49,891 nt of DNA from Saccoglossus kowalevskii (taxonomy: Eukaryota; Hemichordata; Enteropneusta; Harrimaniidae). The DNA is taken from NCBI RefSeq assembly GCF_000003605.2, contig NW_003156926.1:1-49891 (forward strand), read 5' to 3'. Made by a program: the position numbers and the translations under genes. How positions within the stretch are numbered: the first letter of the stretch is position 1; each line of letters begins with the position of its first letter. Under the pieces are notes generated by a model that was given only the letters and a program-made list of their open reading frames with translations, was not told the origin of the DNA and ran no database searches. Positions 1 through 49,891 of the stretch are shown piece by piece.

Positions 1-131
1 GTTGCAAGTTTGCATTGTCGACCTCTGGATACAGCGTTTGAATCATTACAGAATACGGGATACCGTATTTGTGTTAAGTTGTTTCTGTACACGCAATTCA
101 AACTGTATTGTTCGATTGTTCAATCCTTGAT

Positions 132-135
132 AAAA
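132..135 (-). terminator. Pol III terminator TTTT (copy 1, representative)
   Basis: Four T residues on the minus strand begin 5 nt after the discriminator base, the usual distance for a tRNA gene terminator. The same T4 follows most copies. Confidence 0.8.
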
Positions 136-152
136 TAATTGCCGAAACCCGG

Positions 153-185
153 GACAATTCACCGAACTCGTGGAAGTTCGCCGGG
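153..185 (-). other. 33-nt insertion between T-loop and 3' T-stem strand (copy 1, representative)
   Basis: On the minus strand the bases after TTCAAAC and before CCGGG are an extra 33 nt. The insert begins with CCCGG, and CCCGG recurs where it ends, a short direct repeat at both edges. It contains a hairpin with stem CGAACT and AGTTCG (plus 163..168 and 175..180) and a 6-nt loop. The hairpin is eroded in many copies by changes at its two outer pairs. Normal eukaryotic nuclear tRNA introns sit after position 37, not here. Confidence 0.85.
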
Positions 186-194
186 GTTTGAACC
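184..194 (-). promoter_or_regulatory. Box B internal Pol III promoter (copy 1, representative)
   Basis: Minus-strand GGTTCAAACCC fits GGTTCRANNCC. Its last two bases are the first two bases of the 33-nt insert, so the insertion left box B complete while separating it from the 3' T-stem strand. Confidence 0.8.
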
Positions 195-226
195 AGGGAC
201 CTTTAGATCTTCAGTCTAACGCTCTC

Positions 227-238
227 CCAACTGAGCTA
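227..238 (-). promoter_or_regulatory. Box A internal Pol III promoter (copy 1, representative)
   Basis: Minus-strand TAGCTCAGTTGG matches the box A consensus TRGCNNAGYNGG and spans tRNA positions 8 to 19. It is the binding site for TFIIIC and is kept in nearly all copies; exceptions are noted in the entries. Confidence 0.85.
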
Positions 239-245
239 TTTCGGC

Positions 246-597
246 ATATGAAACTTTTAATCTACCGTAAAATTGAACTTTTTGCTGGAAATAACAAAGA
301 ATTTATGGTTTATAAATGGTTGTACCCTTTTATCCTCGGGTGAATGTGCATTCGTTTCACTTTAAAATCACCCTTTTTGATAAGGCAGGTGAACTTCTGA
401 TAGGGCGTTTCACAGGACAATACACCGGATATGGTATTTCTTTTTCGCAGGTTTGTGTTTGCAAAGTTTGCCATGGTCGAACTCTGGATACTGCGTTTGA
501 ATCAGACAGAATACGGCATACCGTATTTGTGTTAAGTGGTTTCTGTCCACGCAATTCAAACTGTATTGTTCGATTGTTCAATCATTGATAAAATAAT
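246..597. repeat. Spacer haplotype C (representative)
   Basis: 352 bp without a gene. Diagnostic plus-strand features are GGGCGTTTCAC, TTTTTCGCAGG, GCCATGG, the hairpin ATACGG-CATA-CCGTAT and GTGGTTTCTGTCCAC (itself a 4-bp inverted repeat). It is the commonest haplotype. Short ORFs open here on both strands, but I see no reason to call a gene. Confidence 0.8.
565..580. repeat. Tandem 8-mers ATTGTTCG and ATTGTTCA before the terminator (representative)
   Basis: Two adjacent near-identical 8-mers lie just before the gene 3' end. Three units (near 22770, 28466 and 48923) have lost one of them, a typical slippage deletion. Confidence 0.7.
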
Positions 598-703
598 TGC
601 CGAAACCCGGGACAATTCACCGAACTCGTGGAAGTTCACCGGGGTTTGAACCAGGGACCTTTAGATCTTCAGTCTAACGCTCTCCCAACTGAGCTATTTC
701 GGC
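598..703 (-). tRNA. tRNA-Phe(GAA)-like, copy 2
   Basis: Consensus except 638 (G>A on plus), which breaks the outermost pair of the insert hairpin. This variant recurs in 20 copies. Confidence 0.82.
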
Positions 704-765
704 ATATGAAACTTTTAATCTACCGTAAAATTGAACTTTTTGCTGGAAATAACCAAGAATTTATG

Positions 766-775
766 GTTTATAAAC
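766..775. repeat. Perfect palindrome GTTTATAAAC in the 5' flank of the gene (representative)
   Basis: A 10-bp self-complementary, TATA-like element in the flank upstream of copy 2. Haplotypes with GTCTATAAAC lose the palindrome, so it is not universally kept. No promoter role is claimed. Confidence 0.5.
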
Positions 776-799
776 GGTTGTACCTTTTTATCCTCGGGT

Positions 800-811
800 G
801 AATGTGCATTC
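800..811. repeat. Short inverted repeat GAATG-TG-CATTC (representative)
   Basis: A 5-bp inverted repeat with a 2-nt centre, kept in nearly every spacer. A few units have GATTG instead and lose one pair (for example near 14956 and 46405). Confidence 0.5.
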
Positions 812-1055
812 GTTTTACTTTAAAATCACCCTTTTTGATAAGGCAGGTGAACTTCTTATAGGGCGTTTCACAGGACAATACACCGGATATGGTATTTCTT
901 TTTCGCAGGTTTGTGTTTGCAAAGTTTGCCATGGTCGAACTCTGGATACTGCGTTTGAATCAGACAGAATACGGCATACCGTATTTGTGTTAAGTGGTTT
1001 CTGTCCACGCAATTCAAACTGTATTGTTCGATTGTTCAATCATTGATAAAATAAT

Positions 1056-1161
1056 TGCCGAAACCCGGAACAATTCACCGAACTCGTGGAAGTTCGCCGG
1101 GGTTTGAACCAGGGACCTTTAGATCTTCAGTCTAACGCTCTCCCAACTGAGCTATTTCGGC
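1056..1161 (-). tRNA. tRNA-Phe(GAA)-like, copy 3
   Basis: Only change is 1069 (G>A), the insert base that touches the 3' T-stem strand. The tRNA body is consensus. Confidence 0.82.
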
Positions 1162-1514
1162 ATATGAAACTTTTAATCTACCGTAAAATTGAACTTTTTG
1201 CTGGAAATAACCAAGAATTTATGGTTTATAAACGGTTGTACCTTTTTATCCTCGGGTGAATGTGCATTCGTTTTACTTTAAAATCACCCTTTTTGATATG
1301 GCAGGCGAACTTCTGATAGGGCGTTTTAACAGGACAATACACCGGATATGTTATTTCTGTTACGCAGGTTTGCAGTTGCAAAGTTTGCAATGGTCGACCT
1401 CTGGATACAGCGTTTGAATCAGACAGAATACGGGATACCGTATTTGTGTTAAGTTGTTTCTGTACACGCAATTCAAACTGTATTGTTCGATTGTTCAATC
1501 ATTGATAAAATAAT

Positions 1515-1620
1515 TACCGAAACCCGGGACAATGCACCAAACTCGTGGAAGTTCGCCGGGGTTTGAACCAGTGACCTTTAGATCTTCAGTCTAACGCTCT
1601 CCCAACTGAGCTATTTCGGC
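1515..1620 (-). tRNA. tRNA-Phe(GAA)-like, copy 4, weakened stems
   Basis: 1516 changes acceptor position 72, so the G1 pair is lost, and 1572 changes T-stem position 49. Insert variants lie at 1534 and 1539. Confidence 0.72.
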
Positions 1621-1971
1621 ATATGAAACTTTTAATCTACCGAAAAATTGAACTTTTGCAGGAAATAACCAAGAATTTATGGTTTATAAACGGTTGTACC
1701 TTTCAATCCTCGGGTGAATGTGCATTCGTTTTACATTAAAATCACCCTTTTTGATAATGCAGGTGAACTTCTGATAGGGCGTTTCACAGGACAATACACC
1801 GGATATGGTATTTCTTTTTCGCAGGTTTGTGTTTGCAAAGTTTGCCATGGTCGAACTCTGGATACTGCGTTTGAATCAGACAGAATACGGCATACCGTAT
1901 TTGTGTTAAGTGGTTTCTGTCCACGCAATTCAAACTGTATTGTTCGATTGTTCAATCATTGATAAAATAAT

Positions 1972-2077
1972 TGCCGAAACCCGGGACAATTCACCGAACT
2001 CGTGGAAGTTCACCGGGGTTTGAACCAGGGACCTTTAGATCTTCAGTCTAACGCTCTCCCAACTGAGCTATTTCGGC
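1972..2077 (-). tRNA. tRNA-Phe(GAA)-like, copy 5
   Basis: Insert variant at 2012 only; the tRNA body is consensus. Confidence 0.82.
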
Positions 2078-2430
2078 ATATGAAACATTTAATCTACCGT
2101 AAATTTGAACTTTTTGCTGGAAATAACCAAGAATTTATGGTCTATAAACGGTTGTACCTTTTTATCCTCAGGTGAATGTGCATTCGTTTTATTTTAAAAT
2201 CACCCTTTTTGATAAGGCAGGCGAACTTCTGACAGGGCGTTTTCACAGGACAATACACCGGATATGGTATTTCTTTTACGCATGTGTGTTTTTGCAAAGT
2301 TTGCCTTGGTCGAACTCTGGATACAGCGTTTGAATCAGACAGAATACGGGATACCGTATTTGTGTTAAGTTGTTTCTGTACACGCAATTCAAACTGTATT
2401 GTTCGATTGTTCAATCCTTGATAAAATAAT
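2078..2430. repeat. Spacer haplotype A (representative)
   Basis: Diagnostic features are GACAGGGCGTTTTCAC (one T more than haplotype C, shifting any reading frame), TTTTACGCATGTGTG, GCCTTGG, hairpin loop GATA instead of CATA, and TTGTTTCTGTACAC. It also carries the clearest spacer foldback at 2310..2406. Confidence 0.8.
2310..2406. repeat. Imperfect foldback in the spacer (representative)
   Basis: Left arm 2310..2335 and right arm 2387..2406 are inverted complements in three blocks: TCGAAC, ATACAG and TTTGAAT on the left pair with GTTCGA, CTGTAT and ATTCAAA on the right, 19 pairs with two bulges. The 51-nt interval holds a second perfect hairpin, ATACGG-GATA-CCGTAT at 2344..2359. The arrangement recurs in most units, with one mismatch (ATACTG) in haplotype C. 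Confidence 0.75.
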
Positions 2431-2523
2431 TGCCGAAACCCGGGACAATTCACCGAACTCGTGGAAGTTCGCCGGGGTTTGAACCAGGGACCTTTAGATC
2501 TTCAGTCTAACGCTCTCCCAACT
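2431..2523 (-). pseudogene. tRNA-Phe-like copy 6, 5' end deleted
   Basis: 93 nt remain. A 23-nt deletion between two AACT motifs removed the 5' acceptor strand, positions 8 and 9 and the D-stem 5' strand together with most of box A, fusing the D-loop to the 5' flank. Anticodon, box B and terminator remain. The same deletion is in copies 26, 76 and 94. Confidence 0.85.
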
Positions 2524-2865
2524 TTTAATCTACCGTAAAATAGAACTTTTTGCTGGAAATAACAAAGAATTTATGGTTTATAAACGGTTGTACATTTTTA
2601 TCCTCGGGTGAATGTGCATTCGTTTCACTTTAAAATCACCCTTTTTGATAAGGCAGGTGAACTTCTGATAGGGCGTTTCACAGGACAATACACCGGATAT
2701 GGTATTTCTTTTTCGCAGGTTTGTGTTTGCAAAGTTTGCCATGGTCGAACTCTGGATACTGCGTTTGAATCAGACAGAATACGGCATACCGTATTTGTGT
2801 TAAGTGGTTTCTGTCCACGCAATTCAAACTGTATTGTTCGATTGTTCAATCATTCATAAAAACAT

Positions 2866-2971
2866 TGCCGAAACCCGGGACAATGCACCAAACTCGTGGA
2901 AGTTCACCGGGGTTTGAACCAGGGACCTTTAGATCTTCAGTCTAACGCTCTCCCAACTGAGCTATTTCGGC
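2866..2971 (-). tRNA. tRNA-Phe(GAA)-like, copy 7
   Basis: Insert variants at 2885, 2890 and 2906 shorten the insert hairpin to 4 bp. The terminator is T5 rather than T4. Confidence 0.8.
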
Positions 2972-3324
2972 ATATGAAACATTTAATCTACCGTAAAGTT
3001 GAACTTTTTGCTGGAAATAACCAAGAATTTATGGTCTATAAACGGTTGTACCTTTTTATCCTCAGGTGAATGTGCATTCGTTTTATTTTAAAATCACCCT
3101 TTTTGATAAGGCAGGCGAACTTCTGACAGGGCGTTTTCACAGGACATTACACCGGATATGGTATTTCTTTTACGCATGTGTGTTTTTGCAAAGTTTGCCT
3201 TGGTCGAACTCTGGATACAGCGTTTGAATCAGACAGAATACGGGATACCGTATTTGTGTTAAGTTGTTTCTGTACACGCAATTCAAACTGCATTGTTCGA
3301 TTGTTCAATCATTGACAAAATAAT

Positions 3325-3430
3325 TGCCGAAACCCGGGACAATTCACCGAACTCGTGGAAGTTCGCCGGGGTTTGAACCAGGGACCTTTAGATCTTCAGT
3401 CTAACGCTCTCCCAACTGAGCTATTTCGGC
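3325..3430 (-). tRNA. tRNA-Phe(GAA)-like, copy 8
   Basis: Identical to consensus. The flank reads GACAAAAT, which keeps the T4 terminator. Confidence 0.84.
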
Positions 3431-3739
3431 ATATGAAACTTTTAATCTACCGTAAAATTGAACTTTTTGCTGGAAATAACAAAGAATTTATGGTTTATAA
3501 ACGGTTGTACCTTTTTATCCTCGGGTGAATGTGCATTCGTTTTACTTTAAAATCACCCTTTTTGATAAGGCAGGCGAACTTCTGATAGGGCGTTTCACAG
3601 GACAATACACATCATATGGTATTTCTGTTACGCAGGTTTGCAGTTGCAAAGTTTGCAATTGTCGACCTCTGGATACAGCGTTTGAATCAGACAGAATACG
3701 GGATACCGTATTTGTGTTAACTTGTTTCTGTACACGCAA

Positions 3740-3905
3740 TCAAACTGTATTGTTCGATTGTTCAATCATTGATAAATAATTGCCGAACCCGGGACATTCA
3801 CCGAACTCGTGAGTTCGCCGGGGTTTGAACAAGGGACCTTTAGATCTTCAGTTTACGCTCTCCCAACTGAGCTATTTCGGCATATGAAACTTTTAATCTA
3901 CCGTA
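3740..3905. other. Cluster of single-base losses (possible consensus error)
   Basis: Many one-base deletions relative to all other units fall in this short stretch, mostly in A, G or T runs (AATTC to AATC, AAAATA to AAATA, GAAAC to GAAC, ACAATT to ACATT, CTTTTTGC to CTTTTGC). Similar clusters lie at 10290..10370, 22480..22600, 30620..30720, 45680..45735 and 48857..48910. Confidence 0.6.
3781..3881 (-). pseudogene. tRNA-Phe-like copy 9 with five missing bases
   Basis: 101 nt: single bases are lost from the acceptor AAA run, the insert and the anticodon-stem AA, and two from the GGAA of the hairpin loop. It also carries G30>A and a T-stem change (AACAAGG). The terminator is reduced to T3. The losses cluster with others in 3740..3905, so sequencing error is as likely as decay. 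Confidence 0.6.
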
Positions 3906-4232
3906 AAATTGAACTTTTGCTGGAAATAACCAAGAATTCATGGTTTATAAACGGTTGTACCTTTTTATCCTCGGGTGAATGTGCATTCGTTTTACTTTAA
4001 AATCACCCTTTTTGATAAGGCAGGTGAACTTCTGATAGGGCGTTTCACAGGACAATACACCGGATATGGTATTTCTTTTTCGCAGGTTTGTGTTTGCAAA
4101 GTTTGCTATGGTCGAACTCTGGATACTGCGTTTGAATCAGGCAGAATACGGCATACCGTATTTGTGTTAAGTGGTTTCTGTCCACGCAATTCAAACTGTA
4201 TTGTTCGATTGTTCAATCATTGATAAAATAAT

Positions 4233-4338
4233 TGCCGAAACCCGGGACAATTCACCAAACTCGTGAAAGTTCGCCGGGGTTTGAACCAGGGACCTTTAGA
4301 TCTTCAGTCTAACGCTCTCCCAACTGAGCTGTTTCGGC
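4233..4338 (-). tRNA. tRNA-Phe(GAA)-like, copy 10, U8 changed to C
   Basis: 4331 (A>G on plus) changes the nearly universal U8, which is also the first base of box A, to C. Insert variants at 4257 and 4266. Confidence 0.72.
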
Positions 4339-4690
4339 ATATGAAACGTTTAATCTACCGTAAAGTTGAACTTTTTGCTGGAAATAACCAAGAATTTATG
4401 GTCTATAAACGGTTGTACCTTTTTATCCTCAGGTGAATGTGCATTCGTTTTACTTTAAAATCACCCTTTTTGATAAGGCAGGTGAACTTCTGATAGGGCG
4501 TTTCACAGGACAATACACCGGATATGGTATTCCGTTTTCGCAGGTTTGTGTTTGCAAAGTTTGCCATGGTCGAACTCTGGATACTGCGTTTGAATCAGAC
4601 AGAATACGGCATACCGTATTTGTGTTAAGTGGTTTCTGTCCACGCAATTCACACTGTATTGTTCGATTGTTCAATCATTGATAAAATAAT

Positions 4691-4796
4691 TGCCGAAACC
4701 CGGGACAATTCACCAAACTCGTGGAAGTTCGCCGGGGTTTGAACCAGGGACCTTTAGATCTTCAGTATAACGCTCTCCCAACTGAGCTATTTCGGC
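4691..4796 (-). tRNA. tRNA-Phe(GAA)-like, copy 11
   Basis: 4767 changes G30 to U in the anticodon stem, breaking one pair. Insert variant at 4715. Confidence 0.76.
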
Positions 4797-5149
4797 ATAT
4801 GAAACATTTAATCTACCGTAAAGTTGAACTTCTTGCTGGAAATAACCAAGAATTCATGGTTTATAAACGGTTGTACCTTTTTATCCTCGGGTGAATGTGC
4901 ATTCGTTTTACTTTAAAATCACCCTTTTTGATATGGCAGGCGAACTTCTGATAGGGCGTTTTCACAGGACAATACACCGGATATGTTATTTCTGTTACGC
5001 AGGTTTGCAGTTGCAAAGTTTGCAATGGTCGACCTCTGGATACAGCGTTTGAATCAGACAGAATACGGGATACCGTATTTGTGTTAAGTTGTTTCTGTAC
5101 ACGCAATTCAAACTGTATTGTTCGATTGTTCAATCATTGATAAAATAAT
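4797..5149. repeat. Spacer haplotype S (representative)
   Basis: Recognised by CTGTTACGCAGGTTTGCAG, TTTGCAATGG and GTCGACCTC (a SalI-type GTCGAC). Similar units occur at 1162..1514, 31807..32159 and 44043..44395, the last two sharing GAGAGGGCG and TACATCGG. Confidence 0.75.
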
Positions 5150-5255
5150 TGCCGAAACCCGGGACAATTCACCGAATTCGTGGAAGTTCGCCGGGGTTTG
5201 AACCAGGGACCTTTAGATCTTCAGTCTAACGCTCTCCCAACTGAGCTATTTCGGC
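5150..5255 (-). tRNA. tRNA-Phe(GAA)-like, copy 12
   Basis: Only change is 5177 in the insert hairpin stem, which creates GAATTC on the plus strand. Confidence 0.82.
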
Positions 5256-5608
5256 ATATGAAACTTCTAATCTACCGTAAAATTGAACTTTTTGCTGGAA
5301 ATAACCAAGAATTTATGGTTTATAAACGGTTGTACCTTTTTATCCTCAGGTGAATGTGCATTCGTTTTACTTTAAAATCACCCTTTTTGATAAGGCAGGC
5401 GAACTTCTAATAGGGCGTTTCACAGGACAATAACACCGGATATGGTATTTCTTTTACGCATGTTTGCAGTTGCAATGTTTGCATTGGTCGAACTTTATAG
5501 AGAGCGTTTGAATCAGACAGAATACGGGATACCGTATTTGTGTTAAGTTGTTTCTGTACACGCAATTCAAACTGTATTGTTCGATTGTTCAATCATTGAT
5601 AAAATAAT
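5256..5608. repeat. Spacer haplotype E (representative)
   Basis: Marked by GGACAATAACACCGG, TTGCAATGTTTGCATTGG and GAACTTTATAGAGAGCG in place of GAACTCTGGATACAGCG. A sister unit is 46770..47122. The unit at 14400..14752 is a hybrid carrying only the TTTATAGAGAG part. Confidence 0.7.
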
Positions 5609-5714
5609 TGCGGAAACCCGGGACAATTCACCGAACTCGTGGAAGTTCGTCGGGGTTTGAACCATGGACCTTTAGATCTTCAGTCTAACGCTCTCCCAAC
5701 TGAGCTATTTCGGC
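5609..5714 (-). tRNA. tRNA-Phe(GAA)-like, copy 13, stem changes
   Basis: 5612 alters acceptor position 70, 5665 alters T-stem position 50, and 5650 alters the insert. Two canonical pairs are lost. Confidence 0.7.
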
Positions 5715-6067
5715 ATATGAAACATTTAATCTACCGTAAAGTTGAACTTTTTGCTGGAAATAACCAAGAATTTATGGTCTATATACGGTTGTACCTTTTT
5801 ATCCTCAGGTGAATGTGCATTCGTTGTATTTTAAAATCACCCTTTTTGATAAGGCAGGCGAACTTCTGACAGGGCGTTTTCACAGGACAATACACCGGAT
5901 ATGGTATTTCTTTTACGCATGTGTGTTTTTGCAAAGTTTGCCTTGGTCGAACTCTGGATACAGCGTTTGAATCAGACAGAATACGGGATACCGTATTTGT
6001 GTTAAGTTGTTTCTGTACACGCAATTCAAACTGTATTGTTCGATTGTTCAATCATTGACAAAATAAT

Positions 6068-6173
6068 TGCCGAAACCCGGGACAATTCACCGAACTCGTG
6101 GAAGTTAGCCGGGGTTTGAACCAGGGACCTTTAGATCTTCAGTCTAACGCTCTCCCAACTGAGCAATTTCGGC
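6068..6173 (-). tRNA. tRNA-Phe(GAA)-like, copy 14
   Basis: 6165 changes A9 to U inside box A; 6107 changes the insert hairpin stem. Confidence 0.75.
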
Positions 6174-6524
6174 ATATGAAACATTTAATCTACCGTAAAA
6201 TTGAACTTTTTGCTGGAAATAACCAAGAATTTATGGTTTATAAACGGTTGTACCTTTTTATCCTCGGGTGGATGTGCATTCGTTTTACTTTAAAATCACC
6301 CTTTTTGATAAGGCAGGTGAACTTCTGATAGGGCGTTTCACAGGACAATACACCGGATATGGTATTTCTTTTTCGCAGGTTTGTGTTTGCAAAGTTTGCC
6401 ATTGTCGAACTCTGGATACTGCGTTTGAATCAGACAGAATACGGCATACCGTATTTGTGTTAAGTGGTTTCTGTCCACGCAATTCAAACTGTATTGTTCG
6501 ATTGTTCAATCATTCATAAAAAAT

Positions 6525-6630
6525 TGCCGAAACCCGGGACAATGCACCAAACTCGTGGAAGTTCGCCGGGGTTTGAACCAGGGACCTTTAGATCTTCAGT
6601 CTAACGCTCTCCCAACTGAGCTATTTCGGC
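6525..6630 (-). tRNA. tRNA-Phe(GAA)-like, copy 15
   Basis: Insert variants at 6544 and 6549; T6 terminator. Confidence 0.8.
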
Positions 6631-6982
6631 ATATGAAACATTTAATCTACCGTAAAGTTGAACTTTTTGCAGGAAATAACCAAGAATTTATGGTCTATAA
6701 ACGGTTGTACCTTTTTATCCTCAGGTGAATGTGCATTCGTTTTACTTTAAAATCACCCTTTTTGATAAGACAGGTGAACATCTGATAGGGCGTTTCACAG
6801 GACAATACACCGGATATGGTATTTCTTTTTCGCAGGTTTGTGTTTGCAAAGTTTGCCATGGTCGAACTCTGGATACTGCGTTTGAATCAGACAGAATACG
6901 GCATACCGTATTTGTGTTAAGTGGTTTCTGTCCACGCAATTCAAACTGTATTGTTCGATTGTTCAATCATTGATAAAATAAT

Positions 6983-7088
6983 TGCCGAAACCCGGGACAA
7001 TTCACCGAACTCGTGGAAGTTCACCGGGGTTTGAACCAGCGACCTTTAGATCTTCAGTCTAACGCTCTCCCAACTGAGCTATTTCGGC
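6983..7088 (-). tRNA. tRNA-Phe(GAA)-like, copy 16
   Basis: 7040 changes T-stem position 49; insert variant at 7023. Confidence 0.78.
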
Positions 7089-7440
7089 ATATGAAGCATT
7101 TAGTCTACCGTAAAGTTGAACTTTTTGCTGGAAATAACCAAGAATTTATGGTCTATAAACGGTTGTACCTTTTTATCCTCGGGTGAATGTGCATTCGTTT
7201 TATTTTAAAATCACCCTTTTTGATAAGGCAGGTGAACTTCTGATAGGGCGTTTCACAGGACAATACACCGGATATGGTATTCCTTTTTCGCAGGTTTGTG
7301 TTTGCAAAGTTTGCCATGGTCGAACTCTGGATACTGCGTTTGAATCAGACAGAATACGGCATACCGTATTTGTGTTAAGTTGTTTCTGTACACGCAATTC
7401 AAACTGTATTGTTCGATTGCTCAATCATTGATAAAATAAT

Positions 7441-7546
7441 TGCCGAAACCCGGAACAATTCACCGAACTCGTGGAAGTTCGCCGGGGTTTGAACCAGGGA
7501 CCTTTAGATCTTCAGTCTAACGCTCTCCCAACTGAGCTATTTCGGC
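7441..7546 (-). tRNA. tRNA-Phe(GAA)-like, copy 17
   Basis: Only change is 7454, at the insert end. Confidence 0.82.
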
Positions 7547-7896
7547 ATATGAAACTTTTAATCTACCGTAAAATTGAACTTTTGCTGGAAATAACCAAGA
7601 ATTTATGGTTTATAAACGGTGTACCTTTTTATCCTCGGGTGAATGTGCATTCGTTTTACTTTAAAATCACCCTTTTTGATAAGGCAGGTGAACTTCTGAT
7701 AGGGCGTTTCACAGGACAATACACCGGATATGGTATTTCTTTTTCGCAGGTTTGTGTTTGCAAAGTTTGCCATGGTCGAACTCTGGATACTGCGTTTGAA
7801 TCAGACAGAATACGGCATACCGTATTTGTGTTAAGTTGTTTCTATACACGCAATTCAAACTATATAGTTCGATTGTTCAATCATTGATAAAATAAT

Positions 7897-8002
7897 TGCC
7901 GAAACCCGGGACAATTCACCGAACTCGTGGAAGTTCGCCGGGGTTTGAACCAGGGACCTTTAGATCTTCAGTCTAACGCTCTCCCAACTGAGCTATTTCG
8001 GC
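7897..8002 (-). tRNA. tRNA-Phe(GAA)-like, copy 18
   Basis: Identical to consensus. The 5' flank has CATATAAAA in place of CATATGAAA. Confidence 0.84.
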
Positions 8003-8355
8003 ATATAAAACTTTTAATCTACCGTAAAATTGAACTTTTTGCTGGAAATAACAAAGAATTTATGGTTTATAAACGGTTGTACCTTTTTATCCTCAGGTGA
8101 ATGTGCGTTCGTTTTATTTTAAAATCACCCTTTTTGATAAGGCAGGCGAACTTCTGACAGGGCGTTTTCACAGGACAATACACAGGATATGGTATTTCTT
8201 TTACGCATGTGTGTTTTTGCAAAGTTTGCCTTGGTCGAACTCTGGATACAGCGTTTGAATCAGACAGAATACGGGATACCGTATTTGTGTTAAGTTGTTT
8301 CTGTACACGCAATTCAAACTGTATTGTTCGATTGTTCAATCATTGACAAAATAAT

Positions 8356-8461
8356 TGCCGAAACCCGGGACAATTCACCGAACTCGTGGAAGTTCGCCGG
8401 GGTTTGAACCAGGGACCTTTAGATCTTCAGTCTAACGCTCTCCCAACTGAGCTATTTCGGC
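8356..8461 (-). tRNA. tRNA-Phe(GAA)-like, copy 19
   Basis: Identical to consensus; GACAAAAT flank. Confidence 0.84.
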
Positions 8462-8814
8462 ATATGAAACTTTTAATCTACCGTAAAATTGAACTTTTTG
8501 CTGGAAATAACCAAGAATTTATGGTATATAAACGGTTGTACCTTTCCATCCGCAGGTGAATGTGCATTCGTTTTACTTTAAAATCACCCTTTTTGATAAG
8601 GCAGGCGAACTTCTGACAGGGCGTTTTCACAGGACAATACACCGGATATGGTATTTCTTTTACTCATGTGTGTTTTTGCAAAGTTTGCCTTGGTCGAACT
8701 CTGGATACAGCGTTTGAATCAGACAGAATACGGGATACCGTATTTGTGTTAAGTTGTTTCTGTACCCGCAATTCAAACTGTATTGTTCGATTGTTCAATC
8801 CTTGATAAAATAAT

Positions 8815-8920
8815 TGCCGAAACCCGGGACAATTCACCGAACTCGTGGAAGTTCGCCGGGGTTTGAACCAGGGACCTTTAGATCTTCAGTCTAACGCTCT
8901 CCCAACTGAGCTATTTCGGC
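8815..8920 (-). tRNA. tRNA-Phe(GAA)-like, copy 20
   Basis: Identical to consensus. Its spacer shares TTTACTCATG and TGTACCCGC with that of copy 82. Confidence 0.84.
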
Positions 8921-9272
8921 ATATGAAACTTTTAATCTACCGTAAAATTGAACTTTATGCTGGAAATAACCAAGAATTTATGGTTTATAAACGGTTGTAC
9001 CTTTTTATCCTCGGGTGAATGTGCATTCGTTTTACTTTAAAATCACCCTTTTTGATAAGGCAGGTGAACTTCTGATAGGGCGTTTCACAGGACAATACAC
9101 CGGATATGGTATTTCTTTTTCGCAGGTTTGTGTTTGCAAAGTTTGCCATGGTCGAACTCTGGATACTGCGTTTGAATCAGACAGAATACGGCATACCGTA
9201 TTTGTGTTAAGTTGTTTCTATACACGCAATTCAAACTATATAGTTCGATTGTTCAATCATTGATAAAATAAT

Positions 9273-9378
9273 TGCTGAAACCCGGGACAATTCACCGAAC
9301 TCGTGGAAGTTCGCCGGGGTTTGAACCAGGAACCTTTAGATCTTCAGTCTAACGCTCTCCCAACTGAGCTATTTCGGC
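9273..9378 (-). tRNA. tRNA-Phe(GAA)-like, copy 21
   Basis: 9276 changes acceptor G70 to A, breaking the C3 pair; 9331 changes variable-loop position 48. Confidence 0.76.
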
Positions 9379-9731
9379 ATATAAAACTTTTAATCTACCG
9401 TAAAATTGAACTTTTTGCTGGAAATAACAAAGAATTTATGGTTTATAAACGGTTGTACCTTTTTATCCTCGGGTGAATGTGCATTCGTTTTATTTTAAAA
9501 TCACCCTTTTTGATAAGGCAGGCGAACTTCTGACAGGGCGTTTTCACAGGACAATACACAGGATATGGTATTTCTTTTACGCATGTGTGTTTTTGCAAAG
9601 TTTGCCTTGGTCGAACTCTGGATACAGCGTTTGAATCAGACAGAATACGGGATACCGTATTTGTGTTAAGTTGTTTCTGTACACGCAATTCAAACTGTAT
9701 TGTTCGATTGTTCAATCATTGACAAAATAAT

Positions 9732-9837
9732 TGCCGAAACCCGGGACAATTCACCGAACTCGTGGAAGTTCGCCGGGGTTTGAACCAGGGACCTTTAGAT
9801 CTTCAGTCTAACGCTCTCCCAACTGAGCTATTTCGGC
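9732..9837 (-). tRNA. tRNA-Phe(GAA)-like, copy 22
   Basis: Identical to consensus. Confidence 0.84.
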
Positions 9838-10189
9838 ATATGAATCTTTTAATCTACCGTAGAATTGAACTTTTTGCTGGAAATAACCAAGAATTTATGG
9901 TATATAAACGGTTGTACCTTTCTATCCTCGGGTGAATGTGCATTCGTTTTACTTTAAAATCACCCTTTTTGATAAGGCAGGTGAACTTCTGATAGGGCGT
10001 TTCACAGGACAATACACCGGATATGGTATTTCTTTTTCGCAGGTTTGTGTTTGCAAAGTTTGCCATGGTCGAACTCTGGATACTGCGTTTGAATCAGACA
10101 GAATACGGCATACCGTATTTGTGTTAAGTTGTTTCTATACACGCAATTCAAACTATATAGTTCGATTGTTCAATCATTGATAAAATAAT

Positions 10190-10295
10190 TGCCGAAACCC
10201 GGGACAATTCACCGAACTCGTGGAAGTTCGCCGGGGTTTGAACCAGGGACCTTTAGATCTTCAGTCTAACGCTCTCCCAACTGAGCTATTTCGGC
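10190..10295 (-). tRNA. tRNA-Phe(GAA)-like, copy 23
   Basis: Identical to consensus. The 5' flank just outside (10296..10370) shows several single-base gains and losses. Confidence 0.84.
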
Positions 10296-10648
10296 ATATA
10301 AACTTTTAATCTACCCGTAAAATTGAACTTTTTGCTGGAAAATAACAAAGAATTTATGGGTTATAAACGGTTGTACCTTTTTATCCTCGGGTGAATGTGC
10401 ATTCGTTTTACTTTAAAATCACCCTTTTTGATAAGGCAGGCGGACTTCTGATAGGGCGTTTCACAGGACAATACACAGCATATGGTATTTCTGTTACGCA
10501 GGTTTGCAGTTGCAAAGTTTGCAATTGTCGACCTCTGGATACAGCGTTTGAATCATACAGAATACGGGATACCGTATTTGTGTTAACTTGTTTCTGTACA
10601 CGCAAATCAAACTGTATTGTTCGATTGTTCAATCATTGATAAAATAAT

Positions 10649-10755
10649 TGCCGAAACCCGGGACAATTCAACCGAACTCGTGGAAGTTCGCCGGGGTTTG
10701 AACCAGGGACCTTTAGATCTTCAGTTTAACGCTCTCCCAACTGAGCTATTTCGGC
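10649..10755 (-). tRNA. tRNA-Phe(GAA)-like, copy 24, 107 nt
   Basis: One extra A in the insert near 10670, and G30>A at 10726 in the anticodon stem. The G30>A variant recurs in copies 9, 29, 64, 84 and 89. Confidence 0.74.
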
Positions 10756-11108
10756 ATATGAAACATTTAATCTACCGTAAAGTTGAACTTTTTGCTGGAA
10801 ATAACCAAGAATTTATGGTCTATAAACGGTTGTACCTTTTTATGCTCAGGTGAATGTGCATTCGTTTTATTTTAAAATCACCCTTTTTGATAAGGCAGGC
10901 GAACTTCTGACAGGGCGTTTTCACAGGACAATACACCGGATATGGTATTTCTTTTACGCATGTGTGTTTTTACAAAGTTTGCCTTGGTCGAACTCTGGAT
11001 ACAGCGTTTGAATCAGACAGAATACGGGATACCGTATTTGTGTTAAGTTGTTTCTGTACACGCAATTCAAATTGTATTGTTCGATTGTTCAATCATTGAT
11101 AAAATAAT

Positions 11109-11214
11109 TGCCGAAACCCGGGACAATTCACCGAACTCGTCGAAGTTCGCCGGGGTTTGAACCAGGGACCTTTAGATCTTCAGTCTAACGCTCTCCCAAC
11201 TGAGCTATTTCGGC
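11109..11214 (-). tRNA. tRNA-Phe(GAA)-like, copy 25
   Basis: Only change is 11141, in the insert hairpin loop. Confidence 0.82.
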
Positions 11215-11566
11215 ATATGAAACTTTTAATCTACCGTAAAATTGAACTTTTTGCTGGAAATAACAAAGAATTTATGGTTTATAAACGGTTGTACCTTTTT
11301 ATCCTCGGGTGAATGTGCATTCGTTTCACTTTAAAATCACCCTTTTTGATAAGGCAGGTGAACTTCTGATAGGGCGTTTCACAGGACATTACACCGGATA
11401 TGGTATTTCTTTTACGCATGTGTGTTTTTGCAAAGTTTGCCTTGGTCGAACTCTGGATACAGCGTTTGAATCAGACAGAATACGGGATACCGTATTTGTG
11501 TTAAGTTGTTTCTGTACACGCAATTCAAACTGTATTGTTCGATTGTTCAATCATTGACAAAATAAT

Positions 11567-11659
11567 TGCCGAAACCCGGGACAATTCACCGAACTCGTGG
11601 AAGTTCGCCGGGGTTTGAACCAGGGACCTTTAGATCTTCAGTCTAACGCTCTCCCAACT
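11567..11659 (-). pseudogene. tRNA-Phe-like copy 26, 5' end deleted
   Basis: Same 23-nt AACT-to-AACT deletion as copy 6; the rest is consensus. It is followed by copies 27 to 29 in the same order as copies 7 to 9 follow copy 6. Confidence 0.85.
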
Positions 11660-11993
11660 TTTAATCTACCGTAAAATTGAACTTTTTGCTGGAAATAACA
11701 AAGAATTTATGGTTTATAAACGGTTGTACATTTTTATCCTCGGGTGAATGTGCATTCGTTTCACTTTAAAATCACCCTTTTTGATAAGGCAGGTGAACTT
11801 CTGATAGGGCGTTTCACAGGACAATACACCGGATATGGTATTTCTTTTTCGCAGGTTTGTGTTTGCAAAGTTTGCCATGGTCGAACTCTGGATACTGCGT
11901 TTGAATCAGACAGAATACGGCATACCGTATTTGTGTTAAGTGGTTTCTGTCCACGCAATTCAAACTGTATTGTTCGATTGTTCAATCATTCAT

Positions 11994-12000
11994 AAAAAAA
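11994..12000 (-). terminator. Strong Pol III terminator T7 (copy 27, representative)
   Basis: Seven T residues on the minus strand start 2 nt after the discriminator. The same T7 follows copies 33, 59, 60, 65, 77, 87, 91, 92 and 110; related T6 or T5 runs follow copies 7, 15 and 100. Most of these copies share insert variants, so this is a linked haplotype. Confidence 0.8.
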
Positions 12001-12001
12001 T

Positions 12002-12107
12002 TGCCGAAACCCGGGACAATGCACCAAACTCGTGGAAGTTCACCGGGGTTTGAACCAGGGACCTTTAGATCTTCAGTCTAACGCTCTCCCAACTGAGCTA
12101 TTTCGGC
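12002..12107 (-). tRNA. tRNA-Phe(GAA)-like, copy 27
   Basis: Insert variants at 12021, 12026 and 12042; T7 terminator. The canonical tRNA body is consensus. Confidence 0.82.
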
Positions 12108-12460
12108 ATATGAAACATTTAATCTACCGTAAAGTTGAACTTTTTGCTGGAAATAACCAAGAATTTATGGTCTATAAACGGTTGTACCTTTTTATCCTCA
12201 GGTGAATGTGCATTCGTTTTATTTTAAAATCACCCTTTTTGATAAGGCAGGCGAACTTCTGACAGGGCGTTTTCACAGGACATTACACCGGATATGGTAT
12301 TTCTTTTACGCATGTGTGTTTTTGCAAAGTTTGCCTTGGTCGAACTCTGGATACAGCGTTTGAATCAGACAGAATACGGGATACCGTATTTGTGTTAAGT
12401 TGTTTCTGTACACGCAATTCAAACTGTATTGTTCGATTGTTCAATCATTGACAAAATAAT

Positions 12461-12566
12461 TGCCGAAACCCGGGACAATTCACCGAACTCGTGGAAGTTC
12501 GCCGGGGTTTGAACCAGGGACCTTTAGATCTTCAGTCTAACGCTCTCCCAACTGAGCTATTTCGGC
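12461..12566 (-). tRNA. tRNA-Phe(GAA)-like, copy 28
   Basis: Identical to consensus; GACAAAAT flank. Confidence 0.84.
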
Positions 12567-12918
12567 ATATGAAACTTTTAATCTACCGTAAAATTGAACT
12601 TTTTGCTGGAAATAACAAAGAATTTATGGTTTATAAAGGGTTGTACCTTTTTATCCTCGGGTGAATGTGCATTCGTTTTACTTTAAAATCACCCTTTTTG
12701 ATAAGGCAGGCGAACTTCTGATAGGGCGTTTCACAGGACAATACACATCATATGGTATTTCTGTTAAGCAGGTTTGCAGTTGCAAAGTTTGCAATTGTCG
12801 ACCTCTGGATACAGCGTTTGAATCAGACAGAATACGGGATACCGTATTTGTGTTAACTTGTTTCTGTACACGCAAATCAAACTGTATTGTTCGATTGTTC
12901 AATCATTGATAAAATAAT
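12567..12918. repeat. Spacer haplotype S' (representative)
   Basis: An S-like unit with ACACATCATATGG in place of ACACCGGATATGG and TTAACTTGTTTCTG near its end. Close relatives lie at 3431..3780, 37270..37621 and 39499..39850; two more with the same ACATCATATGG start after copies 52 and 53. Confidence 0.7.
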
Positions 12919-13024
12919 TGCCGAAACCCGGGACAATTCACCGAACTCGTGGAAGTTCGCCGGGGTTTGAACCAGGGACCTTTAGATCTTCAGTTTAACG
13001 CTCTCCCAACTGATCTATTTCGGC
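12919..13024 (-). tRNA. tRNA-Phe(GAA)-like, copy 29, damaged D-arm
   Basis: 13014 changes C11 in the D-stem and box A; 12995 is G30>A in the anticodon stem. Confidence 0.7.
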
Positions 13025-13376
13025 ATATGAAACATTTAATCTACCGTAAAGTTGAACTTTTTGCTGGAAATAACCAAGAATTTATGGTCTATAAACGGTT
13101 GTACCTTTTTATCCTCAGGTGAATGTGCATTCGTTTTATTTTAAAATCACCCTTTTTGATAAGGCAGGTGAACTTCTGATAGGGCGTTTCACAGGACAAT
13201 ACACCGGATATGGTATTTCTTTTTCGCAGGTTTGTGTTTGCAAAGTTTGCCATGGTCGAACTCTGGATACTGCGTTTGAATCAGACAGAATACGGCATAC
13301 CGTATTTGTGTTAAGTGGTTTCTGTCCACGCAATTCAAACTGTATTGTTCGATTGTTCAATCATTGATAAAATAAT

Positions 13377-13482
13377 TGCCGAAACCCGGGACAATTCACC
13401 GAACTCGTGGAAGTTCACCGGGGTTTGAACCAGGGACCTTTAGATCTTCAGTCTAACGCTCTCCCAACTGAGCTATTTCGGC
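13377..13482 (-). tRNA. tRNA-Phe(GAA)-like, copy 30
   Basis: Insert variant at 13417 only. Confidence 0.82.
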
Positions 13483-13834
13483 ATATGAAACATTTAATCT
13501 ACCGTAAAGTTGAACTTTTTGCTGGAAATAACCAAGAATTTATGGTTTATAAACGGTTGTACCTTTTTATCCTCGGGTGAATGTGCATTCGTTTTACTTT
13601 AAAATCACCCTTTTTGATAAGGCAGGTGAACTTCTGATAGGGCGTTTCACAGGACAATACACCGGATATGTTATTTCTGTTACGCAGGTTTGCGTTTGCA
13701 AAGTTTGCAATGGTCGAACTCTGGATACAGCGTTTGAATCAGACAGAATACGGGATACCGTATTTGTGTTAAGTTGTTTCTGTACACGCAATTCAAACTG
13801 TATTGTTCGATTGTTCAATCATTGATAAAATAAT

Positions 13835-13939
13835 TGCCGAAACCCGGGACAATTCACCGAACTCGTGGAAGTTCGCCGGGGTTTGAACCAGGACCTTTAG
13901 ATCTTCAGTCTAACGCTCTCCCAACTGAGCTATTTCGGC
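13835..13939 (-). tRNA. tRNA-Phe(GAA)-like, copy 31, 105 nt
   Basis: One G is missing from the GGG near 13891, shortening the variable loop to T-stem junction by one base. Copies 38 and 41 share this loss, and all three are the last gene before a D-type spacer. Confidence 0.76.
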
Positions 13940-14293
13940 ATATGAAAATTTTAATCTACCGTAAAATTGAACTTTTTGCTGGAAATAACCAAGAATTTAT
14001 GGTTTATAAACGGTTGTACCTTTTTATCCTCGGGTGAATGTGCATTCGTTTTACTTTAAAATCACCCTTTTTGATAAGTCAAGCGAACTCCTGATAGGTA
14101 GTTTTCACATGACAATTCACCGGATATGGTATTTCTTTTTCGCAGGTTTGTGTTTGCGAAGTTTGCCATGGTCGATCTCTCGATACAGGCGTTTGAATCA
14201 GACAGAATACGGGATACCGTATTTGTGTTAAGTGGTTTCTGTTCGCGCAATTCAAACTGTATTGTTCGATTGTTCAATCATTGATAAAATAAT
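13940..14293. repeat. Spacer haplotype D, first of three near-identical units
   Basis: Carries a cluster of private changes: GATAAGTCAAGCGAACTCC, GATAGGTAG, CACATGACAATTCACC, TTGCGAAG, GTCGATCTCTCGATAC and TCTGTTCGCGC. The same set occurs at 17130..17483 and 18506..18859 with no differences I could see in the diagnostic part. Confidence 0.8.
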
Positions 14294-14399
14294 TGCCGAA
14301 ACCCGGAACAATTCACCGAACTCGTGGAAGTTCGCCGGGGTTTGAACCAGGGACCTTTAGATCTTCAGTCTAACGCTCTCCCAACTGAGCTATTTCGGC
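14294..14399 (-). tRNA. tRNA-Phe(GAA)-like, copy 32
   Basis: Only change is 14307 at the insert end. It closes a D-type unit. Confidence 0.82.
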
Positions 14400-14752
14400 A
14401 TATGAAACTTCTAATCTACCGTAAAATTGAACTTTTTGCTGGAAATAACCAAGAATTTATGGTTTATAAACGGTTGTACCTTTTTATCCTCGGGTGAATG
14501 TGCATTCGTTTTACTTTAAAATCACCCTTTTTGATATGGCAGGCGAACTTCTGATAGGGCGTTTTCACAGGACAATACACCGGATATGTTATTTCTGTTA
14601 CGCATGTTTGCAGTTGCAAAGTTTGCAATGGTCGAACTTTATAGAGAGCGTTTGAATCAGACAGAATACGGGATACCGTATTTGTGTTAAGTTGTTTCTG
14701 TACACGCAATTCAAACTGTATTGTTCGATTGTTCAATCATTCATAAAAAAAT

Positions 14753-14858
14753 TGCCGAAACCCGGGACAATGCACCAAACTCGTGGAAGTTCGCCGGGGT
14801 TTGAACCAGGGACCTTTAGATCTTCAGTCTAACGCTCTCCCAACTGAGCTATTTCGGC
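14753..14858 (-). tRNA. tRNA-Phe(GAA)-like, copy 33
   Basis: Insert variants at 14772 and 14777; T7 terminator. Confidence 0.82.
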
Positions 14859-15317
14859 ATATGAAACCTTTAATCTACCATAAAATTGAACTTTTTGCTG
14901 GAAATAACCAAGAATTTATGGTTTATAAATGGTTGTACCTTTTTATCCTCGGGTGATTGTGCATTCGTTTTACTTTAAAATCACCCTTTTTGATAAGGCA
15001 GGTGAACTTCTGATAGGGCGTTTCACAGGACAATAACACCGGATAGGGTATTTCTTTTACGCATGTGTGTTTTTGCAAAGTTTGCCTTGGTCGAACTCTG
15101 GATACAGCGTTTGAATCAGACAGAATACGGGATACCGTATTTGTCTTAAGTTGTTTCTGTACACGCAATTCAAACTGTATTGTTCGATTGTTCAATCATT
15201 GATAAAGTAATTGCCGAAACCCGGGACAATTCACCGAACTCGTGGAAGTTCGCCGGGGTTTGAACAAGGGACCTTTAGATCTTCAGTCTAACGCTCTCCC
15301 AACTGAGCTATTTCGGC
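14859..15317. repeat. Unit duplicated at 46311..46769
   Basis: Both units have TACCATAAAATTG, GGGTGATTGTGC, CAATAACACCGGATAGGG and AAATGG. The neighbouring delta spacer lies after this block in one place and before it in the other. Confidence 0.7.
15212..15317 (-). tRNA. tRNA-Phe(GAA)-like, copy 34, terminator lost
   Basis: The flanking A-run is interrupted by G at 15207, leaving only T3 on the minus strand. 15266 changes G52 in the T-stem; this change recurs in copies 35, 37, 40, 95, 97, 99 and 103. Confidence 0.76.
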
Positions 15318-15670
15318 ATATGAAACTTTTAATCTACCGTAAAATTGAACTTTTGGCTGGAAATAATCAAGAATTTATGGTTTATAAACGGTTGTACCTT
15401 TTTATCCGCGGGTGAATGTGCATTCGTTTTACTTTAAAATCACCCTTTTTGATAAGGCAGGTGAACTTCCGACAGGGCGTTTTCACAGGACAATTCACCG
15501 GATATGGTATTTCTTTTTCACATGTGTGTTTTTGCAAAGTTTGCCTTGGTCGAACCATGGATACAGCGTTTGAATCAGACAGAATACGGGATACCGTATT
15601 TGTGTTAAGTTGTTTCTGTACACGCAATTCAAACTGTATTGTTCGATTGTTCAATCATTGATAAAATAAT

Positions 15671-15776
15671 TGCCGAAACCCGGGACAATTCACCGAACTC
15701 GTGGAAGTTCGCCGGGGTTTGAACAAGGGACCTTTAGATCTTCAGTCTAACGCTCTCCCAACTGAGCTATTTCGGC
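15671..15776 (-). tRNA. tRNA-Phe(GAA)-like, copy 35
   Basis: 15725 changes G52 in the T-stem; otherwise consensus. Confidence 0.8.
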
Positions 15777-16106
15777 ATATGAAACATATAATCTACCGTA
15801 AATTTGAACTTTTTGCTGGAAATAACCAAGCATTTATGGTATATAAACGGTTGTACTTTTTTATCCTCGGGTGAATGTGCATTCGTTTTACTTTAAAATC
15901 ACTCTTGATAGGGCGTTTTCACAGGACAATACACCGGATATGGTATTTCTTTTACGCAGGTTTGTAGTTGCAAAATTTGCAATGGTCGACCTCTGGATAA
16001 GGCGTTTGAATCAGACAGAATACGGGATGCCGTATTTGTGTTAAGTGGTTTCTGACCACGCAATTCAAACTGTATTGTTCGATTGTTCAGTCAATGATAA
16101 AATAAT
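15777..16106. repeat. Delta spacer: unit with internal deletion near TCACTCTTGATAGGG
   Basis: About 23 bp are missing between the AAATCACCC and TCTGATAGGG parts of the normal spacer. The unit also has GTAGTTGCAAAATTTGC, CTGGATAAGGCG, a GATG hairpin loop and TCTGACCACGC. Relatives occur at 45875..46204 and 37728..38022; the latter has lost a further stretch so that TTTTAC joins directly to CTCTGGATAAGG. Confidence 0.75.
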
Positions 16107-16212
16107 TGCCGAAACCCGGGACAATTCACCGAACTCGTGGAAGTTCGCCGGGGTTTGAACCAGGGACCTTTAGATCTTCAGTCTAACGCTCTCCCAACTG
16201 AGCTATTTCGGC
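16107..16212 (-). tRNA. tRNA-Phe(GAA)-like, copy 36
   Basis: Identical to consensus. It closes a delta spacer. Confidence 0.84.
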
Positions 16213-16565
16213 ATATGAATCCTTTAATCTACCGTAAAATTGAACTTTTTGCTGGAAATAACCAAGAATTTATGGTTTATAAATGGTTGTACCTTTTTAT
16301 CCTCGGGTGAATGTGCATTCGTTTTACTTTAAAATCACCCTTTTTGATAAGGCAGGTGAACTTCTGATAGGGCGTTTCACAGGACAATAACACCGGATAT
16401 GGTATTTCTTTTACGCATGTGTGTTTTTGCAAAGTTTGCCTTGGTCGAACTCTGGATACAGCGTTTGAATCAGACAGAATACGGGATACCGTATTTGTCT
16501 TAAGTTGTTTCTGTACACGCAATTCAAACTGTATTGTTCGATTGCTCAATCATTGATAAAATAAT

Positions 16566-16671
16566 TGCCGAAACCCGGGACAATTCATCGAACTCGTGGA
16601 AGTTCGCCGGGGTTTGAACAAGGGACCTTTAGATCTTCAGTCTAACGCTCTCCCAACTGAGCTATTTCGGC
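16566..16671 (-). tRNA. tRNA-Phe(GAA)-like, copy 37
   Basis: 16588 lies in the insert and 16620 changes G52. The same pair of changes is in copy 40. Confidence 0.78.
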
Positions 16672-17024
16672 ATATGAAACTTTTAATCTACCGTAAAATT
16701 GAACTTTTGGCTGGAAATAATCAAGAATTTATGGTTTATAAACGGTTGTACCTTTTTATCCTCAGGTGAATGTGCATTCGTTTTATTTTAAAATCACCCT
16801 TTTTGATAAGGCAGGCGAACTTCTGACAGGGCGTTTTCACAGGACAATACACCGGATATGGTATTTCTTTTACGCATGTGTGTTTTTGCAAAGTTTGCCT
16901 TGGTCGAACTCTGGATACAGCGTTTGAATCAGACAGAATACGGGATACCGTATTTGTGTTAAGTTGTTTCTGTACACGCAATTCAAACTGTATTGTTCGA
17001 TTGTTCAATCATTGATAAAATAAT

Positions 17025-17129
17025 TGCCGAAAACCGCTACAATTCACCGAACTCGTGGAAGTTCGCCGGGGTTTGAACCAGGACCTTTAGATCTTCAGTC
17101 TAACGCTCTCCCAACTGAGCTATTTCGGC
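17025..17129 (-). tRNA. tRNA-Phe(GAA)-like, copy 38, 105 nt
   Basis: T-stem 3' strand altered at 17033 and 17037, insert end at 17038, and one G lost near the variable loop as in copy 31. The T-stem is badly weakened. Confidence 0.66.
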
Positions 17130-17483
17130 ATATGAAAATTTTAATCTACCGTAAAATTGAACTTTTTGCTGGAAATAACCAAGAATTTATGGTTTATAAA
17201 CGGTTGTACCTTTTTATCCTCGGGTGAATGTGCATTCGTTTTACTTTAAAATCACCCTTTTTGATAAGTCAAGCGAACTCCTGATAGGTAGTTTTCACAT
17301 GACAATTCACCGGATATGGTATTTCTTTTTCGCAGGTTTGTGTTTGCGAAGTTTGCCATGGTCGATCTCTCGATACAGGCGTTTGAATCAGACAGAATAC
17401 GGGATACCGTATTTGTGTTAAGTGGTTTCTGTTCGCGCAATTCAAACTGTATTGTTCGATTGTTCAATCATTGATAAAATAAT

Positions 17484-17589
17484 TGCCGAAACCCGGAACA
17501 ATTCACCGAACTCGTGGAAGTTCGCCGGGGTTTGAACCAGGGACCTTTAGATCTTCAGTCTAACGCTCTCCCAACTGAGCTATTTCGGC
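17484..17589 (-). tRNA. tRNA-Phe(GAA)-like, copy 39
   Basis: Only change is 17497 at the insert end; closes a D-type unit. Confidence 0.82.
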
Positions 17590-17942
17590 ATATGAAACTT
17601 TTAATCTACCGTAAAATTGAACTTTTTGCTGGAAATAACCAAGAATTTATGGTTTATAAATGGTTGTACCTTTTTATCCTCGGGTGAATGTGCATTCGTT
17701 TTACTTTAAAATCACCCTTTTTGATAAGGCAGGTGAACTTCTGATAGGGCGTTTCACAGGACAATAACACCGGATATGGTATTTCTTTTACGCATGTGTG
17801 TTTTTGCAAAGTTTGCCTTGGTCGAACTCTGGATACAGCGTTTGAATCAGACAGAATACGGGATACCGTATTTGTCTTAAGTTGTTTCTGTACACGCAAT
17901 TCAAACTGTATTGTTCGATTGCTCAATCATTGATAAAATAAT

Positions 17943-18048
17943 TGCCGAAACCCGGGACAATTCATCGAACTCGTGGAAGTTCGCCGGGGTTTGAACAAGG
18001 GACCTTTAGATCTTCAGTCTAACGGTCTCCCAACTGAGCTATTTCGGC
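17943..18048 (-). tRNA. tRNA-Phe(GAA)-like, copy 40
   Basis: 17965 (insert), 17997 (G52) and 18025, which breaks a D-stem pair at G24. Confidence 0.72.
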
Positions 18049-18400
18049 ATATGAAACTTTTAATCTACTGTAAAATTGAACTTTTGGCTGGAAATAATCA
18101 AGAATTTATGGTTTATAAACGGTTGTACCTTTTTATCCTCGGGTGAATGTGCATTCGTTTTACTTTAAAATCACCCTTTTTGATAAGGCAGGCGAACTTC
18201 TGATAGGGCGTTTCACAGGACAATACACCGGATATGGTATTTCTTTTTCGCAGGTTTGTGTTTGCAAAGATTGCCATGGTCGAACTCTGGATACTGCGTT
18301 TGAATCAGACAGAATACGGGATACCGTAATTGTGTTAAGTTGTTTCTGTACACGCAATTCAAACTGTATTGTTCGATTGTTCAATCATTGATAAAATAAT

Positions 18401-18505
18401 TGCCGAAACCCGCGACAATTCACCGAACTCGTGGAAGTTCGCCGGGGTTTGAACCAGGACCTTTAGATCTTCAGTCTAACGCTCTCCAAACTGAGCTATT
18501 TCGGC
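18401..18505 (-). tRNA. tRNA-Phe(GAA)-like, copy 41, 105 nt
   Basis: 18413 changes the T-stem 3' strand, one G is lost near the variable loop, and 18488 changes conserved G18 in the D-loop and box A. Confidence 0.66.
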
Positions 18506-18859
18506 ATATGAAAATTTTAATCTACCGTAAAATTGAACTTTTTGCTGGAAATAACCAAGAATTTATGGTTTATAAACGGTTGTACCTTTTTATCCTCGGG
18601 TGAATGTGCATTCGTTTTACTTTAAAATCACCCTTTTTGATAAGTCAAGCGAACTCCTGATAGGTAGTTTTCACATGACAATTCACCGGATATGGTATTT
18701 CTTTTTCGCAGGTTTGTGTTTGCGAAGTTTGCCATGGTCGATCTCTCGATACAGGCGTTTGAATCAGACAGAATACGGGATACCGTATTTGTGTTAAGTG
18801 GTTTCTGTTCGCGCAATTCAAACTGTATTGTTCGATTGTTCAATCATTGATAAAATAAT

Positions 18860-18964
18860 TGCCGAAACCCGGAACAATTCACCGAACTCGTGGAAGTTCG
18901 CCGGGGTTTGAACCAGGGACCTTTAGATCTTCAGTCTACGCTCTCCCAACTGAGCTATTTCGTC
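18860..18964 (-). tRNA. tRNA-Phe(GAA)-like, copy 42, 105 nt
   Basis: 18873 at the insert end, one A lost from the 5' anticodon-stem strand (near 18938), and 18963 changing acceptor position 2. The flank reads GTCAAATGAAATTTTTAATC, close to that of copy 66. Confidence 0.66.
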
Positions 18965-19315
18965 AAATGAAATTTTTAATCTACCGTAAAATTGACTTTT
19001 TGCTGGAAATAACCAAGAATTTATGGTTTATAAACGGTTGTACCTTTTTATCCTCGGGTGAATGTGCATTCGTTTTACTTTAAAATCACCCTTTTTGATA
19101 AGGCAGGTGAACTTCTGATAGGGCGTTTCACAGGACAATACACCGGATATGGTATTTCTTTTTCGCAGGTTTGTGTTTGCAAAGTTTGCCATGGTCGAAC
19201 TCTGGATACTGCGTTTGAATCAGACAGAATACGGCATACCGTATTTGTGTTAAGTGGTTTCTGTCCACGCAATTCAAACTGTATTGTTCGATTGTTCAAT
19301 CATTGATAAAATAAT

Positions 19316-19421
19316 TGCCGAAACCCGGGACAATTCACCGAACTCGTGGAAGTTCACCGGGGTTTGAACCAGGGACCTTTAGATCTTCAGTCTAACGCTC
19401 TCCCAACTGAGCTATTTCGGC
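19316..19421 (-). tRNA. tRNA-Phe(GAA)-like, copy 43
   Basis: Insert variant at 19356 only. Confidence 0.82.
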
Positions 19422-19774
19422 ATATGAAACATTTAATCTACCGTAAAGTTGAACTTTTTGCTGGAAATAACCAAGAATTTATGGTTTATAAACGGTTGTA
19501 CCTTTTTATCCTCGGGTGAATGTGCATTCGTTTTACTTTAAAATCACCCTTTTTGATAAGGCAGGCGAACTTCTGACAAGGCGTTTTCACAGGACAATAC
19601 ACCGGATGTGGTATTTCTTTTACGCATGTGTGTTTTTGCAAAGTTTGCCTTGGTCGAACTCTGGATACAGCGTTTGAATCAGACAGAATACGGGATACCG
19701 TATTTGTGTTAAGTTGTTTCTGTACACGCAATTCAAACTGTATTGTTCGATTGTTCAATCATTGATAAAATAAT

Positions 19775-19880
19775 TGCCGAAACCCGGGACAATTCACCGA
19801 ACTCGTGGAAGTTCGCCGGTGTTTGAACCAGGGACCTTTAGATCTTCAGTCTAACGCTCTCCCAACTGAGCTATTTCGGC
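19775..19880 (-). tRNA. tRNA-Phe(GAA)-like, copy 44
   Basis: Only change is 19820 (G>T), the first insert base after the T-loop, which gives box B GGTTCAAACAC and weakens the CC match. Confidence 0.8.
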
Positions 19881-20232
19881 ATATGAAACTTTTAATCTAC
19901 CGTAAAATTGAACTTTTTGCTGGAAATAACCAAGAATTTATGGTTTATAAACGGTTGTACCTTTTTATCCTCGGGTGAATGTGCATTCGTTTTACTTTAA
20001 AATCACGCTTTTTGATAAGGCAGGTGAACTTCTGATAGGGCGTTTCACAGGACAATACACCGGATATGATATTTCTTTTTCGCAGGTTTGTGTTTGCAAA
20101 GTTTGCCATGGTCGAACTCTGGATACAGCGTTTGAATCAGACAGAATACGGGATACCGTATTTGTGTTAAGTTGTTTCTGTACACGCAATTCAAACTGTA
20201 TTGTTCGATTGTTCAATCATTGATAAAATAAT

Positions 20233-20338
20233 TGCCGAAACCCGGGACAATTCACCGAACTCGTGGAAGTTCGCCGGGGTTTGAACCAGGGACCTTTAGA
20301 TCTTCAGTCTAACGCTCTCCCAACTGAGCTATTTCGGC
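20233..20338 (-). tRNA. tRNA-Phe(GAA)-like, copy 45
   Basis: Identical to consensus. Confidence 0.84.
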
Positions 20339-20690
20339 ATATGAAACTTTTAATCTACCGTAAAATTGAACTTTTTGCTGGAAATAACCAAGAATTTATG
20401 GTTTATAAACGGTTGTACATTTTTATCCTCGGGTGAATGTGCATTCGTTTTACTTTAAAATCACCCTTTTTGATAAGGCAGGTGAACTTCTGATAGGGCG
20501 TTTCACAGGACAATAAACCGGATATGGTATTTCTTTTTCGCAGGTTTGTGTTTGCAAAGTTTGCCATGGTCGAACTCTGGATACTGCGTTTGAATCAGAC
20601 AGAATACGGCATACCGTATTTGTGTTAAGTGGTTTCTGTCCGTGCAATTCAAACTGTATTGTTCGATTGTTCAATCATTGATAAAATATT

Positions 20691-20796
20691 TGCCGAAACC
20701 CTGGACAATTCACCAAACTCGTGGAAGTTCGCCGGGGTTTGAACCAGAGACCTTTAGATCTTCAGTCTAACGCTCTTCCAACTGAGCTATTTCGGC
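20691..20796 (-). tRNA. tRNA-Phe(GAA)-like, copy 46, several changes
   Basis: 20702 and 20748 alter both strands of the T-stem, 20777 alters the D-loop, and 20715 alters the insert. A diverged copy. Confidence 0.68.
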
Positions 20797-21148
20797 ATAT
20801 GAAACGTTTAATCTAACGTAAAATTGAACTTTTTGCTGGAAATAACCAAGAATTTATGGTTTATAAACGGTTGTACTTTTTTATCCTCGGGTGAATGTGC
20901 ATTCGTTTTACTTTAAAATCACCCTTTTTGATAAGGCAGGTGAACTTCTGATAGGGTGTTTCACTGGACAATACACCGGATATGGTATTTCTTTTTCGCA
21001 GGTTTGTGTTTGCAAAGTTTGCCATGGTCGAACTCTGGATACTGCGTTTGAATCAGACAGAATACGGGATACCGTATTTGTGTTAAGTTGTTTCTGTACA
21101 CGCAATTCAAACTGTATTGTTCGATTGTTCAATCATTGATAAAATAAT

Positions 21149-21254
21149 TGCCGAAACCCGGGACAATTCACCGAATTCGTAGAAGTTCGCCGGGGTTTGA
21201 ACCAGGGACCTTTAGATCTTCAGTCTAACGCTCTCCCAACTGAGCTATTTCGGC
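21149..21254 (-). tRNA. tRNA-Phe(GAA)-like, copy 47
   Basis: Changes at 21176 and 21181 lie only in the insert. Confidence 0.82.
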
Positions 21255-21493
21255 ATATGAAAGTTCTAATCTACCGTAAAATTGAACTTTTTGCTGGAAA
21301 GAACCAAGAATTTATGGTTTATAAAGGGTTGTACCTTTTTATCCTCGGTGAATGTGCATTCGTTTTACTTTAAAATCACCCTTTTTGATAAGGCAGGTGA
21401 ACTTCTGACAGGGCGTTTTCACAGGACAATACACCGGATATGGTATTTCTTTTACACATGTGTGTTTTTGCAAAGTTTGCCTTGGTCGAACTC

Positions 21494-21535
21494 TAGATCT
21501 TCAGTCTAACGCTCTCCCAACTGAGCTATTTCGGC
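21494..21535 (-). pseudogene. 5' half of tRNA-Phe-like gene, copy 48
   Basis: A deletion joins spacer GGTCGAACTC directly to TAGATCTTCAG, so the variable loop, T-arm, insert, 3' acceptor strand and terminator are gone. Acceptor 5' strand, D-arm and anticodon arm with GAA remain, along with box A but no box B. Confidence 0.85.
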
Positions 21536-21887
21536 ATATGAAACTTTTAATCTACCGTAAAATTGAACTTTTTGCTGGAAATAACCAAGAATTTATGGTT
21601 TATAAACGGTTGTACCTTTTTATCCTCGGGTGAATGTGCATTCGTTTTACTTTAAAATCACCCTTTTTGATAAGGCAGGTGAACTTCTGATAGGGCGTTT
21701 CACAAGACAATACACCGGATATGGTATTTCTTTTTCGCAGGTTTGTGTTTGCAAAGTTTGCCATGGTCGAACTCTGGATACTGCGTTTGAATCAGACAGA
21801 ATACGGCATACCGTATTTGTGTTAAGTGGTTTCTGTCCACGCAATTCAAACTGTATTGTTCGATTGTTCAATCATTGATAAAATAAT

Positions 21888-21993
21888 TGCCGAAACCCGG
21901 GACAATTCACCGAACTCGTGGAAGTTCACCGGGGTTTGAACCAGGGACCTTTAGATCTTCAGTCTAACGCTCTCCCAACTGAGCTATTTCGGC
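21888..21993 (-). tRNA. tRNA-Phe(GAA)-like, copy 49
   Basis: Insert variant at 21928 only. Confidence 0.82.
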
Positions 21994-22346
21994 ATATGAA
22001 ACAATTAATCTACTGTAAAGTTGAACTTTTTGCTGGAAATAACCAAGAATTTACGGTCTATAAACGGTTGTACCTTTTTATCCTCAGGTGAATGTGCATT
22101 CGTTTTATTTTAAAATCACCCTTTTTGATAAGGCAGGCGAACTTCTGACAGGGCGTTTTCACAGGACAATACACCGGATATGGTATTTCTTTTACGCATG
22201 TGTGTTTTTGCAAAGTTTGCCTTGGTCGAACTCTGGATACAGCATTTGAATCAGACAGAATACGGGATAACGTATTTGTGTTAAGTTGTTTCTGTACACG
22301 CAATTCAAACTGTATTGTTCGATTGTTCAATCATTGATAAAATAAT

Positions 22347-22452
22347 TGCCGAAACCCGGGACAATTCACCGAACTCGTGGAAGTTCGCCGGGGTTTGAAC
22401 CAGGGACCTTTAGATCTTCAGTCTAACGATCTCCCACCTGAGCTATTTCGGC
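22347..22452 (-). tRNA. tRNA-Phe(GAA)-like, copy 50
   Basis: 22429 breaks a D-stem pair (G24) and 22437 changes the D-loop part of box A. The flank has CATAAG instead of CATATG. Confidence 0.74.
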
Positions 22453-22795
22453 ATAAGAAACATTTAATCTACCGTAAAATTGAACTTGTTGCTGTAAATA
22501 ACCAAGTATTTATGGTATATAAACGGTGTACCTTTTTTATCCTCAGTGATGTGCATTCGTTTTACTTTAAAATCACCCTTTTTGATAAGGGCAGGTGAAC
22601 TTCTGATAGGGCGTTTCACAGGACAATACACCGGATATGGTATTTCTTTTTCGCAGGTTTGTGTTTGCAAAGTTTGCCATGGTCGAACTCTGGATACTGC
22701 GTTTGAATCAGACAGAATACGGCATACCGTATTTGTCTTAAGTGGTTTCTGTCCACGCAATTCAAACTGTATTGTTCAATCATTGATAAAATAAT

Positions 22796-22901
22796 TGCCG
22801 AAACCCGGGACAATTCACCGAACTCGTGGAAGTTCGCCGGGGTTTGAACCAGGGACCTTTAGATCTTCAGTCTAACGCTCTCCCAACTGAGCTATTTCGG
22901 C
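22796..22901 (-). tRNA. tRNA-Phe(GAA)-like, copy 51
   Basis: Gene identical to consensus. Its 3' flank has lost one of the two ATTGTTC 8-mers. Confidence 0.84.
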
Positions 22902-23061
22902 ATATGAAACTTTTAATCTACCGTAAAATTGAACTTTTTGCTGGAAATAACCAAGAATTTATGGTTTATAAACGGTTGTACCTTTTTATCCTCGGGTGAA
23001 TGTGCATTCGTTTTACTTTAAAATCACCCTTTTTGATAAGGCAGGCGAACTTCTGATAGGG

Positions 23062-23107
23062 TCTTTAGATCTTCAGTCTAACGCTCTCCCAACTGAGCTA
23101 TTTCGGC
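23062..23107 (-). pseudogene. 5' half of tRNA-Phe-like gene, copy 52
   Basis: Spacer TGATAGGG is joined directly to TCTTTAGATC by a deletion. As in copy 48, only the acceptor 5' strand, D-arm and anticodon arm survive, with a different breakpoint. Confidence 0.85.
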
Positions 23108-23459
23108 ATATGAAACTTTTAATCTACCGTAAAATTGAACTTTTTGCTGGAAATAACAGAGAATTTATGGTTTATAAACGGTTGTAACTTTTTATCCTCG
23201 GGTGAATGTGCATTCGTTTTACTTTAAAATCACCCTTTTTGATAAGGCAGGCGAACTTCTGATAGGGCGTTTCACAGGACAATACACATCATATGGTATT
23301 TCTGTTACGCAGGTTTGCAGTTGCAAAGTTTGCAATGGTCGACCTCTGGATACAGCGTTTGAATCAGACAGAATACGGGATACCGTATTTGTGTTAAGTT
23401 GTTTCTGTACACGCAAATCAAACTGTATTGTTCGATTGTTCAATCATTGATAAAATAAT

Positions 23460-23565
23460 TGCCGAAACCCGGGACAATTCACGGAACTCGTGGAAGTTCG
23501 CCGGGGTTTGAACCAGGGACCTTTAGATTTTCAGTCTAACGCTCTCCCAACTGGGCTATTTCGGC
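23460..23565 (-). tRNA. tRNA-Phe(GAA)-like, copy 53, G37 changed to A
   Basis: 23529 changes G37, the base hypermodified to wybutosine in eukaryotic tRNA-Phe, to A. 23554 changes U12 in the D-stem and box A; 23483 lies in the insert. Anticodon remains GAA. Confidence 0.72.
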
Positions 23566-23917
23566 ATATGAAACTTTTAATCTACCGTAAAATTGAACTT
23601 TTTGCTGGAAATAACCAAGAATTTATGGTTTATAAACGGTTGTAACTTTTCATCCTCGGGTGAATGTGCATTCGTTTTACTTTAAAATCACCCTTTTTGA
23701 TAAGGCAGGCGAACTTCTGATAGGGCGTTTCACAGGACAATACACATCATATGGTATTTCTGTTACGCAGGTTTGCAGTTGCAAAGTTTGCAATTGTCGA
23801 CCTCTGGATACAGCGTTTGAATCAGACAGAATACGGCATACCGTATTTGTGTTAAGTGGTTTCTGTCCACGCAATTCAAACTGTATTGTTCGATTGTTCA
23901 ATCATTGATAAAATAAT

Positions 23918-24023
23918 TGCCGAAACCCGGGACAATTCACCGAACTCGAGGAAGTTCGCCGGGGTTTGAACCAGGGACCTTTAGATCTTCAGTCTAACGC
24001 TCTCCCAACTGAGCTATTTCGGC
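23918..24023 (-). tRNA. tRNA-Phe(GAA)-like, copy 54
   Basis: Only change is 23949 in the insert loop (creating CTCGAG), shared with copies 92 and 108. Confidence 0.82.
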
Positions 24024-24375
24024 ATATGAAACTTTTAATCTACCGTAAAATTGAACTATTTGCTGGAAATAACCAAGAATTTATGGTTTATAAACGTTTG
24101 TACCTTTTTATCCTCGGGTGAATGTGCATTCGTTTTACTTTAAAATCACCCTTTTTGATAAGGCAGGTGAACTTCTGACAGGGCGTTTCACAGGACAATA
24201 CACCGGATATGGTATTTCTTTTTCGCAGGTTTGTATTTGCAAAGTTTGCCATGGTCGAACTCTGGATACTGCGTTTGAATCAGACAGAATACGGCATACC
24301 GTATTTGTGTTAAGTGGTTTCTGTCCACGCAATTCAAACTGTATTGTTCGATTGTTCAATCATTGATAAAATAAT

Positions 24376-24481
24376 TGCCGAAACCCGGGACAATTCACCG
24401 AACTCGTGGAAGTTCACCGGGGTTTGAACCAGGGACCTTTAGATCTTCAGTCTAACGCTCTCCCAACTGAGCTATTTCGGC
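24376..24481 (-). tRNA. tRNA-Phe(GAA)-like, copy 55
   Basis: Insert variant at 24416 only. Confidence 0.82.
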
Positions 24482-24834
24482 ATATGAAACTTTTAATCTA
24501 CCGTAAAATTGAACTTTTTGCTGGAAATAACAAAGAATTTATGGTTTATAAATGGTTGTACCCTTTTATCCTCGGGTGAATGTGCATTCGTTTCACTTTA
24601 AAATCACCCTTTTTGATAAGGCAGGTGAACTTCTGATAGGGCGTTTTCACAGGACAATACACCGGATATGGTATTTCTTTTTCGCAGGTTTGTGTTTGCA
24701 AAGTTTGCCATGGTCGAACTCTGGATACTGCGTTTGAATCAGACAGAATACTGGATACCGTATTTGTGTTAAGTTGTTTCTGTACACGCAATTCAAACTG
24801 TATTGTTCGATTGTTCAATCATTGATAAAATAAT

Positions 24835-24940
24835 TGCCGAAACCCGGGACAATTCACCGAACTCGTGGAAGTTCGCCTGGGTTTGAACCAGGGACCTTTA
24901 GATCTTCAGTCTAACGCTCTCCCAACTGAGCTATTTCGGC
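24835..24940 (-). tRNA. tRNA-Phe(GAA)-like, copy 56
   Basis: Only change is 24878 in the insert, shared with copies 74 and 107. Confidence 0.82.
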
Positions 24941-25293
24941 ATATGAAACATTTAATCTACCGTAAAGTTGAACTTTTTGCTGGAAATAACCAAGAATTTA
25001 TGGTCTATAAACGGTTGTACCTTTTTATCCTCAGGTGAATGTGCATTCGTTTTACTTTAAAATCACCCTTTTTGATAAGGCAGGTGAACTTCTGATAGGG
25101 CGTTTCACAGGACAATACACCGGATATGGTATTTCTTTTTCGCAGGTTTGTGTTTGCAAAGTTTGCCATGGTCGAACTCTGGATACTGCGTTTGAATCAG
25201 ACAGAATACGGCATACCGTATTTGTGTTAAGTGGTTTTCTGTTCGCGCAATTCAAACTGTATTGTTCGATTGTTCAATCATTGATAAAATAAT

Positions 25294-25399
25294 TGCCGAA
25301 ACCCGGAACAATTCACCGAACTCGTGGAAGTTCGCCGGGGTTTGAACCAGGGACCTTTAGATCTTCAGTCTAACGCTCTCCCAACTGAGCTATTTCGGC
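25294..25399 (-). tRNA. tRNA-Phe(GAA)-like, copy 57
   Basis: Only change is 25307 at the insert end. Confidence 0.82.
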
Positions 25400-25752
25400 A
25401 TATGAAACTTTTAATCTACCGTAAAATTGAACTTTTTGCTGGAAATAACCAAGAATTTATGGTTTATAAATGGTTGTACCTTTTAATCCTCGGGTGAATG
25501 TGCATTCGTTTTACTTTAAAATCACCCTTTTTGATAAGTCAAGCGAACTCCTGATAGATCGTTTTCACAGGACAATTCACCGGATATGGTATTTCTTTTA
25601 CACATGTGTGTTTTTGCAAAGTTTGCCTTGGTCGAACTCTGGATACAGCATTTGAATCAGACAGAATACGGGATACCGTATTTGTGTTAAGTTGTTTCTG
25701 TACACGCAATTCAAATTGTATTGTTCGATTGTTCAATCCTTGATAAAATAAT

Positions 25753-25858
25753 TGCCGAAACCCGGGACAATTCACCGAACTCGTGGAAGTTCGCCGGGGT
25801 TTGAACCAGGGACCTTTAGATCTTCAGTCTAACGCTCTCCCAACTGAGCTATTTCGGC
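25753..25858 (-). tRNA. tRNA-Phe(GAA)-like, copy 58
   Basis: Identical to consensus. Confidence 0.84.
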
Positions 25859-26210
25859 ATATGAAACATTTAATCTACCGTAAAGTTGAACTTTTTGCTG
25901 GAAATAACCAAGAATTTATAGTCTATAAACGGTTGTACCTTTTTATCCTCAGGTGAATGTGCATTCGTTTTATTTTAAAATCACCCTTTTTGATAAGGCA
26001 GGTGAACTTCTGATAGGGCGTTTCACAGGACAATACACCGGATATGGTATTTCTTTTTCGCAGGTTTGTGTTTGCAAAGTTTGCCATGGTCGAACTCTGG
26101 ATACTGCGTTTGAATCAGACAGAATACGGCATACCGTATTTGTGTTAAGTGGTTTCTGTCCACGCAATTCAAACTGTATTGTTCGATTGTTCAATCATTC
26201 ATAAAAAAAT

Positions 26211-26316
26211 TGCCGAAACCCGGGACAATGCACCAAACTCGTGGAAGTTCACCGGGGTTTGAACCAGGGACCTTTAGATCTTCAGTCTAACGCTCTCCCA
26301 ACTGAGCTATTTCGGC
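26211..26316 (-). tRNA. tRNA-Phe(GAA)-like, copy 59
   Basis: Insert variants at 26230, 26235 and 26251; T7 terminator. Confidence 0.82.
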
Positions 26317-26668
26317 ATATGAAACATTTAATCTACCGTAAAGTTGAACTTTTTGCTGGAAATAACCAAGAATTTATGGTCTATAAACGGTTGTACCTTT
26401 TTATCCTCAGGTGAATGTGCATTCGTTTTATTTTAAAATCACCCTTTTTGATAAGGCAGGTGAACTTCTGATAGGGCGTTTCACAGGACAATACACCGGA
26501 TATGGTATTTCTTTTTCGCAGGTTTGTGTTTGCAAAGTTTGCCATGGTCGAACTCTGGATACTGCGTTTGAATCAGACAGAATACGGCATACCGTATTTG
26601 TGTTAAGTAGTTTCTGTCCACGCAATTCAAACTGTATTGTTCGATTGTTCAATCATTCATAAAAAAAT

Positions 26669-26774
26669 TGCCGAAACCCGGGACAATGCACCAAACTCGT
26701 GGAAGTTCGGCGGGGTTTGAACCAGGGACCTTTAGATCTTCAGTCTAACGCTCTCCCAACTGAGCTATTTCGGC
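26669..26774 (-). tRNA. tRNA-Phe(GAA)-like, copy 60
   Basis: Insert variants at 26688, 26693 and 26710; T7 terminator. The 26710 change is shared only with copy 65. Confidence 0.82.
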
Positions 26775-27120
26775 ATATGAAACATTTAATCTACCGTAAA
26801 GTTGAACTTTTTGCAGGAAATAACCAAGAATTTATGGTCTATAAACGGTTGTACCTTTTTATCCTCAGGTGATTGTGCATTCGTTTTACTTTAAAATCAC
26901 CCTTTTTGATAAGGCAGGCGAACTTCTGACAAGGCGTTTTCACAGGACAATACACCGGATATGGTATTTCTTTTACGCATGTGTGTTTTTGCAAAGTTTG
27001 CCTTGGTCGAACTCTGGATACAGCGTTTGAATCAGACAGAATACCGTATTTGTGTTAAGTAGTTTCTGTCCACGCAATTCAAACTGTATTGTTCGATTGT
27101 TCAATCATTGATAAAATAAT

Positions 27121-27226
27121 TGCCGAAACCCGGGACAATTCACCGAACTCGTGGAAGTTCACCGGGGTTTGAACCAGGGACCTTTAGATCTTTAGTCTAA
27201 CGCTCTCCCAACTGAGCTATTTCGGC
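27121..27226 (-). tRNA. tRNA-Phe-like, copy 61, anticodon AAA
   Basis: 27193 (C>T on plus) converts anticodon GAA to AAA, which would still read the Phe codon UUU. It is the only complete copy with a changed anticodon. Insert variant at 27161. Confidence 0.78.
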
Positions 27227-27579
27227 ATATGAAACATTTAATCTACCGTAAAGTTGAACTTTTTGCTGGAAATAACCAAGAATTTATGGTTTATAAACGG
27301 TTGTACCTTTTTATCCTCGGGTGAATGTGCATTCGTTTTACTTTAAAATCACCCTTTTTGATAAGGCAGGCGAACTTCTGACAAGGCGTTTTCACAGGAC
27401 AATACACCGGATATGGTATTTCTTTTACGCATGTGTGTTTTTGCAAAGTTTGCCTTGGTCGAACTCTGGATACTGCGTTTGAATCAGACAGAATACGGGA
27501 TACCGTATTTGTGTTAAGTTGTTTCTGTACACGCAATTCAAACTGTATTGTTCGATTGTTCAATCATTGACAAAATAAT

Positions 27580-27685
27580 TGCCGAAACCCGGGACAATTC
27601 ACCGAACTCGTGGAAGTTCGCCGGGGTTTGAACCAGGGACCTTTAGATCTTCAGTCTAACGCTCTCCCAACTGAGCTATTTCGGC
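27580..27685 (-). tRNA. tRNA-Phe(GAA)-like, copy 62
   Basis: Identical to consensus; GACAAAAT flank. Confidence 0.84.
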
Positions 27686-28038
27686 ATATGAAACTTTTAA
27701 TCTACCGTAAAATTGAACTTTTTGCTGGAAATAACCAAGAATTTATGGTTTATAAACGGTTGTACCTTTTTATCCTCGGGTGAATGTGCATTCGTTTTAC
27801 TTTAAAATCACCCTTTTTGATAAGGCAGGTGAACTTCTGACAGGGCGTTTTCACAGGACAATACACCGGATATGGTATTTCTTTTACGCATGTGTGTTTT
27901 TGCAAAGTTTGCCATGGTCGAACTCTGGATACTGCGTTTGAATCAGACAGAATACAGCATACCGTATTTGTGTTAAGTGGTTTCTGTCCACGCAATTCAA
28001 ACTGTATTGTTCGATTGTTCAATCATTGATAAAATAAT

Positions 28039-28144
28039 TGCCGAAACCCGGGACAATTCACCGAACTCGTGGAAGTTCGCCGGGGTTTGAACCAGAGATC
28101 ATTAGATCTTCAGTCTAACGCTCTCCCAACTGAGCTATTTCGGC
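28039..28144 (-). tRNA. tRNA-Phe(GAA)-like, copy 63
   Basis: 28096 changes T-stem position 49; 28099 and 28101 change the variable loop. The rest is consensus. Confidence 0.74.
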
Positions 28145-28488
28145 ATATGAAACTTTTAATCTACCGTAAAATTGAACTTTTTGCTGGAAATAACCAAGAA
28201 TTTATGGTTTATAAACGGTTGTACCTTTTTATCCTCGGGTGAATGTGCATTCGTTTTACTTTAAAATCACCCTTTTTGATAAGGCAGGTGAACTTCTGAT
28301 AGGGCGTTTCACAGGACAATACACCGGATATGGTATTTTTTTTTCGCAGGTTTGTGTTTGCAAAGTTTGCCATGGTCGAACTCTGGATACTGCGTTTGAA
28401 TCAGACAGAATACGGCATACCGTATTTGTGTTAAGTGGTTTCTGTCCACGCAATTCAAACTGTATTGTTCAATCATTGATAAAATAAT

Positions 28489-28594
28489 TGCCGAAACCCG
28501 GGACAATTCACCGAACTCGTGGAAGTTCGCCGGGGTTTGAACCAGGGACCTTTAGATCTTCAGTTTAACGCTCTCCCAACTGAGCTATTTCGGC
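28489..28594 (-). tRNA. tRNA-Phe(GAA)-like, copy 64
   Basis: 28565 is G30>A in the anticodon stem. One 8-mer is missing in the 3' flank. Confidence 0.78.
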
Positions 28595-28947
28595 ATATGA
28601 AACATTTAATCTACCGTAAAGTTGAACTTTTTGCTGGAAATAACCAAGAATTTATGGTCTATAAACGGTTGTACCTTTTTATCCTCAGTTGAATGTGCAT
28701 TCGTTTTATTTTAAAATCACCCTTTTTGATAAGGCAGGCGAACTTCTGACAGGGCGTTTTCACAGGACAATACACCGGATATGGTATTTCTTTTACGCAT
28801 GTGTGTTTTTGCAAAGTTTGCCTTGGTCGAACTCTGGATACAGCGTTTGAATCAGACAGAATACGGCATACCGTATTTGTGTTAAGTGGTTTCTGTCCAC
28901 GCAATTCAAACTGTATTGTTCGATTGTTCAATCATTCATAAAAAAAT

Positions 28948-29053
28948 TGCCGAAATCCGGGACAATGCACCAAACTCGTGGAAGTTCGGCGGGGTTTGAA
29001 CCAGGGACCTTTAGACCTTCAGTCTAACGCTCTCCCAACTGAGCTATTTCGGC
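28948..29053 (-). tRNA. tRNA-Phe(GAA)-like, copy 65
   Basis: 29016 changes A38 to G in the anticodon loop and 28956 changes the T-stem. Insert variants at 28967, 28972 and 28989; T7 terminator. Confidence 0.72.
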
Positions 29054-29399
29054 ATATGAAACATTTAATCTACCGTAAAGTTGAACTTTTTGCAGGAAAT
29101 AACCAAGAATTTATGGTCTATAAACGGTTGTACCTTTTTATCCTCAGGTGATTGTGCATTCGTTTTACTTTAAAATCACCCTTTTTGATAAGGCAGGCGA
29201 ACTTCTGACAAGGCGTTTTCACAGGACAATACACCGGATATGGTATTTCTTTTACGCATGTGTGTTTTTGCAAAGTTTGCCTTGGTCGAACTCTGGATAC
29301 AGCGTTTGAATCAGACAGAATACCGTATTTGTGTTAAGTTGTTTCTGTACACGCAATTCAAACTGTATTGTTCGATTGTTCAATCATTGACAAAATAAT

Positions 29400-29505
29400 T
29401 GCCGAAACCCGGGACAATTCACCGAACTCGTGGAAGTTCGCCGGGGTTTGAACCAGGGACCTTTAGATCTTCAGTCTAACGCTCTCCCAACTGAGCTATT
29501 TCGTC
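29400..29505 (-). tRNA. tRNA-Phe(GAA)-like, copy 66
   Basis: 29504 changes acceptor position 2, breaking the C2 to G71 pair; otherwise consensus. Flank resembles copy 42. Confidence 0.78.
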
Positions 29506-29857
29506 ATATGAAATTTTTAATCTACCGTAAAATTGAACTTTTTGCTGGAAATAACCAAGAATTTATGGTTTATAAACGGTTGTACCTTTTTATCCTCGGG
29601 TGAATGTGCATTCGTTTTACTTTAAAATCACCCTTTTTGATAAGGCAGGTGAACTTCTGATAGGGCGTTTCACAGGACAATACACCGGATATGGTATTTC
29701 TTTTTCGCAGGTTTGTGTTTGCAAAGTTTGCCATGGTCGAACTCTGGATACTGCGTTTGAATCAGACAGAATACGGCATACCGTATTTGTGTTAAGTGGT
29801 TTCTGTCCACGCAATTCAAACTGTATTGTTCGATTGTTCAATCATTGATAAAATAAT

Positions 29858-29963
29858 TGCCGAAACCCGGGACAATTCACCGAACTCGTGGAAGTTCACC
29901 GGGGTTTGAACCAGGGACCTTTAGATCTTCAGTCTAACGCTCTCCCAACTGAGCTATTTCGGC
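29858..29963 (-). tRNA. tRNA-Phe(GAA)-like, copy 67
   Basis: Insert variant at 29898 only. Confidence 0.82.
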
Positions 29964-30316
29964 ATATGAAACATTTAATCTACCGTAAAGTTGAACTTTT
30001 TGCTGGAAATAACCAAGAATTTATGGTTTATAAACGGTTGTACCTTTTTATCCTCGGGTGAATGTGCATTCGTTTTACTTTAAAATCACCCTTTTTGATA
30101 AGGCAGGCGAACTTCTGACAAGGCGTTTTCACAGGACAATACACCGGATATGGTATTTCTTTTACGCATGTGTGTTTTTGCAAAGTTTGCCTTGGTCGAA
30201 CTCTGGATACAGCGTTTGAATCAGACAGAATACGGGATACCGTATTTGTGTTAAGTTGTTTCTGTACACGCAATTCAAACTGTATTGTTCGATTGTTCAA
30301 TCATTGATAAAATAAT

Positions 30317-30422
30317 TGCCGAAACCCGGGACAATTCACCGAACTCGTGGAAGTTCGCCGGGGTTTGAACCAGGGACCTTTAGATCTTCAGTCTAACGCT
30401 CTCCCAACTGAGCTATTTCGGC
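30317..30422 (-). tRNA. tRNA-Phe(GAA)-like, copy 68
   Basis: Identical to consensus. Confidence 0.84.
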
Positions 30423-30773
30423 ATATGAAACTTTTAATCTACCGTAAAATTGAACTTTTTGCTGGAAATAACCAAGAATTTATGGTTTATAAACGGTTGT
30501 ACCTTTTTATCCTCGGGTGAATGTGCATTCGTTTTACTTTAAAATCACCCTTTTTGATAAGGCAGGTGAACTTCTGATAGGGCGTTTCACAGGACAATAC
30601 ACCGGATATGGTATTTCTTTTTCGCAGTTTGTGTTTGCAAAGTTTGCCAGGTCGAACTCTGGATACTGCGTTTGAATCAGACAGAATACGGCATACCGTA
30701 TTTGTGTTAAGTGGGTTTCTGTCCACGCAATTCAAACTGTATTGTTCGATTGTTCAATCCTTGATAAAATAAT

Positions 30774-30890
30774 TGCCGAAACCCTGGACAATTCACCGAA
30801 CTCGTGGAAGTTCGCCGGGGTTCACCAGGGACCTTCACCAGGGACCTTTAGATTTTCAGTCTAACGCTCTCCCAACTGAGCTATTTCGGC
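30774..30890 (-). pseudogene. tRNA-Phe-like copy 69 with internal duplication (117 nt)
   Basis: The T-stem 5' strand and variable loop are repeated: CACCAGGGACCTT occurs twice in tandem around 30823..30848. Box B is changed to a GGTGAACC form. G37 is A, and the T-stem 3' strand is altered at 30785. Unlikely to be functional. Confidence 0.8.
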
Positions 30891-31242
30891 ATATGAAACA
30901 TTTAATCTACATTAAAGTTGAACTTTTTGCTGGAAATAACCAAGAATTTATGGTCTATAAACGGTTGTACCTTTTTATCCTCAGGTGAATGTGCATTCGT
31001 TTTACTTTAAAATCACCCTTTTTGATAAGGCAGGTGAACTTCTGATAGGGCGTTTCACAGGACAATACACCGGATATGGTATTTCTTTTACGCATGTGTG
31101 TTTTTGCAAAGTTTGCCTTGGTCGAACTCTGGATACAGCGTTTGAATCAGACAGAATACGGGATACCGTATTTGTGTTAAGTTGTTTCTGTTCTCGCAAT
31201 TCAAACTGTATTGTTCGATTGTTCAATCATTGATAAAATAAT

Positions 31243-31348
31243 TGCAGAAACCCGGGACAATTCACCGAACTCGTGGAAGTTCGCCGGGGTTTGAACCAGG
31301 GACCTTTAGATCTTCAGTCTAACGCTCTCCCAACTGAGCTATTTCGGC
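31243..31348 (-). tRNA. tRNA-Phe(GAA)-like, copy 70
   Basis: 31246 changes acceptor G70 to U, breaking the C3 pair. The variant recurs in copies 72, 78, 79, 99 and 101. Confidence 0.78.
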
Positions 31349-31700
31349 ATAAGAAACGTTTAATCTAACGTAAAGTTGAACTTTTTGCTGGAAATAACCA
31401 AGAATTTATGGTCTATAAACGGTTGTACCTTTTTATCATCAGGTGAATGTGCATTCGTTTTACTTTAAAATCACCCTTTTTGATAAGGCAGGTGAACTTC
31501 TGATAGGGCGTTTCACAGGACAATACACCGGATATGGTATTTCTTTTTCGCATGTTTGTGTTTGCAAAGTTTGCCATGGTCGAACTCTGGATACTGCGTT
31601 TGAATCAGACAGAATACGGCATACCGTATTTGTGTTAAGTGGTTTCTGTCCACGCAATTCAAACTGTATTGTTCGATTGTTCAATCATTCATAAAGAAAT

Positions 31701-31806
31701 TGCCGAAACCCGGGACAATTCACCAAACCCGTGGAAGTTCGCCGGGGTTTGAACCAGGGACCTTTAGATCTTCAGTCTAACGCTCTCCCAACTGAGCTAT
31801 TTCGGC
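31701..31806 (-). tRNA. tRNA-Phe(GAA)-like, copy 71, interrupted terminator
   Basis: The flank reads ATAAAGAAAT, giving TTTCTTT with no run of four T. Insert variants at 31725 and 31729. Confidence 0.76.
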
Positions 31807-32159
31807 ATATGAAACTTTTAATCTACCGTAAAATTGAACTTTTTGCTGAAAATAACCAAGAATTTATGGTTTATAAACGGTTGTACCTTTTTATCCTCGG
31901 TTGAATGTGCATTCGTTTTACTTTAAAATCACCCTTTTTGATAAGGCAGGCGAACTTCTGAGAGGGCGTTTTCACAGGACAATACATCGGATATGTTATT
32001 TCTGTTACGCAGGTTTGCAGTTGCAAAGGTTGCAATGGTCGACCTCTGGATACAGCGTTTGTATCAGACAGAATACGGGATACCGTATTTGTGTTAAGTT
32101 GTTTCTGTACACGCAATTCAAACTGTATTGTTCGATTGTTCAATCATTGATAAAATAAT

Positions 32160-32265
32160 AGCAGAAACCCGGGACAATTCACCGAACTCGTGGAAGTTCG
32201 CCGGGGTTTGAACCAGGGACCTTTAGATCTTCAGTCTAACGCTCTCCCAACTGAGCTATTTCGGC
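32160..32265 (-). tRNA. tRNA-Phe(GAA)-like, copy 72, discriminator changed
   Basis: The discriminator is T instead of A (32160), and 32163 changes G70 to U. A73 is an identity element for eukaryotic PheRS, so charging would be weakened. Confidence 0.72.
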
Positions 32266-32616
32266 ATATGAAACTTTTAATCTACCGTAAAATTGAACGT
32301 TTTGCTGGAAATAACCAAGAATTTATGGTTTATAAACGGTTGTACCTTTTTATCCTCGGGTGAATGTGCATTCGTTTTACTTTAAAATCACCCTTTTTGA
32401 TAAGGCAGGTGAACTTCTGATAGGGCGTTTCACAGGACAATACACCGGATATGGTATTTCTTTTTCGCAGGTTTGTTTTTGCAAAGTTTGCCAGGTCGAA
32501 CTCTGGATACTGCGTTTGAATTAGACAGAATACGGCATACCGTATTTGTGTTAAGTGGTTTCTGTCCACGCAATTCAAACTGTATTGTTCGATTGTTCAA
32601 TCATTGATAAAATAAT

Positions 32617-32722
32617 TGCCGAAACCCTGGACAATTCACCGAACTCGTGGAAGTTCGCAGGGGTTTGAACCAGGGACCTATAGATTTTCAGTCTAACGCT
32701 CTCCCAACCGAGCTATTTCGGC
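32617..32722 (-). tRNA. tRNA-Phe(GAA)-like, copy 73, several changes
   Basis: 32628 (T-stem), 32659 (insert), 32680 (anticodon stem), 32686 (G37>A) and 32709 (conserved A14>G in box A). A diverged copy. Confidence 0.66.
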
Positions 32723-33074
32723 ATATGAAACATTTAATCTACCGTAAAGTTGAACTTTTTGCTGGAAATAACCAAGAATTTATGGTCTATAAACGGTTGT
32801 ACCTTTTTATCCTCAGGTGAATGTGCATTCGTTTTACTTTAAAATCACCCTTTTTGATAAGGCAGGTGAACTTCTGATAGGGCGTTTCACAGGACAATAC
32901 ACCGGATATGGTATTTCTTTTTCGCAGGTTTGTGTTTGCAAAGTTTGCCATGGTCGAACTCTGGATACTGCGTTTGAATCAGACAGAATACGGCATACCG
33001 TATTTGTGTTAAGTGGTTTCTGTCCACGCAATTCAAACTGTATTGTTCGATTGTTCAATCATTGATAAAATAAT

Positions 33075-33180
33075 TGCCGAAACCCGGGACAATTCACCGA
33101 ACTCGTGGAAGTTCGCCTGGGTTTGAACCAGGGACCTTTAGATCTTCAGTCTAACGCTCTCCCAACTGAGCTATTTCGGC
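33075..33180 (-). tRNA. tRNA-Phe(GAA)-like, copy 74
   Basis: Only change is 33118 in the insert, shared with copies 56 and 107. Confidence 0.82.
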
Positions 33181-33531
33181 ATATGAAACATTTAATCTAC
33201 CGTAAAGTTGAACTTTTTGCTGGAAATAACCAAGAATTTATGGTCTATAAACGGTTGTACCTTTTTATCCTCAGGTGAATGTGCATTCGTTTTACTTTAA
33301 AATCACCCTTTTTGATAAGGCAGGTGAACTTCTGATAGGGCGTTTCACAGGACAATACACCGGATATGGTATTTCTTTTTCGCAGTTTGTGTTTGCAAAG
33401 TTTGCCATGGTCGAACTCTGGATACTGCGTTTGAATCAGACAGAATACGGCATACCGTATTTGTGTTAAGTGGTTTCTGTCCACGCAATTCAAACTGTAT
33501 TGTTCGATTGTTCAATCATTGATAAAATAAT

Positions 33532-33637
33532 TGCCGAAACCCGGGACAATTCACCGAACTCGTGGAAGTTCACCGGGGTTTGAACCAGGGACCTTTAGAT
33601 CTTCAGTCTAACGCTCTCCCAACTGAGCTATTTCGGC
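33532..33637 (-). tRNA. tRNA-Phe(GAA)-like, copy 75
   Basis: Insert variant at 33572 only. The flank CATATGATACATTT is shared with copy 93. Confidence 0.82.
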
Positions 33638-33990
33638 ATATGATACATTTAATCTACCGTAAAGTTGAACTTTTTGCTGGAAATAACCAAGAATTTATGG
33701 TCTATAAACGGTTGTACCTTTTTATCCTCAGGTGAATGTGCATTCGTTTTATTTTAAAATCACCCTTTTTGATAAGGCAGGCGAACTTCTGACAGGGCGT
33801 TTTCACAGGACAATACACCGGATATGGTATTTCTTTTACGCATGTGTGTTTTTGCAAAGTTTGCCTTGGTCGAACTCTGGATACAGCGTTTGAATCAGAC
33901 AGAATACGGGATACCGTATTTGTGTTAAGTTGTTTCTGTACACGCAATTCAAACTGTATTGTTCGATTGTTCAATCCTTGATAAAATAAT

Positions 33991-34083
33991 TGCCGAAACC
34001 CGGGACAATTCACCGAACTCGTGGAAGTTCGCCGGGGTTTGAACCAGGGACCTTTAGATCTTCAGTCTAACGCTCTCCCAACT
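33991..34083 (-). pseudogene. tRNA-Phe-like copy 76, 5' end deleted
   Basis: Same 23-nt deletion as copies 6, 26 and 94; the remaining 93 nt are consensus. Confidence 0.85.
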
Positions 34084-34425
34084 TTTAATCTACCGTAAAA
34101 TTGAACTTTTTGCTGGAAATAACAAAGAATTTATGGTTTATAAACGGTTGTACATTTTTATCCTCGGGTGAATGTGCATTCGTTTCACTTTAAAATCACC
34201 CTTTTTGATAAGGCAGGTGAACTTCTGATAGGGCGTTTCACAGGACAATACACCGGATATGGTATTTCTTTTTCGCAGGTTTGTGTTTGCAAAGTTTGCC
34301 ATGGTCGAACTCTGGATACTGCGTTTGAATCAGACAGAATACGGCATACCGTATTTGTGTTAAGTGGTTTCTGTCCACGCAATTCAAACTGTATTGTTCG
34401 ATTGTTCAATCATTCATAAAAAAAT

Positions 34426-34531
34426 TGCCGAAACCCGGGACAATGCACCAAACTCGTGGAAGTTCACCGGGGTTTGAACCAGGGACCTTTAGATCTTCAG
34501 TCTAACGCTCTCCCAACTGAGCTATTTCGGC
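34426..34531 (-). tRNA. tRNA-Phe(GAA)-like, copy 77
   Basis: Insert variants at 34445, 34450 and 34466; T7 terminator. It follows truncated copy 76 just as copies 7 and 27 follow copies 6 and 26. Confidence 0.82.
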
Positions 34532-34884
34532 ATATGAAACATTTAATCTACCGTAAAGTTGAACTTGTTGCTGGAAATAACCAAGAATTTATGGTCTATA
34601 AACGGTTGTACCTTTTTATCCTCAGGTGAATGTGCATTCGTTTTATTTTAAAATCACCCTTTTTGATAAGGCAGGCGAACTTCTGACAGGCGTTTTCACA
34701 GGACATTACACCGGATATGGTATTTCTTTTACGCATGTGTGTTTTTGCAAAGTTTGCCTTGGTTCGAACTCTGGATACAGCGTTTGAATCAGACAGAATA
34801 CGGGATACCGTATTTGTGTTAAGTTGTTTCTGTACTCGCAATTCAAACTGTATTGTTCGATTGTTCAATCATTGATAAAATAAT

Positions 34885-34990
34885 TGCAGAAACCCGGGAC
34901 AATTCACCGAACTCGTGGAAGTTCGCCGGGGTTTGAACCAGGGACCTTTAGATCTTCAGTCTAACGCTCTCCCAACTGAGCTATTTCGGC
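34885..34990 (-). tRNA. tRNA-Phe(GAA)-like, copy 78
   Basis: 34888 changes acceptor G70 to U; otherwise consensus. Confidence 0.78.
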
Positions 34991-35329
34991 ATATGAAACG
35001 TTTAATCTACCGTAAAGTTGAACTTTTTGCTGGAAATAACCAAGAATTTATGGTCTATAAACGGTTGTACTTTTTTATCCTCAGGTGAATGTGCATTCGT
35101 TTTACTTTAAAATCACCCTTTTTGATAAGGCAGGTGAACTTCTGATAGGGCGTTTCACAGGACAATACACCGGATATGGGATGTTTGTGTTTGCAAAGTT
35201 TGCCATGGTCGAACTCTGGATACTGCGTTTGAATCAGACAGAATACGGGATACCGTATTTGTGTTAAGTTGTTTCTGTACACGCAATTCAAACTGTATTG
35301 TTCGATTGTTCAATCATTGATAAAATAAT

Positions 35330-35435
35330 AGCAGAAACCCGGGACAATTCACCGAACTCGTGGAAGTTCGCCGGGGTTTGAACCAGGAACCTTTAGATCT
35401 TCAGTCTAACGCTCTCCCAACTGAGCTATTTCGGC
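35330..35435 (-). tRNA. tRNA-Phe(GAA)-like, copy 79, discriminator changed
   Basis: Discriminator T (35330), G70>U (35333) and a variable-loop change at 35388. The preceding spacer lacks 13 bp after GGATATGG. Confidence 0.72.
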
Positions 35436-35787
35436 ATATGAAACTTTTAATCTACCGTAAAATTGAACGTTTTGCTGGAAATAACCAAGAATTTATGGTT
35501 TATAAACGGTTGTACCTTTTTATCCTCGGGTGAATGTGCATTCGTTTTACTTTAAAATCACCCTTTTTGATAAGGCAGGTGAACTTCTGATAGGGCGTTT
35601 CACAGGACAATACACCGGATATGGTATTTCTTTTTCGCATGATTGTGTTTGCAAAGTTTGCCATGGTCGAACTCTGGATACTGCGTTTGAATCAGACAGA
35701 ATACGGCATACCGTATTTGTGTTAAGTGGTTTCTGTCCATGCAATTCAAACTGTATTGTTCGATTGTTCAATCATTGATAAAATAAT

Positions 35788-35893
35788 TGCCGAAACCCGG
35801 GACAATTCACCAAACTCGTGGAAGTTCGCCGGGGTTTGAACCAGGGACCTTTAGATCTTCAGTCTAACGCTCTCCCAACTGAGCTATTTCGGC
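35788..35893 (-). tRNA. tRNA-Phe(GAA)-like, copy 80
   Basis: Insert variant at 35812 only. The flank has CATACG instead of CATATG. Confidence 0.82.
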
Positions 35894-36245
35894 ATACGAA
35901 ACTTTTAATCTACCGTAAAATTGAACTTTTTGCTGGAAATAACCAAGAATTTATGGTTTATAAACGGTTGTACCTTTTTATCCTCAGGTGAATGTGCATT
36001 CGTTTTACTTTAAAATCACCCTTTTTGATAAGGCAGGTGAACTTCTGATAGGGCGTTTCACAGGACAATACACCGGATATGGTATTTCTTTTTCGCAGGT
36101 TTGTGTTTGCAAAGTTTGCCATGGTCGAACTCTGGATACTGCGTTTGAATCAGACAGAATACGGCATACCGTATTTGTGTTAAGTTGTTTCTGTACACGC
36201 AATTCAAACTGTATTGTTCGATTGTTCAATCATTGACAAAATAAT

Positions 36246-36352
36246 TGCCGAAACCCGGGACAATTCACCGAACTCGTGGAAGTTCGCCGGGGTTTGAAAC
36301 CAGGGACCTTTAGATCTTCAGTCTAACGCTCTCCCAACTGAGCTATTTCGGC
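36246..36352 (-). tRNA. tRNA-Phe(GAA)-like, copy 81, 107 nt
   Basis: One extra A in the TTTGAAACC stretch near 36299 lengthens the T-loop or box B region by one (GGTTTCAAACC). Confidence 0.76.
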
Positions 36353-36705
36353 ATATGAAACTTTTAATCTACCGTAAAATTGAACTTTTTGCTGGAAATA
36401 ACCAAGAATTTATGGTATATAAACGGTTGTACCTTTCTATCCGCAGGTGAATGTGCATTCGTTTTACTTTAAAATCACCCTTTTTGATAAGGCAGGCGAA
36501 CTTCTGACAGGGCGTTTTCACAGGACAATACACCGGATATGGTATTTCTTTTACTCATGTGTGTTTTTGCAAAGTTTGCCTTGGTCGAACTCTGGATACA
36601 GCGTTTGAATCAGACAGAATACGGGATACCGTATTTGTGTTAAGTTGTTTCTGTACCCGCAATTCAAACTGTATTGTTCGATTGTTCAATCCTTGATAAA
36701 ATAAT

Positions 36706-36811
36706 TGCCGAAACCCGGGACAATTCACCGAACTCGTGGAAGTTCGCCGGGGTTTGAACCAGGGACCTTTAGATCTTCAGTCTAACGCTCTCCCAACTGA
36801 GCTATTTCGGC
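36706..36811 (-). tRNA. tRNA-Phe(GAA)-like, copy 82
   Basis: Identical to consensus. Its spacer shares private changes with that of copy 20. Confidence 0.84.
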
Positions 36812-37163
36812 ATATGAAACTTTTAATCTACCGTAAAATTGAACTTTTTGCTGGAAATAACCAAGAATTTATGGTTTATAAACGGTTGTACCTTTTTATC
36901 CTCGGGTGAATGTGCATTCGTTTTACTTTAAAATCACCCTTTTTGATAAGGCAGGTGAACTTCTGATAGGGCGTTTCACAGGACAATACACCGGATATGG
37001 TATTTCTTTTTCGCAGGTTTGTGTTTGCAAAGTTTGCCATGGTCGAACTCTGGATACTGCGTTTGAATCAGACAGAATACGGCATACCGTATTTGTGTTA
37101 AGTTGTTTCTATACACGCAATTCAAACTATATAGTTCGATTGTTCAATCATTGATAAAATAAT

Positions 37164-37269
37164 TGCTGAAACCCGGGACAATTCACCGAACTCGTGGAAG
37201 TTCGCCGGGGTTTGAACCAGGGACCTTTAGATCTTCAGTCTAACGCTCTCCCAACTGAGCTATTTCGGC
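37164..37269 (-). tRNA. tRNA-Phe(GAA)-like, copy 83
   Basis: 37167 changes G70 to A, as in copy 21, whose unit it resembles throughout. Confidence 0.79.
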
Positions 37270-37621
37270 ATATGAAACTTTTAATCTACCGTAAAATTGA
37301 ACTTTTTGCTGGAAATAACAAAGAATTTATGGTTTATAAACGGTTGTACCTTTTTATCCTCGGGTGAATGTGCATTCGTTTTACTTTAAAATCACCCTTT
37401 TTGATAAGGCAGGCGAACTTCTGATAGGGCGTTTCACAGGACAATACACATCATATGGTATTTCTGTTACGCAGGTTTGCAGTTGCAAAGTTTGCAATTG
37501 TCGACCTCTGGATACAGCGTTTGAATCAGACAGAATACGGGATACCGTATTTGTGTTAACTTGTTTCTGTACACGCAAATCAAACTGTATTGTTCGATTG
37601 TTCAATCATTGATAAAATAAT

Positions 37622-37727
37622 TGCCGAAACCCGGGACAATTCACCGAACTCGTGGAAGTTCGCCGGGGTTTGAACCAGGGACCTTTAGATCTTCAGTTTA
37701 ACGCTCTCCCAACTGAGCTATTTCGGC
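37622..37727 (-). tRNA. tRNA-Phe(GAA)-like, copy 84
   Basis: 37698 is G30>A in the anticodon stem; otherwise consensus. Confidence 0.8.
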
Positions 37728-38022
37728 ATATGAAACATTTAATCTACCGTAAAGTTGAACTTTTTGCTGGAAATAACCAAGCATTTATGGTATGTAAACG
37801 GTTGTACTTTTTTATCCTCGGGTGAATGTGCATTCGTTTTACTTTAAAATCACTATTGATAGGGCGTTTTCACAGGACAATACACCGGATATGGTATTTC
37901 TTTTACCTCTGGATAAGGCGTTTGAATCAGACAGAATACGGGATGCCGTATTTGTGTTAAGTGGTTTCTGACCACGCAATTCAAACTGTATTGTTCGATT
38001 ATTCAGTCAATGATAAAATAAT

Positions 38023-38120
38023 TGCCGAAAACCGGGGCAATTCACCGAACTCGTGGAAGTTCGCCGGGGTTTGAATCAGAGACCTTCAGTCTTACGCTCT
38101 CCCAACTGAGATATTTCGGC
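38023..38120 (-). pseudogene. tRNA-Phe-like copy 85, anticodon stem deleted
   Basis: 98 nt. Eight bases (TTTAGATC on plus) are gone, removing the 3' anticodon-stem strand and part of the loop. Further changes hit the D-stem (G10), T-stem and insert. It closes the most deleted delta spacer. Confidence 0.82.
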
Positions 38121-38474
38121 ATATGAAACATTTAATCTACCGTAAAATTGAACCTTTTTTGCTGGAAATAACCAAGAATTTATGGTTTATAAACGGTTGT
38201 ACCTTTTTATCCTCGGGTGAATGTGCATTCGTTTTACTTTAAAATCACCCTTTTTGATAAGGCAGGTGAACTTCTGATAGGGCGTTTCACAGGACAATAC
38301 ACCGGATATGGTATTTCTTTTTCGCAGGTTTGTGTTTGCAAAGTTTGCCATGGTCGAACTCTGGATACTGCGTTTGAATCAGACAGAATACGGCATACCG
38401 TATTTGTGTTAAGTGGTTTCTGTCCACGCAATTCAAACTGTATTGTTCGATTGTTCAATCATTGATAAAATAAT

Positions 38475-38580
38475 TGCCGAAACCCGGGACAATTCACCGA
38501 ACTCGTGGAAGTTCACCGGGGTTTGAACCAGGGACCTTTAGATCTTCAGTCTAACGCTCTCCCAACTGAGCTATTTCGGC
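38475..38580 (-). tRNA. tRNA-Phe(GAA)-like, copy 86
   Basis: Insert variant at 38515 only. Confidence 0.82.
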
Positions 38581-38933
38581 ATATGAAACATTTAATCTAC
38601 CGTAAAGTTGAACTTTTTGCTGGAAATAACCAAGAATTTATGGTTTATAAACGGTTGTACCTTTTTATCCTCGGGTGAATGTGCATTCGTTTTACTTTAA
38701 AATCACCCTTTTTGATAAGGCAGGCGAACTTCTGACAAGGCGTTTTCACAGGACAATACACCGGATATGGTATTTCTTTTTCGCAGGTTTGTGTTTGCAA
38801 AGTTTGCCATGGTCGAACTCTGGATACTGCGTTTGAATCAGACAGAATACGGCATACCGTATTTGTGTTAAGTGGTTTCTGTCCACGCAATTCAAACTGT
38901 ATTGTTCGATTGTTCAATCATTCATAAAAAAAT

Positions 38934-39039
38934 TGCCGAAACCCGGGACAATGCACCAAACTCGTGTAAGTTCACCGGGGTTTGAACCAGGGACCTTTAG
39001 ATCTTCAGTCTAACGCTCTCCCAACTGAGCTATTTCGGC
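38934..39039 (-). tRNA. tRNA-Phe(GAA)-like, copy 87
   Basis: Insert variants at 38953, 38958, 38967 and 38974; T7 terminator; tRNA body consensus. Confidence 0.81.
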
Positions 39040-39392
39040 ATATGAAACATTTAATCTACCGTAAAGTTGAACTTTTTGCTGGAAATAACCAAGAATTTAT
39101 GGTCTATAAACGGTTGTACCTTTTTATCCTCAGGTGAATGTGCATTCGTTTTATTTTAAAATCACCCTTTTTGATAAGGCAGGCGAACTTCTGACAGGGC
39201 GTTTTCACAGGACATTACACCGGATATGGTATTTCTTTTACGCATGTGTGTTTTTGCAAAGTTTGCCTTGGTCGAACTCTGGATACAGCGTTTGAATCAG
39301 ACAGAATACGGGATACCGTATTTGTGTTAAGTTGTTTCTGTACACGCAATTCAAACTGTATTGTTCGATTGTTCAATCATTGACAAAATAAT

Positions 39393-39498
39393 TGCCGAAA
39401 CCCGGGACAATTCACCGAACTCGTGGAAGTTCGCCGGGGTTTGAACCAGGGACCTTTAGATCTTCAGTCTAACGCTCTCCCAACTGAGCTATTTCGGC
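39393..39498 (-). tRNA. tRNA-Phe(GAA)-like, copy 88
   Basis: Identical to consensus; GACAAAAT flank. Confidence 0.84.
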
Positions 39499-39850
39499 AT
39501 ATGAAACTTTTAATCTACCGTAAAATTGAACTTTTTGCTGGAAATAACAAAGAATTTATGGTTTATAAACGGTTGTACCTTTTTATCCTCGGGTGAATGT
39601 GCATTCGTTTTACTTTAAAATCACCCTTTTTGATAAGGCAGGCGAACTTCTGATAGGGCGTTTCACAGGACAATACACATCATATGGTATTTCTGTTACG
39701 CAGTTTGCAGTTGCAAAGTTTGCAATTGTCGACCTCTGGATACAGCGTTTGAATCACACAGAATACGGGATACCGTATTTGTGTTAACTTGTTTCTGTAA
39801 ACGGCAAATCAAACTGTATTGTTCGATTGTTCAATCATTGATAAAATAAT

Positions 39851-39956
39851 TGCCGAAACCCGGGACAATTCACCGAACTCGTGGAAGTTCGCCGGGGTTT
39901 GAACCAGGGACCTTTAGATCTTCAGTTTAACGCTCTCCCAACTGAGCTATTTCGGC
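39851..39956 (-). tRNA. tRNA-Phe(GAA)-like, copy 89
   Basis: 39927 is G30>A; otherwise consensus. Confidence 0.8.
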
Positions 39957-40309
39957 ATATGAAACATTTGATCTACCGTAAAGTTGAACTTTTTGCTGGA
40001 AATAACCAAGAATTTATGGTCTATAAACGGTTGTACCTTTTTATCCTCAGGTGAATGTGCATTCGTTTTATTTTAAAATCACCCTTTTTGATAAGGCAGG
40101 CGAACTTCTGACAGGGCGTTTTCACAGGACAATACACCGGATATGGTATTTCTTTTACGCATGTGTGTTTTTACAAAGTTTGCCTTGGTCGAACTCTGGA
40201 TACAGCGTTTGAATCAGACAGAATACGGGATACCGTATTTGTGTTAAGTTGTTTCTGTACACGCAATTCAAATTGTATTGTTCGATTGTTCAATCCTTGA
40301 TAAAATAAT

Positions 40310-40415
40310 TGCCGAAACCCGGGACAATTCACCGAACTAGTGGAAGTTCGCCGGGGTTTGAACCAGGGACCTTTATATCTTCAGTCTAACGCTCTCCCAA
40401 CTGAGCTATTTCGGC
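40310..40415 (-). tRNA. tRNA-Phe(GAA)-like, copy 90
   Basis: 40376 changes the 3' anticodon-stem strand (one pair lost); 40339 lies in the insert. Confidence 0.77.
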
Positions 40416-40767
40416 ATATGAAACATTTAATCTACCGTAAAGTTGAACTTTTTGCTGGAAATAACCAAGAATTTATAGTCTATAAACGGTTGTACCTTTT
40501 TATCCTCAGGTGAATGTGCATTCGTTTTATTTTAAAATCACCCTTTTTGATAAGGCAGGTGAACTTCTGATAGGGCGTTTCACAGGACAATACACCGGAT
40601 ATGGTATTTCTTTTTCGCAGGTTTGTGTTTGCAAAGTTTGCCATGGTCGAACTCTGGATACTGCGTTTGAATCAGACAGAATACGGCATACCGTATTTGT
40701 GTTAAGTGGTTTCTGTCCACGCAATTCAAACTGTATTGTTCGATTGTTCAATCATTCATAAAAAAAT

Positions 40768-40873
40768 TGCCGAAACCCGGGACAATGCACCAAACTCGTG
40801 GAAGTTCACCGGGGTTTGAACCAGGGACCTTTAGATCTTCAGTCTAACGCTCTCCCAACTGAGCTATTTCGGC
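40768..40873 (-). tRNA. tRNA-Phe(GAA)-like, copy 91
   Basis: Insert variants at 40787, 40792 and 40808; T7 terminator. Confidence 0.82.
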
Positions 40874-41225
40874 ATATGAAACATTTAGTCTACCGTAAAG
40901 TTGAACTTTTTGCTGGAAATAACCAAGAATTTATGGTCTATAAACGGTTGTACCTTTTTATCCTCAGGTGAATGTGCATTCGTTTTATTTTAAAATCACC
41001 CTTTTTGATAAGGCAGGTGAACTTCTGATAGGGCGTTTCACAGGACAATACACCGGATATGGTATTTCTTTTTCGCAGGTTTGTGTTTGCAAAGTTTGCC
41101 ATGGTCGAACTCTGGATACTGCGTTTGAATCAGACAGAATACGGCATACCGTATTTGTGTTAAGTGGTTTCTGTCCACGCAATTCAAACTGTATTGTTCG
41201 ATTGTTCAATCATTCATAAAAAAAT

Positions 41226-41329
41226 TGCCGAAACCCGGGACAATGCACCAAACTCGAGGAAGTTCGCCGGGGTTTGAACCAGGGACCTTTAGATCTCAGT
41301 CTAACGCTCTCCCACTGAGCTATTTCGGC
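41226..41329 (-). pseudogene. tRNA-Phe-like copy 92, anticodon loop one base short
   Basis: 104 nt. AGATCTCAGT has lost one T of the anticodon complement, giving a 6-nt loop, and CCCACTG has lost one A of the D-loop. Insert variants at 41245, 41250 and 41257; T7 terminator. Both losses are in short runs, so sequencing error is possible. Confidence 0.65.
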
Positions 41330-41681
41330 ATATGAAACTTTTAATCTACCGTAAAATTGAACTTTTTGCTGGAAATAACCAAGAATTTATGGTTTATAAA
41401 CGTTTGTACCTTTTTATCCTCGGGTGAATGTGCATTCGTTTTACTTTAAAATCACCCTTTTTGATAAGGCAGGTGAACTTCTGACAGGGCGTTTCACAGG
41501 ACAATACACCGGATATGGTATTTCTTTTTCGCAGGTTTGTATTTGCAAAGTTTGCCATGGTCGAACTCTGGATACTGCGTTTGAATCAGACAGAATACGG
41601 CATACCGTATTTGTGTTAAGTGGTTTCTGTCCACGCAATTCAAACTGTATTGTTCGATTGTTCAATCATTGATAAAATAAT

Positions 41682-41787
41682 TGCCGAAACCCGGGACAAT
41701 TCACCGAACTCGTGGAAGTTCACCGGGGTTTGAACCAGGGACCTTTAGATCTTCAGTCTAACGATCTCCCAACTGAGCTATTTCGGC
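41682..41787 (-). tRNA. tRNA-Phe(GAA)-like, copy 93
   Basis: 41764 breaks a D-stem pair (G24); insert variant at 41722. Confidence 0.78.
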
Positions 41788-42140
41788 ATATGATACATTT
41801 AATCTACCGTAAAGTTGAACTTTTTGCTGGAAATAACCAAGAATTTATGGTCTATAAACGGTTGTACCTTTTTATCCTCAGGTGAATGTGCATTCGTTTT
41901 ATTTTAAAATCACCCTTTTTGATAAGGCAGGCGAACTTCTGACAGGGCGTTTTCACAGGACAATACACCGGATATGGTATTTCGTTTACGCATGTGTGTT
42001 TTTGCAAAGTTTGCCTTGGTCGAACTCTGGATACAGCGTTTGAATCAGACAGAATACGGGATACCGTATTTGTGTTAAGTTGTTTCTGTACACGCAATTC
42101 AAACTGTATTGTTCGATTGTTCAATCCTTGATAAAATAAT

Positions 42141-42233
42141 TGCCGAAACCCGGGACAATTCACCGAACTCGTGGAAGTTCGCCGGGGTTTGAACCAGGGA
42201 CCTTTAGATCTTCAGTCTAACGCTCTCCCAACT
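42141..42233 (-). pseudogene. tRNA-Phe-like copy 94, 5' end deleted
   Basis: Same 23-nt deletion as copies 6, 26 and 76; the remaining 93 nt are consensus. Its upstream block matches that of copy 76. Confidence 0.85.
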
Positions 42234-42574
42234 TTTAATCTACCGTAAAATTGAACTTTTTGCTGGAAATAACAAAGAATTTATGGTTTATAAACGGTTG
42301 TACATTTTTATCCTCGGGTGAATGTGCATTCGTTTCACTTTAAAATCACCCTTTTTGATACGCAGGTGAACTTCTGATAGGGCGTTTCACAGGACATACA
42401 CCGGGATATGGTATTTCTTTTTCGCAGGTTTGTGTTTGCAAAGTTTGCCATGGTCGAACTCTGGATACTGCGTTTGAATCAGACAGAATACGGCATACCG
42501 TATTTGTGTTAAGTGGTTTCTGTCCACGCAATTCAAACTGTATTGTTCGATTGTTCAATCATTGATAAAATAAT

Positions 42575-42680
42575 TGCCGAAACCCGGGACAATTCACCGA
42601 ACTCGTGGAAGTTCGCCGGGGTTTGAACAAGGGACCTTTAGATCTTCAGTCTAACGCTCTCCCAACTGAGCTATTTCGGC
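42575..42680 (-). tRNA. tRNA-Phe(GAA)-like, copy 95
   Basis: 42629 changes G52 in the T-stem; otherwise consensus. Confidence 0.8.
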
Positions 42681-43033
42681 ATATGAAACTGTTAGTCTAC
42701 CGTAAAATTGAACTTTTTGCTGGAAATAACCAAGAATTTATGGTTTATAAACGGTTGTACCTTTTTATCCTCGGGTGAATGTGCATTCGTTTTACTTTAA
42801 AATCACCCTTTTTGATAAGGCAGGCGAACTTCTGATAGGGCGTTTCACAGGACAATAACATCGGATATGTTATTTCTGTTACGCAGGTTTGCAGTTGCAA
42901 AGTTTGCAATGGTCGAACTTTATATACAGCGTTTGAATCAGACAGAATACGGGATACCGTATTTGTGTTAAGTTGTTTCTGTACACGCAATTCAAACTGT
43001 ATTGTTCGATTGTTCAATCATTGATAAAATAAT

Positions 43034-43139
43034 TGCCGAAACCCGGGACACTTCACCGAACTCGTGGAAGTTCGCCGGGGTTTGAACCAGGAACCTTTAG
43101 ATCTTCAGTCTAACGCTCTCCCAACTGAGCTATTTCGGC
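43034..43139 (-). tRNA. tRNA-Phe(GAA)-like, copy 96
   Basis: 43051 lies in the insert and 43092 in the variable loop (position 48). Confidence 0.8.
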
Positions 43140-43491
43140 ATATGAAACTTTTAATCTACCGTAAAATTGAACTTTTTGCTGGAAATAAACAAGAATTTAT
43201 GGTTTATAAACGGTTGTATCTTTTTATCCTCGGGCGAATGTGCATTCGATTTACTGTAAAATAACCCTTTTTGATAAGGCAGGCGAACTTCTGATAGGGC
43301 GTTTCACAGGACAATACACCGGATATGGTATTTCTTTTTCGCAGGTTTGTGTTTGCAAAGTTTGCCATGGTCGAACTCTGGATACTGCGTTTGAATCAGA
43401 CAGAATACGGCATACCGTATTTGTGTTAAGTGGTTTCTGTCCACGCAATTCAAACTGTATTGTTCGATTGTTCAATCATTGATAAAATAAT

Positions 43492-43597
43492 TGCCGAAAC
43501 CCGGGACAATTCACCGAACTCGTGGAAGTTCGCCGGGGTTTGAACAAGGGACCTTTAGTTCTTCAATCTAACGCTCTCCCAACTGAGCTATTTCGGC
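43492..43597 (-). tRNA. tRNA-Phe(GAA)-like, copy 97, anticodon arm changes
   Basis: 43559 breaks the last anticodon-stem pair, 43566 changes C32 to U, and 43546 changes G52. Anticodon GAA is kept. Confidence 0.72.
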
Positions 43598-43936
43598 ATA
43601 TGAAACGTTTAATCTACCGTAAAGTTGAACTTTTTGCTGGAAATAACCAAGAATTTATGGTCTATAAACGGTTGTACCTTTTTATCCTCAGGTGAATGTG
43701 CATTCGTTTTACTTTAAAATCACCCTTTTTGATAAGGCAGGTGAACTTCTGATAGGGCGTTTCACAGGACAATACACCGGATATGGCATGTTTGTGTTTG
43801 CAAAGTTTGCCATGGTCGAACTCTGGATACTGCGTTTGAATCAGACAGAATACGGCATACCGTATTTGTGTTAAGTGGTTTCTGTCCACGCAATTCAAAC
43901 TGTATTGTTCGATTGTTCAATCATTCATAAAGAAAT

Positions 43937-44042
43937 TGCCGAAACCCGCTACAATTCACCAAACTCGTGGAAGTTCGCCGGGGTTTGAACCAGGGACCTT
44001 TAGATCTTCAGTCTAACGCTCTCCCAACTGAGCTATTTCGGC
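43937..44042 (-). tRNA. tRNA-Phe(GAA)-like, copy 98, interrupted terminator
   Basis: Terminator is TTTCTTT. 43949 alters the T-stem 3' strand; 43950 and 43961 alter the insert. The spacer before it lacks 13 bp, as before copy 79. Confidence 0.72.
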
Positions 44043-44395
44043 ATATGAAACTTTTAATCTACCGTAAAATTGAACTTTTTGCTGAAAATAACCAAGAATT
44101 TATGGTTTATAAACGGTTGTACCTTTTTATCCTCGGTTGAATGTGCATTCGTTTTACTTTAAAATCACCCTTTTTGATAAGGCAGGCGAACTTCTGAGAG
44201 GGCGTTTTCACAGGACAATACATCGGATATGTTATTTCTGTTACGCAGGTTTGCAGTTGCAAAGTTTGCAATGGTCGACCTCTGGATACAGCGTTTGAAT
44301 CAGACAGAATACGGGATACCGTATTTGTGTTAAGTTGTTTCTGTACACGCAATTCAAACTGTATTGTTCGATTGTTCAATCATTGATAAAATAAT

Positions 44396-44501
44396 AGCAG
44401 AAACCCGGGACAATTCACCGAACTCTTGGAAGTTCGCCGGGGTTTGAACAAGGGACCTTTAGATCTTCAGTCTAACGCTCTCCCAACTGAGCTATTTCGG
44501 C
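44396..44501 (-). tRNA. tRNA-Phe(GAA)-like, copy 99, discriminator changed
   Basis: Discriminator T (44396), G70>U (44399), G52 change (44450) and an insert change (44426). Confidence 0.7.
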
Positions 44502-44854
44502 ATATGAAACTTTTAATCTACCGTAAAATTGAACGTTTTGCTGGAAATAACCAAGAATTTATGGTCTATAAACGGTTGTACCTTTCTATCCGCAGGTGAA
44601 TGTGCATTCGTTTTACTTTAAAATCACCCTTTTTGATAAGGCAGGCGAACTTCTGACAGGGCGTTTTCACAGGACAATACACCGGATATGGTATTTATTT
44701 TACGCATGTGTGTTTTTGCAAAGTTTGCTATGGTCGAACTCTGGATACTGCGTTTGAATCAGGCAGAATACGGCATACCGTATTTGTGTTAAGTGGTTTC
44801 TGTCCACGCAATTCAAACTGTATTGTTCGATTGTTCAATCATTCATCAAAAAAT

Positions 44855-44960
44855 TGCCGAAACCCGGGACAATTCACCAAACTCGTGGAAGTTCGCCGGG
44901 GTTTGAACCAGGGACCTTTAGATCTTCAGTCTAACGCTCTCCCAACTGAGCTATTTCGGC
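44855..44960 (-). tRNA. tRNA-Phe(GAA)-like, copy 100
   Basis: Insert variant at 44879; T6 terminator in the context CATCAAAAAATT. Confidence 0.82.
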
Positions 44961-45313
44961 ATATGAAACATTTAATCTACCGTAAAGTTGAACTTTTTGC
45001 TGGAAATAACCAAGAATTTATGGTCTATAAACGGTTGTACCTTTTTATCCTCAGGTGAATGTGCATTCGTTTTACTTTAAAATCACCCTTTTTGATAAGG
45101 CAGGCGAACTTCTGACAAGGCGTTTTCACAGGACAATACACCGGATATGGTATTTCTTTTACGCATGTGTGTTTTTGCAAAGTTTGCCTTCGTCGAACTC
45201 TGGATACAGCGTTTGAATCAGACAGAATACGGGATACCGTATTTGTGTTAAGTTGTTTCTGTACTCGCAATTCAAACTGTATTGTTCGATTGTTCAATCA
45301 TTGATAAAATAAT

Positions 45314-45419
45314 TGCAGAAACCCGGGACAATTCACCGAACTCGTGGAAGTTCGCCGGGGTTTGAACCAGGGACCTTTAGATCTTCAGTCTAACGCTCTC
45401 CCAACTGAGCTATTTCGGC
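45314..45419 (-). tRNA. tRNA-Phe(GAA)-like, copy 101
   Basis: 45317 changes G70 to U; otherwise consensus. Confidence 0.78.
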
Positions 45420-45767
45420 ATATGAAACGTTTAATCTACCGTAAAGTTGAACTTTTTGCTGGAAATAACCAAGAATTTATGGTCTATAAACGGTTGTACC
45501 TTTTTATCCTCAGGTGAATGTGCATTCGTTTTACTTTAAAATCACCCTTTTTGATAAGGCAGGTGAACTTCTGATAGGGCGTTTCACAGGACAATACACC
45601 GGATATGGTATTTCTTTTTCGCATGATTGTGTTTGCAAAGTTTGCCATGGTCGAACTCTGGATACTGCGTTTGAATCAGACAGATACGGCATACCGTATT
45701 TGTGTTAAGTGGTTTCTGTCATGCATTCAACTGTATTGTTCGATTGTTCAGTCAATGATAAAATAAT

Positions 45768-45874
45768 TGCCGAAACCCGGGACAATTCACCAAACTCGTG
45801 GAAGTTCGCCGGGGTTTGAACCAGGGACCTTTAGATCTTCAGTCTAACGCTCTCCCAACTGAGCTATTTCGGTC
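45768..45874 (-). tRNA. tRNA-Phe(GAA)-like, copy 102, extra base at the 5' end
   Basis: A T is inserted at 45873, so the 5' end reads GACCGAAATAG on the minus strand and the acceptor stem is shifted by one. Insert variant at 45792. The flank before it has several one-base losses. Confidence 0.7.
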
Positions 45875-46204
45875 ATATGAATCATATAATCTACCGTAAA
45901 TTTGAACTTTTTGCTGGAAATAACCAAGCATTTATGGTATATAAACGGTTGTACTTTTTTATCCTCGGGTGAATGTGCATTCGTTTTACTTTAAAATCAC
46001 TCTTGATAGGGCGTTTTCACAGGACAATACACCGGATATGGTATTTCTTTTACGCAGGTTTGTAGTTGCAAAATTTGCAATGGTCGACTTCTGGATAAGG
46101 CGTTTGAATCAGACAGAATACGGGATGCCGTATTTGTGTTAAGTGGTTTCTGACCACGCAATTCAAACTGTATTGTTCAATTGTTCAGTCAATGATAAAA
46201 TAAT

Positions 46205-46310
46205 TGCCGAAACCCGGGACAATTCACCGAACTCGTGGAAGTTCGCCGGGGTTTGAACAAGGGACCTTTAGATCTTCAGTCTAACGCTCTCCCAACTGAG
46301 CTATTTCGGC
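46205..46310 (-). tRNA. tRNA-Phe(GAA)-like, copy 103
   Basis: 46259 changes G52; otherwise consensus. It closes a delta spacer. Confidence 0.8.
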
Positions 46311-46663
46311 ATATGAAACCTTTAATCTACCATAAAATTGAACTTTTTGCTGGAAATAACCAAGAATTTATGGTTTATAAATGGTTGTACCTTTTTATCC
46401 TCGGGTGATTGTGCATTCGTTTTACTTTAAAATCACCCTTTTTGATAAGGCAGGTGAACTTCTGATAGGGCGTTTCACAGGACAATAACACCGGATAGGG
46501 TATTTCTTTTACGCATGTGTGTTTTTGCAAAGTTTGCCTTGGTCGAACTCTGGATACAGCGTTTGAATCAGACAGAATACGGGATACCGTATTTGTGCTA
46601 AGTTGTTTCTGTACACGCAATTCAAACTGTATTGTTCGATTGTTCAATCATTGATAAAATAAT

Positions 46664-46769
46664 TGCCGAAACCCGGGACAATTCACCGAACTCGTGGAAG
46701 TTCGCCGGGGTTTGAACCAGGTACCTTTAGATCTTCAGTCTAACGCTCTCCCAACTGAGCTATTTCGGC
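46664..46769 (-). tRNA. tRNA-Phe(GAA)-like, copy 104
   Basis: 46722 changes variable-loop position 48; otherwise consensus. Confidence 0.81.
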
Positions 46770-47122
46770 ATATGAAACTTCTGATCTACCGTAAAATTGA
46801 ACTTTTTGCTGGAAATAACCAAGAATTTATGGTTTATAAACGGTTGTACCTTTTTATCCTCAGGTGAATGTGCATTCGTTTTACTTTAAAATCACCCTTT
46901 TTGATAAGGCAGGCGAACTTCTGATAGGGCGTTTCACAGGACAATAACACCGGATATGGTATTTCTTTTACGCATGTTTCCAGTTGCAATGTTTGCATTG
47001 GTCGAACTTTATAAAGAGCGTTTGAATCAGACAGAATACGGGATACCGTATTTGTGTTAAGTTGTTTCTGTACACGCAATTCAAACTGTATTGTTCGATT
47101 GTTCAATCATTGATAAAATAAT

Positions 47123-47229
47123 TGCCGGAAACTCGGGACAATTCACCGAACTCGTGGAAGTTCGCCGGGGTTTGAACCAGAGACCTTTAGATCTTCAGTC
47201 TAACGCTCTCCCAACTGAGCTATTTCGGC
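47123..47229 (-). tRNA. tRNA-Phe(GAA)-like, copy 105, 107 nt
   Basis: An extra G in the 3' acceptor strand (GCCGGAAAC near 47127), a T-stem change right after it, and a change at T-stem position 49. The acceptor stem would need a bulge. Confidence 0.68.
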
Positions 47230-47583
47230 ATATGAAACTTTTAATCTACCGTAAAATTGAACTTTTTGCTGGAAATAACAAAGAATTTATGGTTTATAAA
47301 TGGTTGTACCCTTTTTCATCCTCGGGTGAATGTGCATTCGTTTCACTTTAAAATCACCCTTTTTGATAAGGCAGGTGAACTTCTGATAGGGCGTTTCACA
47401 GGACAATACACCGGATATGGTATTTCTTTTTCGCAGGTTTGTGTTTGCAAAGTTTGCCATGGTCGAACTCTGGATACTGCGTTTGAATCAGACAGAATAC
47501 GGCATACCGTATTTGTGTTAAGTGGTTTCTGTCCACGCAATTCAAACTGTATTGTTCGATTGTTCAATCATTGATAAAATAAT

Positions 47584-47689
47584 TGCCGAAACCCGGGACA
47601 ATTCACCGAACTCGTGGAAGTTCACCGGGGTTTGAACCAGGGACCTTTAGATCTTCAGTCTAACGCTCTCCCAACTGAGCTATTTCGGC
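47584..47689 (-). tRNA. tRNA-Phe(GAA)-like, copy 106
   Basis: Insert variant at 47624 only. Confidence 0.82.
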
Positions 47690-48041
47690 ATATGAAACTT
47701 TTAATCTACCGTAAAATTGAACTTTTTCCTGGAAATAACAAAGAATTTATGGTTTATAAATGGTTGTACCCTTTTATCCTCGGGTGAATGTGCATTCGTT
47801 TCACTTTAAAATCACCCTTTTTGATAAGGCAGGTGAACTTCTGATAGGGCGTTTCACAGGACAATACACCGGATATGGTATTTCTTTTTCGCAGGTTTGT
47901 GTTTGCAAAGTTTGCCATGGTCGAACTCTGGATACTGCGTTTGAATCAGACAGAATACTGGATACCGTATTTGTGTTAAGTTGTTTCTGTACACGCAATT
48001 CAAACTGTATTGTTCGATTGTTCAATCATTGATAAAATAAT

Positions 48042-48147
48042 TGCCGAAACCCGGGACAATTCACCGAACTCGTGGAAGTTCGCCTGGGTTTGAACCAGGG
48101 ACCTTTAGATCTTCAGTCTAACGCTCTCCCAACTGAGCTATTTCGGC
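48042..48147 (-). tRNA. tRNA-Phe(GAA)-like, copy 107
   Basis: Only change is 48085 in the insert, shared with copies 56 and 74. Confidence 0.82.
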
Positions 48148-48499
48148 ATATGAAACATTTAATCTACCGTAAAGTTGAACTTTTTGCTGGAAATAACCAA
48201 GAATTTATGGTCTATAAACGGTTGTACCTTTTTATCCTCAGGTGAATGTGCATTCGTTTTATTTTAAAATCACCCTTTTTGATAAGGCAGGTGAACTTCT
48301 GATAGGGCGTTTCACAGGACAATACACCGGATATGGTATTTCTTTTTCGCAGGTTTGTGTTTGCAAAGTTTGCCATGGTCGAACTCTGGATACTGCGTTT
48401 GAATCAGACAGAATACGGCATACCGTATTTGTGTTAAGTGGTTTCTTTCCACGCAATTCAAACTGTATTGTTCGATTGTTCAATCATTGATAAAATAAT

Positions 48500-48605
48500 T
48501 GCCGAAACCCGGGACAATTCACCGAACTCGAGGAAGTTCGCCGGGGTTTGAACCAGGGACCTTTAGATCTTCAGTCTAACGCTCTCCCAACTGAGCTATT
48601 TCGGC
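48500..48605 (-). tRNA. tRNA-Phe(GAA)-like, copy 108
   Basis: Only change is 48531 in the insert loop, shared with copies 54 and 92. Confidence 0.82.
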
Positions 48606-48945
48606 ATATGAAACTTTTAATCTACCGTAAAATTGAACTATTTGCTGGAAATAACCAAGAATTTATGGTTTATAAACGTTTGTACCTTTTTATCCTCGGG
48701 TGAATGTGCATTCGTTTTACTTTAAAATCACCCTTTTTGATAAGGCAGGTGAACTTCTGACAGGGCGTTTCACAGGACAATACACCGGATATGGTATTTC
48801 TTTTTCGCAGGTTTGTATTTGCAAAGTTTGCCATGGTCGAACTCTGGATACTGCGTTTGATCAGACAGATACGGCATACGTATTTGTGTTAAGTGGTTTC
48901 TGTCACGCAATTCAAACTGTATTGTTCAATCATTGATAAAATAAT

Positions 48946-49051
48946 TGCCGAAACCCGGGACAATTCACCGAACTCGTGGAAGTTCACCGGGGTTTGAACC
49001 AGGGACCTTTAGATCTTCAGTCTAACGCTCTCCCAACTGAGCTATTTCGGC
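48946..49051 (-). tRNA. tRNA-Phe(GAA)-like, copy 109
   Basis: Insert variant at 48986 only. One 8-mer is missing in the 3' flank. Confidence 0.82.
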
Positions 49052-49403
49052 ATATGAAACATTTCATCTACCGTAAAGTTGAACTTTTTGCGGGAAATAA
49101 CCAAGAATTTATGGTCTATAAACGGTTGTACCTTTTTATCCTCAGGTGAATGTGCATTCGTTTTATTTTAAAATCACCCTTTTTGATAAGGCAGGTGAAC
49201 TTCTGATAGGGCGTTTCACAGGACAATACACCGGATATGGTAATTCTTTTACGCATGTGTGTTTTTGCAAAGTTTGCCATGGTCGAACTCTGGATACTGC
49301 GTTTGAATCAGACAGAATACGGCATACCGTATTTGTGTTAAGTGGTTTCTGTCCACGCAATTCAAACTGTATTGTTCGATTGTTCAATCATTCATAAAAA
49401 AAT

Positions 49404-49509
49404 TGCCGAAACCCGGGACAATTCACCAAACTCGTGGAAGTTCGCCGGGGTTTGAACCAGGGACCTTTAGATCTTCAGTCTAACGCTCTCCCAACTGAGC
49501 TATTTCGGC
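49404..49509 (-). tRNA. tRNA-Phe(GAA)-like, copy 110
   Basis: Insert variant at 49428; T7 terminator. Confidence 0.82.
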
Positions 49510-49862
49510 ATATGAAACTTTTAATCTACCGTAAAATTGAACTTTTTGCTGGAAATAACAAAGAATTTATGGTTTATAAACGGCTGTACCTTTTTATCCT
49601 CAGGTGAATGTGCATTCGTTTTATTTTAAAATCACCCTTTTTGATAAGGCAGGCGAACTTCTGACAGGGCGTTTTCACAGGACAATACACCGGATATGGT
49701 ATTTCTTTTACGCATGTGTGTTTGTGCAAAGTTTGCCTTGGTCGAACTCTGGATACAGCGTTTGAATCAGACAGAATACGGGATACCGTATTTGTGTTAA
49801 GTTGTTTCTGTACACGCAATTCAAACTGTATTGTTCGATTGTTCAATCATTGACAAAATAAT

Positions 49863-49891
49863 TGCCGAAACCCGGGAAAATTCACCGAACT
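49863..49891 (-). tRNA. tRNA-Phe-like, copy 111, cut by window end
   Basis: Only the 3' acceptor strand, T-stem 3' strand and part of the insert lie inside the window; one insert change at 49878. Confidence 0.8.

Follow-up and report, generated by a model that had tools for sequence, protein, structure and literature searches.

A tandem array of tRNA-Phe-like genes in Saccoglossus kowalevskii raises the question of whether extra nucleotides within the T loop are an intron removed from the transcript, an additional arm of the finished RNA, or a feature of genes that make no working tRNA. The window analysed here is the entire contig C4641 (1-49891; 49,891 nucleotides), which belongs to an assembly of 572 Mb in 4,830 contigs. 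Read on the minus strand, positions 140-245 give 106 nt that resemble a tRNA-Phe(GAA) gene, with 33 additional nucleotides in the T loop. The commonest form of the unit reads, on the minus strand, GCCGAAATAGCTCAGTTGGGAGAGCGTTAGACTGAAGATCTAAAGGTCCCTGGTTCAA, then the 33-nt ACCCCGGCGAACTTCCACGAGTTCGGTGAATTG and then TCCCGGGTTTCGGCA. The features of the array and of its first complete copy are collected in Table 1.

Table 1. Positions in the window of the tandem array and of the parts of its first complete tRNA-Phe copy
Feature	Position	Strand	Basis
Tandem array with a ~459-bp unit, one insert-bearing tRNA-Phe gene per unit, filling the contig	1..49891	minus	TRF, anchor spacing
Exon 1, tRNA-Phe positions 1-58, anticodon GAA, 3' end GGTTCAA	188..245	minus	Sequence, junction mapping, identical in family-2 consensus
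Insert, 33 nt, boundaries A58/T59	155..187	minus	Length count, junction mapping, 35-nt family-2 homologue
Insert hairpin, 7 bp and 4-nt loop	163..180	minus	MFE, pair conservation between families
Exon 2: T59, C60, T-stem 3' strand, acceptor-stem 3' strand, A73	140..154	minus	Sequence, identical in family-2 consensus
A box TAGCTCAGTTGG, putative internal RNA polymerase III promoter	227..238	minus	Sequence
B box GGTTCAAACCC, putative; last bases come from the insert start	184..194	minus	Sequence
TTTT 3' of the gene, likely polymerase III terminator	132..135	minus	TTTT kept downstream in most copies

The array and its interrupted genes

The array of the window has periods of 458 and 459 and about 109 copies, in stretches 2-37853 and 37907-49891 according to TRF; the 108 anticodon-arm anchors on this contig are most often spaced 459 (n=39) or 458 (n=33) apart. 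The same array, here called family 1, is found also on contigs C544 (82 anchors) and C4721 (22 anchors). Nothing but array was present in the sequence seen of C4641 and C544. At C4721, one array end adjoins approximately 1.1 kb of non-array sequence that by eye resembles part of a short intron-containing gene.

A BLAST search with the 106-mer as query returned 219 matches on these three contigs, of which 213 span the insert. The insert is 33 nt long in 208 of these 213 matches, 34 nt in four and 30 nt in one; in the window itself, 106 of 108 copies carry 33 nt, one carries 34 nt and one 30 nt. None of the 213 spanning matches lacks the insert, and no GGTTCAA joined directly to TCCCGGG turned up when the three contigs were scanned with up to three errors allowed. 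Among the six remaining matches, three end before the insert (two on C4641 and one on C544), two on C544 start just before the insert and contain it, and the last is truncated where its contig ends. The 3' end of the tRNA is retained in 215 of the 219 matches. The presence of a T-loop insert in tandem tRNA-Phe genes is thus confirmed, and the first-pass annotation, which had given the insert as exactly 33 nt wherever the 3' half is kept, was right for 208 of 213 copies and wrong for the five with small indels. Tandem arrays are hard to assemble, and two of the three contigs consist of array alone as far as seen; an assembly or sequencing artefact is nevertheless extremely improbable, given that three contigs together hold 213 copies with the insert, among them variants specific to single copies, and that a diverged homologue exists elsewhere in the genome.

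Two local irregularities were noted in the window. One copy has, in its T-arm region at 30821-30848, a 13-bp unit (TTCACCAGGGACC) that is repeated 2.2 times (TRF). Four copies begin with ACGGTAGATTAAAAGTTGGGAGAG and share a deletion of approximately the first 14 tRNA bases, and therefore represent a sub-family that has spread within the array.

The junction of the insert was mapped to A58/T59, directly after TTCAA and two bases earlier than the position after TTCAAAC that had been proposed from the sequence. This placement leaves TTCAATC-CCGGG, in which TTCAATC is the usual form of the animal T loop. Once the insert is left out, the gene has the anticodon GAA and can form the full cloverleaf of a tRNA-Phe(GAA). 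Like canonical eukaryotic tRNA introns, the insert interrupts a nuclear tRNA gene over a short length; however, it does not lie at 37/38, and the anticodon loop and arm are uninterrupted. It shares with the bulge-helix-bulge ectopic introns of Archaea and C. merolae a location away from 37/38 and the recovery of a tRNA when it is taken out.

More specifically, removal of the 33 nt yields a 73-mer in whose consensus all 21 cloverleaf pairs are possible, and all 21 can form after excision in 123 of the 192 ungapped family-1 copies. The free MFE structure of the spliced 73-mer is a different fold (-23.6 versus -21.9 kcal/mol for the cloverleaf). Both exons match the consensus exactly in 99 of the 192 ungapped copies. 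The B-box core GGTTCRA is present in 175 of these 192 copies across the three contigs, and TTTT occurs no more than 20 nt downstream in 188. Because the start of the insert completes the putative B box, the promoter would be unbroken and transcription need not suffer.

ARAGORN called no tRNA in C4641, C544 or C4721, nor in the copies of the second family (described below) that were given to it; it did call tRNAs in other arrays of this genome. The Rfam tRNA model matches copies in the first 3 kb of the window, with six of seven matches above its threshold.

The second family and the insert hairpin

When the genome was searched for the 5' half of the gene, 237 matches were obtained, 202 on the three contigs of family 1 and 35 elsewhere. 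Among the matches listed, those outside family 1 that were examined lie on C913, C47 and C2456. C913 bears a tandem tRNA-Phe array with a unit of approximately 854 bp, as read in the 10 kb at its two ends, and single copies were seen between. This second family carries a 35-nt insert at the site used by family 1. It is present in each of the 17 copies read that extend to the 3' end, with lengths of 35 nt in ten and 34 nt in two, the other five being partly N; the copy on C2456 is broken off inside the insert. The C913 spacer cannot be aligned with 6 kb of the window array, and the similarity between the families is confined to the tRNA, the insert and about nine bases beyond.

The consensus sequences of the two families are identical at 73 of 73 exon positions and at only 22 of 33 insert positions (11 differ), with two gaps in addition (Fisher p = 7e-7); individual copies of either family do show exon changes. 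The insert is not a chance occurrence, as it is fixed across one array and a diverged homologue occupies the corresponding site of another. The contrast between identical exon consensuses and divergent inserts suggests that the mature tRNA was under selection at a time when the genes already carried the insert.

Within the array, no significant constraint was seen. Among 200 near-normal-length units, diversity is lower in exon 1 (0.021) than in the spacer (0.051), a difference that is not significant (p = 0.24), and neither exon 2 (p = 0.85) nor the insert (p = 0.99) shows significant constraint relative to the spacer in these units. When tRNA was compared with spacer in the Arg, Cys, Thr, Trp and His arrays of the same genome, p fell below 0.05 in only two of six sets, and a within-array diversity test thus says little in arrays of this kind.

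The insert of both families contains a hairpin, CGAACUU-CCAC-GAGUUCG in family 1 and CGGGUUC-GCAC-GAGCCUG in family 2. All seven pairs are standard in both consensuses despite differences at seven of the 14 stem bases, and two of the pairs are changed on both sides. Seven random changes leave the hairpin intact in 1.1% of trials, or in 8.5% when the changed positions are held fixed. A pair-count test on nine hand-chosen rows representing two lineages used five measures, of which three stood out from the shuffles (1 of 500 in each case) and the remaining two failed to do so (82 and 454 of 500). Given that only two lineages are compared, conservation of the hairpin is support rather than proof. 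The hairpin is fully paired in 183 of the 192 ungapped family-1 copies and is part of the MFE fold of family 1. The 106-mer as a whole shows no unusual stability (z -1.48; 13 of 200 shuffles as good), RNAfold favours a CAA:UUG pairing in family 1, and the full cloverleaf is not the free MFE structure in family 1 or in the four family-2 copies tested.

A bulge-helix-bulge at the junctions had also been considered in the first-pass annotation; folds of both families and a count of helices revealed no canonical motif (3 nt / 4 bp / 3 nt). The T-arm bases GUUC (53-56) can pair with GAAU in family 1, or GAAC in family 2, near the 3' junction, a pairing possible in 94% of the cells of this helix. 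By manual count, the helix has about 5 nt next to it on one side and 9-10 by 2-3 nt on the other. It can thus provide the central-helix topology of a relaxed motif, albeit with flanking loops of the wrong size. Because the canonical bulge-helix-bulge is absent, the insert is not classed among ectopic introns of that type.

The source of the insert was sought by comparison with the tRNA, with both strands of the rest of the unit and with the Arg, Cys and His tRNAs, none of which gave significant similarity; the best pairing, TCCACGAGTTCG against spacer, was equalled by 7% of shuffles. The start of the insert gave no matches to viral contigs. The presence of CCCGG on both sides suggests a possible partial duplication of the T arm.

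The family comparison also bears on whether these loci encode a tRNA at all. They might instead specify a regulatory or structural RNA derived from tRNA-Phe, or serve as array DNA that binds TFIIIC at the A and B boxes. Such a role would fit the retention of the B-box core and terminator, as well as the three Rfam alignments shown for the first 3 kb, which take CCCCGG of the insert as the T stem and omit the 3' acceptor strand. However, neither a TFIIIC site nor a non-tRNA RNA would need the acceptor strand, anticodon, T59-C60 and discriminator that are identical in both consensuses, and this explanation is considered very unlikely.

The fate of the insert

Pattern searches of the readable genome sequence found no uninterrupted tRNA-Phe: there were no matches to 44 nt of the 3' part or to 24 nt of the T arm, each with the exons joined and up to three mismatches allowed, or to the uninterrupted-loop pattern CTGAAGATCTNNAGGTCNNNGGTTCRANTCC. 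The loop GGTTCRAT was found 15 times (13 on C913 and once each on C47 and C2456), and the insert follows in all 11 of the matches that were read. A looser form of the joined T arm had 22 exact matches; those inspected (5/20 loci examined, covering all four contigs and both matched strings) are tRNA-His genes and were set aside. Some stretches of the genome read N, including stretches inside family-2 copies, and an uninterrupted gene could sit there.

Such hidden genes are the premise of an alternative in which an interrupted gene was amplified into a satellite of tRNA-Phe pseudogenes, the arrays making no working tRNA and ordinary genes lying in the N or missing sequence. Amplification is evidently common in this genome, as shown by large arrays of single isoacceptors, some with variant copies (Cys); the exons deviate from consensus in 93 of the 192 ungapped copies; and eukaryotic tRNA genes with a short insert in the T arm are, according to one published account, usually regarded as pseudogenes (PMC4090602). 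The decayed 3' half expected of a pseudogene or a tRNA-derived SINE was not observed, since 215 of 219 matches keep the 3' end and the exon consensuses agree at 73/73, although constraint within the array is not significant. Exon identity in the face of inserts that differ by a third and spacers that cannot be aligned would require selection on the insert-bearing copies themselves, and the hairpin pairs are likewise conserved. Furthermore, a large uninterrupted array should have left mutated but readable copies, and pattern searches of the readable sequence showed none among the matches examined. A pseudogene satellite is thus judged unlikely, while carrying more weight than any of the other alternatives.

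The interpretation preferred here, with a probability of roughly one half, is that the arrays consist of working nuclear animal tRNA-Phe(GAA) genes with an ectopic intron of 33 or 35 nt at 58/59, because conserved exons flank an insert that changes faster and keeps its hairpin. RNA polymerase III would transcribe the unit from the internal A and B boxes and terminate at the run of Ts. The T stem of the precursor would close around the insert, itself folded into the 7-bp hairpin. Excision and ligation, by enzymes whose involvement is presumed, would then give a 73-nt tRNA-Phe with the ordinary T loop TTCAATC.

Alternatively, the insert may stay in place as a hairpin on the T loop at 58/59, forming a five-arm tRNA of 106 to 108 nt that is charged and used. 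The conserved hairpin and the lack of a canonical bulge-helix-bulge are compatible with retention, and an extension at T-loop residues 59/60 is conceivable, these residues being ones that bulge outward in tRNA. However, GAA of the insert can pair with T54-T55-C56, which would disturb the contacts between the D loop and the T loop, and in exon 2 the T stem, T59 and C60 are retained in the form that they have in tRNAs lacking an insert. We know of no precedent for such a molecule, and it is regarded as distinctly improbable. The choice originally posed, between a T-loop intron and a five-arm RNA of 106 nt, was a reasonable one, and the intron side of it has since gained from the second family, the kept hairpin and the searches that found no uninterrupted gene in the readable sequence.

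A more far-reaching proposal is that genes bearing an ectopic T-loop intron are the sole source of tRNA-Phe in this animal; that the tRNA splicing machinery, or another nuclease-ligase pair, removes an intron at a site regarded as out of reach of the animal enzyme; and that the intron is old, having diverged between two families with its fold kept. This proposal is advanced tentatively, as having somewhat less than an even chance. To our knowledge, the introns of animal tRNA genes sit at 37/38. Among the titles and openings of abstracts listed in searches of open-licence literature, none described an animal nuclear tRNA with an intron in the T arm. A T-loop intron spliced from an essential animal isoacceptor would, if true, contradict the 37/38 rule and the notion of an endonuclease that measures from the body of the tRNA, and would point to a class of genes missed by a standard tRNA finder such as ARAGORN. 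Were the insert retained, the result would be equally odd, namely a tRNA with a fifth arm at its elbow. Counting against an intron, the eukaryotic splicing endonuclease is described as probably measuring from the tRNA body (PMC4090602).

Several known systems resemble the present one in part. T-arm introns of nuclear tRNA genes in Cyanidioschyzon merolae are reported to be removed to give mature tRNA (PMC9602550), and there too a nuclear tRNA gene that is complete in other respects carries its insert in the T arm. The red algal case described in that source concerns 53/54 of tRNA-Ile(UAU) and hBHBh' motifs, whereas the insert here is at 58/59 of tRNA-Phe, lacks a canonical motif and occurs in hundreds of tandem copies in an animal. 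In the nucleomorph of Guillardia theta, T-arm tRNA introns, many without a defined BHB, have been described (PMC3978253), and their excision has been reported (PMC4090602); these introns are 3-24 nt long and reside in algal remnant genomes, in contrast to the 33-35 nt and kept hairpin found in a 572-Mb animal assembly. Non-canonical archaeal tRNA introns include some at position 59/60, nearly the same place in the tRNA as here (PMC4090602), but archaeal introns possess a BHB motif and are served by an archaeal endonuclease, and the present insert has no canonical BHB. With regard to arrangement, the tandem tRNA arrays of Entamoeba have units with up to five tRNA genes (PMC2652664) and a human tandem repeat of tRNA genes at 1q23.3 has a 7.3-kb unit (PMC4041453), as opposed to a single interrupted gene per 459-bp unit in this array.

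Other tRNA arrays and the mitochondrial contig

Several isoacceptors of this animal are encoded in separate arrays. On C237, C3006 and C1937, tRNA-Arg(TCG) genes, mostly for ordinary tRNAs, form tandem arrays with a unit of approximately 565 bp. Those of tRNA-Cys(GCA), on C926, C682 and C4368, have a 237-bp unit and intermixed gene variants, one of which is two bases shorter before the anticodon stem. tRNA-Thr(TGT) and tRNA-Trp(CCA) form tandem arrays on C4103 and C4826, respectively. The tRNA-His loci noted above (five of 20 examined) lie in tandem arrays on C1317, C2137, C2500 and C3441 that mix copies with GTG and ATG anticodons; ATG would be an unusual anticodon for tRNA-His.

The description of the gene as that of a probable animal is supported by a contig with a COX1 frame containing in-frame TGA and by the genetic code read from it. 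This contig, C4830, is probably mitochondrial, and its COX1 lies on the strand opposite to frames that by eye resemble ND1 and COX2. In these frames TGA is read as Trp, and AAA occurs at a position of ND1 that we take to be a conserved Lys.
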